Part shown: positions 1 to 64,000 of the stretch, one piece after another | Layout of the letters: each line of letters starts with the position of its first letter | Position numbering within the stretch: the first letter of the stretch is position 1 | The notes under the pieces: model-generated | What the model was told of the DNA's origin: nothing | The model's input: only the letters and a program-made list of their open reading frames with translations | The model's database searches: none | Made by a program: the position numbers and the translations under genes | NCBI RefSeq assembly: GCF_009754915.1 | Contig: NZ_WPIK01000006.1 | Coordinates: forward strand, 62,001-126,000 | Source of the DNA: Mucilaginibacter arboris | Lineage (GTDB): Bacteria; Bacteroidota; Bacteroidia; Sphingobacteriales; Sphingobacteriaceae | Direction of reading: 5' to 3' | DNA length: 64,000 bases

Positions 1-421
1 TGATGTTGTTGTTATCAGCAACAATTATTATTGGGGAATTTTGATAAGCGGATACACCTTTAAACCCTTCTTCCAGGAAAACAGGGGCATATAAATTAAG
101 GTTTTTTACTACAGTGTTCAATAATTTTTGGGTTTGGGATGCCTGTATCTCATTAGCAATATTTTCCTTTAGCATTGCCGATCCAAGTGAATTTAAGGCA
201 TTACCATCTTCAAGCCCATTTCCTCCACCTTTTATTAAAATTTTTGTACGGATATTACAAACCGGATCCGTAAAATTAAGATAAGCCCACGAGCCTGCTA
301 ACGCCAGAAAAGTTAAACACAAAAACAAAGGCCAGTAAGCCAAATACCTAAATACCAGACTGTTGCCGAAACTCCAGCCACCATCTTTATAGACTTTTCT
401 ATTTACAACTAATAAGTTCAT
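1..421 (-). CDS. Wzc/Wzz-like exopolysaccharide chain-length protein, N-terminal part (runs off window)
   Basis: The reading frame is open from an ATG at 421 to the window edge, giving about 140 N-terminal residues. A basic, aromatic N-terminus is followed by one hydrophobic segment at about residues 29-49 (YWPLFLCLTFLALAGSWAYL), then an extracytoplasmic stretch with IRTKILIKGGG and a polar helical region. This layout matches the Wzz domain of polysaccharide co-polymerases and Wzc-type tyrosine autokinases, which in Bacteroidota control export and chain length of capsular or exopolysaccharides at the inner membrane. The kinase part, if present, lies outside the window. The family call is from layout and local residues only. 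Confidence 0.6.
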   Translation of the reverse strand, partial: MNLLVVNRKVYKDGGWSFGNSLVFRYLAYWPLFLCLTFLALAGSWAYLNFTDPVCNIRTKILIKGGGNGLEDGNALNSLGSAMLKENIANEIQASQTQKLLNTVVKNLNLYAPVFLEEGFKGVSAYQNSPIIIVADNNNI

Positions 422-441
422 TAATAAATAATTAATCAGTT

Positions 442-558
442 AGAGCCTGTTAATTTTATTCTGTATATGCTATTTTGTATACTTCTTTTATCACCTAAAA
501 AACAGGAAGCCCCTGTGTTTTTGTATAGCAGCAAAAAATACAGGCGTAAAAGAAGCAT
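442..558. repeat. Inverted pair of the ATGCTTCTTTTA repeat with an IS-end-like left flank
   Basis: The left arm begins ATACTTCTTTTATCACC at 479 and the right arm ends GTAAAAGAAGCAT at 558, so the pair can form a long hairpin. At 442, 37 nt before the left arm, AGAGCCTGTTAATTTT resembles the terminal repeat of the IS remnant at 27022-27566. It lies between the partial Wzc-like gene and the small gene at 588. Confidence 0.6.
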
Positions 559-587
559 TACCAATAATGCTGCCCATATCAAAAAAA

Positions 588-878
588 CTATTTGCTCAAT
601 TCTTTCAGCTTGATCTCGGCCCTACGGTTTTTTTGGAGGCCTACGACTGTTTTGCTGACAGCGATAGGCAAATTGGCCAGTTTGTTTAAGTTACTATAAT
701 AAGCAGGCAGAATAGAAGCTTTTGAAAAATTGTATCCTAAATTACGGGTAATTTCTGCTATCAGTACACTCTTATCGGTATTGCGGGCTTTTTTTGATGT
801 AAAAACATTAATTGCTTTAATCCCGCCTAAAAACAGCAAACAGGCTGCAATTACTGTAATAAATGCTTTGGTTTTCAT
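588..878 (-). CDS. Small membrane-anchored protein of unknown function
   Basis: The product is 96 residues if translation starts at the ATG at 878 (MKTKAFITVIAACLLFLGG). A longer frame starts at 968, but its first 30 residues look like untranslated sequence, and the hydrophobic segment follows the 878 start directly. Residues about 4-19 form a single membrane segment or uncleaved signal; the rest is basic and polar and ends LKELSK. I recognise no family. It is encoded on the same strand as the partial polysaccharide gene and is separated from it by a repeat hairpin. Confidence 0.5.
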   Translation of the reverse strand: MKTKAFITVIAACLLFLGGIKAINVFTSKKARNTDKSVLIAEITRNLGYNFSKASILPAYYSNLNKLANLPIAVSKTVVGLQKNRRAEIKLKELSK

Positions 879-968
879 AAATAACTGGTTAGGGAGAACT
901 ATATTCAAATTTAATTTAAATATAGAAAAACTGAATTTCTTTTTAGGAAAATACGAAATTATGAACAA

Positions 969-1197
969 GGCAGATTTAAAGCTGTTTTAAATCATATTAA
1001 AATTATTTTTTGTGCCCTTTTATCATTAAAGAGGGCATTTACGCTTCTCCTTAATAAAAAAACAAGATAGAAATACTAAATTTCAGGATAAAAGAAGTAG
1101 GGTTATTTAGCTATAAAGGCCTCAAAATAATTACATTTTTTCCTTGCTTAAAATGGCTTTGTAACTACACTATGCATAGATATACTTTGGGCCATAA
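969..1197. other. Intergenic region with one variant repeat core
   Basis: I see no gene here. It contains one A-variant of the interspersed motif, GATAAAAGAAGTAG at about 1087-1100, and a degenerate neighbour near 1030-1050. It follows the stop of the hybrid sensor gene on the minus strand. Confidence 0.4.
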
Positions 1198-4100
1198 TTA
1201 TGATTTATCTGCTTGCAGATCATTTAAAAACTGTGAAGGTGTTTTACCAAATTCTTTTTTAAAGGCTTTGGTAAAATAGGATTGTGTTTGAATGCCTACA
1301 CGGTACATTACATCGTTTAGCAAAACATCTTCGTGGGCAATGATGTAAGCTGCTTTTTTAAGTCGAAATGTTCTGACGTATTCACCGATAGACTGTCCGG
1401 AAACCTTTTTAACAATATGGTATAATTTGGTTTTGCTCATTCCCATTTCCCGGCAAATATGTTCCACATCTAAATCTGCATTACTCAGTTCCTGCTCAAT
1501 TAATTGATTAAATTGTTCTAAAAATATTTTGTCCTTATTTACATCTGCTGCTTCTGCAGTTTGGTTAAAATATTTTTTAAGGTAGCTTTCCTGCAATACT
1601 TTTCGTTGTTCTAAAATATTGTTAATGGATATTAGGAGCAGGTTTATACTTACAGGTTTAGGGAAAAAAAGATCAGCGCCCGAACTGGCGCCTTCAATTT
1701 TAGATTCGATTGCATCTTTTGCCGATAAAATAATAAACGGGATATGACTGGTATAAAATTCGCTTTTGATTTTTTTACATAAATCGATGCCATTTATTCC
1801 GGGCATCATTACATCGCTAATAATTAAGTCTGGTAAATATTCTTTTGCTTTACTTAATCCTTTCAATCCGTCGGCAGCTTCAATCACTTCATAAAATTCC
1901 CTTAAAGTGTTTTTTAAAAAGGCCCTGAGTTCATGATTATCTTCCACAATCAGGATTTTTTGTTTAACGGAATGATTGGAAATTCCCGTGAACAAATTTT
2001 CCTGTTCAGGTAAATCATGGTAATCACTCTGGTGATAAGGCGCTGTAATACTTTCCAGTCGGGTACTGATGATGGCGGAATTTGGAACCCATCGTTCCTG
2101 TGCCAGATAATCACTTTGATCAACCGGTACACAAATAATAAAATCAGAACCTTTTTCCCTTTCACTAAAAACAGAAAGGCTTCCTTTATGGATTAAAGTC
2201 AGGCTTTTTACAAAAGCCAGGCCAACACCAGAACCTAAATGAGCATCTGTGATGCGATAATACCGCTCAAATAAATGGTTGACAGAATCTTTTGATATCC
2301 CTATACCATTATCGGAAACCCGGATAAAAGCAGCCTTTTGCGGCCTGTAATTGTTATTAATAATAATTTTATTAGGATGGCTTGAATTGAAATTTACTGC
2401 ATCTGCATACAGTTCAACTGTTATTTTTCCACCAACAGGCGTGTATTTAAAAGCATTATCAATCAGGTTCAGGATTATTTTTTCCAGAATTTGCCGGTCA
2501 AACCAGGCTTCCGCAAAATTGTGCCGGATGATAATTTGAAAATCAATTTGTTTCTGCAAACTAAGATCCTTAAAATCATAAGTAATTTCAGAAATAAATA
2601 AATCAAGGTTGCCTTGCACTACACCGAGTTTGAGTGCGCCTGATTCTGCTTTTCTAAAATCCATCAGTTCATTAATCAGCAAAAGCAGCCTGTTGGCATT
2701 TCGGTGTATGGTTTCATAATGTTGTTTGAAGATTTGTTTGGTATCTTCTTCCCTAATTTTTTCTAAAGGGCCTAAAATCAAACTGAGCGGTGTGCGGAAT
2801 TCATGAGAAATATTAGTAAAAAACAGTAATTGCATCTGATGGATTTCGTCCCTTTTGTTTTCTTCGATCTTTTGCAGGTCAAGGTTCTTTTTAAAGCGAA
2901 GCGAAAAATAAACCACTGTCAAACCGGATAATATAATTAAAGACCGGAACCACCAGGTAGCCCAAAAAGGAGGCAAAATATCAATATTAATATAAGCGAT
3001 ATCAGGGTTCCAGACACCATCATTGTTTGCTGCTTTTACATAGAATTTGTAATGCCCTGGATTGAGGTTGGTATAACTGGCTTTGGTTTCTGTAGTAGGA
3101 TTATGCCAGGATTGATCGAACCCTTCTAACTTATAGGTATAATTATTGTTTTCGGGAGCTGTATAATTTAAGGTGGCAAATTCAAAAGAAAGGGTGTTTT
3201 GCTTATAATTAAGAGAAATTTGATGCGTAAGACTAATATCCTGCTGTAAAGGAGCATCTTTTTGTCCGGGAATAACAGTTTGATTAAACAGCTGAAAGTT
3301 AGTAAGGTAAACTGTTGCAACTTGTTGGTTCCGCTTAATATCTTTCGGATAAAATTTATTAAAGCCATTAATGCCGCCAAAATACATTTCCCCGTTCCCG
3401 GTTTTCATATAAGCGCCTGCTTCAAATTCTAATTCCTGCAAGCCGTCTGCCACATTGTATTTTTTGAAAGACTTGTTTTCAGGGTTTAGTTTCGTTAGTC
3501 CGTTAGAACTTGATATCCATAAATTTCCTGTTTCATCTTCCGTAATCCCTTTGATAAACTCACTGGAAAGTCCAGCTTCTTCTGTAAATAAATTGAACCT
3601 GTTGCTTCTTTTATCGAACAAAAATAAGCCTGTCTGCCCAACCCAAACCCTTCCTTTGCTATCCGTAAAAATTACCCTGATATCTGGTGTCCTTTCACTG
3701 TTTAAAAAATAATGGCTAAATTTTTTCTTGATCAGGTTATAGCAGTTCAATCCGCCATCATCCGTTCCTATCCATAAATTTTTGTCTTTATCTTCATTTA
3801 AAGTAATGATGTTGTTTCCGTAAAGACTGGTTTTCTGCTCAAAATCACTGCTGATGCGTTTAAATTGATGTGTTTTGTAGTTGAAAAGATTTAAGCCGCC
3901 ATAATAAGTTGCAATCCAGAAATTTCCTTCGCTATCTTGTAAAGTAGATTGTACAAAATTAGAACTGATCGAGTTTTTATCATTCGGGTTATTAACGTAA
4001 TGGGTAAAAGTGTATTTATCCCTGTTCATTAAATTTAAACCACCGCCCCAGGTCCCAATCCAAAAGTTTTTATACCGGTCTTCGTTAATACTTAAAACCG

Positions 4101-5394
4101 CATCAGAACTAATACTTTCCGGGCCATAAACGTTGTACCTGAAATGCTGAAAAGTATGGTTTGAAGCATTAAACAGATTTAAACCACCACCGTCTGTACC
4201 AATCCATATCCTGTTTTTATCATCTTCATAAAAGGCTTTAACATCATTATAGCTTAAACTATTGGCATTGGGCTGCTGCTGATACAATTGAAATTTATCG
4301 GCCAAAGGAGCATAAAAATTGATGCCGCCACGATGCGTTCCTACCCATAAATTATTTTGGTTATCTTTAAAAATAGCCGAAAGGGTTTTTTGAGATAAAC
4401 TAAGCGGATTGCCTAACTCATTCTGTGAATGTTCAAAATTGTTACTTTCCGGTTTATATAAATCAAGGCTCCCGTTAATGCCGCCAGCCCAGATATTTCC
4501 TTTTTGATCAGCCAATAAACTTCTGATCTGGTTAGTGCTCAGGCTAAAAATATCGCTGTTGCTATGTCGGAACTGCTGATAATTATGTGTATTTAAATTA
4601 AACGTAATCAATCCGTCATTAAAAGTACCCAGCCAGATATTTCCATTTTTATCTTCCTGGATTTTTAAAATCGCATAATTAATTTGTGTGCTTGGGTTTC
4701 CATTTAAATCAAACGTAGAAGAAAATGAACCAGTATTTCTGTTAAAAAGGCTTAACCCTTTATCAGTCCCAATCCAAAAACGTTGTTTACTATCTTCAAA
4801 CAAACAGTTTACTTGTTGGCTGGGTAAACTTTCAATCCTGTTTTTCTGATGATGAAAGTGCTTGAAAACGGTATGCTTCGCATCAAAAAGGTTTAATCCG
4901 CCGCTTTCTGTACCAATCCATAAATTGCTGTTTTTATCACTATAAATACAAGTAATATCGTTTGCAGAAACTGTATTGTTATTGAAAGGACTATGCTTGT
5001 ACCGGGTAAAAGTGTTGGTATAAGGATTAAATTTATTTAACCCATTGATGGTCCCGATCCATAAATTACCACGCAAATCTTCAGCAATACAGTTGATATA
5101 GTTATCACTGATGCTGGTTGGATCTCTAACATTATTTTTAAATACCCGGATTTTATTGCCATCGTACTTGTTTAAACCGTCCCTCGTACCAAACCATAAA
5201 AAACCTCTTTTATCCTGATAAATGGTTTCAACCGTATTGTTGGAGAGTCCCTGGGTACTGGTTAAGTGTTTGAATTTCAGGTTTAGTTTCTGGGCATGGG
5301 CAGGATAAATTGCAAGTGCAAGAAAAGTTATCAGAGAAATAAAAATCCTTTGCAAGGCATTAATGAGTTGAGCTGTACGAACAGTATTTAACAT
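1198..5394 (-). CDS. Hybrid two-component system sensor/regulator (HTCS) of the pectin/galactan locus
   Basis: This 1398-residue protein combines all parts of a Bacteroidota hybrid two-component regulator. A signal peptide (to about residue 35, ending YPAHAQ) is followed by about a dozen Reg_prop beta-propeller repeats (recurring NLWIGT, GGLNLF) to about residue 700, then a Y_Y_Y domain (about 745-805) and one membrane helix (about 810-833). The cytoplasmic half has HisKA with NISHEFRTPLS (phosphoacceptor His near 865), an HATPase with NLIDNAFKY and GVGLAF, a receiver with IISDVMMPG (Asp near 1192) and an AraC-type HTH at the C-terminus (about 1295-1395). Such proteins bind an oligosaccharide in the periplasm and activate the adjacent susC-led operon. 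Its divergent position next to susC supports control of this locus. The exact ligand is not visible; galacto-oligosaccharide is an inference from the neighbouring enzymes. Confidence 0.93.
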   Translation of the reverse strand: MLNTVRTAQLINALQRIFISLITFLALAIYPAHAQKLNLKFKHLTSTQGLSNNTVETIYQDKRGFLWFGTRDGLNKYDGNKIRVFKNNVRDPTSISDNYINCIAEDLRGNLWIGTINGLNKFNPYTNTFTRYKHSPFNNNTVSANDITCIYSDKNSNLWIGTESGGLNLFDAKHTVFKHFHHQKNRIESLPSQQVNCLFEDSKQRFWIGTDKGLSLFNRNTGSFSSTFDLNGNPSTQINYAILKIQEDKNGNIWLGTFNDGLITFNLNTHNYQQFRHSNSDIFSLSTNQIRSLLADQKGNIWAGGINGSLDLYKPESNNFEHSQNELGNPLSLSQKTLSAIFKDNQNNLWVGTHRGGINFYAPLADKFQLYQQQPNANSLSYNDVKAFYEDDKNRIWIGTDGGGLNLFNASNHTFQHFRYNVYGPESISSDAVLSINEDRYKNFWIGTWGGGLNLMNRDKYTFTHYVNNPNDKNSISSNFVQSTLQDSEGNFWIATYYGGLNLFNYKTHQFKRISSDFEQKTSLYGNNIITLNEDKDKNLWIGTDDGGLNCYNLIKKKFSHYFLNSERTPDIRVIFTDSKGRVWVGQTGLFLFDKRSNRFNLFTEEAGLSSEFIKGITEDETGNLWISSSNGLTKLNPENKSFKKYNVADGLQELEFEAGAYMKTGNGEMYFGGINGFNKFYPKDIKRNQQVATVYLTNFQLFNQTVIPGQKDAPLQQDISLTHQISLNYKQNTLSFEFATLNYTAPENNNYTYKLEGFDQSWHNPTTETKASYTNLNPGHYKFYVKAANNDGVWNPDIAYINIDILPPFWATWWFRSLIILSGLTVVYFSLRFKKNLDLQKIEENKRDEIHQMQLLFFTNISHEFRTPLSLILGPLEKIREEDTKQIFKQHYETIHRNANRLLLLINELMDFRKAESGALKLGVVQGNLDLFISEITYDFKDLSLQKQIDFQIIIRHNFAEAWFDRQILEKIILNLIDNAFKYTPVGGKITVELYADAVNFNSSHPNKIIINNNYRPQKAAFIRVSDNGIGISKDSVNHLFERYYRITDAHLGSGVGLAFVKSLTLIHKGSLSVFSEREKGSDFIICVPVDQSDYLAQERWVPNSAIISTRLESITAPYHQSDYHDLPEQENLFTGISNHSVKQKILIVEDNHELRAFLKNTLREFYEVIEAADGLKGLSKAKEYLPDLIISDVMMPGINGIDLCKKIKSEFYTSHIPFIILSAKDAIESKIEGASSGADLFFPKPVSINLLLISINNILEQRKVLQESYLKKYFNQTAEAADVNKDKIFLEQFNQLIEQELSNADLDVEHICREMGMSKTKLYHIVKKVSGQSIGEYVRTFRLKKAAYIIAHEDVLLNDVMYRVGIQTQSYFTKAFKKEFGKTPSQFLNDLQADKS
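3604..3613 (+). repeat. Coding copy of the GCTTCTTTTA core inside the HTCS gene
   Basis: An exact decamer, in the context GTTGCTTCTTTTATCG, lies in the propeller-coding part. On the gene strand it encodes DKRSNR, a different frame from most other coding copies. Confidence 0.5.
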
Positions 5395-5858
5395 GCTTTA
5401 ATACATCGCTTGATAAAAGCCGGTTTATAAAATAATTGGTAAAAAACAAATTACAGTAAGTTTAGAACTGTTTTATTAGTTTATAATGAATTATGCCATG
5501 CTTCTTTTAGCAGGCAAATTCTTTGATGTAAATGTACAACATCATAAATAATTTGGCTGCTTTTTTTGCCGGTAAAAGAAGCATTGGCATATACCATCTA
5601 CAAATGCAACAGATGGGTTTTACGATAAAAAGTATTTTTGAACATAGTTTTTGAGAATATATAACCATTTGAACCAAAATTAGGAACAAACAGACTAATC
5701 ATTATTTTAAAATTACCCTTGATTTGTCTGTGTGAATTGGGCAACAGTTTAAGGTTGATGAAAATCAATGTTTAAAAACTGATTCACCCAGGAAGGATTT
5801 TTGTTTCTTATACAAAGCCTTTTCCAGTTAATAAACCAATTTAACTAAATAATATATT
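5395..5858. other. Divergent intergenic region between HTCS and susC
   Basis: This 464-bp region should hold the promoters of the HTCS gene (minus) and the susC operon (plus), and the operator bound by the HTCS AraC domain. A TATTTTTG stretch at 5633-5640 fits the Bacteroidota -7 box on the plus strand, but I find no convincing -33 TTG at the right distance. I could not pick out a direct-repeat operator with confidence. The inverted repeat pair at 5498-5584 is inside it. Confidence 0.4.
5498..5584. repeat. Inverted pair of the ATGCTTCTTTTA repeat
   Basis: The left arm is ATGCTTCTTTTAGC (from 5498) and the right arm is GCCGGTAAAAGAAGCAT (to 5584), both with exact cores. It lies in the HTCS/susC divergent region. 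The sequence 34 nt before the left arm (AGAACTGTTTTATTAG at 5464) is weakly like the IS-type end seen at other copies. Confidence 0.65.
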
Positions 5859-8800
5859 ATGCAAATTTTTACGCTCCAATTCTGGAGAAGGTACAGCGTG
5901 TTGCTACTCTTGCTTTCGGCTTTATCCTTCTCTTCTGCTCTTGCCCAGCAAGGGATTTCTGTAACAGGTACCGTAACATCAAAAGAAGATGCTACGACCT
6001 TGCCTGGCATTACAGTTACGGTAAAAGGTACTACGCGGGGCACTGCTACCGATGCTGCCGGTAAGTACAACATCAGTGCTTCTGCAGGCAGTACGCTTGT
6101 TTTTAAGGGAATTGGATACGAAACCAGGGAAGTTTCGGTAACAGGGCCAGTGGTCAATGTAATCCTGGAAACGCACCAGCATGGATTAAACGAAGTTGTA
6201 GTTATTGGCTACGGTACAACTACCAGGCAGAATATAACTACGGCCGTTACCAAAGTTGACCCTAAAGACGTACCGCAGGCCGCTAACAGCAACATCCAGC
6301 AATTGCTTTTTGGAAGAGCGGCAGGATTGCAGGTATCGCAGGCAAGTGCGCAACCAGGCGGAGGGATCAATTTATCGATCAGGGGACGGGGCAATCCGCT
6401 TTATGTAGTAGATGGGATCCTATATCCGGGAGATGCTTTAGAACCCGGAAACGGTACAATTGCTTCCGAAACTAATGGTGTAAACCGGTCCGGTTTGGCC
6501 GGACTGAACCCGGAAGATATCGAATCTATAGAAGTATTGAAAGATGCCAGTGCTGCGATTTATGGCGTAAATGCTGGTAATGGTGTAGTTTTAATTACCA
6601 CAAAAAAAGGCAAAGCAGGTCGTTTAAACATCAGTTACAACGGTAGCTACTCTTTCGAAAAAAACTACCCTTACCTGCAACCACTTAATGCTACGCAATA
6701 CGAAACCTTGTACAATCAATTAATTTCGGACTACACAACTGGAACCAAGCCAACACCATTTACACCCGCTCAAATTGCTGCTGCAGGAGCAGGAACAAAC
6801 TGGTTAGATCAAATCTTCAGAACGGGCGCTATCAACAATCATCAGCTTACCGTTAATGGCGGCAGTGATAAAGTTACTTACTATTTTTCGGGAGGATATT
6901 ATAATGAGACCGGAACCTTAATTCATGCCGGGTTAACCAAATACACGGGCCGGGCCAACTTATCATTTAACCTTGCCAAGTTTTTAACGCTAAACACTAA
7001 TTTTACCGGAAGCAATAACAGCTATCTTAACTCTTCTTCGGGCGGGCAAACCGGCGGTTCCGGAAGCCAGGGATTTGGTATGATCCAGGCTGCTTTAGGT
7101 TATCCTGCTTATGTACCGGTAAGGGATGCGAATGGCAATTACAGCAGGTTTGGCGTAATTTCCAATCCCGTATCCTTAGGTGATATTCAGGATAACACCT
7201 ACTCTCATAGCTTAAATGCAAATATCTCTGCAGATATAAAAATCATACCGGGCGTATTAGCAGTACATGGCCTGTTTGGCGATCTGTACGAAAATGCAAA
7301 CCGCGATTTCTTTGTTCCAAGCACGGTTTATTATTACCAGACTTATCAGTCAAGAGCTTCGCAAAACTTCAGTAACCGCGAGAACCAGACGATGGAAGCT
7401 ACCATAACCTTTAAAAAGGATATTGGAAGTGCACTAAACCTGGATGCTGTTGCCGGAATGGGCCAGTACAGAAATACTTATGGCGCATTCGGGAGCCAGG
7501 GTGCCGGTGCGCCGGATGCTTTTGGTACCTCCAGTTTAATTTCTGAAACGGCTAACGTTGGTATTAGCTCCGGTAAAACCGCCAGCAAAACACGTTCTTA
7601 TTTTGGCCGGGCTTCTGCTACCTTTTTAAACAGGTATTTGCTAACGGCATCATTTCGTTACGACGGCTTTAGCTACTTCTTTCCGCAGAACAAATATGCT
7701 GCATTCCCTACCGTTTCTTTAGGCTGGAAAATTAACGAGGAAGCTTTTCTGAAAAATTCAACCGTAATCAGTCAGTTAAAGTTAAGGGCAAGTTACGGAA
7801 CAACAGGCTCTAATAATATTGGAACGGCCGCTTATGGTTTGTATGCTTCTGATGGAAATATCCTCTATTTTAACAACGGCGGAAGCACTGCTGCCACGAT
7901 TGCCCGTACAGCCATTGACCAGCCAAATCTTACCTGGCAAAAAACGATTAATAAAGATTTAGGTTTAGATTTCGGCTTTTTTAAGGATAGGATCACCGGA
8001 TCAGCAGATATATTTAAGGATGATGTAACTAACCTGCTCCGCAACAATGGACCTACAGCGCCTTTATCTTTCTTATCATCAGCACCGGTAAACGGAGGCC
8101 ATCAGGTACGGCAGGGTTTTGATATTGGTATCAATACCCAAAATGTACAGATTAAAAATTTCAGCTGGAGTTCCATCATTAATGTTTCCCATTATGTGTA
8201 TAAATGGAAAGAACGTTTTGTATATGATATCTTAGGTTCTTACGGAGGCGTTCAATATCAATCAGCTACTGATCCGGTAAATGAAAGATACTATTTTAAA
8301 ACAAACGGTATCCTACAAGTTGGACAGGCTGTTCCTGCCTCTCAACCTTCCGCCGGTGGCGCAAGGCTTCCTGGCGCCCCGATATTTGTTGATGCTAATG
8401 GCGATGGAAAGCTGGATGGTAATGACATATTTAAATTAAACCCTGATCCAAAACTAAATGTAGGTTTTGGCAACAATTTCCATTATAAACAATTTGACCT
8501 GAGCATTTTCTTTTACAGTCAGTTTGGCGGCAAGGCAACTAATTATAATTACGCCTGGGCAGATCCAACAAATATTATTTCCAGCACACAAAGCGGCACT
8601 ATCCAGGCTTTAGATGTTTACACTTCGGCTAATACTTCCGGTACCCGCCCTGGCGTAAACTATGTAGAAAGTGCTACCGGCCTTCCTCAGGGTTCAGACA
8701 TTAATATTGTAAGCACCAATTTTGTCCGTTGCCGCAACCTTACCCTGGGTTATACTTTCAATTCAAGGTTCCTGAATAAGTTTACTAAATCAGTAAGGGT

Positions 8801-8942
8801 TTTTGCTGATGCACAAAACCTATTTATTATTACTAACTACAAAGGTGTCGATCCTGAAGTTTCTTATGCTAACGTTAAAGGCGGTTATGCACCTTATCCA
8901 ATGTTCAGGACATTCTCATTCGGCTTAAAAGCAGGATTTTAA
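5859..8942 (+). CDS. SusC/RagA-family TonB-dependent outer-membrane transporter
   Basis: The 1027-residue product begins with a signal peptide (to about residue 30, SSALAQQ). A carboxypeptidase-regulatory-like domain (VTGTVTSKEDATTLPGITV) follows, then a TonB-dependent plug with the SusC signature (LYVVDGILYPG, EDIESIEVLKDASAAIYG, GNGVVLITTKKG) and a long beta-barrel ending in FSFGLKAGF with a C-terminal Phe. SusC proteins import oligosaccharides across the outer membrane, with energy from TonB, in complex with a SusD lipoprotein, which is encoded 17 bp downstream. The adjacent GH53 and galactosidase genes suggest galacto-oligosaccharides as cargo; that is inference. It is the first gene of the plus-strand operon, transcribed away from the HTCS gene. 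Confidence 0.95.
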   Translation: MQIFTLQFWRRYSVLLLLLSALSFSSALAQQGISVTGTVTSKEDATTLPGITVTVKGTTRGTATDAAGKYNISASAGSTLVFKGIGYETREVSVTGPVVNVILETHQHGLNEVVVIGYGTTTRQNITTAVTKVDPKDVPQAANSNIQQLLFGRAAGLQVSQASAQPGGGINLSIRGRGNPLYVVDGILYPGDALEPGNGTIASETNGVNRSGLAGLNPEDIESIEVLKDASAAIYGVNAGNGVVLITTKKGKAGRLNISYNGSYSFEKNYPYLQPLNATQYETLYNQLISDYTTGTKPTPFTPAQIAAAGAGTNWLDQIFRTGAINNHQLTVNGGSDKVTYYFSGGYYNETGTLIHAGLTKYTGRANLSFNLAKFLTLNTNFTGSNNSYLNSSSGGQTGGSGSQGFGMIQAALGYPAYVPVRDANGNYSRFGVISNPVSLGDIQDNTYSHSLNANISADIKIIPGVLAVHGLFGDLYENANRDFFVPSTVYYYQTYQSRASQNFSNRENQTMEATITFKKDIGSALNLDAVAGMGQYRNTYGAFGSQGAGAPDAFGTSSLISETANVGISSGKTASKTRSYFGRASATFLNRYLLTASFRYDGFSYFFPQNKYAAFPTVSLGWKINEEAFLKNSTVISQLKLRASYGTTGSNNIGTAAYGLYASDGNILYFNNGGSTAATIARTAIDQPNLTWQKTINKDLGLDFGFFKDRITGSADIFKDDVTNLLRNNGPTAPLSFLSSAPVNGGHQVRQGFDIGINTQNVQIKNFSWSSIINVSHYVYKWKERFVYDILGSYGGVQYQSATDPVNERYYFKTNGILQVGQAVPASQPSAGGARLPGAPIFVDANGDGKLDGNDIFKLNPDPKLNVGFGNNFHYKQFDLSIFFYSQFGGKATNYNYAWADPTNIISSTQSGTIQALDVYTSANTSGTRPGVNYVESATGLPQGSDINIVSTNFVRCRNLTLGYTFNSRFLNKFTKSVRVFADAQNLFIITNYKGVDPEVSYANVKGGYAPYPMFRTFSFGLKAGF

Positions 8943-8959
8943 AACTAAGAGCTAATAAC

Positions 8960-10468
8960 ATGAAAAAAATATATATCTTATTTGCAATTGCAGCCATTAC
9001 TTTAGGTTCTTGCAAAAAAGGACTTGACCCCCAGCTTTATGGTTCCTTGTCAACCACAACTTATCCTAAAACGGAAGCAGACTTTGCTACTTATGTAGCC
9101 GAGGTTTACAAACCATTTCAGTCGAAATGGGGCTACAACGACCCGGCTGGTTACGAAAATGACTGGTTTAGCCCGGAATACGGCGATATTATGATGTTTG
9201 ATTATCCTACAGATGTCTGCAATATCTTTACCGGTTATGGCGGTTTTTTTACACAGTTTAGCACTGCACAGTTTACCTTCTTACAAAATCAGGGAACCGG
9301 AAGCAATCATTTTGAGAAAATACGCTTTGTTACCCGTATCACACAAATTATTGATGACATCAATAAATCAAGCATAAGTGCTGCTTCAAAAGCTACTTAT
9401 ACTGCCGAAGCCAGAATGGCACGTGGCTGGTGCATGTATTTTTTATTGCAACTTTATGGCCCTGTTCCGGTAATTTTGGATCCCGCCAAAATTGGTACTG
9501 ATGCCGAAACTGACCTGACCAGGCCCACAAGAGCGGCATTTTTAGCTTCCATCGTAAGCGACCTTACTTATGCAGCAGCAAATCTGCCCAAAGCTCCTGC
9601 CGATTATGGCAGGTTTAACCAGGCAATTGCTTTAACTGTTTTAATGAGGACTTACATGAATGAAAAGGATTTTGTGAACGCTGAAAAAACAGGCCGCCAG
9701 ATCATGACCATGGGCTACTCGCTTGTTAATGACTATGCAAGTTTGTACAAGGAAGCAACCGAAAGAAATAACGAAACCATGTGGGCAATATCCTGCGTTC
9801 CGGATCAGGACGGCAGTGAGAACCATGCCAGCTTTAACCCCTGGGATTTTTATACTTATCCTAAAGATTATCCCGGAAACAAAGTACAAAGTTCGTTTGC
9901 AGGCGGAGATGCGCCATTTTCTGCTACCTGGAGTTTTTACAACTCTTTTGATGCCAATGATAAAAGAAGAAGTTTGTTAATTGCCAGCTATACCAACAAA
10001 AGCGGTATAGTTAAAACGCAGGCAAACGGATTAGCAGGCCCTGTAATTGCTAAATATCCCGATTTAGGTGGCTCAACCATAAATGCTTATCAAGGCAATG
10101 ATATTCCTAAAGCGCGTTTGGGCGATGTGATGTTACTGTTGGCCGAAGCGATCAACCAAAACAGCGGGCCAACTGCTGAAGCGATCGGATTAGTCAACCA
10201 GGTGCGTTTAGCGCATGGCGGAACTACTTTAGGTAATATGCCTGCCTCAGCCACAGCAGATAAAGCTTCTTTTGACAATTGGATTTTGAAGGAAGAAGGA
10301 TGGGAAACCTATTTTGAAGGCGAACGAAAAATGGATCTCGTTCGTCACGGGCAGTGGCAATCTGCTTTAGCTACAGTTGGTAAAACGGCCGGCCCTTATT
10401 TATTTCCGGTTCCAACTTATGAGATTACCGCAAGTAAAGGCAAGCTTACACAAACCCCAGGATACTGA
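8960..10468 (+). CDS. SusD/RagB-family glycan-binding lipoprotein
   Basis: The product has 502 residues with a lipoprotein signal (MKKIYILFAIAAITLGSCKK, lipobox LGSC, acylated Cys at about 18). It has SusD features: the TPR-like helical core with ARMARGWCMYFLLQLYGPVP, RPTRAAFLASIVSDL, and the late motif EEGWETYFEGERKMDLVRHGQW. SusD proteins sit on the cell surface as the lid of the SusC barrel and bind the glycan. The gene follows susC by 17 bp, the usual coupled arrangement. I see no SusE/SGBP-type gene after it, so this is the only dedicated glycan-binding lipoprotein evident in the locus. Confidence 0.95.
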   Translation: MKKIYILFAIAAITLGSCKKGLDPQLYGSLSTTTYPKTEADFATYVAEVYKPFQSKWGYNDPAGYENDWFSPEYGDIMMFDYPTDVCNIFTGYGGFFTQFSTAQFTFLQNQGTGSNHFEKIRFVTRITQIIDDINKSSISAASKATYTAEARMARGWCMYFLLQLYGPVPVILDPAKIGTDAETDLTRPTRAAFLASIVSDLTYAAANLPKAPADYGRFNQAIALTVLMRTYMNEKDFVNAEKTGRQIMTMGYSLVNDYASLYKEATERNNETMWAISCVPDQDGSENHASFNPWDFYTYPKDYPGNKVQSSFAGGDAPFSATWSFYNSFDANDKRRSLLIASYTNKSGIVKTQANGLAGPVIAKYPDLGGSTINAYQGNDIPKARLGDVMLLLAEAINQNSGPTAEAIGLVNQVRLAHGGTTLGNMPASATADKASFDNWILKEEGWETYFEGERKMDLVRHGQWQSALATVGKTAGPYLFPVPTYEITASKGKLTQTPGY

Positions 10469-10470
10469 TT

Positions 10471-10495
10471 ATACTGTTTTTATCACCTAAAAATT
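10471..10495 (+). repeat. Single variant copy of the interspersed repeat
   Basis: The sequence ATACTGTTTTTATCACC followed by TAAAAATT matches the 24-nt consensus, with the core in its CTGTTTTTA form. It starts 2 bp after the susD stop and abuts the terminator-like hairpin. Confidence 0.5.
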
Positions 10496-10514
10496 GGGAA
10501 GGAAAATCCTTCCC
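10496..10514 (+). terminator. Hairpin after susD, possible attenuator or terminator
   Basis: GGGAAGGA, loop AAA, TCCTTCCC forms a perfect 8-bp stem 27 bp after the susD stop and just before the GH53 gene. The downstream sequence GATCTTTAGAT is only weakly T-rich. It could act as a partial terminator lowering enzyme expression relative to susCD, or as an mRNA stabiliser; the sequence does not decide. Confidence 0.5.
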
Positions 10515-10536
10515 GATCTTTAGATAATTACTGCTC

Positions 10537-11592
10537 ATGAAAAATACAATCAGTTTGCTTTCTATTTTGGTGTGCTGTTTTTGGGGATGTAAAAAAGATA
10601 CACCTGCCACTACCACAACGGCTACAACCACCACCACGACTGGCAGCACAGGCACAACCACTTCCACTTTTTTTGCCAAAGGGGCTGATGTAAGCTGGCT
10701 GACACAAATGGAAGCGTCCAACTATAAATTTTACAATAGCAGCGGAACCCAGCAGGATTGTATGCAGCTATTGAAAGATAAAGGCATGAACGCGATCAGG
10801 CTAAGGGTTTGGGTTAATCCAACAGATGGCTGGTGCAATACGGCCGATCTGGTCGTAAAAGCAAAAAGGGCTTCAGCCTTAGGAATGAAAATCATGATCG
10901 ACTTTCATTACAGCGATTCCTGGGCTGATCCAAGCAAACAAACAAAACCTGCTGCCTGGGTAAATCTCGATTTTAATACTTTGATTACTACCGTTCATGA
11001 TTATACGCAATCAGTTATGAATACTTTAAAAGCTAATAATATTACTCCTGATTGGGTTCAAGTTGGTAATGAAACCAACGATGGTATGCTTTGGGAAAAC
11101 GGAAGAGCATCAACCAATATGGCAAACTTTGCCAAATTAGTTTCTGCAGGATATCAGGCTGTAAAAGAAGTAAGCAGCACAACTCAGGTAATCGTTCACA
11201 TTTCAAATGGTTATGATAATAGTTTATTCAGATGGATGTTTGACGGATTAAAAAGCAACGGCGCAAAATGGGATATTATCGGCATGTCGCTCTATCCTAC
11301 TGCAAGTAACTGGCAAACTTATAATACGCAATGCCTTACGAATATGAATGATATGGTTTCCCGTTATAGTACGCCGGTAATGATTTGCGAAGTGGGATTT
11401 GCTGCTTCCGATGCTACAACAGCCAAAGCGTTTTTAACAGATTTGATCAGCAAAACAAAATCAATCAGCAACGGAAATGGTTTAGGCGTATTTTATTGGG
11501 AACCAGAAGCATACAATTGGATGAATTACGGATTAGGCGCTTTTGATCAATCAGGAAAACCGACTGTTGCGTTAGATGCTTTTGCTAATTAA
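10537..11592 (+). CDS. GH53 endo-beta-1,4-galactanase, lipoprotein
   Basis: The 351-residue enzyme cleaves beta-1,4-galactan, the side chain of rhamnogalacturonan I. The signal peptide ends in FWGC, a lipobox, so it is probably surface-anchored. A Thr-rich linker (about 22-44) leads to the GH53 TIM barrel, with GADVSWL, NAIRLRVWVNP and MIDFHYSDSWADP. The acid/base Glu is E179 in VGNETNDGMLW and the nucleophile is E285 in MICEVGFAA; both are present. The length is close to the usual bacterial GH53 catalytic domain. It is the first enzyme after susCD, as expected for the surface endo-enzyme that produces oligosaccharides for SusCD import. Confidence 0.92.
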   Translation: MKNTISLLSILVCCFWGCKKDTPATTTTATTTTTTGSTGTTTSTFFAKGADVSWLTQMEASNYKFYNSSGTQQDCMQLLKDKGMNAIRLRVWVNPTDGWCNTADLVVKAKRASALGMKIMIDFHYSDSWADPSKQTKPAAWVNLDFNTLITTVHDYTQSVMNTLKANNITPDWVQVGNETNDGMLWENGRASTNMANFAKLVSAGYQAVKEVSSTTQVIVHISNGYDNSLFRWMFDGLKSNGAKWDIIGMSLYPTASNWQTYNTQCLTNMNDMVSRYSTPVMICEVGFAASDATTAKAFLTDLISKTKSISNGNGLGVFYWEPEAYNWMNYGLGAFDQSGKPTVALDAFAN

Positions 11593-11596
11593 TACG

Positions 11597-11674
11597 ATGC
11601 TTCTTTTATCGGCTAAAAATCTTCATAATCCAGGTGAAACCGGAACAATGATTTTTAGCCGGTAAAAGAAGCAT
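11597..11674. repeat. Near-perfect inverted pair of the full interspersed repeat
   Basis: This is the clearest example of the family. The left arm is ATGCTTCTTTTATCGGC plus TAAAAATC (11597-11621) and the right arm is its inverse with a single substitution (GATTTTTAGCC at 11650, then GGTAAAAGAAGCAT to 11674). The arms are about 25 bp with a loop of about 28 nt. It begins 4 bp after the GH53 stop and ends 42 bp before the next start, so transcripts of the operon would contain the hairpin. Confidence 0.75.
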
Positions 11675-11716
11675 TGGTTTAAAATAACCAATACCGCCTA
11701 AAATTTAAAAAAGGGA

Positions 11717-14320
11717 ATGAGCATAACGAAGACCACGATCAACAGGATTATTATAGGTGCATTTTTTTGTCTGTTCAGCATTAATCAGGCAAGTATCGCG
11801 CAGCAAAGCAAAAATAAACCTTTAACTTATATTGATAAAAACGGCCGCTGGAGATGGACGAAAGGAAACGAAGAAATTTATCTTTTCGGGGTAAACTACA
11901 CGGTTCCGTTTGCTTATGGTTATCGTTCTGTTAAAGCTTTGAACATCGATCTTGAAAAAGAAATTGATCAGGATGTTTATCATTTGGCAAGAATGGGAGC
12001 AGATGCTTTCCGCGTACATATCTGGGATACGGAGATAACAGATACCGCCGGAAACCTGCTGCAAAACGAACACTTAAAGTTATTTGATTATTTAATCTCA
12101 AAATTAAAAGAGCGAAATATTAAGATCATCATTACACCAATTGCTTTCTGGGGAAATGGTTATCCGGAGCGGGATGAACATACGGCTGGATTTTCATCAA
12201 AATATAATAAAGGACAGGCAACGGTAAATGAAAATGCAATCAAGGCGCAGGAAAATTACCTGAAACAATTATTGCAGCACGTAAACCCTTATACAAAGCT
12301 GAACTACCGGGACGAACCGGATATTATTGCTGCCGAATTAAATAACGAGCCAAGCCACAGTGGACCGAAAAGTGGCGTTACTGCTTACATTAACCGTTTA
12401 GCTGCTGCTGCCCGAAGCATTGGCTGGCAAAAGCCTTTGTTTTATAACATCAGCCAGTCGCCTTATTATGCTGATGCGGTTGCCAAATCAACTGTAAATG
12501 GTTTTAGTTTCCAATGGTATCCAACAGGATTAGTTGCCGGCCACGAACAAAAAGGGAATTTTCTTCCTAATGTTGACCGCTATACGATCCCTTACGATAC
12601 TATCCCGGAATTTAAGAACAAGGCGAAGATGGTTTACGAATTTGATGCAGCAGATTTATTGCAATCAAATATGTATCCTGCTGTTGCCAAAAGTTTTAAG
12701 CTTGCTGGTTTTCAATGGGTAACACAATTCGCTTACGATCCTTTGGCTACGGCTTATGCTAATACAGAGTATCAAACGCATTTTCTTAACCTGGCTTATA
12801 CACCGGCAAAAGCAATCAGTTTTTTAATTGCCAACCGCGTTTTTCATTTGCTTCCGCGAAATAAAAATTACGGAACTTATCCGGCAGACAGCACTTTTGA
12901 TGTTTATCGCGTAAGTTACCAGAATTCTTTAAGTGAGATGAACACAACGAAGGAATTTTACTATTCCGGCAGCACTTCTACTGCTCCGTTTGATGCCAAA
13001 AAACTGGAACACGTGGCTGGCGTTGGAAGTTCTGCTCTGATTAAATATCCTGGTTACGGCGCTTATTTTTTAGATAAATTGGAAAACGGCGTTTGGCGAT
13101 TGGAAGTGATGCCGGATGCAATTACGATAAGAGATCCGTTTGAAAGGCCTTCGCCATCTCGCGAAGTTGTTCATTTGCAATGGTCGGCGCAGCCCATGCA
13201 GATCAGCTTAAACGATATCGGCAACGATTTCAATATTAAAGCTGTTAATGATGGCAACAGTTATCAAACAACTGCAAAAGACGGTTCTTTCAACATAAAA
13301 CCCGGAACTTACTTACTAACTAAAAAAGGCAAAAACACCAATAATTTGCCGGTAAAAACAGTATTCGGAACGATTGGACTAAATGAGTTTGTTGCAGCAA
13401 AATCACATGATGATAAACCTTATTTAGAACATCAGCCATTTACAGAAGTAAGCGCAGGAAAAGCTTTAACAATTACCGGAAAAGCAATCAATTTAAACGA
13501 CAGCGATAAAGTTATTTTAGTAGTAAACCGAGCTTTTGGTGCGCCTTTAACGCTTGCCATGGAAAGAACAACGCCATACGATTTTAAGGCTGTAATTCCG
13601 GAAGCGAGCGTAGCTCCGGGCATATTAACTTATCGCTTGCTCGTCCAAACTCCTGATAAAAAGTATCTTGCTTTTCCTGGAAATCATTCCGGCGATCCTT
13701 TTTCCTGGGATTATTTGAATACGGATTATTGGCAAACTTTTGTTGCTGCCCCCGAGGGAAATTTAACTTTGTTTAACACCACTACCGACCGGACAAATGC
13801 TAATCCTTATTTCCCTGGTTTTGGCCGGAACGGAGGGATCAGGTTTATTGCCGGGGAAGAAACCGGGCAACTAACATTGAACATGTCGATGCCAAAACCG
13901 CAAGTTAACCAGGCAATGGGCATGCAGTTATTTGTGGGCGATAAATTACAAGGCCGAAAAACAGAGCTTGCTTCTTTTACCAGGATAATTGTCCGGGCGA
14001 GAAAAACAGCAGGTTTGGCAGTTCCGTTAAGAATAGCGCTCATCAACAAAAATGCGCAATCTTATGCTGCTTATGTTGATTTAAGCAGTGATTTCAAAAA
14101 TATAGAGATTCCTTTAACTGCTTTTAAGCCCGATTCCAGCCTGCTCTTGCCACGGCCTTATCCCGGGTTTATGCCGCTTTGGTTTAAGGCAAGCTCTTTT
14201 AACAGCTTAAATATCAGCAATACGGATAAGCTGGAAATCACAATCAATACTGGAACACTTCCGCAGAAAAACAACGAACCCTTAACTATCGAAGTAGAAA
14301 AGGTTTGGTTGCAGCAATAA
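11717..14320 (+). CDS. Secreted clan GH-A glycoside hydrolase, family unassigned (possible beta-galactosidase)
   Basis: The 867-residue protein has a signal peptide (to about residue 29, SIAQQ). The N-terminal half is a TIM barrel of clan GH-A type. MGADAFRVHIWD and IKIIITPIAFWGNGYP form early strands, E211 in AAELNNEPSHSG is the predicted acid/base after an Asn, and E308 in KMVYEFDAADL is the predicted nucleophile. The C-terminal half looks like beta-sandwich modules (about 440-867), possibly carbohydrate-binding. I do not recognise the family with certainty. GH147 (pectic-galactan beta-galactosidase) or a GH5-like group are candidates given the galactan context, but this is a guess from context. 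It lies in the operon between two GH53 genes. Confidence 0.7.
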   Translation: MSITKTTINRIIIGAFFCLFSINQASIAQQSKNKPLTYIDKNGRWRWTKGNEEIYLFGVNYTVPFAYGYRSVKALNIDLEKEIDQDVYHLARMGADAFRVHIWDTEITDTAGNLLQNEHLKLFDYLISKLKERNIKIIITPIAFWGNGYPERDEHTAGFSSKYNKGQATVNENAIKAQENYLKQLLQHVNPYTKLNYRDEPDIIAAELNNEPSHSGPKSGVTAYINRLAAAARSIGWQKPLFYNISQSPYYADAVAKSTVNGFSFQWYPTGLVAGHEQKGNFLPNVDRYTIPYDTIPEFKNKAKMVYEFDAADLLQSNMYPAVAKSFKLAGFQWVTQFAYDPLATAYANTEYQTHFLNLAYTPAKAISFLIANRVFHLLPRNKNYGTYPADSTFDVYRVSYQNSLSEMNTTKEFYYSGSTSTAPFDAKKLEHVAGVGSSALIKYPGYGAYFLDKLENGVWRLEVMPDAITIRDPFERPSPSREVVHLQWSAQPMQISLNDIGNDFNIKAVNDGNSYQTTAKDGSFNIKPGTYLLTKKGKNTNNLPVKTVFGTIGLNEFVAAKSHDDKPYLEHQPFTEVSAGKALTITGKAINLNDSDKVILVVNRAFGAPLTLAMERTTPYDFKAVIPEASVAPGILTYRLLVQTPDKKYLAFPGNHSGDPFSWDYLNTDYWQTFVAAPEGNLTLFNTTTDRTNANPYFPGFGRNGGIRFIAGEETGQLTLNMSMPKPQVNQAMGMQLFVGDKLQGRKTELASFTRIIVRARKTAGLAVPLRIALINKNAQSYAAYVDLSSDFKNIEIPLTAFKPDSSLLLPRPYPGFMPLWFKASSFNSLNISNTDKLEITINTGTLPQKNNEPLTIEVEKVWLQQ
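13970..13979 (+). repeat. Coding copy of the GCTTCTTTTA core
   Basis: An exact decamer within the clan GH-A gene, read as ELASFTRI. It has no extended match and is listed because it belongs to the interspersed family. Confidence 0.4.
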
Positions 14321-14354
14321 GATTGGCCGAAACAGATGTGTTAAGAATCAAATT

Positions 14355-15752
14355 ATGATCATGAAAAAATTAGTTTTAATAGGAATACTGTTTTTATCGA
14401 CCTTTTTTTTGGCTTCGGCTCAAAATAAAATCGATACTTCTGCAGCAACAGAAATTGTGGTAATGCCTTATCAAACTACCATAATTGCAGATGGCAAAGC
14501 TAAAGCGTTAATTGTAATTAGCGTAATTGATAAACAAGGAAATGCAGTTACCAATGCTTCCAATACCATCGAATTAAGTGTTTCGGGAGATGCAGCACTG
14601 CTTTTTGCTGATCAAAAATCCAGTCGAAATTCTACTCCTGCAAAAACTCTGACCGGGAAATTATCACAAGGGAAATTAAACGTTTATGTACAATCGGGAA
14701 GGGATACCAGCCTGATCAAATTTCAGGCAAAAGGCGAAAAGCTGATTACCGGATCAACAGAAATCCGTACGGTACAACCCGGAATACCGCATCCGGTAAC
14801 AACAGTAGCGCCAATTGCAGGTAATGCCAAATTCGGGCAAAAAATATTAGGCGCTGATATTTCTTTTCTACCACAATTGGAAGCGCGCGGAATGAAGTTT
14901 TACAACGAGAACGGCAAGCAGGAAGATGTTTTGAAAATTTTGAAAGATCATGGCTTTAACTACATTCGGCTACGGCTTTTTGATCATCCTGAAAATGCAA
15001 AAGGTTATTCGCCAAACAAAGGTTTCTGCGATTTGCCGCATACGCTGGCAATGGCAAAACGTATAAAAGCGGCAGGAATGAAGTTTTTGCTCGACTTCCA
15101 TTATTCTGATACCTGGGCCGATCCGCAACGGCAAGACAAGCCCATCGCCTGGCAAAACCTAAATTTTACAACCCTGAAAGATTCTGTTTTTACTTATACC
15201 AAAAGCGTAATGCAAACTTTGAAGGATCAGGGAACAGAGCCGGATTTGGTACAAGTCGGAAACGAGATTAACCACGGTATGCTTTGGCCAGACGGCGAAA
15301 TAAACAACCTGGATAGTTTAGCCCAATTCATTTTTTCTGGTATAAAAGCAGTAAAGGCTGTTAGTCCTTCAACACCCATAATGCTGCATATTGCTTTAGG
15401 CGGACAAAATTTGGAAGCGCGCTTTTTTATAGATAATATGTTAAAGCGTAAAGTTCCTTTTGATGTGATCGGCCTTTCTTACTATCCAAAATGGCACGGA
15501 ACTTTAAGCGATCTGAAAATGAATATGGCCGATCTGGCCAAACGTTACCATAAATATGTAATGGTTGCAGAATATTCGCAGCTGAAAGAAGCCGTAAACG
15601 ATATTGCCTTTACTGCTGCCGGCGATAAAGCTTTAGGCAGTTTTATCTGGGAACCTCTAAATACCTGGGAATCCTTTTTCGACAGGAACGGAAAAGCTAA
15701 TTCCTTTTTGCAGGTTTATCCGGCGATAGCCAAAAAATACAACGTTCATTAA
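14355..15752 (+). CDS. Second GH53 endo-beta-1,4-galactanase with N-terminal Ig-like domain
   Basis: The 465-residue enzyme has a signal peptide (to about residue 22, LASAQ), not a lipobox, so it is probably periplasmic or released. Residues about 30-140 form an Ig-like/invasin-type domain (ADGKAKALIVISVIDKQGN). The GH53 barrel follows from GADISFLPQLE, with FLLDFHYSDTWADP, acid/base E304 in VGNEINHGMLW and nucleophile E406 in MVAEYSQL. It is a distinct paralogue of the GH53 at 10537 and may work on imported oligosaccharides, while the lipoprotein acts at the surface; that division is inference. A second ATG at 14361 (MKKLVLIG) is an equally good start. Confidence 0.9.
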   Translation: MIMKKLVLIGILFLSTFFLASAQNKIDTSAATEIVVMPYQTTIIADGKAKALIVISVIDKQGNAVTNASNTIELSVSGDAALLFADQKSSRNSTPAKTLTGKLSQGKLNVYVQSGRDTSLIKFQAKGEKLITGSTEIRTVQPGIPHPVTTVAPIAGNAKFGQKILGADISFLPQLEARGMKFYNENGKQEDVLKILKDHGFNYIRLRLFDHPENAKGYSPNKGFCDLPHTLAMAKRIKAAGMKFLLDFHYSDTWADPQRQDKPIAWQNLNFTTLKDSVFTYTKSVMQTLKDQGTEPDLVQVGNEINHGMLWPDGEINNLDSLAQFIFSGIKAVKAVSPSTPIMLHIALGGQNLEARFFIDNMLKRKVPFDVIGLSYYPKWHGTLSDLKMNMADLAKRYHKYVMVAEYSQLKEAVNDIAFTAAGDKALGSFIWEPLNTWESFFDRNGKANSFLQVYPAIAKKYNVH

Positions 15753-15767
15753 TACTTCTATCTTATA

Positions 15768-18140
15768 ATGAAAAAAACACTGATTTGCCTGCTCTTATCC
15801 GTAACTGCAATTTTTAAAGCTGAAGCACAAAAAACACCATCGGCCACTAATTTTAACCAAGGCTGGCAATTCGTAAAAGATATCGACACTACTAACTCCG
15901 GCACAAAATTAAGTACGATAAAAACAGCATCTGTTGTCTGGGAAAACGTTAGCTTGCCGCATACGCCACAACTGGAACCGGTAAAAAAAGTAAAAGAACA
16001 ATGGCAGGGAACCTGCTTTTACCGCAAATTTTTTACTGTTCCCGCAGCCGATAAAGGCCGGCATATTGCCATTCAGTTTGATGCCGCCATGCACGAAGCA
16101 GATATTTATGTAAACGGAAAACATGTTTTTAAACACATCGGCGGCTATCTTCCTTTTTATATGGATGTTTCTGATGTGGTTAAATACGGTCGGCAAAACT
16201 GCATTTTGGTTAAGTTAAATAATCAGGACAATGCTGCTATTCCTCCCGGAAAACCAATCAAAGATTTGGATTTTAATTACTACGGAGGCTTGTACCGGAA
16301 CGCCTGGCTCATCAAAAAAAATAAATTGTATATCAGCAATTCCGTCCAGGCGCAACGCGAAGCTGGTGGAGGCGTACTTGTCCATGAAGAAGCTGTAAGC
16401 GATAAAAGTGCGAAACTAATCATCAAAACAGATTTGAATAACGATTTTAAGGCGGTAAAAGAAGCATCGGTAAAATTGAGTTTGATTGATGATGCAGGGA
16501 AAACTGTAGCAGCAATCTCTTCTAAAGCGCAGGCAATTCCGGCAGCAGGACACGCCGTTTTTGAGCAGCATCTTACGGTAGAAAATCCAAAGCTGTGGTC
16601 GCCTTCGCATCCGTACTTATATCAACTTAAAATACAAGTGCTGCAAAACGGAAAGGAAATTGATGCAACGGCATTTCAAACCGGGATCAGGACGGTTAAA
16701 TTTGAAAAAGGGGAATTTTACCTTAACGGCGAAAAACTAACAATCGTTGGCACTAACCGGCACCAGGAATATCCGTATATCGGTTATGCTTTGTCTGACA
16801 ATGCCCAGTTTCGCGATGCCTGGAAGATAAAAGATGCGGGTTTTAATTTTGTAAGATGTTCGCATTACCCGCCCTCTCCTGCTTTTCTGGATGCTTGCGA
16901 CCAGTTAGGGATTTTGGTGATGGACGCTACGCCCGGCTGGCAGTTTTTTGGCGGGAAGGAATTCCAGGAAAACAGTTTTCAGAATATCCGGGATATGATC
17001 CGCCGCGACCGCAACCATCCGGCAATTGTTTTATGGGAAGCATCCCTAAATGAAACCAATATGAGCAAAGCTTATATGGATACCGCAAATAAAATTGCCC
17101 ATGAGGAGTTGCCATTTACAGGTGTTTATACTACTGGTTGGATGGATTATGCGTATGATGTGTTTAACCCGGCCCGCCAGCATTTAAAAGCGCCGGATTA
17201 TTGGAAAAAATACAACAAACCCAAGCCATTGTTAATAGCAGAATACGGCGACTGGGAATATTATGCACAAAACGCAGGTTTCAACCAGAAAGAGTACGCA
17301 GGTTTAAAGAGCGAAGAGCGAAATTCAAGGCAAACCAGAGCGGATGGCCAGCAGCGCTTATTGCAGCAGGCGCTTAATTTTCAGGAAGCGCATAACGATA
17401 ACCTGTACGGCCCGGGCTTTGGCGATGTGAACTGGTTAATGTTTGATTATAAGCGCGGTTATGCTGCTGATTTGGAAACATCAGGCATCAGTGATATTTT
17501 TAGGGTTCCTAAATTCAGCTTTTATTTTTATCAAAGTCAGAACGGGCCTGTTGCTGATGTTCATGGTTTTGGAAAGCCCATGCTTTTTATTGCTAATTAC
17601 TGGAACGATCCTGCACAAAAAACAGTAAAAATTTTCAGCAACTGCGATCAGGTAGAACTGTTTTTAAACGGTAAATCTTTAGGCAAACAAAAACCTGATA
17701 CCGGAATGTTTTCTAATAATTTGAAGCATCCGCCTTTTACGTTTCATCCTGCTTCTTTTACCACCGGAAAATTAACAGCAGTTGGTTATTTAAATGGTAA
17801 ACAAGCAGCTACGGCTACACAAGCAACTCCTGTCGGCACGCCTTCTAAAATTGTAATTAAGGCTGATGAAAGCGGTAAAAGCTGGACAGCAGGCAGTAAA
17901 GACGCCTTGTTTTTCTACGCTTATTTAACTGATGAAAACGGAACATTGGTTCCAACCAGTTCAAATAAAGTTAAAATTTCTGTTAAAGGAAATGCGCAAA
18001 TTATGGGTAATGCAATGGTAGATGCAGAAGCCGGAATTGCATCATTTTTACTTCAGGCAGGAGATAAACCAGGCACAGTTGAGATAACGGCAACGGCAGA
18101 TAACTTAAAACCCGGAACACTGATTTATAAAGTGCATTAG
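15768..18140 (+). CDS. GH2 beta-galactosidase
   Basis: The 790-residue protein has a signal peptide (to about 21, KAEAQ), a GH2 jelly-roll sugar-binding domain (about 25-190, ending in YYGGLYRNAWL), an immunoglobulin-like domain, and a TIM barrel with the GH2 motif GTNRHQEYPYIGYALSD and RCSHYPPSPAFLDACDQLG. The acid/base is E429 in WEASLNETNM and the nucleophile is E492 in LLIAEYGDWEYY. The C-terminal part (about 610-790) has DUF4982-like and bacterial Ig-like modules. It should release galactose from galacto-oligosaccharides in the periplasm. The gene starts 15 bp after the second GH53. It carries two exact copies of the interspersed core (16456 and 17751), the first with the extended consensus. 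Confidence 0.9.
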   Translation: MKKTLICLLLSVTAIFKAEAQKTPSATNFNQGWQFVKDIDTTNSGTKLSTIKTASVVWENVSLPHTPQLEPVKKVKEQWQGTCFYRKFFTVPAADKGRHIAIQFDAAMHEADIYVNGKHVFKHIGGYLPFYMDVSDVVKYGRQNCILVKLNNQDNAAIPPGKPIKDLDFNYYGGLYRNAWLIKKNKLYISNSVQAQREAGGGVLVHEEAVSDKSAKLIIKTDLNNDFKAVKEASVKLSLIDDAGKTVAAISSKAQAIPAAGHAVFEQHLTVENPKLWSPSHPYLYQLKIQVLQNGKEIDATAFQTGIRTVKFEKGEFYLNGEKLTIVGTNRHQEYPYIGYALSDNAQFRDAWKIKDAGFNFVRCSHYPPSPAFLDACDQLGILVMDATPGWQFFGGKEFQENSFQNIRDMIRRDRNHPAIVLWEASLNETNMSKAYMDTANKIAHEELPFTGVYTTGWMDYAYDVFNPARQHLKAPDYWKKYNKPKPLLIAEYGDWEYYAQNAGFNQKEYAGLKSEERNSRQTRADGQQRLLQQALNFQEAHNDNLYGPGFGDVNWLMFDYKRGYAADLETSGISDIFRVPKFSFYFYQSQNGPVADVHGFGKPMLFIANYWNDPAQKTVKIFSNCDQVELFLNGKSLGKQKPDTGMFSNNLKHPPFTFHPASFTTGKLTAVGYLNGKQAATATQATPVGTPSKIVIKADESGKSWTAGSKDALFFYAYLTDENGTLVPTSSNKVKISVKGNAQIMGNAMVDAEAGIASFLLQAGDKPGTVEITATADNLKPGTLIYKVH
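16443..16467 (-). repeat. Extended repeat copy inside the GH2 coding sequence
   Basis: On the minus strand this reads ATGCTTCTTTTACCGCC followed by TTAAAATC, matching nearly all of the intergenic consensus while encoding DFKAVKEAS on the plus strand. It is one of the best coding copies. Confidence 0.55.
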
Positions 18141-18227
18141 CTTTAGGTAGTATGTGCGGGCCAGACTAAATGTGCCAACCGTAGTTTGATGGCAAAATGC
18201 AGAAAAGCCCATACTGGTAATATAATT

Positions 18228-18379
18228 AGAGCATGTTTAAATTTTGTTCAACCTATTTTTGATACTTCTTTTATCCGGCAAAAATTTGCGGCCCTTTATC
18301 AAAAGGTAATTTAAACGCCAATTTTTTAATGGTAAAAGAAGCATTGTGGTTTTTTGTGATATAAATTTAAAGAGGCATT
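18228..18379. repeat. MITE-like element: repeat pair flanked by IS-type inverted ends
   Basis: The outer left end AGAGCATGTTTAAATTTTG (from 18228) resembles the right end of the IS remnant at 27566. The outer right end ATAAATTTAAAGAGGCATT (to about 18379) is its imperfect inverse. Nested inside are the repeat arms ATACTTCTTTTATCCGGC (18262) and GGTAAAAGAAGCAT (ending 18344), each about 34 nt from the outer end. The whole is about 150 bp and lies between the GH2 and GH42 genes. It has no coding capacity. Mobility is inferred from its structure. Confidence 0.6.
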
Positions 18380-18446
18380 TAGATAAATCCTATTTTAGTT
18401 TTTGCTAACCTTTGTTATTTATGTATCCACTTATTACAAAAGCTTT

Positions 18447-20549
18447 ATGATGAAGCACTACTTTAAATTATCGTTCCTGCTGCTATTCCTCCTAATGAAA
18501 AAAAATGTTTCTGCTCAAAATGCAGACCGCTTTTTTGCAAAAAAGGATTTGATGACCATCGGCTCCTACTATTATCCAGAACAATGGCCGCACGAATATT
18601 GGGAGCGCGATATTAAAAAAATGGCAGAAGTTGGGTTTGAGTTTACACATTTTGGCGAATTCGCATGGGCTTTTATTGAGCCGGAAGAAGGCAAGTTTGA
18701 TTTTAAATGGCTGGATGAAGCTGTTGAACTGGCTTCTAAAAATCATATTAAAGTGATTTTGTGTACATCTTCTCCAACACCTCCAGTATGGTTAAGTCAG
18801 AAACATCCCGAAATTTTAATGGTAAACGAAACAGGAACAACGATGCAGCATGGATCCCGGCAGCAAGCTTCCTGGTCAAGTTCGGTTTACCGGCAGTATG
18901 TGTCCAAAATGGTAGAAGCTTTGGCCAAGCATTATGCCAATGATAAACGCATCTGGGGTTGGCAACTGGATAACGAACCTTCGCATTACGGACAGTATGA
19001 TTATAGTCCCGCAGCACAGGAAAGTTTTCAGAAATGGTTAAAAGCAAAATACAAAAATATTGATACACTTAATAAAACCTGGGGAACAGCTTTCTGGAGC
19101 ATACGTTATTCAGATTTTAATCAGGTCCGTATTCCTAACGCAAAAGAACTGATTGCGCAACCAAATCCGCATGCTGTGCTTGATTTTAAACGCTTTTCTT
19201 CGGATGAAATAACTGATTTTTTAGGAATGCAATACAAAATATTACGTCAGCATATTTTACCCGAACAATGGATTACAACGAACTTAATGCCCGATCATGC
19301 TCCTGTTGATCCGGAACGGATGACTAATCTTGATTTTGTAACTTATACCAAATATTTGGTTGCCGGTTATGATAAAGGTTTAGGGCCGCAAGGTTTCAGA
19401 ATGGGTTCTCCTACAAGTATTGCTTTTGCCAATGATTTTTTTCGGTCTATTAATGGAACAACAGGTGTAATGGAACTACAACCCGGTCAGGTAAACTGGG
19501 GCAAGTTCAATCCGCAGCCAATGCCTGGAGTAGTACGCATGTGGATATGGCACGCCTTTGCCGGTGGAAATAAATTTGTGTGCAACTATCGCTTTAAACA
19601 ACCACTAACCGGTGGCGAGCAATATCATTACGGCATTATCAGTACAGATGGCGTAACGCCAAGTACAAGCGGATTGGAATATATCAAAGTGATCAAGGAG
19701 ATGAAAGATTTAAGGAAATCTTACGATCCGAATGAAAAAATGCCAAAGTCTTATCAATCCAAATTAACTGCCGTTTTGTACAATCCGGATAACCGTTGGG
19801 AAATGGACAATCAACCTCAAACTAATCAATGGGATTTTATGCAGCATTTAATGCGTTATTATGGCGCTTTAAAACAGTTTGGCGCTCCTGTTGATGTTAT
19901 TACAGAGGATAAAGATTTCTCCAAATATCCGGTTATGGTTGCTCCGGCGTATCAACTGCTGGATGCAAAGTTGGTGGCCAGATGGAAACAATACGTCGAA
20001 AACGGCGGACATTTAGTTCTATCATCCCGTACCGGACAAAAAGACCGCAATGGTAAACTTTGGGAAATGAAATGGGCAGAACCTATTTATAATTTAATCG
20101 GTGCTAAAGTTTCTTTTTATGATCTCCTGCCCGATTCTGTTCAGGGAACGATAAAAATGGGAACAAAGAGCTTTAAGTGGAATAATTGGGCTGATATACT
20201 GGAACCTTTTGCAGGAACAGAAGTTATCGCAACTTATAGCAGTCAGTTTTATGCAGGAAAAGCAGCTGTTATCTCTTGCAAATTGGGCAAAGGAACTGTC
20301 ACTTATGTCGGTGCGGATACAGATGACGGTTCTTTAGAAAAAGCAGTGCTAAAAAGAGTATATCAACAAGCAGGGATTGTTAGTGAAGATTTGCCGGAAG
20401 GCGTAGTAATTGACTGGCGCGACGGTTTTTGGGTTGGCGTTAATTATTCCGGAAAACCTTATCAAGTTCCTGTTCCTGCTCAAGCTAAAATTTTAATTGG
20501 AACAAAAACGCTTAAACCAGCTGATGTGATTGTTTGGAAAGATAAATAA
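18447..20549 (+). CDS. GH42 beta-galactosidase
   Basis: The product is about 700 residues from the ATG at 18447; an adjacent ATG lies at 18450, and a longer TTG-started frame from 18402 adds an implausible leader. A signal peptide (MKHYFKLSFLLLFLLMKKNVSAQ) precedes the GH42 barrel, with YYYPEQWPHEYWERD, GEFAWAFIEPEEG and SSPTPPVWL. The acid/base Glu is in WQLDNEPSHYG (codon at 18975) and the nucleophile is in TGVMELQPGQVNWG (codon at 19473). A beta-galactosidase trimerisation domain follows (about 480-640). With GH2 it would finish hydrolysis of galacto-oligosaccharides. It is separated from the GH2 gene by 306 bp that hold a MITE-like element, so it may have its own promoter. Confidence 0.93.
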   Translation: MMKHYFKLSFLLLFLLMKKNVSAQNADRFFAKKDLMTIGSYYYPEQWPHEYWERDIKKMAEVGFEFTHFGEFAWAFIEPEEGKFDFKWLDEAVELASKNHIKVILCTSSPTPPVWLSQKHPEILMVNETGTTMQHGSRQQASWSSSVYRQYVSKMVEALAKHYANDKRIWGWQLDNEPSHYGQYDYSPAAQESFQKWLKAKYKNIDTLNKTWGTAFWSIRYSDFNQVRIPNAKELIAQPNPHAVLDFKRFSSDEITDFLGMQYKILRQHILPEQWITTNLMPDHAPVDPERMTNLDFVTYTKYLVAGYDKGLGPQGFRMGSPTSIAFANDFFRSINGTTGVMELQPGQVNWGKFNPQPMPGVVRMWIWHAFAGGNKFVCNYRFKQPLTGGEQYHYGIISTDGVTPSTSGLEYIKVIKEMKDLRKSYDPNEKMPKSYQSKLTAVLYNPDNRWEMDNQPQTNQWDFMQHLMRYYGALKQFGAPVDVITEDKDFSKYPVMVAPAYQLLDAKLVARWKQYVENGGHLVLSSRTGQKDRNGKLWEMKWAEPIYNLIGAKVSFYDLLPDSVQGTIKMGTKSFKWNNWADILEPFAGTEVIATYSSQFYAGKAAVISCKLGKGTVTYVGADTDDGSLEKAVLKRVYQQAGIVSEDLPEGVVIDWRDGFWVGVNYSGKPYQVPVPAQAKILIGTKTLKPADVIVWKDK

Positions 20550-20559
20550 TTTTACTTTT

Positions 20560-20862
20560 ATGTCTGAAAGAAATAAACTTAGTAAACCTCGAATAACTTT
20601 AGACGGAAAATATATTTACACATTTACCTTTAAAGGCGATGGTTATGGAACTGTTGATGTTATAGACTTAATTACGGAAAATAATTACTTCGCTTCTTTT
20701 TAGCTTCACTTTCACGATAATAAATCCACTTGGTTATATTTAGATTTTAACGATAAAAGTTTCGTATCACCATTAGGTGAAGAAGTTCACGCTTTTAACT
20801 ATCCGATTGATTATTTTTTAGAATCCTTAACAAAGGAGCTAGAGATTCCTGGAGCTAAATAA
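20560..20862 (+). pseudogene. Short ORF interrupted by an in-frame amber codon
   Basis: An ATG at 20560 opens a frame of 100 codons ending at TAA 20860-20862, interrupted by a single TAG at 20701-20703 (codon 48). The halves read MSERNKLSKPRITLDGKY to NNYFASF, then LHFHDNKSTWLYLDFNDK to LEIPGAK, with the same codon style on both sides. This suggests one gene with a nonsense mutation, or a sequencing error. I recognise no family. The small acidic soluble protein begins 11 bp after the GH42 stop. The TAG falls in GCTTCTTTTTAGC, which is one T away from the interspersed core. Confidence 0.5.
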
Positions 20863-20992
20863 TTTTTCCATATCAAAAACCTGTCGTCGATATAAAACAT
20901 AAAAAGGCACTTAATGGGGTTTTTATTCTCAATTTGCAAGTAATTACTGATACAAAGGTTATTAATCATATAAATTAAAACACGATACAAAA

Positions 20993-21457
20993 ATGAAAAA
21001 GTTGTTTACCATCCTTTTAATAGTTATTTCTATTAATGCTATTGGTCAAACTCCAATAAATCTATTAGCTAAAACCGAAAAAGAAATTAAAGATGCAATG
21101 AGTTCTTTTTCAGTTGTTTCTTTTGAAAAATCTTTTTCAGAAACTGGAGATCCAATTTTAGGGTATCAATTTGACTTCGATTTTTCAACAGGCAAAAACA
21201 AATCTAATAATAGTATATATGCAGCCCTATTCCCTCTTCAAATTGAAAATACATGTGTCAATTGTTACTATTTTTACAGTGACAACAACGACTTAGAACC
21301 AATAGTTAACAATATAAATGAAAGTCCCATTTTTGTTAAAATAGATAATGTTTTTGGTTGGCACAACAAAAATAAAAACTACGATATAATTATTGAACAA
21401 AATAAAAATGGAAAAGGCTTCACTCTTAGATATTCCTGGAAATTTAAAAAAACATAA
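20993..21457 (+). CDS. Secreted protein of unknown function
   Basis: The product has 154 residues with a clear signal peptide (MKKLFTILLIVISINAIGQ). The mature part is rich in Asn, Lys and aromatic residues and has two Cys in NTCVNCYYFYSD. It is more AT-rich than the neighbouring enzyme genes. It sits in the convergent gap between the galactan operon and the GH28 cluster and does not look like a carbohydrate-active enzyme. No family recognised; it may be part of a small horizontally acquired patch together with the interrupted ORF upstream. Confidence 0.55.
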   Translation: MKKLFTILLIVISINAIGQTPINLLAKTEKEIKDAMSSFSVVSFEKSFSETGDPILGYQFDFDFSTGKNKSNNSIYAALFPLQIENTCVNCYYFYSDNNDLEPIVNNINESPIFVKIDNVFGWHNKNKNYDIIIEQNKNGKGFTLRYSWKFKKT

Positions 21458-21549
21458 ATTTCATCAAAAAAAATGAAAATTGCACTTGTCCCATCTCGTA
21501 TTTAGTTACCCTCTCGAGGGCGGGTCTGTTTAACAATCTCATCACCTTA

Positions 21550-23139
21550 TTACTTCTCCACCTTAATACTTCTTTTATCAATAGAATTTTGAGGTTGAAT
21601 TTCCAATCCTTCCACATTTTTTAGCTGTAAAAGAGGCATGTTTGCTGGTGTCTCTGCTTTTACATTATTTAAACTGATGCTTTTTACATCATCCAAAATA
21701 ATAGCCGGGCGCGTTTCTCTTCCCAAAAAGCTAACTTCCACATTATTCATTTCGATGTTTTTAGCGTGGCGGATGAAGAAACCGTATGAAGGAAGTACAC
21801 CAAATTTTTCCGGCTCAGGATATGTTTTTTCAAACTCAGGAACAACTTTTTGAATTTTGCTTTCTGCTGAATCTATTGGCCGATAATAAATACGGATGTT
21901 GTTGAGTTTCACATCTTCAATCGGATGTCCGGGCAAGCCGGCAATTAAAGATGCAAAATGAGAATCTGCATTATAAACCATAACATTACTGATTAATATT
22001 CTGCGTAGAGCGCCAATTGGCGTTCCTTCTGGTGCCCGAAGTCGGCCACCAAGACGAAGGAAAATTGGAGAATTAACAACATCCCGCATGGTAATATTGG
22101 TTATCGTTACATCTTCCAGTAAACCGCCATCCACTGTTTCCAGCGCTAAACCTCTGCAAAAATCAAAAACACAGTTAGAAATGGTAATATTTTTAAATCC
22201 TCCGTTAGATTCTGTTCCCATTTTAATCCGTCCCGTTGGCCCTTCATGGTCCGGTACCATTTTTGCTTCTTTGCGCTGATAAGTTCCGTTTAATAACGTT
22301 CCTCGATCATAACCGCTAACCTGACAATTGGTAATCGTAACATTTTCTGTAGCACGGGCATAACCTAAACCAAAAGAACTTTTTAAACAAATCGCATCAT
22401 CCCAGGGAGAATTTACGGTACAATTTGAAATGCGAACGTTGCGGCAACAATCCACATCAATGCCATCGCGATTGGTATCCATTTTTAAATTATCAACCGT
22501 AAAATTATCAACGCCAGTTGCCAGGATAGCCATGTGTCCACCAAAAAGAATAGAAAAATCTTTTAAAATAACATTGCGGCAAAGTTTAAGGCTGATGGCT
22601 TTATTTCCTTCGCCTTTTCTTTTTGGTATTTCGCGAGTAAGTCCTTTTCCATAAATAGTTCCGGGGCCGAGGATAGAAATATCTTCCAGGTTTTCGCCCC
22701 AAATCAAACTGTTATGCCAGTGACTATGCCCAAAATCCTGATATTTTGTAGAAACAGAAGCCTCCGCCTCGTCATAATTCTGCTTTCCTTCCTGATAATC
22801 AGAGGCCTGCAAAATACAACCTTGATCTAAATATAAAGCAACATGACTTTTCAGATGGATAGAATAACTCAGAAATTTTCCTGCCGGAAAGTAAACTGTT
22901 CCGCCTCCTGCTGTTGCTGCAGCTTCAATAGCTTTATTTATGGCTTCGGTTTCTAATGTTTTTCCATCGCCTTTGGCGCCGTAATTTTTAATGCTATAAA
23001 AGAAGCTATTCTGCGCACACAGATTTATTGGAAGCATGGAAATCAAAATCAGCATCAAAAGAAGTTTACTAAATGCTTCTTTTATCCCTATAATTTCACA
23101 CTTTACAGGATTTGATCCTATCCTCTTATTTAACTTCAT
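21550..23139 (-). CDS. GH28 family pectinase (polygalacturonase-like), second in cluster
   Basis: The 529-residue protein has a parallel beta-helix of GH28 type: FYSIKNYGAKGDGKTLETEAINKAI at the start of the mature part, then MDTNRDGIDVDCC, SPWDDAICLKSS and GTESNGGFKNITISNC. The acidic pairs expected for galacturonan hydrolysis are present, while the GHG of classic polygalacturonases is replaced. The N-terminus is long; a signal peptide (LLLMLILISMLPINLCAQ) follows about 27 extra residues, and part of that leader is an exact repeat core at 23075, so an internal start near the hydrophobic stretch is possible. The ATG at 23139 overlaps the upstream stop by 14 bp. The C-terminal codons overlap a repeat pair at 21566-21639. 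Confidence 0.85.
   Translation of the reverse strand: MKLNKRIGSNPVKCEIIGIKEAFSKLLLMLILISMLPINLCAQNSFFYSIKNYGAKGDGKTLETEAINKAIEAAATAGGGTVYFPAGKFLSYSIHLKSHVALYLDQGCILQASDYQEGKQNYDEAEASVSTKYQDFGHSHWHNSLIWGENLEDISILGPGTIYGKGLTREIPKRKGEGNKAISLKLCRNVILKDFSILFGGHMAILATGVDNFTVDNLKMDTNRDGIDVDCCRNVRISNCTVNSPWDDAICLKSSFGLGYARATENVTITNCQVSGYDRGTLLNGTYQRKEAKMVPDHEGPTGRIKMGTESNGGFKNITISNCVFDFCRGLALETVDGGLLEDVTITNITMRDVVNSPIFLRLGGRLRAPEGTPIGALRRILISNVMVYNADSHFASLIAGLPGHPIEDVKLNNIRIYYRPIDSAESKIQKVVPEFEKTYPEPEKFGVLPSYGFFIRHAKNIEMNNVEVSFLGRETRPAIILDDVKSISLNNVKAETPANMPLLQLKNVEGLEIQPQNSIDKRSIKVEK
21566..21639. repeat. Repeat pair forming the 3' end of the GH28 coding sequence
   Basis: The left arm ATACTTCTTTTATC starts at 21566 and the right arm GCTGTAAAAGAGGCAT ends at 21639. 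The pair encodes the last residues of the GH28 protein (MPLLQLKN to DKRSIKVEK). The interspersed element appears to have become coding at the gene's end, or the gene's 3' end formed inside it. Confidence 0.5.
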
Positions 23140-24409
23140 CCTGATTGATAATTGGTTGACCTTGTTTTACGGTTAGCTTTAATCCGGAAAGATCCACATC
23201 TTTAACATCTTTCAAAATAAAACCTTTTTCTGCGGTTATATTGCAGTTAACAAAGGAAACATTCTGAATTGGACTTCCGCTTAACCCGCTCATATCGCCC
23301 ACATTTTTAACTGTTCCAGAAATATTGATCAGCTTGATATTTTTTACAACCGGCAAAACTTTAGCCGGAGGTTTTATCGGCGGAACCATTCTCCATGCCA
23401 TATTAAACTCAAAAGCTTTCCCGGTTTGATTGAGTTTGATGTTTTTATAAGTGATATTCTCCACAACGCCACTTCTGCTTGGCTGCGATTTAAAACGAAT
23501 TGGCGCCCAATTTCCTGCTTCCATCACACAATTATCAACGGTAACCTCACTAATTCCACCGGAAGTTTCACTTCCCATAGCTACGCCACCATGGCCGTAA
23601 CCAAAACGAGATTTATCAATCAAAATATTTTTGCTTGGACGGTTTACCCGCAATCCGTCTTCATCTTTTCCTGATTTAATGGAGATGCAGTCATCATTTA
23701 CATCAATATCACAGCCGGTAATATGAACATCAGTACTCGAATCAATATCAATTCCATCAGAACTTGGAATGTTATGATCAGCCGAAATTTTAAGATTTTG
23801 AACCAAAACATGATCGCTATACAAAACGTGCAGGCACCAAACCGCCTGATTGTGTAAATTTAAGTTAGCAATAGTTGCATTCTTACAGTTTTGAAAACAA
23901 ATTAAACGCGGACGTCCGACACGTATTGGATTAACATTTCCTTCGGCTCGTGCTTTCAAGGCACGGGCAGTCCAGATATCTCCTGAACCGTCAATCGTAC
24001 CTTCGCCGCTAATGGTAACGCCGTTTAAATCATTAGCGTTAATAAAGGCAGATGTCCAGGTTTTTTCCTCGCCTTCCCAACGCGTTGGTATCTGCGGATA
24101 ATCTTCAGGATTAATAGAACCTTTTAAAACGCCGCCTTTTTCAATTTCCAGGTTAACTCCTTTTTTTAAAAAGAGTGCACCACTGATAAATATACCTTTT
24201 GGAACTACAACAACACCTCCGCCTTTTGCTGCACATTGCTCAATTGCGGCTTGTATTGCTTTGGTATTTAAAGTAAGGCTATCACCTTTAGCACCAAAAT
24301 CAGTAATAAGATACCGTTTTGCAGTTTTAGGTTGAGGAAGAATAAATGCCGATAAAAACAGCATAGTAATTATGGCAGACAGGATAAATACTTTTTTCAT
24401 GCAGTTCAT
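23126..24409 (-). CDS. GH28 polygalacturonase
   Basis: The 427-residue product has a signal segment (MKKVFILSAIITMLFLSAFIL) and a GH28 beta-helix starting YLITDFGAKGDSLTLNTKAIQ. Catalytic motifs are complete: DGIDIDSSTD, VNDDCISIKSGKD (D239/D240 from the 24409 start), GYGHGGVAMGSETSGG with the GHG, and IRFKSQ near the RIK position. It should hydrolyse alpha-1,4 galacturonosyl or rhamnogalacturonan linkages in the periplasm. The start at 24409 overlaps the upstream stop as ATGA, implying translational coupling; an ATG at 24400 (MKKVFIL) is also possible. It is the middle gene of a three-gene minus-strand cluster. Confidence 0.9.
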   Translation of the reverse strand: MNCMKKVFILSAIITMLFLSAFILPQPKTAKRYLITDFGAKGDSLTLNTKAIQAAIEQCAAKGGGVVVVPKGIFISGALFLKKGVNLEIEKGGVLKGSINPEDYPQIPTRWEGEEKTWTSAFINANDLNGVTISGEGTIDGSGDIWTARALKARAEGNVNPIRVGRPRLICFQNCKNATIANLNLHNQAVWCLHVLYSDHVLVQNLKISADHNIPSSDGIDIDSSTDVHITGCDIDVNDDCISIKSGKDEDGLRVNRPSKNILIDKSRFGYGHGGVAMGSETSGGISEVTVDNCVMEAGNWAPIRFKSQPSRSGVVENITYKNIKLNQTGKAFEFNMAWRMVPPIKPPAKVLPVVKNIKLINISGTVKNVGDMSGLSGSPIQNVSFVNCNITAEKGFILKDVKDVDLSGLKLTVKQGQPIINQDEVK

Positions 24410-26541
24410 TTAGAAGTGCGATTAGAACGAATGATAATAAACTGGCTTTCGTGCCCTGGCAAAACCAATTGAAGCTGTGTTTTACCATTTACTGCAGATG
24501 AAGTTATTGGTTTAATTGTACCGCTGTTTACATCCCAAATTTCTGCTTTTCCGGTTCCGTTTAAAGTTACTTTCAGGTTTTGATCCTGTTCGCCTTCGTT
24601 AAAAAAGAAATACATTTCGGCATCCTTCCAATTGCGATGCAAGTATTTAATAGCAGGAACTGAATGTTCCAATTGTACATCAGGAGAACTTATTTTTTGA
24701 ATAATGTTATCAGTCAAATTTCCGGATGCTTCTTTTACCGCCCAATTTATTAATTCAACCGGTTTAGCTTGCAAAAACGTTTTGTCGAACTTTTTTTCAG
24801 GCTGATGTCCAAGAAAAATTACTTTTCCGCCTTGTTTTGCAAAATCCTGTAATCGTTTTAATGCCTGATCCGACATAATTTCAGTTTCAGGAATGATAAT
24901 CGTACGATAACTTTGTCCGCTTAAATTAGTAAAGCTTCCTTTATTTAATTTAAAAACAGATGTAAGCGCTTGGTTATCTACAAAATCAAAATCAATCTGA
25001 TGTTCCAATAGTTGTTTTGCAATATTTAGCAAACTGGTATTGGCTTCTTCATCTCCCAGCCACATGCTTTCTGTAGGACAATACAAACCAACCTGCGCAG
25101 CCGGAATGCCGTTTGACAGCAAAAAAGAAGCACGGTTAGAATATTCGGCCAAAGCCGGAAAAGCAGGATCGGTTAAGTAACTTTCTCCTTTAGCTTTGCC
25201 ATTTGCTGAAGAAGGCCAAAACATATACTCAAACAGATTGATGCCCCGAACTAATTGTTCATTCACAACCCATCTGGCATCAGCAACAGTAGGCTTAGGT
25301 GTATAAGCTGCAAAGCTTTCGCTTAAAGCACGAGGTTTGCCATACATGTGTGCAGCAGAAGAAGCAAGTTTGGGGAAATCAGCAACATTATCGTACCAGA
25401 TCTGGTGCCAGATTGCATCAACGCCTGGAACCTGTACATAACGCATATCTTTAAAATAATCACCTTCACTTCGGGCTAAATCCATCAGTTTATCTTCGTG
25501 ATTGATGTGCACCATGTATTCCAAGCCGTTCTGCGCGCACCAGTTGGCTTGTACTTTAAAAAAGTTATCCCGAAATAAATCTGACCATACATCCCAGAAA
25601 TCTGCTTTGGCCAACTTCTGTTTTTCTGTCATAAAAGGAGTAAAAAACGAAGCCAGATAAGGCGTGATATCATAACCTTTCTTTTGCTTGAAAATATTAA
25701 GCAGTTCAGGTGTCCAGGGTGTAAAGTTATATTCAGGTTCGTCTCCTCTAAACCCTAAAACGGTTTTACCAAATTCATCGCCAATGTATTTTTTGTATTG
25801 CACATGAGTAAACTCCAGAAACTGTCGGGTAGCAGCCGGATTTAGGTAATCGCATAAAGAATTAACAGTATCCTTTCCACCTGTTGGGTTATTAGCAGCA
25901 CGTGTTACCGAAGTTTTAAAGCGATGCTGTGCCAATAAAATCTGCCAATTGCCTTGAGGCGCTTTCCAGTTTAACTGATGATTGTTAAGGCTGATAATTT
26001 CATTCGCCTTGTTTTCAGCATTAACAGCAACGGCGCTGATGATGGAAGCATCTAATTTTTCGTTAACCGTTTCTTCTTCTTTTAGGTTGATTCGTTTAGC
26101 AATCACTAATCCCTGCATCCGCAAATCAGGTCGTTCCTGACTAAATTTTCCGCCCGCAAAACCGCTCGGATATTTACCTTCATCAATAATCCACAAATGC
26201 ATTCCCCGCTTTTTCAGTTCCTGTACAATCATCTTTACATTTTCAAACCAACCGGCAGACAGGTAAGGTTCTTTCATGTGGTAGCCGCCTTCGATGGTTA
26301 CTACTTTTATGCCTTGTTTTTTGATAGCATTTAAATCCGCAGAAATGGATTCTAAACTTAAAGGCCCTTCCAAACCATAAGTTAACGTTTCGGCATATTG
26401 CGAAGGAGAATTTTTAAATGTAGTCGCCATTTCTGCATATTTGGGCAGCGTTACTTTTTGCCAGTTTTGTTGTGCAAAAAGTAAACCGGCCGACAATAAT
26501 GCTATGCTCAGTAGAAGATACCTTTTTTTACTTTTCAACAT
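24406..26541 (-). CDS. GH106-like glycoside hydrolase (putative alpha-L-rhamnosidase)
   Basis: The 711-residue protein has a signal peptide (to about residue 24, LLFAQQ). Early motifs PLSLESISADLNAIKKQGI, LWIIDEGKYPSGFAGG and LGFRGDEPEYNFTPWTPEL, and a late region with VIFLGHQPEKKF, resemble the long glycosyl hydrolases grouped with GH106 rhamnosidases. It is shorter than characterised GH106 enzymes, which are around 1000 residues, so it may lack accessory modules or belong to a related unassigned group. Being first in a cluster with two GH28 genes fits removal of rhamnose from rhamnogalacturonan. A repeat core sits in its coding region at 24728, encoding VKEAS. Function is inferred from similarity and context. 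Confidence 0.55.
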   Translation of the reverse strand: MLKSKKRYLLLSIALLSAGLLFAQQNWQKVTLPKYAEMATTFKNSPSQYAETLTYGLEGPLSLESISADLNAIKKQGIKVVTIEGGYHMKEPYLSAGWFENVKMIVQELKKRGMHLWIIDEGKYPSGFAGGKFSQERPDLRMQGLVIAKRINLKEEETVNEKLDASIISAVAVNAENKANEIISLNNHQLNWKAPQGNWQILLAQHRFKTSVTRAANNPTGGKDTVNSLCDYLNPAATRQFLEFTHVQYKKYIGDEFGKTVLGFRGDEPEYNFTPWTPELLNIFKQKKGYDITPYLASFFTPFMTEKQKLAKADFWDVWSDLFRDNFFKVQANWCAQNGLEYMVHINHEDKLMDLARSEGDYFKDMRYVQVPGVDAIWHQIWYDNVADFPKLASSAAHMYGKPRALSESFAAYTPKPTVADARWVVNEQLVRGINLFEYMFWPSSANGKAKGESYLTDPAFPALAEYSNRASFLLSNGIPAAQVGLYCPTESMWLGDEEANTSLLNIAKQLLEHQIDFDFVDNQALTSVFKLNKGSFTNLSGQSYRTIIIPETEIMSDQALKRLQDFAKQGGKVIFLGHQPEKKFDKTFLQAKPVELINWAVKEASGNLTDNIIQKISSPDVQLEHSVPAIKYLHRNWKDAEMYFFFNEGEQDQNLKVTLNGTGKAEIWDVNSGTIKPITSSAVNGKTQLQLVLPGHESQFIIIRSNRTSK
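24726..24740 (+). repeat. Coding copy of the repeat core in the GH106-like gene
   Basis: ATGCTTCTTTTACCG is an exact 12-mer plus two bases of the extended consensus. On the gene strand it reads AVKEAS. Confidence 0.45.
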
Positions 26542-27021
26542 TATAATAGTGTTCTTGAACTAAATTTAAAAACCCGTTTACTTTTTTAGCGGTAATGTAT
26601 GCACGAGCATCTAAGTTTAATAACTTTTAGGTATTTGTGATAGAGAACATCGCAGTCTTAACATGCATAGATTTATATTAAGCAGGGAGGTGCAGTTATC
26701 CGAACGGATACAAGCATCATATTTAACAAAGGTGGTATTCTTTTCAGTAAAAAACCCTTATGTCTTACAAAATGCTGTTTAAATTTATGGTGCTTCTTTT
26801 AAGCATATCAATTTGGTGTTTTAATTTATACAAAAAAAATGAAAGCTTTATATTTTTTAGGTGATAAAAGAAGCATAGACAATACGTTAAATAAAATTTA
26901 AACAGGCGCTAACACTTTTTATTTTTGAGTAATATTTTGTTATTCCATATAGTAAGTTTAGGTATGTTTTTATTTTAATAGACAGGCTTTTATTTCATTA
27001 ATAAGAATTCATGCATCCTTC
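26542..27021. other. Intergenic region upstream of the GH106/GH28 cluster
   Basis: No gene is evident in these 480 bp. The region should hold the promoter of the minus-strand pectinase cluster. A 14-bp palindrome TATCCGAACGGATA at 26697-26710 is a possible operator. A MITE-like repeat pair occupies 26770-26910, and the IS remnant begins at 27022. Confidence 0.4.
26770..26910. repeat. MITE-like element with repeat pair and IS-type ends
   Basis: The left part AAATGCTGTTTAAATTTATGG runs into GTGCTTCTTTTAAGC (core at 26792). The right part TTTTTTAGGTGATAAAAGAAGCAT, split here as TTTTTTAGGTG and ATAAAAGAAGCAT (ending 26876), is followed by ATAAAATTTAAACAGGCGCT ending at 26910, again 34 nt beyond the core. 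The left spacing is shorter, suggesting an internal deletion of the left end. No coding capacity. Confidence 0.55.
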
Positions 27022-27566
27022 AGGGCTTGTTTGAATTAATTAAGGGATTTTAAGTTAAACCAATAGAAAGCGTCCTTTTTGTGGTGACAAAACGACAATC
27101 AGATCTACCCTGCCGATTTAACAGAAACCCTGTGGCAATTTATAAAAAAGACTTTTCAATTTGATGAAAGAAAGCGGAAGTATAGTTTGCGTCCGACCTA
27201 GGACGCGATCAGTTATTTGGTAAAATCCGGGTGCCTGTGGCGGATGTTGCCTGCAAATTTTGCAAAAGGCAACTGGTTTATTATTATCATAAGAAATGGC
27301 CTTCTCTATAGTGTTATGACCTGCTTTTATCCAAGTTGCAGGTAAAAAAACGTTTTGGATATATTTTACAGATCGTGGTGCGTTCCGATGATAAAAAAAC
27401 AGGGTTTAAACCTATCCATAAAAGATGGGTAATCGAACGGACCTTTTCCTGGTTCGATAACGACAGGCGGCTGTACAGAAATTATGAACTACTATTGGAA
27501 ACATCAGAAGAAATCGTCAAACTTTCTGCCATAAAATTATTATTAAACAAAATTTAAACAGGCCCT
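27022..27566 (+). mobile_element. Decayed IS5-family insertion sequence
   Basis: The terminal sequences AGGGCTTGTTTGAATT (27022) and, inverted, AGGGCCTGTTTAAATT (ending 27566) match at 14 of 16 positions and bracket a broken DDE transposase. The element is about 545 bp, shorter than typical complete members of this type at about 800 bp or more, so part of the middle is deleted. I could not identify a target duplication. Confidence 0.65.
27103..27557 (+). pseudogene. IS5-family transposase remnant
   Basis: The frame from 27103 reads IYPADLTETLWQFIKK, then RKRKYSLRPT, a TAG at 27199-27201, DAISYLVKSGCLWRMLPANF, and after a frameshift QLVYYYHKKWPSL with another stop. The C-terminal part is open from about 27336: VKKRFGYILQIVVRSDDKK, then KPIHKRWVIERTFSWFDNDRR and a Leu-rich end. 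These are the N-terminal (TGCQWRMLP-like) and C-terminal (RWVVERTF-like) motifs of IS5-type transposases. The central part with the first catalytic Asp is missing, so it cannot be active. Confidence 0.75.
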
Positions 27567-27605
27567 ATAATGGAATAAACTGAACATATTTTTAAGTAAC
27601 AATTT

Positions 27606-27757
27606 AGCACCTGCTTAAATTTTGTTCAAGATATCAGATATGCTTCTTTTATCACCTAAAAGTTAGCAAAATCATTTGTTTTTTGTAGAAACAGGAAAGT
27701 TTAACGCTAAAAGGGGCATTTTACCAATACTGTTTTTAACCCGTACAAAAGAAGTAT
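27606..27757. repeat. Compound repeat cluster with IS-type left end
   Basis: An IS-end-like sequence AGCACCTGCTTAAATTTTG starts at 27606, and the repeat core ATGCTTCTTTTATCACC follows 34 nt later at 27640. A degenerate right arm CGCTAAAAGGGGCAT ends near 27719. A second compact hairpin, ATACTGTTTTTAACC and GTACAAAAGAAGTAT, spans 27727-27757, close to the rlmB stop. Confidence 0.5.
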
Positions 27758-27767
27758 CGCAGGAAAA

Positions 27768-28538
27768 CTAACTGATAACCGCAATCCGCTGCCGGATTGC
27801 TTCATACAAAATTACACCGGTAGAAACAGAAACATTAAGCGATTCAATTTTGCCAAACATTGGTATTTTGGCCAGATAATCGGCTATACGGATTAGTTCA
27901 TTTCCAATTCCGTCTTCTTCCGAACCCATAATAATGGCTGTTGGAACAGTATAATCCGGCTGATAAATATCAGCGGTTGTTTTCTCGGTGCAACAAACCA
28001 ACTGCAAACCCGAAGCTTGTAAAAACTGAACGGTTTGCAGTAAATTCTGATGCCGGCAAACTGGAATTTGATACAATGCACCAGCCGAAGTTTTTATCGC
28101 ATCTGCATTAATTTGCGCCGAACCTTTTGCCGGGACAACAATTGCCTGCACACCTGCACATTCTGCCGTGCGCGCAATTGCGCCCATATTACGCACATCT
28201 GTAATGCTATCCAAAACCAAAATTAGCGGCACTTCTCCGCTTTCATAAACCTGCGGAACAATATCTTCTATTTTTTGATACGTAATTTCTGAAATGACTG
28301 CAATAATGCCCTGATGGTTTTTTGCGGTAATCCGGTTTAGTTTTTCTATCGGAACTTGTTGTGCTGTAATCTGGTATTCGTTCAGTACTGCTTTTAATTC
28401 ATGAAATAACTCTCCGCCCAAACCCCGCTGCATGTATAATGCTTCAATTTCTTTCCCCGAACGGACCGCTTCCATTACAGCACGAATGCCAAAAACCATC
28501 TGGTTGCTTTCCTTTTTAAACTGCGGGCGCTGCATCAT
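27768..28538 (-). CDS. rlmB: 23S rRNA 2'-O-ribose methyltransferase (TrmH/SpoU family)
   Basis: The 256-residue protein has the SpoU N-terminal substrate-binding domain (QMVFGIRAVMEAVRSGKEIEAL) and a SPOUT knot with VLDSITDVRNMGAIARTAECAG, IIMGSEEDGIGNELI and LNVSVSTGVILYEAIRQR, the three TrmH motifs with the catalytic Asn/Arg. By family it methylates G2251 of 23S rRNA using S-adenosylmethionine. Two consecutive ATGs (28538 and 28535) are possible starts. CGAAAGTA at 28558-28565 reads TACTTTCG on the minus strand and could be its -7 box. Confidence 0.9.
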   Translation of the reverse strand: MMQRPQFKKESNQMVFGIRAVMEAVRSGKEIEALYMQRGLGGELFHELKAVLNEYQITAQQVPIEKLNRITAKNHQGIIAVISEITYQKIEDIVPQVYESGEVPLILVLDSITDVRNMGAIARTAECAGVQAIVVPAKGSAQINADAIKTSAGALYQIPVCRHQNLLQTVQFLQASGLQLVCCTEKTTADIYQPDYTVPTAIIMGSEEDGIGNELIRIADYLAKIPMFGKIESLNVSVSTGVILYEAIRQRIAVIS

Positions 28539-28601
28539 CTTCTTTGTTAATTTTATGCGAAAGTAATTATAAAAACAGCGAACTGATACCGGTAAATACA
28601 G

Positions 28602-28626
28602 ATGCTTCTTTTATCCGCCTAAAATT
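28602..28626 (+). repeat. Single full repeat copy between rlmB and dnaB
   Basis: ATGCTTCTTTTATCCGCC followed by TAAAATT matches the consensus. It sits between divergent genes, so it is not a 3'-end terminator here. Confidence 0.55.
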
Positions 28627-28652
28627 GTTAACAACGTTAACAGTTATCCACA
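28626..28652. promoter_or_regulatory. Palindrome next to a DnaA-box-like site upstream of dnaB
   Basis: A perfect inverted repeat TGTTAAC, spacer AAC, GTTAACA (28626-28642) is followed directly by TTATCCACA (28644-28652), which equals the DnaA box consensus TTATNCACA. It lies about 195 bp upstream of the dnaB start. One site alone does not make an origin; DnaA-linked control of dnaB is a possibility, not shown. Confidence 0.4.
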
Positions 28653-28833
28653 TTGTTACAATATGCTTATAATCAACCTCAATATATTTTTACTAACCCT
28701 TTTTTAACAATTAGATGTAAAAAAGCTATCGACAAAAAAATAATAATAAAGTATAACTAACTCTATATCAACGCACGGTATATACTTGTAAAAAGTGTGT
28801 TGATTGATGAAATTATTAACCGCTCAATTTTGT

Positions 28834-28841
28834 TTATTTTT
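28834..28841 (+). promoter_or_regulatory. Possible -7 box of dnaB
   Basis: TATTTTTG fits the Bacteroidota TAnnTTTG element and lies 6 bp before the ATG at 28848. If used, the mRNA would be nearly leaderless. No clear -33 TTG is seen. Confidence 0.25.
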
Positions 28842-28847
28842 GATGCT

Positions 28848-30410
28848 ATGAGTTTAGAAGGTGATAATATTTCAAGCAGGCCGGGTACGTTTAATTCCGA
28901 AAGGCGTTCAAAGTTTACCAATCCAACACCGAGCAGTAATTTAGGTAAACTGCAACCGCAGGCAACAGATCTGGAAGAAGCTGTGTTAGGCGCTTTAATG
29001 CTGGAAAAAGATGCTTTATCTTCTGTCATTGATATTTTAAAACCAGAAGTTTTTTATCGCGACAGCCATCAAAAGATTTTTTTAGCGATAAAAACACTAT
29101 TCGAAAAAACATCTCCCGTTGATATTTTAACCGTAACCGCACAATTGCGTCAGCAAGGCGATCTGGAAATGATTGGCGGTGCTTATTATATTACCGAACT
29201 AACCAATCGTGTTGCTTCGGCAGCCAATATTGAGTTTCACTCCCGGATTATCATCCAAAAGTTTTTACAGCGGGAACTGATCAGGATTTCTACAGAAGTA
29301 ATTAGCCAGGCATACGAAGACACGACCGACGTTTTGGATTTGTTAGACAAAGCTGAGAAAAACCTTTTCGACATCGCCCAAAATAACCTTCGTAGAGATT
29401 CCCGAAAAATGGACGACCTGATGCACGAAACGCTGAAGGAAATGGAAGCGTTAAAAAATAAAAAAGACGGCTTAACCGGTGTTGCTTCCGGTTTTACGGA
29501 TTTAGACCGAATGACTTCCGGCTGGCAAAAATCTGATCTGGTAATTATTGCGGCACGCCCGGCAATGGGTAAAACGGCTTTTGTATTGAGTTGCGCCCGA
29601 AATGCTGCCGTTGATTTTAACAAGCCGGTTGTTGTTTTTTCTTTGGAGATGTCGTCCATTCAATTGGTAAACCGTTTGGTTTCCGGCGAGACGCATATCG
29701 AACAGGAAAAAATCAGGAAAGGTAATTTGGAAGAATGGGAATGGCAGCAAATCCACTCCAAAATTGGCCGTTTAGAACAAGCCCCTTTAATTATTGATGA
29801 TACACCGGCTTTAAATATTTTTGAATTCCGTGCAAAATGCAGAAGATTAAAATCACAGCATGATATCCAAATGATTATCATTGATTATTTGCAGTTGATG
29901 CAGGGAAAAGGCGAAGGCAAAGGCGGCGGAAACCGGGAACAGGAAATCGGTAGTATTTCGAGGGCATTAAAATCGGTTGCCAAAGAGCTTAACGTACCGG
30001 TTATTGCACTTTCACAGTTAAGCCGTGCAGTTGAAAACCGTCCCGGAGGATCAAAACGGCCAATGCTTTCCGATTTACGGGAATCTGGTTCGATTGAGCA
30101 GGATGCAGATATGGTTTTGTTTTTATATCGCCCGGAATACTACGGACTGGAGTTTGATGAGGACAATAACCCAACGCAAGGTGTTGGCGAGATCATCATT
30201 GCGAAACACCGAAATGGCGAAACCGGAAGGGTCCGATTGAAATTTGTGGGTAAATATGTGAAATTTACCGATCTGGATGATAATTCCAGTGATTTTTCTC
30301 CAGCCAATGCTTCCGCCGGTTTAAAATCATCTGCTGAGTTTGAGAAACCAAATAATTTTATCATCCGTCCATCCAGAATGGATGACCTGGAAGACGAACC
30401 GCCTTTTTAA
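28848..30410 (+). CDS. dnaB: Replicative DNA helicase
   Basis: The product is 520 residues from the ATG at 28848 (MSLEGDNISSR); an upstream GTG at 28797 would add 17 residues without support. The DnaB N-terminal domain (QATDLEEAVLGALMLEKDAL) is followed by a linker helix and the RecA-like ATPase with TGVASGFTDLDRMTSGW, Walker A ARPAMGKTAF, Walker B MIIIDYLQLM, and RPMLSDLRESGSIEQDADMV. It forms the hexameric ring that unwinds DNA at the fork. No intein is present. The stop at 30408-30410 directly abuts the stop of the convergent chrA gene. Confidence 0.96.
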   Translation: MSLEGDNISSRPGTFNSERRSKFTNPTPSSNLGKLQPQATDLEEAVLGALMLEKDALSSVIDILKPEVFYRDSHQKIFLAIKTLFEKTSPVDILTVTAQLRQQGDLEMIGGAYYITELTNRVASAANIEFHSRIIIQKFLQRELIRISTEVISQAYEDTTDVLDLLDKAEKNLFDIAQNNLRRDSRKMDDLMHETLKEMEALKNKKDGLTGVASGFTDLDRMTSGWQKSDLVIIAARPAMGKTAFVLSCARNAAVDFNKPVVVFSLEMSSIQLVNRLVSGETHIEQEKIRKGNLEEWEWQQIHSKIGRLEQAPLIIDDTPALNIFEFRAKCRRLKSQHDIQMIIIDYLQLMQGKGEGKGGGNREQEIGSISRALKSVAKELNVPVIALSQLSRAVENRPGGSKRPMLSDLRESGSIEQDADMVLFLYRPEYYGLEFDEDNNPTQGVGEIIIAKHRNGETGRVRLKFVGKYVKFTDLDDNSSDFSPANASAGLKSSAEFEKPNNFIIRPSRMDDLEDEPPF

Positions 30411-31610
30411 TTAAAAAAATACGCTGAGCAAAACGCCAAGCAAAATAACAACTGGCGTTTTTACCGGTGTAAATTGCAGCAGTAAAAAAGTGGCAACCAT
30501 CAAACTAATTCCTTTAAAATCGGTAACAAATGGTTGTGCCAGAAACAAAAAGGCAGCCACCATAAAACCAACGGCAACGGCATTGATGCCGCTTAAAGAA
30601 TTACGGATATTGCTGATCTTTTTCAAATCGTCCCAGAAAGGGACAATAAATAAGATCAGGATCAATCCCGGCAAATTAATGCCCAGCATGGAAATAAAAC
30701 TTCCGGCAATTTGTCCGCTAATACCATAGCCACGGTTACCTAACGTTAACCCACCGATAAAAGAAGTAAAGGCAAAAGTTGGCCCGGGTAATATTTGCTG
30801 TAAAGCAAATCCGGATAAAAACTCAGAGTTACTGAGGTAATGTTTCATCTCTACAAACTCTGTAAACATTAGCGGAACCAGCACCTGTCCTCCGCCAAAA
30901 ATTAAAATACCATTGCGGTAAAAGTTTTCAAACAAACGGATAGGCAAACTAAAGGGAGAAGTTTGGTTAATCAAAGCGCCTAAAGCAGCAAAAAACAGCA
31001 AGATCCCGATAAAATAAGTTACTTTCCGCTGGTTAATATTGGCAAATAGTTTTACCCGAAGTGCATCTTCTTCCGGTTTTGCTTCAAATGCTGAAGAAAT
31101 AATGCCGCCCATCATAATCAGGATTGGGAAAGCATAAGCACTTCTCAAGATTAAAGTTGCAGCCATTGCCGAAATAGAAAGCAAAATGCTTAGTTCTGAT
31201 TTTAAAAACTTGCGCCCGAAACTATAAGCAGCATAAGCTACCACACCAACTGTAACCGGCTGTACATAACGGAAAGCATGCGTAAACATTCCCTTTTCTA
31301 CAAACATTTTGTAAAAAATTGCAGCGATACACATTAGTGTAGCCGAAGGAATTACCCAGATAAAAAAAGTAATGATGGCCAAAATCAACCCTCCGGTCTT
31401 CCAGGCAATCCCTACTAAAGTTTGTGTGGACGACGGGCCAGGCAATACTTGAGAAAGTGCGTTAAGCTCCATCAGTTCTTCCTCAGAAATATAACGCCGT
31501 TTTTCTACAAACTCCCTTAATAAATACGCCAGATGCGCTTGCGGGCCACCAAAAGCCGTAAGCGTATAAAACAATACATCCCGTAAAAACAAAATATGGC
31601 GCTTATTCAA
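30411..31610 (-). CDS. ChrA-family chromate transporter, two-domain form
   Basis: The 399-residue membrane protein has two homologous halves, each beginning with the family motif: TLTAFGGPQAHLAYLL with LSQVLPGPSSTQ, and LIFGGGQVLVPLMF with FALQQILPGPTFAFTSFIG. About ten membrane segments are expected. By family it exports chromate; many homologues have untested substrates. No ATG lies before the conserved start, so translation probably begins at TTG 31610, 11 nt after the stop of the TPR gene, suggesting coupling. A variant repeat core (GATAAAAGAAGTA, at about 30756) is in the coding region. Confidence 0.88.
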   Translation of the reverse strand: MNKRHILFLRDVLFYTLTAFGGPQAHLAYLLREFVEKRRYISEEELMELNALSQVLPGPSSTQTLVGIAWKTGGLILAIITFFIWVIPSATLMCIAAIFYKMFVEKGMFTHAFRYVQPVTVGVVAYAAYSFGRKFLKSELSILLSISAMAATLILRSAYAFPILIMMGGIISSAFEAKPEEDALRVKLFANINQRKVTYFIGILLFFAALGALINQTSPFSLPIRLFENFYRNGILIFGGGQVLVPLMFTEFVEMKHYLSNSEFLSGFALQQILPGPTFAFTSFIGGLTLGNRGYGISGQIAGSFISMLGINLPGLILILFIVPFWDDLKKISNIRNSLSGINAVAVGFMVAAFLFLAQPFVTDFKGISLMVATFLLLQFTPVKTPVVILLGVLLSVFF

Positions 31611-31621
31611 AACAGCAGCAA

Positions 31622-31963
31622 TTAATCATCTTCGTATTCGTCCACCCAACCGGTTAATTCTCGGTGAACGCCTTGCAATTCGGCAAAAGCATGCATGTCG
31701 TTTGCTTTCCGTGCAACTTCCATACCTTTTTCATAGGTAAAAACAGCATCAGGCTTGCGGCCAAGCGCTTCGTACAATTTCCCTAAATGATAATAGGTGC
31801 CTACATAAGCCGGATGATTGTTAATCAGGTCTTCATAAAATTCCAGTGCTTTAGCAGTATCATTCAACCGCAAATACTCTGTTGCGAGGGCGTATTTAAG
31901 AAATTCATCTCCAGGCTCGTCATTAAAAAAGGCTAAAAGCTTATCCAGTCGGGTTTGCTGCAT
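31622..31963 (-). CDS. Small TPR-repeat protein
   Basis: The product is 113 residues from the ATG at 31963 (MQQTRLDKLLAFFNDEPGD). A longer frame to 32188 would run antisense through the etfB fragment and is not credible. Two to three TPR motifs are seen, with YALATEYLRLNDTAKALEFYEDL and YYHLGKLYEALGRKPDAVFTYEKGM, and an acidic end. It is cytosolic and probably a protein-interaction module. It lies upstream of chrA on the same strand and 42 bp from the divergent etfB fragment. Confidence 0.75.
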   Translation of the reverse strand: MQQTRLDKLLAFFNDEPGDEFLKYALATEYLRLNDTAKALEFYEDLINNHPAYVGTYYHLGKLYEALGRKPDAVFTYEKGMEVARKANDMHAFAELQGVHRELTGWVDEYEDD

Positions 31964-32005
31964 TTTAAACGGTGTATTTTTTTTAATTTTGCAAAAAAGC
32001 TTTAT

Positions 32006-32314
32006 ATGAACATTTTGGTTTGTATCAGCAATGTGCCAGATACTACAGCAAAAATAACTTTTACTGATAACAACACGCAATTTAATACAAGCAGCATGCA
32101 GTTTATCCTGAGCCCGTATGATAAAATTGCCTTTTCGCGCGCTATTGATCTGGAAGAAAAGGATAAACGAACGGTTACAGTAATCCATGTAAGAACGGCA
32201 AGTGCAGAACCGATGATCCGAAAAGCACTGGCTGCCGGAGCAAATGATGCGGTTAGGATTAATGCTGTAACAGAGGCTTTAAAAAATTATAAAACATTAG
32301 CTTTAGCTAATTAG
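32006..32314 (+). pseudogene. Truncated electron transfer flavoprotein beta subunit (EtfB fragment)
   Basis: From the ATG at 32006 the product is 102 residues. The first 86 or so (MNILVCISNVPDTTAKITF, FILSPYDKIAFSRAIDLEE, MIRKALAAGANDAVRIN) match the N-terminal third of EtfB, normally about 245 residues. The frame then ends with AVTEALKNYKTLALAN, which is not EtfB sequence but is compatible with the extreme C-terminus of EtfA. An internal deletion removing the rest of etfB and most of etfA would explain both, as no etfA is nearby. The truncated product lacks the AMP/FAD-interacting parts and should not work as an ETF. A possible -7 box TAATTTTG is at 31984-31991. Confidence 0.65.
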
Positions 32315-32336
32315 ATAAGTTGTGATGGGCAATAAC

Positions 32337-32939
32337 ATGCAAAAAATAAAATTAGACATTGTAGGCTTGTCCTACAGTCAGACCCAATCTGGCGCTTATG
32401 CTTTGGTTTTAGGAGAAATAAGTGGCCGAAGGCGTTTACCAATTGTAATTGGCAGTTTTGAAGCACAGGCTATCGCAATTGAAATTGAAAAGATGACGCC
32501 AAGCCGTCCACTTACACATGATCTTTTTAAAACCTTTGCACAGTCGTTTCATATTACTATACAGGAAGTAATTATTTACAACCTGATTGATGGTATTTTT
32601 TACTCTAAACTAATTTGCTCCGACGGAAAAAAAACAATGGAAATTGATGCCCGCACATCCGATGGCATCGCTATGGCTGTCCGTTTTAACTGCCCGATTT
32701 ATACTTACGAATTTATTTTATCTTCTGCCGGAATTGTAATTGAAGGAAATGATTTTGTTTACCTGGAAAATATCAACGCCGACCCGCAGGAAGAAAAAAA
32801 TATTGCCGCTGTTGCCAAAGGCTATACTTCTTTTAGCACCGAAGAATTGGAGGTTAAACTGAAAGAGGCCTTATCAGAAGAAGCTTATGAAAAAGCTGCA
32901 AAAATCAGGGATGAATTGACCAAACGCAAATCCTCCTGA
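32337..32939 (+). CDS. Bifunctional nuclease-domain protein (DUF151) with C-terminal UVR motif
   Basis: The product is about 200 residues from the ATG at 32337 (MQKIKLDIVGLSYSQTQSG); ATG 32325 and GTG 32322 are upstream alternatives. The DUF151 core shows GRRRLPIVIGSFEAQAIAIEIE, RPLTHDLFKTF, and ARTSDGIAMAVRFNCPIYT. The last 35 residues (LKEALSEEAYEKAAKIRDELTKR) are a UvrB/UvrC-type UVR motif, common in Bacteroidota homologues. Homologues include a bifunctional DNase/RNase; the physiological role is unclear. It begins 22 bp after the EtfB-fragment stop. Confidence 0.85.
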   Translation: MQKIKLDIVGLSYSQTQSGAYALVLGEISGRRRLPIVIGSFEAQAIAIEIEKMTPSRPLTHDLFKTFAQSFHITIQEVIIYNLIDGIFYSKLICSDGKKTMEIDARTSDGIAMAVRFNCPIYTYEFILSSAGIVIEGNDFVYLENINADPQEEKNIAAVAKGYTSFSTEELEVKLKEALSEEAYEKAAKIRDELTKRKSS

Positions 32940-33013
32940 TTTTTATTGAAATATTCCGTAATTCCCGATCTAAATTTTTAATTTCCGCTTTATTTTAAGC
33001 TGAATACGCATAC

Positions 33014-34291
33014 ATGGAAAGATTTACCGGACTGATAGGCATTGTACTGATTTTTGCACTTGCTTTTTTATTATCTAACAACAGAAAAGCAATTAACTAC
33101 CGGGTAGTCTTATCAGGGTTGGCCATTCAGTTACTATTAGCCCTGTTTATTTTAAAAACGCCTGTTGGTAAAGCTACTTTTGCCTGGCTTGGCGAAAAGG
33201 TTTCTAAACTCCTCGATTTTTCTCATGTTGGCGCCACCTTTGTTTTCGGCCCGCTTACCGATCGCTTGTTTTTGAATAAAGCTTTCGGCACAGATGTAAA
33301 TACGATTTTCTTTTTCAGCATTATTCCAACCATCATTTTTGTTGCTGTTTTGGTAAGTGTAGCTTATCATTTAGGCATTATGCAACGCATTGTAAAAGCA
33401 GTTGCCGTTGTAGTTTACAAAGTGATGGGCGTTTCGGGCGCCGAAGCATTATCTAACGTAGCCAGTACATTTGTGGGCCAGGTTGAAGCACAAATCATGA
33501 TCAAACCGTTTTTAAAAGGCATGACCATGTCTGAACTGCTGGCTTCTATGGCTGGCAGTATGGCTTGTATTGCCGGCGGCGTTATGGCGGTTTATATTTC
33601 TTTTGGTGTACCTGCAGAATATCTACTTGCCGCAAGTATTATGGCAGCGCCTGGTGCTTTGGTAATTTCTAAGATTGTTTGGCCGGAAACAGAAGTATCA
33701 GAAACAAAAGGAAAAGTTTCCCTGGAGATTAAAAAAGTGGATGCCAATCTGGTTGATGCCATTTCGCACGGTGCAAGTGATGGCTTAAAAGTTGGATTAA
33801 ACGTAATTGCAATGCTGATTGGCTTTATTGCGATTATTGCTTTAGTGGATTATTTATTAGGAAAAATAGGCTTTTTCATGGGCAATAATTTACATGCAAG
33901 CCTTGATTTTATAGGCATCGATTTAAAAACATTAAGCCTGAAACAGATTTTAGGCGCTTTGTTTTCTATTTTTGCCTGGGCAATGGGTGTTCCCGGAAAA
34001 GATGTCAGAACAGTAGGCTCGTTAATGGGAACCAAAATGGTGCTGAACGAGTTTGTTGCTTACCTTGACCTGATTAAAATTAAAGCCAGCTTAACACCTA
34101 AAGCCTTGTTAATAGCGAGTTTTGCGCTTTGCGGATTTGCAAACTTCAGTTCTATAGCCATACAAGTTGGTGGTATAGGCGAGTTAGCCCCTGCACGCCG
34201 CCACGATCTGGCTAAATTAGGAATGAAGGCTTTGATCTGTGGAACGCTGGCTTCTTATTTATCCGCCACGATTGCCGGTATTTTAATGTAA
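33014..34291 (+). CDS. nupC: Concentrative nucleoside transporter (CNT/NupC family)
   Basis: The 425-residue membrane protein opens with a helix (LIGIVLIFALAFLLSNNRKAI) and has the CNT motifs VFGPLTDR, GVSGAEALSNVASTFVGQVEAQIMI, and late GFANFSSIAIQVGGIGELAP. Nucleoside transport coupled to H+ or Na+ is the family function. It is the last gene of the plus-strand run that starts with the etfB fragment, with 74 bp before it. It is followed by repeat elements and a strong bidirectional terminator before gltA. Confidence 0.92.
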   Translation: MERFTGLIGIVLIFALAFLLSNNRKAINYRVVLSGLAIQLLLALFILKTPVGKATFAWLGEKVSKLLDFSHVGATFVFGPLTDRLFLNKAFGTDVNTIFFFSIIPTIIFVAVLVSVAYHLGIMQRIVKAVAVVVYKVMGVSGAEALSNVASTFVGQVEAQIMIKPFLKGMTMSELLASMAGSMACIAGGVMAVYISFGVPAEYLLAASIMAAPGALVISKIVWPETEVSETKGKVSLEIKKVDANLVDAISHGASDGLKVGLNVIAMLIGFIAIIALVDYLLGKIGFFMGNNLHASLDFIGIDLKTLSLKQILGALFSIFAWAMGVPGKDVRTVGSLMGTKMVLNEFVAYLDLIKIKASLTPKALLIASFALCGFANFSSIAIQVGGIGELAPARRHDLAKLGMKALICGTLASYLSATIAGILM

Positions 34292-34292
34292 G

Positions 34293-34314
34293 ATTTAGGT
34301 TGATAAAAGAAGCA
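34293..34314 (-). repeat. Full repeat copy just after nupC
   Basis: ATTTAGGTTG followed by ATAAAAGAAGCAT begins 2 bp after the nupC stop. It is an inverted-orientation copy whose partner is the core at 34448. Confidence 0.55.
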
Positions 34315-34357
34315 TTGCTGTTATTTTGAACAAAGTGAGAAATCTTCTTTTAAAGTA

Positions 34358-34410
34358 GCACATCTTTCGCTTTGATGAAGATCCCTCCTATCGTCGGGAT
34401 GACAAAACGA
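34358..34410. repeat. Intergenic repeat of the TGTCATCCCGA type
   Basis: The stretch TGAAGATCCCTCC and CGTCGGGATGACAAA is the inverse of a family of intergenic sequences reading TTTGTCATCCCGACG with AGGGATCTTC, which I know as widespread in many bacterial genomes. Related traces occur near 45833 and 59686. Confidence 0.4.
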
Positions 34411-34423
34411 AAATGACAGATCA

Positions 34424-34470
34424 TAAAAAAAGCTTCCGTTTCGGGAAGCTTCTTTTATCGCCTAAAAATT
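34424..34470. terminator. Bidirectional intrinsic terminator merged with a repeat copy
   Basis: AAAAAAAGCTTCC, loop GTTTCG, GGAAGCTTCTTTT gives a stem of about 8 bp (34430-34437 with 34444-34451), with A-tract on one side and T-tract on the other. It suits both nupC and the convergent gltA. The right arm and T-tract are part of an exact repeat core, GCTTCTTTTATCGCC then TAAAAATT, running to about 34470. The repeat is thus used as half of a terminator. Confidence 0.7.
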
Positions 34471-34481
34471 TATATTATAAT

Positions 34482-35768
34482 TTACCTGCCTTTCATTTCT
34501 ACATATTCCCGGAAGGTAGAACCTGTATAAACCTGACGCGGACGGCCAATTGGTTCTTTGTTCACCTTCATTTCTTTCCATTGGGCTATCCATCCCGGTA
34601 AACGGCCTAAAGCAAATAATACGGTAAACATTTCTGTCGGGAAACCTAAAGCGCGATAAATAATACCGGAGTAAAAATCAACATTCGGATACAACTTGCG
34701 CTGTACAAAATACTCGTCTTTTAAAGCTACTTCTTCCAGTTGTTTGGCTATTGCCAGGACCGGGTCGTTCACGCCTAATTTTTCCAACACATCATCGCAT
34801 GCTTTTTTTATGATTTTGGCACGGGGATCAAAGTTTTTATAAACGCGATGGCCAAAACCCATTAAACGGAAAGAGTCATTTTTATCTTTTGCTTTGGCAA
34901 TCCATTTTTGTGTATCGCCGCCATCATTTTTGATTTGCTCCAGCATTTCAATCACCGCCTGGTTTGCGCCGCCATGAAGCGGGCCCCACAAAGCAGAAAT
35001 TCCGGCAGAAATAGAAGCATATAAATTACAATCCGAAGAACCAACGATACGAACGGTTGAAGTAGAACAGTTTTGCTCATGGTCTGCATGTAAAATAAGC
35101 AGTTTGTTCATTACATCAACCAAAACCGGGTCAACAGCTACTTCTTCTGTACGCTGGCCAAAAGTCATGTGCAAAAAGTTGCTTACATAATCATATTTAT
35201 TCTGCGGATAAATAACCGGATGGCCAAATGATTTCTTGTATATCCAGGAAACAATCGTACTCATTTTAGCCAGCATTTTAATGATGGTTAAATTGATCTC
35301 CTCCTCGGTTTGGTTATTTTTTAATGATTCTGGATAGAAAGCAGAAAGGGAACAAACCAATGACCCTAATTGCCCCATGGGATGGGAATGACTGGGAAAA
35401 CCATCAAAAAACTTCTTCATATCTTCATGAACAAGTGTATGATGACTAATTTCATGCTCAAAATCAGCAATTTGTTTTTCGGTTGGCAGTTCTCCATAAA
35501 TCAATAAAAAAGCAACTTCCATAAAAGTTGATTTTTCTGCCAATTGCTCAATTGAATAACCCCGGTACCTTAAAATGCCTTGTTCTCCATCCAAAAAAGT
35601 AATGGCACTTTTTGTTGCACCTGTATTTTTGTAGCCAGTATCTAAAGTAATATAACCGGTTAAATCACGAAGTTTAGCAATATCAACTGCTTTTTCATTT
35701 TCTGTCCCTGTAATTACAGGCAAATCGTAGGTTTTATCTGAAAGCTTTATTTGTGCTGTTTCTGGCAT
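34482..35768 (-). CDS. gltA: Citrate synthase
   Basis: The 428-residue protein condenses acetyl-CoA and oxaloacetate, the first step of the TCA cycle. It shows the type II citrate synthase pattern: GYITLDTGYKNTGATKSAITFLDG, with LRYRGYSIEQLAEK, catalytic-site HADHEQNCSTSTVR, LWGPLHGGANQAV, and FGHRVYKNFDPRA. Length is normal for the hexameric bacterial type. The ATG at 35768 is preceded by a good -7 box. It shares the bidirectional terminator with nupC. Confidence 0.96.
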   Translation of the reverse strand: MPETAQIKLSDKTYDLPVITGTENEKAVDIAKLRDLTGYITLDTGYKNTGATKSAITFLDGEQGILRYRGYSIEQLAEKSTFMEVAFLLIYGELPTEKQIADFEHEISHHTLVHEDMKKFFDGFPSHSHPMGQLGSLVCSLSAFYPESLKNNQTEEEINLTIIKMLAKMSTIVSWIYKKSFGHPVIYPQNKYDYVSNFLHMTFGQRTEEVAVDPVLVDVMNKLLILHADHEQNCSTSTVRIVGSSDCNLYASISAGISALWGPLHGGANQAVIEMLEQIKNDGGDTQKWIAKAKDKNDSFRLMGFGHRVYKNFDPRAKIIKKACDDVLEKLGVNDPVLAIAKQLEEVALKDEYFVQRKLYPNVDFYSGIIYRALGFPTEMFTVLFALGRLPGWIAQWKEMKVNKEPIGRPRQVYTGSTFREYVEMKGR

Positions 35769-35787
35769 GGAGATATAGGTTAAAGCT

Positions 35788-35795
35788 CAAAAGTA
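35788..35795 (-). promoter_or_regulatory. Possible -7 box of gltA
   Basis: CAAAAGTA on the plus strand reads TACTTTTG on the minus strand, matching TAnnTTTG, 20 bp upstream of the start codon. No clear -33 TTG is visible. Confidence 0.35.
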
Positions 35796-35869
35796 AATAA
35801 ATCCGGCTACTTTTGATGTTTGCGTTATGATATTATTGTAAAATTTGAGTTTCAAACACTTTCAAATTT

Positions 35870-36913
35870 TCACCCTAATACTTCATAAACTACAACCGGC
35901 ATTGCTTTGTTTTTTAAGTTTACTGAACCAATCTTTTGAAATTTAAATGATCCTTGAACCTGTTCATAAACTTGTTCGTTCACCAGGACCTGGCTTGGTT
36001 TTCCAACAGACTGCAGCCGTTGGGCAGTATTTACAGCATCGCCAATAACGGTATAATCAAGCCGCTTCAAGGAAACAGAACCGATATTACCGGAAACAAC
36101 TTCACCCGAATTAATACCAATGGAAATTTCGAGCTTAAATATTTTGTTTCCTGCTTTTATTTCTTCAATTGTACCAATTTCCTTTTTTACCCATAAAGCA
36201 GCATGAATAGCGCGTTCCAGATGGTTGTTACCTCTAAAAACGGCCATTACTGCGTCACCAATAAATTTATCGATGTGGCCTCCCTGCGCAATAATTTCTT
36301 TTACAATTTTATCAAACAGGCTGTTTAACAAATTCACTACTGTATTTGCCGGAAATTGTTCTGTTATAGCTGTAAAACTGCAAACATCAATAAAAATGAT
36401 GGTGGCTTCCAGCGCTTCATTTCTCATAAGGTCGTTTTCAAACTCCTTATGTGTCATAAAGTTTAGTACGTTCTCATCAACATACATTTTTAAAATATCG
36501 TTTTCCTTAATTGCCCTTAATGTTTGCTGTAATTGTTTAACATGTCGGATCGTTTTTTCCATCGTGAGGTCCAGATCCTCAAAATCAACCGGCTTACAAA
36601 CAAAATCAAAAGCACCCCTGTTCATTGCCGTCCTGATGTTTGCCATATCTCCATAAGCCGAAACCATTACTGCTTTTATAACAGGGTTTATTTCTGTAAG
36701 CTTACTCAATAAGGTTAAACCATCCATTACCGGCATGTTAATATCACTTAAAATTATATCTAAATCCGGGTGCTGCTGCAATTTTTCTAATGCTTCGGCA
36801 CCATTTTGTGCAAATACAAATTCATAAACATTTTCTCTGATTTTTCGCCGGAACTTTTGCTTAACCAAGAGTTCCAGATCGGCTTCATCATCCACTACTA
36901 AAATTTTAGCCAT
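35870..36913 (-). CDS. Response regulator with class III adenylate cyclase output domain
   Basis: The 347-residue protein has a receiver at about 1-125 (LVVDDEADLELL, phosphoacceptor D57 in LSDINMP, KPVDF with K107). A helical linker (about 125-165) leads to a class III nucleotidyl cyclase domain (about 168-345). Both metal-binding Asp are present (D176 in FIDVCSFT, D220 in DKFIGDAVMAVF). K216 and the Asp of LDYTVIGDAVN match the adenylate rather than guanylate specificity pattern, and the N-x3-R motif (NTAQR) is complete. It would make cAMP when the receiver is phosphorylated. The start overlaps the upstream receiver gene stop by one base (TAATG), so it is coupled to that gene and to the kinase. 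Confidence 0.9.
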   Translation of the reverse strand: MAKILVVDDEADLELLVKQKFRRKIRENVYEFVFAQNGAEALEKLQQHPDLDIILSDINMPVMDGLTLLSKLTEINPVIKAVMVSAYGDMANIRTAMNRGAFDFVCKPVDFEDLDLTMEKTIRHVKQLQQTLRAIKENDILKMYVDENVLNFMTHKEFENDLMRNEALEATIIFIDVCSFTAITEQFPANTVVNLLNSLFDKIVKEIIAQGGHIDKFIGDAVMAVFRGNNHLERAIHAALWVKKEIGTIEEIKAGNKIFKLEISIGINSGEVVSGNIGSVSLKRLDYTVIGDAVNTAQRLQSVGKPSQVLVNEQVYEQVQGSFKFQKIGSVNLKNKAMPVVVYEVLG

Positions 36914-37290
36914 TATGAAACAAAGGTTTTTAGTTTTTCTTTTAGACTATTAAAATCTACTGGTTTGGTTAAAAAATCGTTAGCACCATTTTGCATAGCC
37001 TGCTGATAGTTTTCCTGATCGCCATAAGCCGTAATCATCATGACATAAGGAGGGGCTGAAAGATGTTCATGCCTGATCTCTTTCAGCAAATCCAGGCCAC
37101 TCATTCCAGGCATATTGATGTCAGATAAAATCAGTACAATTTCAGAACCATCCCGGTGTAGGTAATTCAAAGCTTCTTCGCCGGAAAGGGCAAAGCTGAA
37201 TTCGACTTCTCTGTTTTTAATTTCTTTACGGAAACGCTGCATAAAAAGCGGTTGTACATCCGGCTCGTCATCCACTACTAATACTTTCAT
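36913..37290 (-). CDS. Single-domain response regulator
   Basis: The 125-residue CheY-like receiver has LVVDDEPDVQPLF, phosphoacceptor D57 in LSDINMPGMSG, and KPVDF near the C-terminus. It has no output domain. Its receiver is closely similar to that of the downstream cyclase protein, suggesting duplication. It lies 25 bp after the histidine kinase gene and may be a phosphate sink or intermediate for the kinase. Confidence 0.9.
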   Translation of the reverse strand: MKVLVVDDEPDVQPLFMQRFRKEIKNREVEFSFALSGEEALNYLHRDGSEIVLILSDINMPGMSGLDLLKEIRHEHLSAPPYVMMITAYGDQENYQQAMQNGANDFLTKPVDFNSLKEKLKTFVS

Positions 37291-37315
37291 ATAACTGTTT
37301 AAATATAATTAATAG

Positions 37316-38668
37316 TTAAGTGCGCAAAGGCAAATTAATAATAAATTCAGAACCTACACCTTCTTTGCTGTTAATATTTATACTTCCACTATGTCCTTTT
37401 ACCACAATATCATAACTTAAACTTAAGCCCAGTCCTGTTCCTTCACCTGTTGGTTTTGTAGTGAAAAAAGGTTGTAATATCTTATCTTGAATTTCTTCCG
37501 GAATGCCCATCCCATTGTCTTTTACTTTGATCTCTAAAAAAGTATCGGTAAAAGAAGTACTCACCGTAACCTCCGGTTTGTAAGCTGCCCCTGCTGTTTT
37601 TTGCTTCTGCTGGGTAGCATAAAAAGCATTGTTAAAAAGGTTAAGCAAAACCCTTCCAATATCTTGCGGAACAATGTTTATTTTAGGAAGATTTTCCGCG
37701 AAATGTGTAGTCATTGTAGCGTTAAAGGTTTTGTCTTTAGCCCGCAAACCATGGTAGCTTAACCGCAGATATTCATCTGCTAAATTATTAATATCTGTTA
37801 GCTGCCGCTCGCCGCTGTTATTGCGCGAGTGTTGCAGCATGCCTTTTACAATGCCGTCTGCACGTTTTCCGTGGTGCCGTATCTTTTCCAGGTTTTGTTT
37901 GATATCAGCAGCTATGGCTGATGCTTCTTTTACATCACCTTTTTCCAGTTCTTCTTCCATTTCATCCACCAGTTCTGCGCTTACTTCCGAGAAGTTGTTG
38001 ACGAAGTTTAATGGGTTTTGGATTTCATGCGCAATTCCTGCTGTCAGTTCGCCTAAAGAAGCCAATTTTTCGGATTGGATGAGTTGGTCTTGTGTTGTCC
38101 GCAGTTCTGCCAGCGCATGTTGTAATTCTTCTTTTTGCTGCTGCAAAGCTGCCGTACGCTCCTTTACCATTGCTTCCAGTTCCACCTTTCGCGCTGCTAT
38201 TGCCCGGTTCAGTTCCTCTTCCTGCCGTCTTTTTTCCCGTTCCTTCTCCATCGCTTTCTGCTGGCGGTTAGAAGTGAACCAGGAAGCAAAAATCCATACA
38301 ATAGCAAATGCTTGGGCCGTTCCCACATAGCCACTCCACTTATTATCAAATTCGGAACTAAAGAGTGTTAAACCATTTTTTATCAGCGATACCACTACAT
38401 AAGGCACGATGGAAAGACCAAAAGCCTTAACCGGGTGCAATTGCTCTTCCTGATAAATAATACCAACAATGGCCAAGAGTATAAAATCCCAAATCCAATC
38501 AAAAATATGTTCGTGACGAAAAATGATCTGGATGATGAATATAAAAACAATAGCAGAATTACTTCCATTAGCCCACTGGTCCCACTTTTTAGGATGATTA
38601 AAAGTTTTCAAAGTATTTCGGATACTCCGAACAAGCAGGACAGCAATCAAAAAAGGCACTATAGACAT
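37316..38668 (-). CDS. Membrane histidine kinase
   Basis: The 450-residue kinase has about four membrane segments in the first 135 residues with no large periplasmic sensor. A long coiled coil follows (about 138-195, rich in Glu, Lys and Gln), then the dimerisation domain with GELTAGIAHEIQNPLNF (H214), and an ATPase domain with LLNLFNNAFYA, KVKDNGMGIPEEI and GEGTGLGLSLSYDIV. It lacks an obvious ligand domain, so membrane state or a partner may be the signal. It heads the operon with the two receiver proteins. A repeat core is in the coding region at 37923, reading DVKEAS, and a variant lies at 37548. Confidence 0.92.
   Translation of the reverse strand: MSIVPFLIAVLLVRSIRNTLKTFNHPKKWDQWANGSNSAIVFIFIIQIIFRHEHIFDWIWDFILLAIVGIIYQEEQLHPVKAFGLSIVPYVVVSLIKNGLTLFSSEFDNKWSGYVGTAQAFAIVWIFASWFTSNRQQKAMEKEREKRRQEEELNRAIAARKVELEAMVKERTAALQQQKEELQHALAELRTTQDQLIQSEKLASLGELTAGIAHEIQNPLNFVNNFSEVSAELVDEMEEELEKGDVKEASAIAADIKQNLEKIRHHGKRADGIVKGMLQHSRNNSGERQLTDINNLADEYLRLSYHGLRAKDKTFNATMTTHFAENLPKINIVPQDIGRVLLNLFNNAFYATQQKQKTAGAAYKPEVTVSTSFTDTFLEIKVKDNGMGIPEEIQDKILQPFFTTKPTGEGTGLGLSLSYDIVVKGHSGSININSKEGVGSEFIINLPLRT
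37921..37938 (+). repeat. Coding copy of the repeat in the histidine kinase gene
   Basis: ATGCTTCTTTTACATCAC keeps the 12-mer and part of the extension; on the gene strand it encodes DVKEAS between two coiled-coil helices. Confidence 0.45.
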
Positions 38669-38692
38669 AAAAATAAAATTGGAGTTTAGGTA

Positions 38693-38722
38693 ATGCTTCT
38701 TTTACCGCAATAAAAACAGTAC
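38693..38722. repeat. Compact repeat hairpin upstream of the kinase operon
   Basis: ATGCTTCTTTTA, loop CCGCAA, TAAAAACAGTAC forms a compact hairpin of two opposed cores (the right in its CTGTTTTTA form). It lies in the divergent region between the kinase and queA. Confidence 0.55.
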
Positions 38723-38842
38723 CGTTAATATAATAAAGATAGCTTGTAAAACCTTATACATCAATCCGTGATTTTTTTAGTTATGAAAAAAGCAGGGTTT
38801 TGCAAACCAAAAACAATTATGTATAAAAAGAATTGTTATTTG

Positions 38843-38850
38843 TACATTTG
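38843..38850 (+). promoter_or_regulatory. Possible -7 box of queA
   Basis: TACATTTG matches the Bacteroidota TAnnTTTG element, followed by CGCCC, 26 bp before the ATG of queA. A -33 TTG at the usual spacing is not evident. Confidence 0.45.
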
Positions 38851-38876
38851 CGCCCTTAAATTTATTACGTTAAATC

Positions 38877-39926
38877 ATGAAATTATCTCAGTTTAAGTTC
38901 AATTTACCAGAATCATTAATTGCACATACACCATCAGAAAAGCGGGATGAAGCCAGGTTAATGGTATTGCACCGCGATTCGGGCAAAATAGAACATAAAA
39001 TTTTTAAGGATATTTTGGATTATTTTGATGATAAAGACGTAATGATCCTGAACAACACCAAAGTTTTCCCAGCCCGTTTATATGGCAATAAAGAAAAAAC
39101 CGGTGCTACTATCGAAGTTTTTTTACTGCGTGAGCTAAACAAAGAGCTTCGTTTATGGGATGTTTTGGTTGATCCGGCCCGTAAAATCCGCGTAGGAAAC
39201 AAATTGTATTTTGGTGATGATGACCTTTTAATTGCCGAAGTTGTTGATAATACTACTTCCCGCGGCCGTACCATTCGGTTTTTATTTGACGGAACGGATG
39301 AAGAATTCAGAAAAAATGTAGAAATTTTAGGCGAAACGCCGCTTCCAAAATACATCAAACGTAAAGCAACTGCAGAAGATAAAGAGCGTTACCAAACTAT
39401 TTTTGCTAAAAATGAAGGCGCTGTTGCTGCGCCGACTGCCGGTTTACATTTCAGCCGTGAATTGATGAAACGCCTGGAACTAAAAGGTGTAGAATTTGCA
39501 GAAGTAACTTTGCATGTTGGCCTGGGTACTTTCCGCCCGGTTGAGGTAGAAGATTTGACCAAACATAAAATGGATTCGGAGCAGTTTATTATAGAGCAAA
39601 AACAAGCTGATATTGTAAACCGCGGCATCGAAGCAAAAAAACGCATTTGTGCGGTTGGCACAACTTCTATGCGTGCCATTGAATCAGCCGTTTCGGCCAA
39701 TCATACTTTAAAAGCAGCCAACGACTGGACCAGCAAATTCATTTTTCCGCCGTATGATTTTAGCATTGCCAATTGCATGATCACTAATTTTCATACGCCA
39801 GAATCTACTTTGCTAATGATGGTTTCTGCCTTTGGCGGTTACGAAAACGTAATGAATGCTTACGAAGTGGCCGTAAAAGAAAAATATCGTTTTTACAGTT
39901 ATGGTGATGCCATGCTGATTATCTAA
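38877..39926 (+). CDS. queA: S-adenosylmethionine:tRNA ribosyltransferase-isomerase
   Basis: The 349-residue protein carries QueA signatures: [19 protein letters not shown] with [61 protein letters not shown] and [17 protein letters not shown]. It transfers the ribosyl part of SAM to 7-aminomethyl-7-deazaguanine in tRNA to form epoxyqueuosine. Length is typical. The stop is followed with no gap by a repeat copy at 39927. Confidence 0.95.
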
Positions 39927-39951
39927 ATGCTTCTTTTAGCACCTAAAAATT
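39927..39951 (+). repeat. Full repeat copy between queA and ispD
   Basis: ATGCTTCTTTTAGCACC followed by TAAAAATT matches the consensus exactly. It fills most of the 44 bp between the queA stop and the ispD start, so both genes can still be co-transcribed through it. Confidence 0.6.
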
Positions 39952-39970
39952 GCAGGCCGTTATTAGTTCT

Positions 39971-40648
39971 ATGAAATTTTTTGCAGTAATAGTAGCAGGA
40001 GGTTCCGGAACGAGGATGAATGCACAGCTTCCTAAACAATTTATGTTGCTGGCCGGGAAGCCTGTTATTATGCACACCATAACAGCTTTTTCTGCTTCTG
40101 CGGAAAAACCGGAGATTATGGTTGTGTTGAATAAACAGCAATTTAGTTTCTGGGAACAACTGTGTGCAGAGCACCAGTTTACTGTTCCGCATACTTTAAT
40201 TGCAGGCGGAAATACCAGGTTTCAGAGTGTAAAAAATGCTATCGATACAATTAACGAAACGTCTGTTATTGCCATTCATGATGCTGTGCGCCCATTAATC
40301 AGTACAGCAATTATCTCAAAAGCATATCAGCAGGCATTAACTGAAGGAAATTCAGTGGTTGCCGTTCCCAGTAAAGATTCTGTACGCTGGCAAAAAGCAA
40401 ATGGTGTTTCGCAAAATTTAAACAGAAACGAAGTATTTTTGGTACAAACACCGCAAACCTTTCAATCTGAAATGATAAAAAAGGCCTATCAGCAGGAATA
40501 CAAAGAGGAATTTACAGATGATGCAAGTGTGGCAGAAAGTTTTGGTATAAGGATTAACTTGTTACCGGGAGACCCTGATAATTTTAAAATAACTTTCCCT
40601 GCCGATTTACTGATGGCAGAATTGATTTTAAATGAAAAGAGCCGCTAA
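39971..40648 (+). CDS. ispD: 2-C-methyl-D-erythritol 4-phosphate cytidylyltransferase
   Basis: The product is 225 residues from the ATG at 39971 (MKFFAVIVAGGSGTRMNAQLPKQF, cut here); a TTG at 39950 lies inside a repeat copy and is not a likely start. It has the CTP-binding loop VAGGSGTRM, LPKQF, HDAVRPLIS, VPSKDSVRW, QTPQTFQS, and DDASVAESFG. It makes CDP-methylerythritol in the non-mevalonate isoprenoid pathway. Its stop codon is inside the loop of a terminator hairpin. Confidence 0.94.
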   Translation: MKFFAVIVAGGSGTRMNAQLPKQFMLLAGKPVIMHTITAFSASAEKPEIMVVLNKQQFSFWEQLCAEHQFTVPHTLIAGGNTRFQSVKNAIDTINETSVIAIHDAVRPLISTAIISKAYQQALTEGNSVVAVPSKDSVRWQKANGVSQNLNRNEVFLVQTPQTFQSEMIKKAYQQEYKEEFTDDASVAESFGIRINLLPGDPDNFKITFPADLLMAELILNEKSR

Positions 40649-40662
40649 ATACGGCTCTTTTC
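40634..40662. terminator. Bidirectional terminator at the end of ispD
   Basis: GAAAAGAGCCG (40634-40644), loop CTAAATA, CGGCTCTTTTC (40652-40662) is a perfect 11-bp stem with T-tracts both ways. The ispD stop TAA is in the loop. It serves ispD and the convergent small gene ending at 40680. Confidence 0.8.
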
Positions 40663-40679
40663 ATTTTATTTAAAAAATA

Positions 40680-40841
40680 TTATGCCCTTCTTATTACCTT
40701 TAAAAGGATTATAATAACAGCAATAACAAGTAATACGTGAATTATTCCTCCGTCTCCAAAAGTCCCCAACCCGTGGAACAAGAAGCCGATTACCCATAAA
40801 ATAATTAAAATTACGGCGATAAGGTACAGTAGATTTCCCAT
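40680..40841 (-). CDS. Small hydrophobic membrane protein (lmo0937-like)
   Basis: A 53-residue protein starts at ATG 40841: MGNLLYLIAVILIILWVIG, a short loop HGLGTFGDGGIIH, then a second hydrophobic helix ending VIRRA. Two membrane spans and this loop match the lmo0937-type family of tiny membrane proteins of unknown role, often linked to stress. It is separated from ispD by a strong bidirectional terminator. Confidence 0.75.
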   Translation of the reverse strand: MGNLLYLIAVILIILWVIGFLFHGLGTFGDGGIIHVLLVIAVIIILLKVIRRA

Positions 40842-41000
40842 TGTTTTTAAGTTTTAGTTTAGTGTTTTAGTAGATTTTAAACATCTAAAAGCTAAAATTG
40901 TTCCAGAAATCAACTTCAGGCAATAATAGTTAAAAAGAGAAGTTATATGCCATCTATCCTAACTAGAAACTATAACCCGTAACCATTTTCACTAATAATT

Positions 41001-41222
41001 CTAATACTCGTCTTCGTTAAAAAAGAAATCGTCTTTTGTCGGGTAATCAGGCCAGATTTCTTCTATATTTTCATAAGGCTCGCCATCATCTTCCAAAGCC
41101 TGTAAATTCTCAATTACCTCAACCGGCGCTCCTGATCGTATTGCATAATCAATCAGCTCATCTTTAGTTGCCGGCCATGGTGCATCTTCTAAATGTGATG
41201 CTAATTCTAATGTCCAATACAT
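41001..41222 (-). CDS. DUF2795-like small acidic protein
   Basis: The 73-residue soluble protein reads MYWTLELASHLEDAPWPAT, then KDELIDYAIRSGAPVEVIENL and a very acidic C-terminus (WPDYPTKDDFFFNEDEY). The AxWPATKDELIDYA pattern fits DUF2795, a short helical domain of unknown function that is common in Bacteroidota. It is upstream of the PduO-type gene in position but 71 bp apart from it on the same strand. Confidence 0.7.
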   Translation of the reverse strand: MYWTLELASHLEDAPWPATKDELIDYAIRSGAPVEVIENLQALEDDGEPYENIEEIWPDYPTKDDFFFNEDEY

Positions 41223-41293
41223 AATAATTCTATTATTTAAAAAGTTCGCAAAAGTATAATATTTTAAAATGATTATTAAAATTTTTTAGCAGA

Positions 41294-41842
41294 TTAATTC
41301 CTCGGGTTCCACAGGCTTTCTGCTATATTTTGATCATAACCAATCTTTCTTGCCAGCACGAACAAGTAATCACTCAATCTGTTCAGGTAAACTTTCACTT
41401 TTTCTTCTACAAAACTACTTTCTGACAACTGTATGGTAATTCTTTCTGCACGCCGGCAAACGCATCTGGCCAAATGACAAAACGAAATGGCATTATTACC
41501 GCCAGGCAGGATAAAATGTTTCAATCCGGGCAAAGTTGCTTCCATTCTGTCTATTTCTGTTTCCAGCAATTCAATGTCATCAAGTTTAAGATCAGGGATT
41601 TTCATTTTGGATTTTTCAGGGTCAGCAGCTAAGGAAGAACCAATCGTAAACAATCTGTCTTGTATTTCTTTAAGCATCAACTGCTCCTTTTCATCCAATT
41701 CCTGACCGCGGATCAAGCCGATATAACTGTTCAGTTCATCAACCGTACCGTAACTTTCAATCCGCAGGTGATACTTTGGGACACGCGTTCCGCCAATTAA
41801 GGAAGTATAACCATCATCGCCCGTTTTGGTATAAAGTTTCAT
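41294..41842 (-). CDS. Cob(I)alamin adenosyltransferase, PduO type
   Basis: The 182-residue protein has [18 protein letters not shown], cut from a longer run, then [48 protein letters not shown] and [15 protein letters not shown], the family motifs for ATP and corrinoid binding. It adenosylates cob(I)alamin to coenzyme B12. Length is normal for PduO-type enzymes. It is divergent from the GH19 gene, with two repeat cores between. Confidence 0.92.
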
Positions 41843-41890
41843 GCTGATACAATTAATTTTGCTTTAGTTTGTTTAGGTAGAAAAATTGCC

Positions 41891-41948
41891 GGTAAAAGAA
41901 GCATTACAATAATTAAGTTTTATAAATATCTTGGATGCTTCTTTTATC
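41891..41948. repeat. Outward-facing repeat pair between the PduO-type and GH19 genes
   Basis: GGTAAAAGAAGCAT (41891-41904) precedes ATGCTTCTTTTATC (41935-41948), so the pair faces outward rather than the usual inward, but can still form a 14-bp stem. The second copy ends 12 bp before the GH19 start codon and so occupies its 5' leader. Confidence 0.6.
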
Positions 41949-41959
41949 CCTATAAAATA

Positions 41960-42940
41960 ATGAAAAGATTGCTCATTTTAAGTGCTTTTGTCCTGACTAA
42001 TACCTTATTTACCGGTTTTAAAAACCCGGTTGTTGTTCCTGCAAAAATATCATTTGCTGCCAATACGCCTTTAAATATTTTTTTTGCGGAGAAGATTTTT
42101 AATGATTTTTTTCCGATGCGTAACAAGTTTTATACTTATCCATCATTTTTAAAAGCTGTAAAAGAGTTATCCGCAGTAAAAATCAAGGTAGAAAAAAGAG
42201 ATGTATGGATGTATAAAATTACGCGTACAGATTTAACAACCGGTAAATCAACTGTAGTGAGGCAGGATGCCGACTGGAACGAAGCCTGGGCACAGCAAAA
42301 AAAATACACTTCTTTTACCGTTAATTTTAGCGCTTTCTGTTCAGAAAAAAGCCCGGAAACCAATAAAAAAGAGCTGGCTGCTTTTTTAGCCCAGTGCGCA
42401 CACGAAACGCGCGGCGGCGAAGATGGCAAATACAATGACGGCCTGATGTTTTTGCATGAACTGAATACCAAACTAACTTATACCAGTCCGAATAATGTTT
42501 ATCCTGCTGTTCCAGGAAAGAAATATTATGGCCGCGGCCCCTTGCAACTAAGCTACAACGGCAACTATGGTTTTGCCAGCGATTGTATTTTTGGGGATAA
42601 AAACAAGCTGTTGCAAAACCCGGACCTGGTAACAGCCGATGCGGTGACGGCTTTTAAAACAGCTATCTATTTCTGGATGATGCCGCAAAATGCAAAACCT
42701 GCTGCGCATGATGTTATGGCCGGAAACTGGCAGCCAACAGAAGCTGATAAAGCAGCAGGACGTGTTGCAGGTTTTGGCATGACAACCAACATCATCAACG
42801 GTGGCATTGAATGCAACAAAGGAGATAAAAACTTCGATATGAACGACCGCATTGGTTTTTACCAGCTTTTTTTAAAAAAGTTACAAGTTGCTGATACTAA
42901 CTGTGCTTGTTCCTGTGGGAAAATGCAGCCGTATCCGTGA
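41960..42940 (+). CDS. GH19 family chitinase/lysozyme-like enzyme
   Basis: The 326-residue protein has an N-terminal signal ([20 protein letters not shown]). The GH19 fold is visible from [22 protein letters not shown]149 in [10 protein letters not shown] is the predicted general acid, and [16 protein letters not shown] and [18 protein letters not shown] are family motifs. Such enzymes hydrolyse chitin or peptidoglycan-like chains; the substrate here is not decided by sequence. It ends with a Cys-containing tail (CACSCGK). It stands alone between a divergent and a convergent gene. Confidence 0.85.
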
Positions 42941-42953
42941 GAGAAAGCTTTGA

Positions 42954-43000
42954 GGTATGAGGTTGCAACTGATTGTTGATACCTCACACCTGATACCTGT
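42954..43000. repeat. Inverted short-word repeat in the convergent GH19/gatC gap
   Basis: GAGGTATGAGGT and, after about 20 nt, GATACCTCACACCTGATACCTG share inverted words built on AGGTATNAGGT. It lies between two convergent stops and can form an imperfect hairpin, so a terminator role is plausible. Confidence 0.35.
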
Positions 43001-43001
43001 T

Positions 43002-43292
43002 TCACTTCTCAATCACTTTTGGTATTTTAAAATAATCTGCATCATGGTCTGGTGCATTTTGTAAGGCTTCTTCGTGCGTAATTACTTCTTTTACCACATC
43101 ATTTCTGGTAATGTTTACGCCGGCACTCATGTAAACTAAAGGTTCAACGCCGGTTGTGTCCAGCTCATTCAGCTTCTCCATAAAAGAAAGGATCTTGCTA
43201 AGGTCTTTGATAACGTTTTCTTTCTCTTCCGGTGCAATTTCCAACCGTGCCAGTTTCGCAATTTTATCTACTGTATTCGTGTCTATCTTCAT
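43002..43292 (-). CDS. gatC: Asp-tRNA(Asn)/Glu-tRNA(Gln) amidotransferase subunit C
   Basis: The 96-residue protein has the GatC layout: TVDKIAKLARLEIAPEEKE, LSKILSFMEKLNELDTTGVEPL, NITRNDVV, and the C-terminal APDHDADYFKIPKVIE. It stabilises GatA/GatB for transamidation of mischarged tRNA. gatA and gatB are not in the window. Its start lies 29 bp inside the end of the plsC-like gene, so the two are translationally linked. Confidence 0.93.
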   Translation of the reverse strand: MKIDTNTVDKIAKLARLEIAPEEKENVIKDLSKILSFMEKLNELDTTGVEPLVYMSAGVNITRNDVVKEVITHEEALQNAPDHDADYFKIPKVIEK

Positions 43293-44025
43293 ATTCCTTC
43301 AGTTTTTGGTTGATAATGCGGAAAACCTTATCGCGTAAAGCATCTGCATCTGTAAGTTTCAAACCTACAGTTTCTATTGGTTTGTGAATGTAAATATTGC
43401 AAATTCCTGTCCGGCTGCCATACTTTAAACCATCGTCCCACAATATTTTCCAGGTGTTAAAAGAAGTAACCGGAATAATGGCCGTTTGTTGTTCAATAGC
43501 CAGCCGAAATGGCCCGTTCTTAAATTCCTGTAATTGCGGCGGATAAATATCTGCAATTTTACCTTCAGGAAAGATAATCATCGTAATTCCGTTTTTCAGA
43601 TATTTAGAAACCCTTTTAAAAGCCCGGAAAGCCGCCATATTACTATCGCGTTTAACCGGGATATCAATCGTTTTAAAAAATAATCTGGTAGTTGGGTTTT
43701 GCAGCAACTCCTCCTTCCCCATAAAACTAAAATTATTTTTGGTGAGGATAGTTACCCAGGAAACATCCAGGTTAGAAGTATGGTTCGGGCAAATGATATA
43801 GGTTTTTTTCCAGTCAACCGGCACCTCATACTCAAAGCTGTAAAAAATACCGCTAATTCCCGAACTCAATTTTGCCCAAAGCCTGCGTAACTTGTTTAAG
43901 GTTGGATAGCGGCTTTCCTTACGGGAGAAATAATAAAAAAAAGGATAAAAAAAGAGGTATAAAAGAAGCACGCAAAACATATAAAAATAAGTGTGCAGCT
44001 TCCTGATCGATAATTTCATCAGCAT
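43264..44025 (-). CDS. plsC: 1-acyl-sn-glycerol-3-phosphate acyltransferase
   Basis: The product is about 253 residues from the ATG at 44025; ATG 44019 (MKLSIRKL) is also possible and a TTG precedes both. A membrane helix (about 12-32) is followed by the acyltransferase motifs CPNHTSNLDVSW (NHx4D), IPVKRDSN, and IIFPEGKIA. It makes phosphatidic acid in the inner membrane. The gene overlaps gatC by 29 bp and is divergent from trpS by about 33 bp. Confidence 0.9.
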   Translation of the reverse strand: MLMKLSIRKLHTYFYMFCVLLLYLFFYPFFYYFSRKESRYPTLNKLRRLWAKLSSGISGIFYSFEYEVPVDWKKTYIICPNHTSNLDVSWVTILTKNNFSFMGKEELLQNPTTRLFFKTIDIPVKRDSNMAAFRAFKRVSKYLKNGITMIIFPEGKIADIYPPQLQEFKNGPFRLAIEQQTAIIPVTSFNTWKILWDDGLKYGSRTGICNIYIHKPIETVGLKLTDADALRDKVFRIINQKLKEYEDRHEYSR

Positions 44026-44058
44026 CAAAAATATAAAAATTCCTTACTTTCGCCACCT

Positions 44059-45054
44059 ATGGAAACTGTTCTTAGCGGCATACGCTCTACCGGAAAATTG
44101 CACCTGGGCAATTATTACGGAGCCGTACAAAATTTCGTGAAGATGCAGCACGAATACAACTGTTTTTTCTTTATTGCCGATCTGCATTCGTTAACTACGC
44201 ATCCAACACCTGCCAATTTACATAGCAATGTAAAACAGGTTTTGGTAGAATACCTGGCAGCAGGGATTGACCCGGAAAAAGCAACAATTTATGTACAATC
44301 TGAAGTGCCGGAAGTTGCAGAACTGTATCTGTACCTCAACATGAATGCGTATTTGGGCGAACTGGAGCGCGGTGCTTCTTTTAAGGATAAAATTCGTGCG
44401 CAGCCCGAAAATGTAAATGCTGGTTTATTAACTTACCCGGTTTTAATGGCTGCGGATATTTTAATTCATCGGGCAACTAAAGTTCCGGTTGGGAAAGACC
44501 AGGAGCAGCACCTGGAAATGGCGCGCACTTTTGGCAACCGTTTTAACCGTTTGTACCAGCACGAATATTTTCCGGAACCTTACGCGTTCAACTTTAGCGA
44601 AAATTTAGTTAAAATTCCGGGGTTGGATGGAAAAGGGAAAATGGGAAAATCTGAAGGCGAAGGAAATGCCGTGTTTTTATCAGATCCGCCGGAAGCAATC
44701 CGTAAAAAAGTAATGCGTGCGGTTACAGATAGTGGCCCGACTGAAGAAAATCAACCTAAACCAACCGAAATACAAAACCTGTTTGATTTGATGCAAGTAG
44801 TTTCTTCTGCGGATACTGTAGCACATTTTAATAATTTGTACAACAAATGCCAGATCCGGTACGGCGATTTTAAAAAGCAGTTGGCAGAAGATATGATCGT
44901 TGCAACTGCGCCAATTCGCGAACGGATTGAAGATATTGCTAAAGATGAGGCTTACTTGCGGCAAGTAAGCCGTTATGGTGCCGTAAAAGCACGCGAAAGC
45001 GCGCAAAAAACCATTAAAGAAGTAAGGGAAATTATTGGTTTTAAGAAATTTTGA
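44059..45054 (+). CDS. trpS: Tryptophanyl-tRNA synthetase
   Basis: The 331-residue class I synthetase has the HIGH-like GKLHLGNYYGA, ADLHSLTTHPTP, ERGASFKDK, VPVGKDQEQHLEMARTFGNRFN and the KMSKS-type loop GKGKMGKSEGEGN. Length is typical. The short leader ends in TTACTTTCGCC, which could contain a -7-like TACTTTCG. A repeat core at 44374 lies in the conserved GASFKD codons. Confidence 0.96.
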   Translation: METVLSGIRSTGKLHLGNYYGAVQNFVKMQHEYNCFFFIADLHSLTTHPTPANLHSNVKQVLVEYLAAGIDPEKATIYVQSEVPEVAELYLYLNMNAYLGELERGASFKDKIRAQPENVNAGLLTYPVLMAADILIHRATKVPVGKDQEQHLEMARTFGNRFNRLYQHEYFPEPYAFNFSENLVKIPGLDGKGKMGKSEGEGNAVFLSDPPEAIRKKVMRAVTDSGPTEENQPKPTEIQNLFDLMQVVSSADTVAHFNNLYNKCQIRYGDFKKQLAEDMIVATAPIRERIEDIAKDEAYLRQVSRYGAVKARESAQKTIKEVREIIGFKKF

Positions 45055-45157
45055 TTTAGAAAGGTTCATGGAAGATAGTTCATCGTTCATAGCTCTCAAC
45101 CAAAACCCAATCGCAATTGCTTTACCATGAACTATTAACTAAAAACTATCAACCCAA
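45055..45157. repeat. Inverted short-word repeat between trpS and the kinase gene
   Basis: GGTTCATGGAAGATAGTTC and, later, CCATGAACTATTAAC with AAAAACTATC share inverted words related to ATAGTTCATGG. It is a short-word intergenic repeat of a different family from the ATGCTTC element. No gene. Confidence 0.35.
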
Positions 45158-45772
45158 ATGCACATTGCCGTTGTTGGAAATATTGGAGCCGGAAAAACCA
45201 CATTAACCGAATTATTAGCAAAGAATTATGGCTGGCTGCCGCAGTACGAATCTGTAGAAAACAATCCGTATTTGGAAGATTTTTACAGCGACATGAAACG
45301 CTGGAGTTTTAACTTGCAGATTTTCTTTTTAAACAGCCGCTTTCAGCAAATTATGGAAATCCAGAAAAGTAACGTCAATATTATCCAGGACCGGACAATT
45401 TATGAAGATGCTTTCATTTTTGCGGCCAACCTGCGTGATATGGATTTAATGACGGAAAGGGATTACGAAAACTACCGCAAGATTTTTGATAACATTACCT
45501 CTTTTATCAAACCTCCTGATTTGTTGATTTACCTGAAAGCTTCGGTTCCAACTTTGGTAAACAATATTCAGCGCCGTGGCCGGGAATACGAAATTGGCAT
45601 CCGCCTGGATTATCTTTCTAAGTTGAACGAAAAATATACCAAATGGATCCAAGGCTATAAAAGCGGCAAGTTGTTAATACTGGATAAAGACAAATTAGAT
45701 TTTGCCAACAATACGGAAGACTTAGGTTCTGTAATTGAAAAAATTGAAGTTGAAATAAATGGGCTGTTTTAG
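45158..45772 (+). CDS. Deoxynucleoside kinase
   Basis: The 204-residue protein has the P-loop VVGNIGAGKTTLTELLAK, YESVENNPYLEDFYSD, the DRT motif QDRTIYEDAFIFA, PPDLLIYLKASV, and the lid NIQRRGREYE. These are features of dNK/deoxyadenosine-deoxyguanosine kinases, which phosphorylate salvaged deoxynucleosides. The preferred base cannot be read from sequence. Confidence 0.92.
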   Translation: MHIAVVGNIGAGKTTLTELLAKNYGWLPQYESVENNPYLEDFYSDMKRWSFNLQIFFLNSRFQQIMEIQKSNVNIIQDRTIYEDAFIFAANLRDMDLMTERDYENYRKIFDNITSFIKPPDLLIYLKASVPTLVNNIQRRGREYEIGIRLDYLSKLNEKYTKWIQGYKSGKLLILDKDKLDFANNTEDLGSVIEKIEVEINGLF

Positions 45773-45811
45773 TTGTTAATCAGCATTACTGGTTTCAACT
45801 AAATTTATACG

Positions 45812-45866
45812 ATGCTTCTTTTACCGGCAATAATCCTTCAACAAGCTCGGGATGGCAAATACAGAA
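45812..45866. repeat. Repeat copy joined to a CHPELVEG-type repeat
   Basis: ATGCTTCTTTTACCGGC at 45812 matches the interspersed consensus. It runs into CCTTCAACAAGCTCGGGATG (45836-45855), whose inverse translates as CHPELVEG, a known mark of a widespread intergenic repeat. Both sit in the leader of kdsB. Confidence 0.5.
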
Positions 45867-45896
45867 CTTACAACTGAAAACTCCAGAACTGAACCA

Positions 45897-46646
45897 ATGA
45901 AAATTCTCGGCATCATTCCGGCCCGCTACGCTTCTACCCGCTTTCCTGCTAAAGCAATAGTTGATATTGCCGGAAAAAGCATGGTTCAAAGAGTTTACGA
46001 ACAAGCTAAAAAATGTACTATTTTAAATGAAGTGATTATTGCTACCGATGAGCAGCAGATTTTAGAACATGTACAGCAATTTGGCGGCAAAGCTGTAATG
46101 ACTTCGCTGTATCATCAGAGCGGTACAGATCGTTGTGCCGAAGTTTCTGCTGCTTTTCCTGAGTTTGATGTGGTAATTAATATTCAGGGCGATGAACCTT
46201 TTATCAACCCGGAACAAATTACCAAAGTTGCTGCTTGTTTTATCGATAAAAAAACAGAGCTGGCTACTTTAGTAAAAAAAATTGAGCAGGACGAGGAACT
46301 TCATAATCCCAATACACCAAAAGTTGTTTTAAACAACCGTTCTGAAGCTATATATTTTTCGCGTTCGGTTATTCCGTACATCCGCGGACAGCAGTTGCAA
46401 AACTGGTTGCAGCATCATACCTTTTATAAGCATATCGGTATTTATGGTTACCGTGCTGATATTTTGCAGGAAATTACCAAACTGCCTGTTTCAACCTTAG
46501 AAAAAGCAGAAAGTTTAGAGCAACTGCGTTGGATAGAGAACGGCTATCGAATTAAAGTTGCCGAAACCGAACTGGAAACATTAGCAGTTGATACGCCGGC
46601 AGATCTGGAAAACGTACTGAAAAAGTATTCTGCAGACAGCCAATAA
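45897..46646 (+). CDS. kdsB: 3-deoxy-manno-octulosonate cytidylyltransferase
   Basis: The product is 249 residues from the ATG at 45897 (MKILGIIPARYASTRFPAK). The ATG at 45852 adds 15 residues encoded by repeat-like sequence and is not preferred. Motifs are PARYASTRFPAK, GTDRCAEVS, NIQGDEPFI, and HIGIYGYR. It activates Kdo as CMP-Kdo for lipid A-core synthesis in the cytoplasm. Confidence 0.94.
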   Translation: MKILGIIPARYASTRFPAKAIVDIAGKSMVQRVYEQAKKCTILNEVIIATDEQQILEHVQQFGGKAVMTSLYHQSGTDRCAEVSAAFPEFDVVINIQGDEPFINPEQITKVAACFIDKKTELATLVKKIEQDEELHNPNTPKVVLNNRSEAIYFSRSVIPYIRGQQLQNWLQHHTFYKHIGIYGYRADILQEITKLPVSTLEKAESLEQLRWIENGYRIKVAETELETLAVDTPADLENVLKKYSADSQ

Positions 46647-46647
46647 A

Positions 46648-46959
46648 CTAAATACTGTTCATCGTTCCAATCGAATCGTTAATGCAGTTGTTTAAATCAG
46701 CAACGCTATCGTAAAAACCATGACTGCTGGCCGTATCATCGTGCACATCCACATCGTGTGTTTCAGGTATTGTTTTTTTATGATGGGAAGCGGCAAGGGC
46801 TTTAAATCTATCAGCATTAAAAGCAAGCAACCGGGTTAATATTGCTTCAAACTCCTGGTTATATTGTTTAAGCAGTGCGGCACTTTCGCTATCATATACT
46901 TTTAATGCAGCAACTTTGGTATGCAATACAGATAATTCTTTTAATAATTCGGTTTTCAT
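46648..46959 (-). CDS. Hypothetical helical protein
   Basis: The 103-residue soluble protein is mostly helical: MKTELLKELSVLHTKVAAL, QYNQEFEAILTRLLAFNADRF, then a His/Asp-rich segment (SHHKKTIPETHDVDVHDD). No signal peptide. I recognise no family; the His/Asp stretch could bind metal. It is convergent with kdsB, whose stop is 2 bp away, and divergent from manganese catalase. Confidence 0.6.
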   Translation of the reverse strand: MKTELLKELSVLHTKVAALKVYDSESAALLKQYNQEFEAILTRLLAFNADRFKALAASHHKKTIPETHDVDVHDDTASSHGFYDSVADLNNCINDSIGTMNSI

Positions 46960-47175
46960 AATAATTTAGGTTGGTGACCAAATATAAAATTTAATCTGGA
47001 AATATAACTACTGTTTAACAGATATGTTTACTCTTTTTGCCTACAAAATTGATAGTGACCAACAAAAAGGAAGTTATGTTTTCAATTTGTTTATAATTAA
47101 AACCTTTGAAATTCATTTCCTAATAATTAAAACGTATTGCTGTAATTATTGTTGAAGTAGTAAGTGTCAGAATTA

Positions 47176-47219
47176 ATCATTCACTTCCTACTAAATTATC
47201 ATTCACGTCCTACTAAATT
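47176..47219. repeat. Two tandem 22-bp units before the manganese catalase gene
   Basis: Units at 47176-47197 and 47198-47219 read ATCATTCAC, then T or G, TCCTACTAAATT, differing at one base. They end 8 bp before the start codon, in the mRNA leader or promoter. A role in regulator binding or leader structure is possible. Confidence 0.6.
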
Positions 47220-47227
47220 AAAAACGT

Positions 47228-48169
47228 ATGTTTTATCATGTAAAAGAACTTCAGTTTAATGCCAGGGTATCAAAACCTGATCCACGTTTCGCACGCTTGC
47301 TGTTAGAACAATTTGGCGGCAGCAATGGCGAATTAAAAGCTGCCATGCAATATTTCACACAGGCTTTTACCTGTAAACAACCTTACCCGGACAAGTATGA
47401 TCTGTTGATGGATATTGCCACAGAAGAATTTAGTCACCTTGAAATTGTTGGTGCAACTATCCAAATGTTATTAGGCGGTGTAAACGGCGAGTTAAAAAAT
47501 GCGGTAGAAGAATCAGAAATCATGAAATTGATGGATGGCAAAGCTGCAAAAGAAGATTTTATGCACGAAGCTATGTTTAACCCGCAATTTACAGTTTTAA
47601 GCGGCGGCGGCCCAACTTTAACGGATAGCAACGGCAATCCCTGGACAGCTGCTTACGTAACTGCCAACGGCGACCTGACTGTTGATTTACGTTCTAATAT
47701 TGCATCAGAATCCCGTGCAAAAATTGTGTATGAGTATCTGATGAAATTTACTGACGATCCTTACGTTAAAGAAACGTTACGTTTTTTAATGACACGGGAA
47801 GTAACCCATTACCAGCAATTTGAAGCTGCATTAAATACCATCCAGCCTAATTTCCCTCCGGGTATTTTGCAAGGCGATCCAAGACATAGCAATACCTATT
47901 ATAACATGTCTAACGGTGCAGATGCAACTGGCCCGTGGAATGAAGGTAAAAGCTCTCAATTAGGAGAAACCTGGCAATACATTGCTGATCCGTTAGCATT
48001 TGTACAGGAAACAAGCGGATTGCAAGGGTTAAAACCAAAAGGAACAGACCGTACAGAAAAATCAGTAGAGAAAATGAACAAAGCGTTAAGCGAAGAACGA
48101 AGCGATGAAGTTAAAAGTGCTGTTCCAACAGGTGAAAACCAATGGAGCACTTATCCTGATTCTAAGTAG
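47228..48169 (+). CDS. Manganese catalase
   Basis: The 313-residue protein is a non-haem dimanganese catalase that decomposes hydrogen peroxide. It has the ferritin-like four-helix core with metal-ligand contexts LLEQFGGSNGELKAAMQYF, DIATEEFSHLEIV (Glu and His), ESRAKIVYEYLM and MTREVTHYQQF (Glu and His). The C-terminal arm has NTYYNMSNG and ends with a low-similarity tail (ALSEERSDEVKSAV). It is cytosolic. It is followed closely by a DsbA-like gene, perhaps in one transcript. Confidence 0.93.
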   Translation: MFYHVKELQFNARVSKPDPRFARLLLEQFGGSNGELKAAMQYFTQAFTCKQPYPDKYDLLMDIATEEFSHLEIVGATIQMLLGGVNGELKNAVEESEIMKLMDGKAAKEDFMHEAMFNPQFTVLSGGGPTLTDSNGNPWTAAYVTANGDLTVDLRSNIASESRAKIVYEYLMKFTDDPYVKETLRFLMTREVTHYQQFEAALNTIQPNFPPGILQGDPRHSNTYYNMSNGADATGPWNEGKSSQLGETWQYIADPLAFVQETSGLQGLKPKGTDRTEKSVEKMNKALSEERSDEVKSAVPTGENQWSTYPDSK

Positions 48170-48177
48170 TTTTGTTG

Positions 48178-48906
48178 ATGTCTTTGCAATTAGAACAAAA
48201 CATCAATTTTTTACCCGTAAAAGAAGCGGACCGGTTAGTTATAGAATACTATACCGATCCGCTTTGTTGCTGGAGCTGGGCATTCGAGCAGCATTGGCAA
48301 AGGTTGTTAAAAGAATTTTCTGCTGTTATTACTTATGCTTATTGTATGGGCGGATTGATTCCTGATTGGAAAAATTACCAGGACCCCATGAATGATATTA
48401 GCCGGCCGGCACAATTAGGGCCACTATGGATGGAAGCCGCACAAATTACAGATGCCGTAATTGATCCGCAGATATGGGTAGAAGATCCTCCAACTTCTTC
48501 CTATCCGGCTTGTATTGCTGTAAAAAGTGCAGAAATGCAATCTAAAGAAGCTGGCGAAAAATATTTGTTTAAGCTTCGTGAAGCCGTAATGGTACACAAA
48601 CAAAATATTGCACAGCCGGAAGTATTAGCAGCAATAGCCCAAAAATTTTCTAAAGAAAACCCTGGCCTTTTAGACTACAATCAGTTTTTAGAAGATATCA
48701 GCAGTGAAAAAAGCCTGGAACTGTTCAGAAATGATCTGCAAAAAGTCCGTTATAACCGTATTGGCCGCTTTCCTACCTTAACCCTTCATAAACCTGGCCA
48801 ATCCGGAATTATGATAACAGGTTACCGCCCTTACGAAGTCCTGCTTCAGGCAATTCAGGTAATTGCTCCCGAAATACTGGGCAATACTGCTGAACAGAAA
48901 GGATAA
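48178..48906 (+). CDS. DsbA-family thioredoxin-fold protein
   Basis: The product is 242 residues from the ATG at 48178; two TTG codons just upstream are less likely. It has no signal peptide, so it is cytosolic. The N-terminus IEYYTDPLCCWSWAFEQHW holds CCWS in place of the classic CxxC, a pattern of the FrnE/SpxH-like branch. The C-terminal RIGRFPTLTLH carries the cis-Pro. It begins 9 bp after the manganese catalase stop, suggesting a shared oxidative-stress role (inference). A repeat core at 48218 lies in codons for PVKEAD. Confidence 0.8.
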   Translation: MSLQLEQNINFLPVKEADRLVIEYYTDPLCCWSWAFEQHWQRLLKEFSAVITYAYCMGGLIPDWKNYQDPMNDISRPAQLGPLWMEAAQITDAVIDPQIWVEDPPTSSYPACIAVKSAEMQSKEAGEKYLFKLREAVMVHKQNIAQPEVLAAIAQKFSKENPGLLDYNQFLEDISSEKSLELFRNDLQKVRYNRIGRFPTLTLHKPGQSGIMITGYRPYEVLLQAIQVIAPEILGNTAEQKG

Positions 48907-49123
48907 ATTTACCTGTTCAAATGGCTTCAAATATTAAAAAAGGGTTATTTTCTCCAAATAATTTATCTTCATCAATAATTGCTACTGTCACAGGGATATA
49001 AGTTTCAGGCATTTAATTCAGCCTCCTGTTAAATAACGACGTTTCTTTTACAATCAGTTCAAATACTAATTCCTACAATTGCATATTTAAATCCTACTGG
49101 CTAAAACCATTGGGATACTACTT

Positions 49124-49936
49124 ATGGATCAGGAATTTTACCAGCATTTATTGGATAAAAAGCAGCAGATGGAAACTGTTCCATCTAACGAAGAAATTGC
49201 TTTATGGGCTTTGAAAGTAATTGGTTTGCTTTATCCGGAAAGGGCAAAATTATCGTTTACAACAATTAGTGAGCTAAAAGAAGCATTTGCATTTTTAAAA
49301 AATGAGCTCTATACAATTATGGAAGCAACAGGTGCCTGCCACAATTGTGATAATAACCAGCTATCAGAAACCTTTTTTGCGCAACTACCAGAACTTTACC
49401 GGGTGCTGAATACAGACGTAAAGGCTATTTTTAATGGTGACCCGGCTGCAAAAAGTGAGTTTGAAGTAGTGCGGACTTATCCCGGTTTTTATGCCATTTC
49501 TTTTTATCGTATTGCACACGCTTTGCTCAAAACCAATGTCCCGCTTTTGCCCCGCATTTTAACAGAATATGCCCATTCTAAAACTGGCATTGATATTCAT
49601 CCTGCAGCTAACATTGGTGAGCATTTGCACATTGACCATGGAACAGGTACCGTAATTGGAGAAACCTGTACCATTGGCAATCATGTAAAATTATACCAGG
49701 GCGTAACGTTGGGCGCCATGAGCGTAGACAAAACAATGGCTAATATTAAACGGCACCCAACGGTAGAAGACGGTGTGGTTATTTATTCGGGCGCAACTAT
49801 TTTAGGCGGAGATACGGTTATTGGCGCAAACAGCATTATCGGCGGAAATGTTTGGTTGACAAAAAGCGTCCCTCCGGGTTCTGTGGTTTACCATAAACCC
49901 AATATCGAAGTAATTGAAGGAAAAATTAACAGTTAA
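49124..49936 (+). CDS. cysE: Serine O-acetyltransferase
   Basis: The 270-residue protein acetylates serine for cysteine synthesis. A helical N-terminal part (about 1-140) is followed by left-handed beta-helix hexapeptide repeats: DIHPAANIGEHLHIDHGTG, VIGETCTIGNHVKLYQGVTLG, KRHPTVEDGVVIYSGATILGG, and GGNVWLTKSVPPGSVV. The catalytic His and Asp contexts (HIDHGTG) are present. A repeat core at 49275 lies in LKEAFA codons, and the stop codon is within another copy at 49934. It is paired with cysM 10 bp downstream. Confidence 0.95.
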   Translation: MDQEFYQHLLDKKQQMETVPSNEEIALWALKVIGLLYPERAKLSFTTISELKEAFAFLKNELYTIMEATGACHNCDNNQLSETFFAQLPELYRVLNTDVKAIFNGDPAAKSEFEVVRTYPGFYAISFYRIAHALLKTNVPLLPRILTEYAHSKTGIDIHPAANIGEHLHIDHGTGTVIGETCTIGNHVKLYQGVTLGAMSVDKTMANIKRHPTVEDGVVIYSGATILGGDTVIGANSIIGGNVWLTKSVPPGSVVYHKPNIEVIEGKINS

Positions 49937-49945
49937 AAGAAGCAT
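49934..49945 (-). repeat. Repeat core bridging the cysE stop and cysM start
   Basis: TAAAAGAAGCAT begins with the TAA stop of cysE and ends one base before the ATG of cysM at 49947. It therefore occupies the whole ribosome-binding region of cysM, where the AAAAGAAG part is purine-rich and could itself act as the binding site. Confidence 0.6.
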
Positions 49946-49946
49946 T

Positions 49947-50819
49947 ATGGCAGGAATTATTGATCTGATAGGAAATACACCTTTAGTAGAAATTACGAAG
50001 TTAAACCCAAACCCAAACGTTAAAATTTATGCAAAACTGGAAGGCAATAATCCGGGCGGCAGTGTAAAAGACAGGGCTGCTTTAAACATGATCAGAAGTG
50101 CATTAGATCGTGGAGAAATTAAAGCCGGTACCAAATTAATCGAAGCAACGAGCGGCAACACTGGAATTGCTTTAGCCATGATTGCAAGATTATTTGATCT
50201 GGAAATTGAACTGGTAATGCCATCCAATTCTACTAAAGAAAGGGTGTTAACGATGGAAGCCTTCGGGGCAAAAGTTACTTTACTGGAAGGGATTGAAGCT
50301 TGCCGTGATTATGCAGTAGAAAAAGCAGCAAAAGGAGATTACTTTTTGTTGAACCAGTTTGCCAACAAGGATAATTATTTAGCTCATTATAAAACTACCG
50401 GACCGGAAATCTGGCGCGATACCAATGGCAGCATCACTCATTTTGTTAGTGCTATGGGCACAACAGGTTCTATTATGGGCAATTCTATGTTTTTGAAGGA
50501 GAAAAACCCGAATATTCAAATTATTGGTTGCCAGCCAACAGAAGAATCTTCCATCCCGGGAATACGCCGCTGGCCTGCTGCTTATCTCCCACAAATTTTT
50601 GATCCGAAACGAGTTGACCGCATTATGGATGTTTCTCAGGCTGAAGCAACAGCAATGACACGAAAATTAGCTCGTACAGAAGGCGTTTTTGCAGGAATGA
50701 GCAGCGGGGGCGCGTTATCAGCAGCAGTTAAAGTTGCGCAGGAATTAGAAAGCGGTGTAATTGTATTTATTGCTTGCGACCGCGGCGACCGTTATTTAAG
50801 CAGCGATCTGTTTGGATGA
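49947..50819 (+). CDS. cysM: Cysteine synthase B
   Basis: The product is 290 residues from the ATG at 49947 (MAGIIDLIGNTPLVEITKL); a frame from 49914 would add 11 residues encoded by the cysE end. PLP Lys is in NPGGSVKDRAA; SGNTGIALAMIA, GTTGSIMG, and GMSSGGALSAA are fold-type II motifs. It forms cysteine from O-acetylserine and sulfide or thiosulfate. It is probably co-transcribed with cysE. Confidence 0.94.
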   Translation: MAGIIDLIGNTPLVEITKLNPNPNVKIYAKLEGNNPGGSVKDRAALNMIRSALDRGEIKAGTKLIEATSGNTGIALAMIARLFDLEIELVMPSNSTKERVLTMEAFGAKVTLLEGIEACRDYAVEKAAKGDYFLLNQFANKDNYLAHYKTTGPEIWRDTNGSITHFVSAMGTTGSIMGNSMFLKEKNPNIQIIGCQPTEESSIPGIRRWPAAYLPQIFDPKRVDRIMDVSQAEATAMTRKLARTEGVFAGMSSGGALSAAVKVAQELESGVIVFIACDRGDRYLSSDLFG

Positions 50820-50821
50820 AG

Positions 50822-50947
50822 TTAAGTTGCGGGTTGCCTGTTCTAAGTTTCCGGTTCTAAGTTTAGCTTAAAACTTTTATACTTCTTTTATCAACCTAAA
50901 ATTGATACCTGTAAATAAGGGGTTAAAACCGGCAACCCACAACTTAA
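50822..50947. repeat. Gap-spanning inverted repeat after cysM, with a repeat copy in the middle
   Basis: TTAAGTTGCGGGTTGCC (50822-50838) and GGCAACCCACAACTTAA (50931-50947) pair at 16 of 17 positions and lie at the two ends of the convergent gap. Inside are two direct copies of GGTTCTAAGTTT-like words and a full interspersed repeat (ATACTTCTTTTATCAACC, from 50879). Confidence 0.6.
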
Positions 50948-50960
50948 AACTGATAACAGA

Positions 50961-51296
50961 CTAAGAAACCTTACTTTTCAAATCTGCGGCTTTATCAGCA
51001 GCTTCGCTTACTTTTTCGTCTTTCCAATCTTTGGCATCACCTAATTTAGAAGAGATCAGGCTGGCAAGATCATCTAATTTAGATGAAATTTTATCGCCAA
51101 GCGTTTCTTTTAACTCGCTTGCTTCATCCATCAGTCCGGAAAATTTGTCTTTTACTTTATCACCAAAATCAGAAGCTGCATCAGCAACTGCTTCCTGTGT
51201 ATCGTCTCCGCTTTGCGGTGCTAATAAAATACCCGCTAAAACGCCTGCTGCAACGCCGATTAATATACCGGCAATTAATTTTGATTCGCTTTTCAT
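50961..51296 (-). CDS. YtxH-like membrane-anchored stress protein
   Basis: The 111-residue protein has a Gly/Ala-rich membrane segment (SKLIAGILIGVAAGVLAGIL), APQSGDDTQE as in the YtxH family, and a long amphipathic helical tail rich in Lys, Asp, Ser and Leu. The role is unknown; homologues are often stress-induced. It is convergent with cysM. Confidence 0.8.
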   Translation of the reverse strand: MKSESKLIAGILIGVAAGVLAGILLAPQSGDDTQEAVADAASDFGDKVKDKFSGLMDEASELKETLGDKISSKLDDLASLISSKLGDAKDWKDEKVSEAADKAADLKSKVS

Positions 51297-51424
51297 TGTT
51301 ATTATTTTAAGGGTTAAGTAAATTTTTGACCGGTTTCTGATCTTACATCTATTGAATTAACAATTTTAAAACCAAAAACCGAACAATGCAGCAACATAAA
51401 GCTTTTATTTATGTTTCGATAGAA

Positions 51425-51454
51425 ATGCTGTTTTTAAGGCAGTAAAAGAAGCAT
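51425..51454. repeat. Compact hairpin of two opposed repeat cores
   Basis: ATGCTGTTTTTA, loop AGGCAG, TAAAAGAAGCAT. The left core is the CTGTTTTTA variant and the right is exact; the stem is 12 bp with one or two mismatches. Confidence 0.6.
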
Positions 51455-51534
51455 TAAGAAGTTTAACTGTTATAAACGTTTATCATACAAGCGTATAATT
51501 TATTTAATCAAACGATTAACTTCTTCCATCTTTC

Positions 51535-51542
51535 TATATTTG
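51535..51542 (+). promoter_or_regulatory. Possible -7 box of the mla operon
   Basis: TATATTTG matches TAnnTTTG exactly and is followed by a 113-bp leader to mlaE. No clear -33 TTG is seen. Confidence 0.35.
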
Positions 51543-51655
51543 CCTGCACATTTTATAAAAAACACAAAGCTTGTTTGTATTTCTATGTTAGATCATCAAT
51601 TATTTAATTAAGAAAACTGCAAACAAAAAGGATAAAAATACTTTGAACAATCTTA

Positions 51656-52468
51656 ATGAAGCCTGATTACAACAACGTACTGACAGAGGAAACAGCAAAG
51701 CCAAAATTACCATCGCGTTTTTCTGTTTTTTTTGAAGATATATACCTCGTTTATCGTTTTATCCTCCGTTTTTTTAAAGAAGCTTTTTTACCTCCTTACG
51801 AATTTAAAGAATTTGTAAGGCAATGCTATGAAGTTGGCTACAGGTCATTCCCGCTAATTACCTTAACTGGTTTTATTACCGGGCTTGTATTTACCAAACA
51901 ATCGCGCCCTTCGCTGGCCGAATTTGGTGCAACCTCCTGGATACCTTCCTTAGTTTCTATCGCTATTTTTAGAGCATTGGCACCCTTAGTTACCGCACTA
52001 ATTGCTGCCGGAAAAGTAGGTTCAAGCATTGGTGCAGAATTAGCTTCCATGAAAGTGACCGAACAAATTGATGCGATGGAAGTATCTGCAACGAAGCCTT
52101 TTAAGTTTTTGGTTTGTATGCGTGTGCTGGCAACAACTGTCAGCATCCCGATTTTGGTGATGTACACCGCACTGGTTTCGATGCTTGGTGCTTTTGTTAA
52201 TGTTACTACCAATGAAGGCACCAGCTTTAAGGCTTTTTTTCAGGACGCTTTCGAGCCGCTTTCATTTCTTGATATCAATACTTCATTAGTTAAATCTATC
52301 GTATTTGGTTTTACCATCGGAATGGTAGGCTGCTATCAGGGCTTTAATTCTGATAAAGGAACAGAAGGAGTTGGTAAAGCAGCTAACTCTGCTGTAGTGT
52401 TAGGCATGTTTCTGGTTTTTGTGGAAGAGGTTGTAATTGTACAGATTTCCGGCTTTTTCCGGACATAA
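51656..52468 (+). CDS. mlaE: MlaE-type lipid ABC transporter permease
   Basis: The 270-residue membrane protein has MlaE signatures: LITLTGFITGLVFTKQSRPSL, LAPLVTALIAAGKVGSSIGAELASMKV cut short here, EQIDAMEVSATKPFKFLV, and five or so membrane helices. It is the inner-membrane permease of a lipid transport system keeping outer-membrane asymmetry. It is followed 10 bp later by mlaF. Confidence 0.92.
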   Translation: MKPDYNNVLTEETAKPKLPSRFSVFFEDIYLVYRFILRFFKEAFLPPYEFKEFVRQCYEVGYRSFPLITLTGFITGLVFTKQSRPSLAEFGATSWIPSLVSIAIFRALAPLVTALIAAGKVGSSIGAELASMKVTEQIDAMEVSATKPFKFLVCMRVLATTVSIPILVMYTALVSMLGAFVNVTTNEGTSFKAFFQDAFEPLSFLDINTSLVKSIVFGFTIGMVGCYQGFNSDKGTEGVGKAANSAVVLGMFLVFVEEVVIVQISGFFRT

Positions 52469-52478
52469 TTTATAACTG

Positions 52479-53255
52479 ATGGAAAAAGAAAAAGTATCCT
52501 TTATTGATCGAAGTAAATCAGTTATCGATATCAAAAACCTCGAAAAATCTTTTGGAGATTATGAGGTGCTCCGTGGGATTGATCTTGAAGTTTACCAGGG
52601 AGAAAACGTAGTTGTCTTGGGCCGGTCTGGAACTGGAAAGTCTGTTTTAATTAAAATAATTTCTGGTTTGTTAAAGCCTGATACCGGAACAGTAAATGTA
52701 CTCGGACAAGATGTAAACAGTTTAAACCCGAAAGAATTAGAGAAACTACGCCTGCGGATTGGCTTTTCTTTTCAAAACAGTGCTTTATACGATAGTATGA
52801 CGGTGCGCGGAAATTTAGAGTTTCCATTAGTACGCAACCAGCGAAATTTAACCAAAGCAGAAGTGAATGAACAGGTAGAATCAGTACTTGATGCTGTTGG
52901 TTTACTGCAAACCATCAATCAAATGCCTTCGGAACTTTCTGGTGGCCAGCGCAAACGTATCGGTATTGCCCGCACTTTAATTTTAAAGCCGGAAATTATG
53001 ATGTACGATGAACCAACTGCAGGCCTTGATCCAATTACCTGTTTGGAAATAAATCACCTGATAAACGAAGTACAGCAGCGTTATCACACTTCTTCCATCA
53101 TCATCACTCATGATTTAACCTGTGCAAAAATGACTGGTGATCGTGTTGCAATGCTTTTAGATGGAAAATTTATGCGGACAGGAACTTTTAAAGAAGTGTT
53201 TGATACAGATGATGAACGTGTAAAAACATTTTATACTTACAATTTTATTCAATAA
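52479..53255 (+). CDS. mlaF: MlaF-type lipid ABC transporter ATPase
   Basis: The 258-residue ATPase has Walker A VLGRSGTGKSVLIK, Q-loop FSFQNSALYDSMTV, signature ELSGGQRKRIGIAR, Walker B EIMMYDEPTAGLDP, and the switch His in IIITHDL. The SALYDSMTV stretch after the Q-loop is characteristic of the MlaF group. It energises MlaE. Confidence 0.94.
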   Translation: MEKEKVSFIDRSKSVIDIKNLEKSFGDYEVLRGIDLEVYQGENVVVLGRSGTGKSVLIKIISGLLKPDTGTVNVLGQDVNSLNPKELEKLRLRIGFSFQNSALYDSMTVRGNLEFPLVRNQRNLTKAEVNEQVESVLDAVGLLQTINQMPSELSGGQRKRIGIARTLILKPEIMMYDEPTAGLDPITCLEINHLINEVQQRYHTSSIIITHDLTCAKMTGDRVAMLLDGKFMRTGTFKEVFDTDDERVKTFYTYNFIQ

Positions 53256-53258
53256 ACC

Positions 53259-54257
53259 ATGCAGACAACAGAAACTAAACGAAACGTATTAGTCGGTCTA
53301 TTTATATTTTTTGGCCTTTTAATTTTTATTGTAGGCATTTTTGTGTTGGGCGGACAACAGAAATCTTTTGTAAAAACACTTCGTGTAAATGCAATCTTTA
53401 ATGATATCGGCGGGTTAAAACCAGGAAACAATGTTTGGTTTTCGGGTGTAAAAATCGGCACCGTTAAAACCATCAAATTTTTTGGAAGTTCACAGGTAGA
53501 AGTTTCTATGAGTATTGAAGAATCTGCACAAGGATATATACGTAAAGACGCCAGCGCAAAATTAAGTTCGGATGGATTAATCGGAAATAAAATCATTGTA
53601 CTTTTTGGTGGAAACCCTAAAACAGCCGAAATTGAAGACGGTGACATTTTGCAGGTACAAAAAGACCTTTCGACAGATGACATTATGAAAACTTTTCAGG
53701 AAAACAATGAAAACCTAATTGGTATTACTTCCAACTTTAAAAAATTAAGTGGAGATATTGTAAAAGGAAAAGGGACGGCTGGCGCACTGCTGGCAGATTC
53801 TACCCTTGCAAACAGCTTTCGCGCTATTGTAATGAACCTGCAAAAAACCACACGCACTTCTGCTGCTTTAGCCGGACAGTTAGGCGTTTTTACTGCAAAG
53901 CTAAATACCAAAGGTGGTTTGGCAGATAAACTGATGACAGATACCAGTGTTTTTAATAAACTATCGGCCACAGCAGAACAGCTAAAAGAAACTGCTACAA
54001 AAGCAACAGTAATTACAGATAATTTAAGCAAGGCCAGCAACAAATTAAACAGTACCGATAACGCCATGGGATTATTGCTGAATGATCAAAAAACGGCAGA
54101 TCAGGTTAAAACAACCATGGGTAATTTACAGGAAAGCTCTGTAAAACTAAATGAAGACCTCGAAGCTGTACAGCATAATTTTTTGCTTCGCGGATTTTTT
54201 AAGAAAAAAGAAAAAACAGAAGCAGCCACCGCGGCAACTCCAAAAACAAGCAACTGA
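53259..54257 (+). CDS. mlaD: MCE-domain lipid-binding protein (MlaD-like)
   Basis: The 332-residue protein has one N-terminal membrane anchor (VLVGLFIFFGLLIFIVGIFVLG), an MCE domain (LRVNAIFNDIGGLKPGNNVWFSGVKIGTVK), then a long helical tail (about 150-330) rich in Ala, Thr, Lys and Leu. It shuttles lipids in the periplasm from the MlaEF complex. No mlaB or mlaC is in the operon, as is common for Bacteroidota. It follows mlaF by 3 bp. Confidence 0.9.
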   Translation: MQTTETKRNVLVGLFIFFGLLIFIVGIFVLGGQQKSFVKTLRVNAIFNDIGGLKPGNNVWFSGVKIGTVKTIKFFGSSQVEVSMSIEESAQGYIRKDASAKLSSDGLIGNKIIVLFGGNPKTAEIEDGDILQVQKDLSTDDIMKTFQENNENLIGITSNFKKLSGDIVKGKGTAGALLADSTLANSFRAIVMNLQKTTRTSAALAGQLGVFTAKLNTKGGLADKLMTDTSVFNKLSATAEQLKETATKATVITDNLSKASNKLNSTDNAMGLLLNDQKTADQVKTTMGNLQESSVKLNEDLEAVQHNFLLRGFFKKKEKTEAATAATPKTSN

Positions 54258-54263
54258 GATACA

Positions 54264-54379
54264 GATACTGTTTTTATCAACTAAAAATCTTCAACAAAAA
54301 TGCCAGTCAATTTTACCGGTATTTTTGTTTTGATATAATAACTGCAAAGGTTACAATGCTTCTTTTATCACCTAAATTC
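54264..54379. repeat. Two same-direction repeat copies in the mlaD convergent gap
   Basis: ATACTGTTTTTATCAAC with TAAAAATC (54264) and ATGCTTCTTTTATCACC with TAAATTC (54356) are both plus-oriented. Unlike most pairs these are direct repeats. They fill the gap between mlaD and the convergent gene ending at 54380. Confidence 0.55.
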
Positions 54380-55039
54380 TTACATTTTATTTAGTGCTTC
54401 ATCAACTTGCGCAGAATTCATTCCTGCTGTAAATCGAGGGCCATACAACAAGCGGACCAAGAAAGAATCGTAAGCGTCAAAATTTACAACATTGTTGCTT
54501 TGAGAATAAAAAATGCTGGTTGGGGTATTTTCCAGCGGATTAAAAAATCCAAAAAGCTTAATAATACTTCTGCGTAATGCATTACGAACATCACGTTGAT
54601 CAGTAAAACTCGCAACAGTAATTAAATCTATTGCCTGATAAATTTCGCCTTTGTTATTAAACTTGTAATAAGTGCCGCCATATTTGCTGAACGATTGGGC
54701 AGTAACCGAAGGAACTTGCGTACCAAAATCATCCTTTCCGCCAAGAAAAACTGAAAAATTTACTTCATCATCATTTTTTGCACGCTCAATATCAAGATTA
54801 GTGAGCGTTTTAATTTGAGTAAATATGGAATCAATTTCGACAATAGAGTAAGCTCCTTTTGCACTATAAACTTTATAATGTATCGGCACCACCCATTTTT
54901 TAATAATTGGTATGCCAGCCTGATCTTTGGAAAGTGCTATTGTTTTAAAATTCTCTTTATCAACCAAACTCATTCGGTTTTGAGAGAAAGCAGAAAGCGT
55001 TACAAAAAAGGAAAGCATAAATAAAATTTTGGTTTTCAT
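54380..55039 (-). CDS. Secreted DUF2927-like protein
   Basis: The 219-residue product has a signal peptide (MKTKILFMLSFFVTLSAFSQ). The mature region includes WVVPIHYKVYSAKG, TNLDIERAKNDDEVNFSVFL and DQRDVRNALRRSIIKLFGFF with a closing YDSFLVRLLYGPRFTAGM. The pattern of a D-x-R helix and the final LYGPRFTAGM resembles DUF2927, a predicted periplasmic/secreted domain related to peptidases; I see no HExxH motif, so activity is doubtful. It stands alone. Confidence 0.6.
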   Translation of the reverse strand: MKTKILFMLSFFVTLSAFSQNRMSLVDKENFKTIALSKDQAGIPIIKKWVVPIHYKVYSAKGAYSIVEIDSIFTQIKTLTNLDIERAKNDDEVNFSVFLGGKDDFGTQVPSVTAQSFSKYGGTYYKFNNKGEIYQAIDLITVASFTDQRDVRNALRRSIIKLFGFFNPLENTPTSIFYSQSNNVVNFDAYDSFLVRLLYGPRFTAGMNSAQVDEALNKM

Positions 55040-55141
55040 TTTTAAGTTTGATTATATGGAAATCGACTAATTGTGAGAGTATTTACTAAATAATGCTTCA
55101 AATTTAATTTATTTCAATTCACTTTATAAAAAGGAAATGTA

Positions 55142-56008
55142 TCAGTATTTAGCTGTTGAATTATATGCATTAAATAGCTTCACTGCTTCAACCGCTTCTT
55201 TTACATCATGAACTCTTAACATATTTGCACCATTCATTAGCGCCATCGTATTCAAAACCGTCGTTCCGTTTAGCGCCGTTTCTGCCGTTCCGCCTAAAGT
55301 TTTATAGATCATTCCTTTACGGGAGATGCCGGCCAAAACGGGCAATTTCAGCAATTCAAATCCTTTTAATTGCTGCAACAATTCAAAACTTTGTGCAGGC
55401 GTTTTGGCAAAACCGAAACCCGGATCGAGGATTATATCGTGCACATGCAACTCCTTCAAACGGTAAACCTTCTCGGCAAAATAATCGAACACTTCAGTAA
55501 AAACATCTTCATAATGCGCCTTTTCTGCCATGTTTTGCGGCGTTCCTTTCATGTGCATCAAAATGTAAGGAACTTGTAAACGGGCAACAGTTTCAAACAT
55601 TTCCGCATCTAATCCCCCGCCAGAAATATCGTTGATAATTCGTGCGCCAGCTTTAATCGCAGTTTCTGCAACTGTTGCCCTAAAAGTATCAACCGATAAA
55701 ACTGCTTCCGGAAATTGCTTTACAACAGCTTCAATTACAGGCAACAAGCGGTCTGTTTCTTCCTGCGGAGAAATATCAGCAGCGCCGGGACGGGAAGAAT
55801 ATGCGCCGATATCCAGAAAAGCAGCACCTTCGTTTAACATTTTTTCTGCCATAAAAACAGCATCGCTGGTATTGGGCTTTCTGCTACCGGCAAAAAAAGA
55901 ATCGGGCGTAACGTTAATAATACCCATCACCTTTGGTATATTTAGGTCGATGAGTTTGCCGCCCGTATTCAGCGTCGTCTTTTTCTGAAAAAATGTATCT
56001 TTAGCCAT
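55142..56008 (-). CDS. folP: Dihydropteroate synthase
   Basis: The product is 288 residues from the ATG at 56008 (MAKDTFFQKKTTLNTGG); a TTG at 56032 is less likely. It shows VMGIINVTPDSFFAGSR, FLDIGAYSSRPGA, LSVDTFRATVAE, INDISGG, ILMHMKGTPQNM, ILDPGFGFAKTPAQSFELL and LAGISRKGMIY. It joins p-aminobenzoate and the pterin precursor in folate synthesis. The arrangement with a divergent DUF1599 gene is one I recall from other Bacteroidota. A repeat core at 55194 is in DVKEAVEAV codons near the C-terminus. Confidence 0.94.
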   Translation of the reverse strand: MAKDTFFQKKTTLNTGGKLIDLNIPKVMGIINVTPDSFFAGSRKPNTSDAVFMAEKMLNEGAAFLDIGAYSSRPGAADISPQEETDRLLPVIEAVVKQFPEAVLSVDTFRATVAETAIKAGARIINDISGGGLDAEMFETVARLQVPYILMHMKGTPQNMAEKAHYEDVFTEVFDYFAEKVYRLKELHVHDIILDPGFGFAKTPAQSFELLQQLKGFELLKLPVLAGISRKGMIYKTLGGTAETALNGTTVLNTMALMNGANMLRVHDVKEAVEAVKLFNAYNSTAKY

Positions 56009-56063
56009 CTTAAAAACGGCATTTTTTAACAAGCCGTTCCGTTAAACAAATATCGAATTAAAA

Positions 56064-56618
56064 TTGAACCTCCCTGTTTTGAACCGTACTGAAGCCGAAT
56101 ACAACGCCGTAATTAACGTTTGCAAAGAATTGTTTATCAAAAAAACGAAAGATTACGGCACGGCATGGCGCATCCTTCGCCCATCTTCTATTACCGATCA
56201 GATCTTTATCAAAGCACAACGCATCCGTACCCTAGAAGAAACCGGGATTAACAAAGTGGGCGACGGGATTATTGGCGAATACATTGGCATTGTAAATTAT
56301 TGTGTGATTGCCATGATGCAATTAGAAAGCAGTTTGGAAACGCCGCTGGAAATGAATGTAGAAGAAGTAAGTTCTTTTTACGACCAGAAAATTAAGGAAA
56401 CTTATGAACTGATGATGGACAAAAACCACGATTACGGCGAAGCTTGGCGCGACATGCGGATCAGCTCATTAACAGATTTAATTTTGATGAAACTGCTTCG
56501 CGTGAAACAAATTGAAGATAATTCCGGAAAAACTTTAGCTTCCGAAGGCGTAAAAGCAAACTATCAGGATATGCTCAATTATGCTGTTTTTGCCTTGATA
56601 AAATTGGATGTAAAATGA
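56064..56618 (+). CDS. DUF1599-domain protein with duplicated module, non-ATG start
   Basis: The 184-residue protein contains two copies of one module: KKTKDYGTAWRILRPSSITD with GEYIGIVNYCVIAMMQLE, and DKNHDYGEAWRDMRISSLTD with NYQDMLNYAVFALIKLD. This is the DUF1599 (nucleotide modification associated) domain; its function is not established. No ATG is available before the conserved region. TTG 56064 or TTG 56079 (NRTEAEYN) must be used, with an in-frame stop at 56043 limiting any longer form. It is coupled to the next gene by an ATGA overlap. Confidence 0.85.
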   Translation: MNLPVLNRTEAEYNAVINVCKELFIKKTKDYGTAWRILRPSSITDQIFIKAQRIRTLEETGINKVGDGIIGEYIGIVNYCVIAMMQLESSLETPLEMNVEEVSSFYDQKIKETYELMMDKNHDYGEAWRDMRISSLTDLILMKLLRVKQIEDNSGKTLASEGVKANYQDMLNYAVFALIKLDVK

Positions 56619-57766
56619 GAAAGAATTTAGTGTGGTTTTGCCGTATTGCTGTCGGCTTGCTGTTTATTTTTTCCGGGTTGATCAAAGCCAATGACCCGCT
56701 GGGGTTTTCCTATAAATTAGTTGAATATTTTGAAGTCTTTCATATCACATTTTTAAACGGACTGGCACTTGCTTTAGCCATCTTTTTATGCGCGCTGGAA
56801 ATGCTTTTCGGCTTTGCTTTGCTGATTGGCGCTCGCGGAAAACAGGTTGCCTGGGGACTGCTTTTACTCATTATTTTTTTTACGTTCCTTACCTTTTATT
56901 CGGCTGCTTTTAAAGTGGTGCAAAGCTGTGGTTGTTTTGGCGATGCGATTCCGTTAACGCCTTGGCAATCGTTTAGCAAAGATCTGGTTTTACTGTTGCT
57001 GATCGTTTTTATCTTCCTGAACAGAAACCTTATCCAGCCTTTATTTAAGTTAAAAACAGAAAATGTCATGCTTCTTTTAGCAGCCATTTTTTCTTTTGGC
57101 ATTGGTATTTACACGTATGATTTTTTACCGGTGATTGATTTTTTGCCTTATAAAGTTGGCGCAAACTTACCGGAAGAAATGAAGATCCCCGAAAACGCAG
57201 TTCCGGATGAATTTGAAATTACCTACAATCTCCACAACAAAAAAACAGGCGATAAAAGAAGCATCACCAATAAAGAATATTTAAAATCAGGAATCTGGAA
57301 AGATAATAATTGGGAAATTATAGGCGAGCCAACTAGCGTTTTAATCAAAAAAGGATTTTCGCCGAAGATTGCCGACTTAAATATTTCTGACGCGCAAGGA
57401 AACGATTACACAAAAGAATTGCTTGGAAACCCGTTTTATAACCTAATTGTAGTTGCCTATAATTTAGGTGAAACCAACAGCGGTGCCATCAACAAAATCA
57501 ATGCTTTATCTTTAAACCTGACACAAAATTTTAATGTGCGTACCGTTTTGCTTACTTCCAATTCTGCGCAGGATGCAGAAGCTTTCAGCAAAGCGCATAA
57601 ATTATTTATGGAGATTTTTTATGCGGATGGTGTTCCGCTAAAAACAATGGTACGTGCCAATCCTGGCGTTTTACTAATGAAAAACGGAACAGTTGTAGGC
57701 AAATGGCATTTCCATACTTTGCCAGGTTATGATGAGTTGGTGGATAAATATATCGGGAAACAGTAA
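56615..57766 (+). CDS. DoxX/MauE-like membrane protein with thioredoxin-like C-terminal domain
   Basis: The 383-residue protein has about four membrane helices in the first 180 residues, with the DoxX-type start RKNLVWFCRIAVGLLFIFSG, VKANDPLGFSYKLVEYFEVF-like sequence, and CGCFGDAIPLTPWQSF. The C-terminal region (about 230-383) looks like a thioredoxin-fold domain without a CxxC (VVAYNLGETNSGAIN, MVRANPGVLLMKNGTVVGKWH). It matches the BT_3928 type of Bacteroidota protein of unknown function. Repeat cores at 57070 and 57253 lie within the gene. Confidence 0.82.
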   Translation: MRKNLVWFCRIAVGLLFIFSGLIKANDPLGFSYKLVEYFEVFHITFLNGLALALAIFLCALEMLFGFALLIGARGKQVAWGLLLLIIFFTFLTFYSAAFKVVQSCGCFGDAIPLTPWQSFSKDLVLLLLIVFIFLNRNLIQPLFKLKTENVMLLLAAIFSFGIGIYTYDFLPVIDFLPYKVGANLPEEMKIPENAVPDEFEITYNLHNKKTGDKRSITNKEYLKSGIWKDNNWEIIGEPTSVLIKKGFSPKIADLNISDAQGNDYTKELLGNPFYNLIVVAYNLGETNSGAINKINALSLNLTQNFNVRTVLLTSNSAQDAEAFSKAHKLFMEIFYADGVPLKTMVRANPGVLLMKNGTVVGKWHFHTLPGYDELVDKYIGKQ

Positions 57767-58825
57767 ATGATCAGCTATGTACTCCGCAAATTATTCTACG
57801 GCTTTGCCGTCATGCTGGGCGTGGTAATTGTGGTATTTTTTCTCTTCAACATTTTACCTGCTGATCCTGCCCGGATGACACAAGGCCAACGCGCAGATGT
57901 ACAATCGCTGGAAGCTGTACGTAAAGAATTTGGTTTGGATAAACCCATTCCCGTTCAGTTTGCTTATTATCTCAATGATCTTTCTCCTATCGGCTTCCAT
58001 GAAAATACAGCTTCAGAGCAGCAAAAATATGGTTATGTAAAATTGTTCAGTATCAGCAAAAACCATGTACTTGCGCTCAAATGGCCTTATCTGCGCCGCT
58101 CTTATCAAACCCGAAAAGATGTTGCTGCTACATTATTAGCTGTTATTCCAAACACGCTGATCCTTGCGGCAACCGCCATGATTTTTGCTTCTTTTATCGG
58201 TATATTTTTAGGGGTGATGGCTGCGGTCCATCAAAATACCTGGATTGATAAATTAGCCATCAGCTTTTCGATCATTGGCATTTCTGCGCCGTCTTTTTTC
58301 GCCGGAATTATCATTGCCTGGGTTTTTGGTTTTGTGCTGAGCAAATATACCGGATTAAATATGTCGGGCAGTTTAACCGGTTACGATCCGTTTAAAGGCG
58401 AAGTGATCATCTGGAAAAACCTGATCTTGCCGATGGTAACTTTGGGTTTACGCCCGCTTGCACTAATTGTACAGCTTACCCGAAATGCCATGCTGGATGT
58501 TTTGCGCCAGGATTATATTCGGACAGCAAAAGCAAAAGGATTAGATAAAAACAGCATCATCTATAAACATGCTTTAAAAAATGCTTTAAACCCGGTGGTT
58601 ACCGCTATTGCAACCTGGTTTGCTTCGCTACTGGCCGGTTCTTTCTTTGTGGAGTATATTTTTGGTTTTAACGGATTGGGAAAAGCAACGGTAGATGCAC
58701 TGGAAACTTCAGATTTTCCGGTAGTAATGGGCGCTATCCTGTTTATTGCTTTTATTTTTGTGGTGATCAGCTTGTTAGTTGATTTGCTTTATGTTTGGAT
58801 TGATCCACGCGTTAAACTAAATTAA
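57767..58825 (+). CDS. DppB/OppB-type ABC transporter permease
   Basis: The 352-residue membrane protein has the typical start YVLRKLFYGFAVMLGVVIVVFFLFNILPADPA, cut to show FNILPADPA, and the permease EAA loop in LRQDYIRTAKAKGLDKNSIIYKHALKNALNP (DYIRTAKAKGL and HALKNALNPV). About six membrane helices. It is normally one half of a peptide or nickel importer. No second permease, ATPase or binding protein is next to it. It starts directly after the previous stop. A repeat core at 58187 is in FASFIG codons. Confidence 0.9.
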   Translation: MISYVLRKLFYGFAVMLGVVIVVFFLFNILPADPARMTQGQRADVQSLEAVRKEFGLDKPIPVQFAYYLNDLSPIGFHENTASEQQKYGYVKLFSISKNHVLALKWPYLRRSYQTRKDVAATLLAVIPNTLILAATAMIFASFIGIFLGVMAAVHQNTWIDKLAISFSIIGISAPSFFAGIIIAWVFGFVLSKYTGLNMSGSLTGYDPFKGEVIIWKNLILPMVTLGLRPLALIVQLTRNAMLDVLRQDYIRTAKAKGLDKNSIIYKHALKNALNPVVTAIATWFASLLAGSFFVEYIFGFNGLGKATVDALETSDFPVVMGAILFIAFIFVVISLLVDLLYVWIDPRVKLN

Positions 58826-58826
58826 T

Positions 58827-59135
58827 ATGGATGCTCCAGGCAACATGTATTATTTCCAGATGCTGATGCTTTTGCTGCTGATGGGCGTTTGCACTTTTTG
58901 GCTCGGGCGTATGCTGCAATGGTTATTGCTCCGGAAAACACATCCACGCAGAAAAATATTTTTCATCCTAATCATTTCATTGGTGCTTTCTTACCTGCTG
59001 GCTTTACTGTTCTGGTTTATATGGCCACATCCGGCTAAACCGATGTGGAGCATCTTTTTTCTGCCTGCGGTAAGTGGCGAACTAATTATCCTCATCATTA
59101 CAATTGTAATTTTTAAAAGAAGAAAACAACCATGA
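58827..59135 (+). CDS. Small membrane protein of unknown function
   Basis: The 102-residue protein has three predicted membrane helices (LMLLLLMGVCTFWLGRML, IFFILIISLVLSYLLALLFW, and LIILIITIVIFK) and basic ends. No family recognised. It sits between the permease (2 bp gap) and aroK (ATGA overlap), so it is co-translated with both. Confidence 0.7.
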   Translation: MDAPGNMYYFQMLMLLLLMGVCTFWLGRMLQWLLLRKTHPRRKIFFILIISLVLSYLLALLFWFIWPHPAKPMWSIFFLPAVSGELIILIITIVIFKRRKQP

Positions 59136-59641
59136 GCCTTACTTTCCTGATCGGTTTTATGGGTTCCGGCAAAACAACGCATGGCCGTAAACTGGCTAAT
59201 TTTTTAGATGTTGATTTTATTGACCTGGATGAGGTTTTTGAACAACAAAACGGTACGATCAGTAATTATTTTACTGTTTTTGGAGAAGAAAAATTCAGAC
59301 AAACAGAATCAGATTTATTGAAGAATACAGTTTATCCTGAAAACGCCATCGTTTCTACCGGAGGCGGTTTGCCTGTTTTTTTTGATAATCTAAATTGGAT
59401 GAAGCAGCACGGAACTGTTATTTATTTACAGGTCCCGCCAGGCGTAATTGCAGCGCGTTTATCCAATGCCAAAAACGAACGCCCTTTATTGCAACATAAA
59501 ACCGGTAATGAACTCTTGCAATTTATTACTGAAAGACTGGCTGAGCGTGAACCCATTTATCTAAAAGCACAAATTATTGCAGATGGCGTAGGTATTACTG
59601 CACGGAAATTAGCTGATCTTTTAGTGCATCATTCAACCTGA
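59132..59641 (+). CDS. aroK: Shikimate kinase
   Basis: The 169-residue kinase has P-loop LIGFMGSGKTTHGRKLA, DFIDLDEVFEQQNG, the FGEEKFRQTESDLL helix, and STGGGLPVF. It phosphorylates shikimate in aromatic amino acid synthesis. The lid LSNAKNERPLL carries an Arg as expected. It is last in the plus-strand run that begins with the DUF1599 gene and overlaps its neighbour as ATGA. Confidence 0.93.
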   Translation: MSLTFLIGFMGSGKTTHGRKLANFLDVDFIDLDEVFEQQNGTISNYFTVFGEEKFRQTESDLLKNTVYPENAIVSTGGGLPVFFDNLNWMKQHGTVIYLQVPPGVIAARLSNAKNERPLLQHKTGNELLQFITERLAEREPIYLKAQIIADGVGITARKLADLLVHHST

Positions 59642-59648
59642 AATACTA

Positions 59649-59672
59649 ATTTTTAGGTGCTAAAAACAGCAT
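59649..59672 (-). repeat. Variant repeat copy after aroK
   Basis: ATTTTTAGGTGC followed by TAAAAACAGCAT is the inverse of the consensus with the CTGTTTTTA core form. It starts 8 bp after the aroK stop. Confidence 0.5.
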
Positions 59673-59756
59673 TACTTTGCAATTGATGTCGCTTTGTCAT
59701 GCTGGGCGCAGCGGAAAGATCTTCTTCAAAATTTATTTTTCTTGTACGTTCTTTAG

Positions 59757-60050
59757 CTTGATCAAAAGAACCAAAAATCAAGAATGCCGGATCGCCTCCG
59801 GGCGGTATTCAACCCTGCGCGCCTTGGTGCATATCTTGCAGACGGCTCTGCCACTTTAAGAAAAACAAAATCTTCTTTTTCAACCACATCATCTATATCA
59901 ATAAAAGAAGTATTTAAGAATATTGTTCAACAAGCAAAGTGACAGCGCTACATTTCGAAGCGATAGGTAGTCGCCCTGGTGCCGAAAGGCCCCGACAAAA
60001 CGCCCGGAGGGATCGGGTTTGTCTTGATTTCGTTGGTTCTTTTCATCAAG
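59757..60050. repeat. Large inverted repeat with about 50-bp arms
   Basis: The left arm (59757-59804) reads CTTGATCAAAAGAACC, AAAAATCAAG, then CGGATCGCCTCCGGGCG. The right arm (60001-60050) reads CGCCCGGAGGGATCGGG, CTTGATTTCG, GGTTCTTTTCATCAAG. The arms pair along most of their length with a few gaps, around a loop of about 196 nt. The loop itself has GC-rich stretches unlike the AT-rich flanks. No ORF explains it. It could be a MITE-type element or encode a structured RNA. Confidence 0.6.
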
Positions 60051-60081
60051 GAAAAATAACGTTAAATACAATTAGCATAGC

Positions 60082-60106
60082 ATACTTCTTTTATCAACAT
60101 AAAATC
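60082..60106 (+). repeat. Full repeat copy upstream of lutA
   Basis: ATACTTCTTTTATCAAC followed by ATAAAATC matches the consensus with the A-variant core. It lies 129 bp before the lutA start. Confidence 0.5.
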
Positions 60107-60234
60107 AGTGCATTGTAACCCTTAACCTTTACGCTTTCACACCTTAACCTCTTCCGTCAAAACCCTTACCTTTACAGTACAGGACAGCTAACCGGACTAA
60201 AACTTTTAGCTTCGCCTGTTAAGCAAATAATAAG

Positions 60235-60975
60235 ATGACTGTAGGACTTTTTATACCTTGCTACGTTAACCAGTTTTATCCCGGTGCAGCAATTGCAACC
60301 TTACAATTGCTGGAAAAACTGGGCGTAAACGTAGCTTTTCCGCCTAACCAAACCTGTTGCGGCCAGCCAATGGCAAACTCTGGCTTTGAGCATTTAACGC
60401 AGGGCTGTAATGATTTAATTATTAAAGATTTTGCCAAATACGATTATATTGTTTGCCCTTCCGGAAGCTGCGTTTTGCATATTAAAGAACATATCCATTC
60501 CGAAAAAGAGCCGGTAAAAGCAGCATCTGTCAGCCATAAAATTTACGAGCTGGTAGAGTTTTTAACGGATGTTTTAAAGGTTGAAAATTTAAACGCCCAC
60601 TTTCCTTATAAAGTTGGCGTACATCAAAGCTGCCACGGACAACGCGGGTTAAAACTTTCGCAGATGACAGAACTGGTGGAACCTGATTTCTCCAAACCAC
60701 TTCAACTGCTGAACATGGTGAAAGAGCTGGAAATTATTCCGCTTGACCGGAAAGATGAGTGCTGCGGTTTTGGCGGAACTTTTTGTGTGGCAGAAGAAGC
60801 AGTTTCGGTAAAAATGGGAAAAGACCGGATCGCAGATCATGTAAGTCATGGTGCCGAATATATTACCGGGGCAGATATGAGCTGCCTGATGCACATGGAA
60901 GGAATCCTTCGTCGGCAAGGCAGTAAAACGAAAGTAGTGCATATTGCAGAAATTTTAAATGCTGAAAAGGTATGA
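60235..60975 (+). CDS. lutA: L-lactate dehydrogenase complex subunit LutA-like (CCG-domain protein)
   Basis: The 246-residue protein has two CCG domains: IPCYVNQFYPG with NQTCCGQPMANSG, and VGVHQSCHGQRGL with KDECCGFGGTFCVAE. These cysteine-rich motifs bind an iron-sulfur cofactor or partner in the lactate oxidation complex. It is the first gene of the operon and overlaps lutB by 4 bp. No lactate permease or LutR-type regulator is adjacent. Confidence 0.92.
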   Translation: MTVGLFIPCYVNQFYPGAAIATLQLLEKLGVNVAFPPNQTCCGQPMANSGFEHLTQGCNDLIIKDFAKYDYIVCPSGSCVLHIKEHIHSEKEPVKAASVSHKIYELVEFLTDVLKVENLNAHFPYKVGVHQSCHGQRGLKLSQMTELVEPDFSKPLQLLNMVKELEIIPLDRKDECCGFGGTFCVAEEAVSVKMGKDRIADHVSHGAEYITGADMSCLMHMEGILRRQGSKTKVVHIAEILNAEKV

Positions 60976-62354
60976 GCACTCAAACTAAAGATCACGCTGA
61001 ATTAGCTGAAATTTTTAACAAAGATGAAGCTCGTGTAAACTGGCATGACGAAACCTTGTGGTGGGTACGGCAAAAACGTGATAAAGCCGCACATCAAATC
61101 CCGGAATGGGAATTGCTGCGCGAAACTGCATCCCAAATTAAAAATAATGTTCTAAGCAACTTAAATAATTATTTAGTTCAGTTTGAAGCGCAAGCCAAAG
61201 CCAATGGCGTTACCGTACATTGGGCTGCAAATGCGGAAGAACATAACCAGATTGTACATTCACTGCTTACCAAACACGGAATTGACCGCATGGTTAAAAG
61301 CAAATCAATGTTAACGGAAGAATGCCATTTGAATGAATATTTAAGTCAGCATGGCATTGAAGTTATAGATTCTGACCTGGGCGAACGAATTGTACAGTTG
61401 GCCGATGAACCACCCAGCCATATTGTTTTGCCTTGCATCCACAAAAAGAAAGAAGAAATCGGAGAGCTTTTCCACAAGCATTTAGGAACGCCAAAAGGAA
61501 ATGCTGATCCGCAGTTTTTAACAGAAACAGCAAGGCAACATCTGCGTGAAACTTTCCTCACCCGAAAAGCAGCTCTAACCGGCGTTAATTTTGCAATTGC
61601 AGAAACGGGGGAATTTGTAGTTTGCACGAATGAAGGCAATGCGGATATGGGCGCACATCTTGCTGATATTCATATTGCCAGTATGGGCATCGAGAAAATT
61701 ATCCCGCAAAGGAAGCATCTCAGCGTTTTTCTGCGTTTGCTTACGCGAAGTGCAACCGGCCAGCCCATTACCACTTATTCCAGTCATTTCAAAAAACCTC
61801 GTTCTGGACAGGAAATGCATCTAATCCTGGTAGATAACCAGCGTACGGTGCAATTGGGACGGAAAGATTTCCGTAATTCTTTAAAATGTATCCGTTGTGC
61901 TGCCTGTATGAATACTTGTCCGGTTTATCGCCGCAGTGGCGGCCACAGTTATCATACGGCAATTGCTGGCCCGATTGGTTCCATCCTCGCCCCAAACCTG
62001 GATATGCGCAAATTTGCCGATCTGCCTTTTGCTTCTACGCTTTGCGGTTCTTGCTCAAACGTTTGTCCGGTAAAGATCAATATCCACGAGCAATTGTATA
62101 AATGGCGGCAGGTTTTGGTGAAAGAAGGTTATGTAGGGACAACGAAAAAACTGGGCATGCAGGCCATGACTTTAACTTTATCTTCGCCCGGATTTTTTAA
62201 AACCGCAGGAAAAGTGGGCCGTTTTGTGATGAAATATGCTCCTTTTGCAGTAAGTAATCCTTTAAACCCATGGTATAAACAGCGCGAAATGCCTGCGCCG
62301 CCCAAAGAATCTTTTGGCGAATGGTATCAGAAGAACAGAAATCATGCAAAATAG
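60972..62354 (+). CDS. lutB: L-lactate dehydrogenase complex subunit LutB-like, 4Fe-4S protein
   Basis: The 460-residue protein has the LutB N-terminal part (KSMLTEECHLNEYLSQHGIE, SHIVLPCIHKKKEEIGELF, TGVNFAIAETGEFVVCTNEG) and a ferredoxin-like module with two 4Fe-4S motifs: CIRCAACMNTCPVYRR and CGSCSNVCPVKINIHEQ. It carries electrons from L-lactate oxidation. It overlaps lutA (ATGA) and lutC (11 bp). Confidence 0.95.
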   Translation: MSTQTKDHAELAEIFNKDEARVNWHDETLWWVRQKRDKAAHQIPEWELLRETASQIKNNVLSNLNNYLVQFEAQAKANGVTVHWAANAEEHNQIVHSLLTKHGIDRMVKSKSMLTEECHLNEYLSQHGIEVIDSDLGERIVQLADEPPSHIVLPCIHKKKEEIGELFHKHLGTPKGNADPQFLTETARQHLRETFLTRKAALTGVNFAIAETGEFVVCTNEGNADMGAHLADIHIASMGIEKIIPQRKHLSVFLRLLTRSATGQPITTYSSHFKKPRSGQEMHLILVDNQRTVQLGRKDFRNSLKCIRCAACMNTCPVYRRSGGHSYHTAIAGPIGSILAPNLDMRKFADLPFASTLCGSCSNVCPVKINIHEQLYKWRQVLVKEGYVGTTKKLGMQAMTLTLSSPGFFKTAGKVGRFVMKYAPFAVSNPLNPWYKQREMPAPPKESFGEWYQKNRNHAK

Positions 62355-62940
62355 CCGCGACAGGATTTTAGCTGCAGTAGCTGCAAATAAACCGGATTTA
62401 CTGCCCTTGCCGGAAATTCCGGTATTTAGTCCTGAAACAGAGGATGCTTCTTTTATCCTACAAAAATTTCACGCTACAGCTACCACCATCGGTAGTAAGA
62501 TTTTTATGGTGAAGGATTTCGAAGAAATTAAAGCGATGGTTTCTGAACAGTTTCGCGAAGGCCGCATCGTTACCACTATTCCTGAATTAGCTGATATTGC
62601 TGAAACTGATTTAAAAACTATTCCTGATCCACATACTTTAGAAAACATTGAATTACTAATTATGCGGGCACTTTTTGGCGTTGCAGAGAATAGTGCGGTT
62701 TGGGTAACAGAAGATTTGATGCAGCAACGTGCCGCCCCTTTTATTTGTCAGCATTTGGCAGTTGTTTTAAATGCTGCAGATATTGTACCAACCATGCACG
62801 AAGCGTATGAACGTATTGGTTCTGCTGATTATGGTTTTGCTACTTTTATTGCTGGCCCGTCTAAAACTGCTGATATTGAGCAATCTCTGGTGCTTGGCGC
62901 CCATGGGCCACGTAGCATGACTTTATTTGTGTTGGAATAG
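62344..62940 (+). CDS. lutC: L-lactate dehydrogenase complex subunit LutC-like
   Basis: The product is 198 residues from the ATG at 62344 (MQNSRDRILAAVAANKPDL); a start at 62314 would add residues from the lutB frame. It has the LUD domain features MRALFGVAENSAVWVTEDLM, HLAVVLNAADIVPTMHEAYE, and GPSKTADIEQSLVLGAHGPRS. It is the third subunit of the lactate utilisation complex. An extended repeat copy is in its codons at 62444-62470. Confidence 0.92.
   Translation: MQNSRDRILAAVAANKPDLLPLPEIPVFSPETEDASFILQKFHATATTIGSKIFMVKDFEEIKAMVSEQFREGRIVTTIPELADIAETDLKTIPDPHTLENIELLIMRALFGVAENSAVWVTEDLMQQRAAPFICQHLAVVLNAADIVPTMHEAYERIGSADYGFATFIAGPSKTADIEQSLVLGAHGPRSMTLFVLE
62444..62470 (+). repeat. Extended repeat copy inside lutC
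   Basis: ATGCTTCTTTTATCCTAC followed by AAAAATTTC matches both the core and the A-rich tail of the intergenic consensus, while encoding DASFILQKF. One of the most complete coding copies. Confidence 0.55.
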
Positions 62941-62958
62941 GTTTGAGTATCATGATTT

Positions 62959-62988
62959 AGGTATCAGCCTTCAAATAAACTGATACCT
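62959..62988. terminator. Hairpin after lutC
   Basis: AGGTATCAG, 12-nt loop, CTGATACCT is a perfect 9-bp stem 19 bp after the lutC stop, followed by TAAACCTGGC and no T-tract. It uses the same AGGTATCAG word as the gap at 42954. It may be a weak terminator or RNA-stabilising hairpin. Confidence 0.4.
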
Positions 62989-63088
62989 TAAACCTGGCAC
63001 CCTTCTTCACTATTTTTCGTTTTTCTAAAACCCCCTCTGTTTCCTGGTGTTATCTTTTCTGAACATCATCATTAAAAAAAACAGTATT

Positions 63089-63463
63089 ATGATTAGCGAC
63101 GAAATTAAAAAAGTAACAGATACCGTAAAAGATACTGTATCACCTTATACCGATGAAATTAAAAAAGCAACGGACACATTAAAAGATACCTTGTTACCTG
63201 AAAACCCGAATGCCAATGTTGGCAAAACGGACCGGATTATTTCTATTGGTACAGGTGCTTATATTTTTTTCAAAGGTATTACCAATTTATTCTCCCATCC
63301 GATTTTAGCTTTAACTGAAGCCGGTATTGGCGCAGCCTTATTGCACCGTGGCATTACCGGAACTTGTTCTATCAAAAAAATAATTGATGATTTGGATGAA
63401 ACAGATGCAACAAACTCTCCGATTGTTCATGCTTATCCATCTACAACAGTTCCCCAATTGTAA
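63089..63463 (+). CDS. Small membrane protein, DUF2892-like
   Basis: The product is 124 residues from the ATG at 63089 (MISDEIKKVTDTVKDT); the upstream frame to 63047 is not supported. Two similar amphipathic stretches (EIKKVTDTVKDTVSPYTD and EIKKATDTLKDTLLPE) precede NVGKTDRIISIGTGAYIFF and LTEAGIGAALLHRGITGTC, two membrane helices with the R-G-x-TGxC end typical of DUF2892/YgaP-like proteins. Function unknown. It is convergent with the metallopeptidase gene. Confidence 0.7.
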   Translation: MISDEIKKVTDTVKDTVSPYTDEIKKATDTLKDTLLPENPNANVGKTDRIISIGTGAYIFFKGITNLFSHPILALTEAGIGAALLHRGITGTCSIKKIIDDLDETDATNSPIVHAYPSTTVPQL

Positions 63464-63467
63464 AAGT

Positions 63468-63527
63468 AATCATGGGCATAAAAAAAGTCATTTCCAATTG
63501 GAAATGACTTTTTTTATGCCCATGATT
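63468..63527. terminator. 60-bp perfect palindrome, bidirectional terminator
   Basis: The 30-nt arms (AATCATGGGCAT, seven A, GTCATTTCC, AA on the left) pair perfectly with no central spacer. Read either way, GTCATTTCC / GGAAATGAC is followed by a seven-T tract, so it ends transcription in both directions for the convergent genes stopping at 63463 and 63542. The outer ATGGGCAT pairing extends beyond what an ordinary terminator needs. Confidence 0.85.
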
Positions 63528-63541
63528 TTAGTTTTCAGGAT

Positions 63542-64000
63542 TTATAAAGCACCTTCTGCAAAAGTATTTCCTTGCTTGATATCGCCGGTTTCGTAACCTT
63601 TTTTAAACCAGTACATGCGTTGGGCAGAAGTACCATGTGTAAAAGAATCCGGTGAAACATGGCCGGTAGCTTCCTGCTGCAAACGGTCATCTCCAATAGC
63701 ATTGGCTGCTGTTAATGCCGATTCGATATCACCTGGCTCAATTACACTTTGGTTATCGCTGTTTTTCATTTGTGCTTCATAATGCGCCCAAACACCTGCA
63801 TAAAAATCTGCCTGTAACTCCAGCTTCACAGACATTTTGTTGTAATCTGTTTCGCTCATTTGCTCCCGCATTTGATCCATTTTTGCAGAAATGCCCAGCA
63901 GGTTTTGTACATGATGCCCAACTTCGTGTGTAATTACATAAGCTTTTGCAAAATCGCCGCCGGCATGAAAGCGGTTTGACAATTCATCAAAAAAAGAAAA
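63542..64000 (-). CDS. Neutral zinc metallopeptidase, KPN_02809/YpfJ family (N-terminus outside window)
   Basis: The frame is open through the window end (FFDELSNRF continues past the internal TTG at 63982), so the N-terminal part is missing. The visible 152 residues have the zinc-binding HEVGHHVQNLLG, LELQADFYAGVWAHY with the third-ligand Glu region, and the late THGTSAQRMYWFKKGYETGD. These are the marks of this peptidase family, usually anchored by an N-terminal helix. Physiological role unknown. Confidence 0.88.
   Translation of the reverse strand, partial: FSFFDELSNRFHAGGDFAKAYVITHEVGHHVQNLLGISAKMDQMREQMSETDYNKMSVKLELQADFYAGVWAHYEAQMKNSDNQSVIEPGDIESALTAANAIGDDRLQQEATGHVSPDSFTHGTSAQRMYWFKKGYETGDIKQGNTFAEGAL

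What the first reader, a model, noticed from the sequence alone, without database searches (positions are those of the whole stretch)
11717..14320. Galactan-locus enzyme with clan GH-A catalytic residues but no clear family
The 867-residue protein has an acid/base E211 after Asn and a nucleophile E308, and a long beta-sandwich C-terminus. It sits between two GH53 endo-galactanase genes. It may be a GH147-type or an undescribed galactan-active family.
Basis: inference. Interest (0 to 1): 0.6.

Follow-up and report, generated by a model that had tools for sequence, protein, structure and literature searches.

The report
GH147-type beta-galactosidase in galactan locus
The gene encodes an ordinary but poorly annotated sugar-cutting enzyme, a relative of a gut-bacterial beta-galactosidase family (GH147), in a locus that lets this Bacteroidota species feed on the galactan side chains of plant pectin.

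Summary
An 867-aa ORF lies at 11717-14320 between two GH53 genes, inside a HTCS/SusC/SusD/GH53/GH53/GH2/GH42 locus. Asn210-Glu211 and Glu308 are invariant in 67 sequences and end strands 4 and 7 of a predicted (beta/alpha)8 barrel; its nearest solved folds are GH5 mannanases. "No clear family" is not right. The protein is 40% identical over its full length to a protein of a genome that matches Bacteroides ovatus ATCC 8483. That protein sits with SusC/SusD, GH53 and GH2 in a galactan locus. A published CAZyme table gives that strain exactly one GH147 gene, and its genome has exactly one member of this family. Of 19 family genes in 18 genomes, 13 lie within 10 kb of a GH53 gene. Best reading: a periplasmic GH147-type exo-beta-1,4-galactosidase. 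The formal CAZy link could not be closed. The founding sequence is not held, and the accession printed for it maps to the wrong place unless one digit is wrong. Activity was not tested. New member of a known kind; low interest.

The parts
11717..14320 (+). The protein under study: 867 aa, GH147-type clan GH-A glycoside hydrolase
   Evidence: ORF; family alignments A1/A2; AlphaFold2 model
11717..11803 (+). Signal-peptide-like N-terminus (residues about 1-29), no lipobox, so probably periplasmic
   Evidence: Read from sequence; lipobox pattern absent in all 20 aligned sequences
11819..12856 (+). Catalytic (beta/alpha)8 barrel, residues about 35-380
   Evidence: Model m46d04171f73d; aligns to GH5 mannanases 9m20, 1rh9, 8gf3 with Z 28.7-29.3, rmsd 3.2 A, 310-315 residues
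12347..12349 (+). Codon of Glu211, proposed acid/base (motif NNEP)
   Evidence: Invariant in 67 of 67 sequences; aligned with the NE motif of GH5 mannanase 3pz9
12638..12640 (+). Codon of Glu308, proposed nucleophile (motif YEFD)
   Evidence: Invariant in 67 of 67 sequences; at the end of predicted strand 303-309. Not placed by any sequence alignment to a characterised nucleophile
12884..13336 (+). First C-terminal beta-sandwich, residues about 390-540
   Evidence: Secondary structure of the models
13409..13747 (+). Ig-like domain, residues about 565-677; missing from the 740-759 aa relatives
   Evidence: Matches the Ig-like domain of PPAD structures, Z 10.6-10.9; gap in L004, L015, L016
13748..14317 (+). 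Jelly-roll domain like carbohydrate-binding modules, residues about 678-867
   Evidence: CBM11 6r3m Z 15.7, rmsd 2.9 A over 155 residues; CBM30, CBM16 and the galactan-binding CBM61 further down the list
1198..5394 (-). Hybrid two-component sensor/regulator (HTCS)
   Evidence: Pfam Reg_prop, Y_Y_Y, HisKA, HATPase_c, Response_reg, HTH_18
5859..8942 (+). SusC-like TonB-dependent importer
   Evidence: NCBIfam TIGR04056 714 bits, over its cut-off
8960..10468 (+). SusD-like glycan-binding protein
   Evidence: Pfam SusD_RagB
10537..11592 (+). GH53 endo-beta-1,4-galactanase, lipoprotein-like N-terminus
   Evidence: Pfam GH53 335 bits; sequence FWGCKKD near the N-terminus
14355..15752 (+). Second GH53, with an N-terminal Glyco_hydro2_C5 (Ig-like) domain
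   Evidence: Pfam GH53 315 bits, PF18565 61 bits
15768..18140 (+). GH2 enzyme, GalA/GalB-like
   Evidence: Pfam GH2 domains; NCBIfam GalA 1.4e-105, below its cut-off
18402..20549 (+). GH42 beta-galactosidase
   Evidence: Pfam Glyco_hydro_42 418 bits

Best explanation
The protein belongs to the family that contains the single GH147-type enzyme of the Bacteroides ovatus galactan locus. It is a retaining clan GH-A glycosidase: Glu211 acts as acid/base and Glu308 as nucleophile in a (beta/alpha)8 barrel. It works in the periplasm as an exo-beta-1,4-galactosidase. The lipoprotein-like GH53 enzyme cuts pectic beta-1,4-galactan at the surface, SusC/SusD import the galacto-oligosaccharides, and this enzyme, with the second GH53, GH2 and GH42, takes them down to galactose. 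The C-terminal CBM-like domain probably helps hold oligosaccharide. Shown by computation: family, fold, conservation, locus. Inferred: substrate, exo mode, cell location, roles of the two glutamates, GH147 label.
For: 40% identity over 99% of the length to the B. finegoldii and the presumed B. ovatus proteins, both in the order HTCS - this gene - SusC - SusD - SusE-like (DUF5111/5114) - GH53 - GH2. Genome G839 fits B. ovatus ATCC 8483: it encodes a protein identical over 466 residues to PDB 3zmr, which by my knowledge is BoGH5A of that species; the contig is 6,472,489 bp. It has exactly one member of this family, and PMC7761036 Table 3 lists exactly one GH147 for B. ovatus ATCC 8483, two in two other B. 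ovatus isolates that also have two GH53, and none in B. fragilis, which has no GH53. GH147 is described as beta-galactosidase in PMC6499787 and PMC11739564; the latter's references include Luis et al. 2018 on pectic glycans. 13 of 19 family genes in 18 genomes lie within 10 kb of a GH53 gene. E211 and E308 invariant in 67 sequences. Clan GH-A fold match.
Against: No CAZy profile and no GH147 reference sequence was available. The accession printed for the B. ovatus GH147 protein, ALJ46469.1 (PMC12654650), interpolates to 2.21-2.30 Mb, where no beta-galactosidase-like ORF was found, whereas the family member lies at 6.33 Mb. The conflict disappears only if one digit is wrong: ALJ49469 falls in the range 49460-49479 that I predict for the gene. 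Six of 18 genomes have the gene without a GH53 nearby, and Segatella has a galactan locus with only GH53 and GH2. Closest solved folds are mannan-active, not galactan-active.
Confidence: 0.83

Rival explanations
1. It is a galactan-active clan GH-A enzyme but not GH147: an undescribed family (or unassigned GH5-like group) with the same role in galactan loci.
For: Pfam and NCBIfam have no model for it; the printed GH147 accession ALJ46469.1 does not map to the family member in the presumed B. ovatus genome.
Against: B. ovatus ATCC 8483 is reported to have exactly one GH147 and the matching genome has exactly one member of this family, in the galactan locus, where GH53 and GH2 are the only other hydrolases. 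A one-digit error in the accession would place it on the gene.
Confidence: 0.13
2. It is a GH5 member (near subfamily 7) acting on beta-mannan or another beta-1,4-glycan, carried in this locus by chance.
For: phmmer and profile matches to GH5 mannanases over about 100 residues (3pz9 4.5e-8; 4qp0 1.9e-13); best structural matches are GH5 mannanases, Z 29.
Against: Query is below the PF00150 cut-off (20.5 against 23.5); sequence similarity ends soon after the NEP motif; 13 of 19 family genes lie beside GH53 genes; recurrent grouping with SusC/SusD/GH53/GH2 in many genera.
Confidence: 0.03
3. It is endo-acting (a second kind of endo-galactanase) or removes a decoration (for example terminal arabinose or 1,3/1,6-linked galactose) rather than being an exo-beta-1,4-galactosidase.
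For: The locus already has GH2 and GH42 enzymes that could do the exo step; Segatella and B. thetaiotaomicron are described as degrading galactan with GH53 and GH2; CBM-like domain.
Against: Published activity of GH147 is beta-galactosidase; the exo mode rests on that and on my recollection of Luis et al. 2018.
Confidence: 0.12

Closest known systems
GH147 beta-galactosidase of Bacteroides ovatus (Luis et al. 2018; recalled as BACOVA_05493)
   Same: Same length (867 and 869 aa), 40% identity end to end to the only family member of the presumed B. ovatus genome, same partners (HTCS, SusC, SusD, GH53, GH2), E211/E308 conserved
   Different: Different gene order (here after GH53, there between HTCS and SusC), different SusC/SusD lineage, extra GH53 and GH42 genes here; identity of the GH147 reference not confirmed by sequence
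GH5 subfamily 7 beta-mannanases (for example 3pz9, 1rh9)
   Same: (beta/alpha)8 barrel, NE motif, Z about 26-29 over some 300 residues
   Different: 12-17% identity in the structural alignments; sequence match ends soon after the acid/base; below PF00150 cut-off; three extra C-terminal domains
Galactan locus of B. thetaiotaomicron (BT4667-BT4673)
   Same: GH53, GH2, SGBP, SusC/SusD, HTCS
   Different: Published count of GH147 in B. thetaiotaomicron is zero

Membership tests
GH147 | Sequence homology over the catalytic domain with the founding B. ovatus enzyme (CAZy criterion) | tested here: inconclusive
   40% over full length to the single family member of a genome matching B. ovatus ATCC 8483; published table gives that strain one GH147; but the reference sequence is not held and the printed accession ALJ46469.1 maps elsewhere unless one digit is wrong
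GH147 | Match to the CAZy/dbCAN GH147 profile | not testable with these tools
   No dbCAN library; Pfam and NCBIfam hold no model that matches
GH147 | Clan GH-A (beta/alpha)8 barrel with acid/base after Asn on strand 4 and nucleophile on strand 7 | tested here: met
   Model and conservation; the clan assignment of GH147 itself is from my own knowledge
GH147 | Beta-galactosidase activity | not testable with these tools
   Needs purified enzyme
GH147 | Found in pectic-galactan loci (supporting, not defining) | tested here: met
   13 of 19 genes in 18 genomes within 10 kb of a GH53 gene; B. finegoldii and presumed B. ovatus loci
GH5 | Pfam PF00150 at or above its gathering score | tested here: not met
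   20.5 bits against 23.5; some relatives just pass, 23.9 and 25.1 bits
GH5 | GH5 barrel fold | tested here: met
   Z 29 to GH5 mannanases; the fold is shared by all of clan GH-A and does not define GH5
GH53 | Pfam PF07745 match | tested here: not met
   No match at E 0.001, while both neighbours match strongly

The most novel reading that the evidence does not exclude
The protein and its relatives form a galactan-active clan GH-A family that is not GH147 and has no characterised member, or a GH147 branch with a changed specificity (for example branched or arabinose-capped galactan) that makes it non-redundant with the GH2 and GH42 enzymes of the same locus.
Probability: 0.15. Interest if true: 0.45.

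Novelty: new member of a known kind. Interest (0 to 1): 0.16.

Why it matters
It is a routine enzyme of pectic-galactan breakdown. It is useful mainly as an annotation fix: Pfam and NCBIfam miss this family, RefSeq-style annotation calls members 'cellulase family glycosylhydrolase' or 'hypothetical protein', and no close sequence relative has a solved structure. The relatives range from Bacteroidota to Alteromonadales, so a structure of this protein or of a shorter relative lacking the Ig-like domain would serve the whole family.

Tried and rejected
Mannanase identity: rejected as the main reading because similarity ends soon after the acid/base motif and the locus is galactan-type. Finding the GH147 reference through papers: Luis et al. 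2018 is not held under DOI or PMC id; 'BACOVA_05493' occurs in no held paper; only one held paper prints this GH147 accession. Mapping that accession ALJ46469.1 by interpolating between published tag/accession pairs led to 2.21-2.30 Mb: fructan locus, Na/H antiporter, GH29, housekeeping genes, no beta-galactosidase-like ORF. Locating B. thetaiotaomicron as a negative control failed: no genome that I could recognise as it was seen in the Bacteroides sample. A profile comparison to GH5 enzymes aligned only the N-terminal half with the NEP motif, and the GH5 set used was noisy.

Full report
What is there. The ORF at 11717-14320 (+) is 867 aa with an ATG start. Upstream are a divergent HTCS regulator, SusC, SusD and a GH53; downstream are a second GH53, a GH2 and a GH42. 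Pfam gives the protein only PF00150 (Cellulase) below its cut-off, and NCBIfam gives nothing.

The family. Whole-genome searches found full-length relatives at about 33-53% identity in several families of the class, in 12 of 124 genomes of one family of the order, in 34 of 150 genomes of a genus that I take as Bacteroides because it holds a 99%-identical copy of the B. finegoldii gene, and on large plasmids of two Alteromonadales. In an alignment of 67 sequences 63 positions are invariant, among them N210, E211, P212, Y307 and E308. A tree places the protein in a supported group of nine sequences; the B. finegoldii and Proteiniphilum proteins lie in another supported group of the same family. 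Three relatives of 740-759 aa lack the stretch corresponding to residues about 565-690.

Fold. The AlphaFold2 model (pLDDT 87, pTM 0.89) has a (beta/alpha)8 barrel at about 35-380. Its best structural partners are GH5 mannanases and mannosidases, Z 28-29 with rmsd 3.2-3.5 A over 308-325 residues; GH35 and GH42 beta-galactosidases appear at Z 22-23. Such a match shows the clan, not the substrate. E211 follows strand 203-207 and E308 ends strand 303-309, the positions of acid/base and nucleophile in clan GH-A. E211 is also aligned with the NE motif of 3pz9; E308 rests on its position and invariance. Modelled alone, the C-terminus shows a beta-sandwich, an Ig-like domain and a jelly roll whose best matches are CBM11 structures (Z 15.7), so 'long beta-sandwich C-terminus' is right but can be divided.

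Locus. GH53 was searched in 18 genomes that hold 19 family genes. Twelve genomes (13 genes) have a GH53 within 10 kb; two have GH53 elsewhere and four have none. With at most five GH53 matches per genome of about 4-7 Mb, chance would give roughly 0.1 such genes by my arithmetic. The protein has a signal-peptide-like start without a lipobox, as have all 20 aligned sequences, while the first GH53 has a lipoprotein-like start. This suggests surface cutting by GH53 and periplasmic action of the present enzyme; it is an inference.

Link to GH147. The plasmid collection holds a B. finegoldii record in which a 40%-identical protein, annotated 'cellulase family glycosylhydrolase', lies in the order HTCS - this gene - SusC - SusD - DUF5114 - GH53 - GH2. 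I therefore take G839 as B. ovatus ATCC 8483. It has one member of the family, 869 aa, 40% identical over 876 aligned columns, with the same neighbours; GH53 and GH2 are the only other hydrolases in that locus. PMC7761036 Table 3 lists GH147 counts of 1 for B. ovatus ATCC 8483, 2 for two other B. ovatus isolates (with GH53 rising from 1 to 2), and 0 for B. thetaiotaomicron and B. fragilis. My recollection that the founding member is BACOVA_05493, at the end of a six-gene galactan locus, fits the six genes found, but it is a recollection.

A loose end. PMC12654650 prints ALJ46469.1 for the B. ovatus GH147. Published tag/accession pairs (bovatus_03808 = ALJ48413, bovatus_04772 = ALJ49360, Bo3128 = ALJ47736) and the small xylan locus Bovatus_01723-01732 put that number at 2.21-2.30 Mb, where I found no beta-galactosidase-like ORF. 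Counting ORFs from the likely ALJ49360 gene (the match to BoSusB in that stretch, 70.5% identical) to the family member gives 49460-49479, and ALJ49469 is one digit from the printed number. I read this as a probable misprint. It is not proof, so the formal membership row stays inconclusive.

Verdict. It is a new member of a known kind with a small annotation value.

Noticed in passing
window, e.g. 11597-11610 (+), 11661-11674 (-), 5498-5584, 18262-18344: A dispersed genus-specific repeat: ATGCTTCTTTTAYC occurs 1357 times in the own genome, 1479 and 711 times in two genomes of the same genus, and 0 or 1 times in each of 23 other genomes; 43 near-copies in the window against 1.0 expected. Often followed by something like CCTAAAAAT and often in inverted pairs that could form hairpins. 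Two Y1-transposase-like genes exist in the genome, so a REP/RAYT-type element is possible; many other copies stand alone, some inside genes.
   Followed up: partly
window 21550-26541 (-): Cluster next to the galactan locus on the other strand: two GH28-type pectinases and a GH106 rhamnosidase, so rhamnogalacturonan and its galactan side chains may be handled side by side.
   Followed up: no
window 5859-10468; L039, L051: The SusC/SusD pair here is close (45-55%) only to those of L039 and L051 and about 23-37% to the pairs in the other family loci: the same enzyme travels with different importer lineages.
   Followed up: no
L071 (NZ_OY725908.1): A 105-kb circular 'plasmid 6' of B. finegoldii carries the galactan locus, chromosome-like genes and mef(En2)/lnu(AN2); it may be a misassembled piece of chromosome.
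   Followed up: no
PMC12654650, legend of the figure on beta-galactosidase families: The accession printed for B. ovatus GH147 (ALJ46469.1) points to a part of the chromosome without a beta-galactosidase-like gene; ALJ49469.1 would fit.
   Followed up: partly
window 18402-20549: The GH42 ORF is listed from a TTG; an in-frame ATG some 15 codons later (MMKHYFKLS...) with a signal-peptide-like sequence is the likelier start.
   Followed up: no
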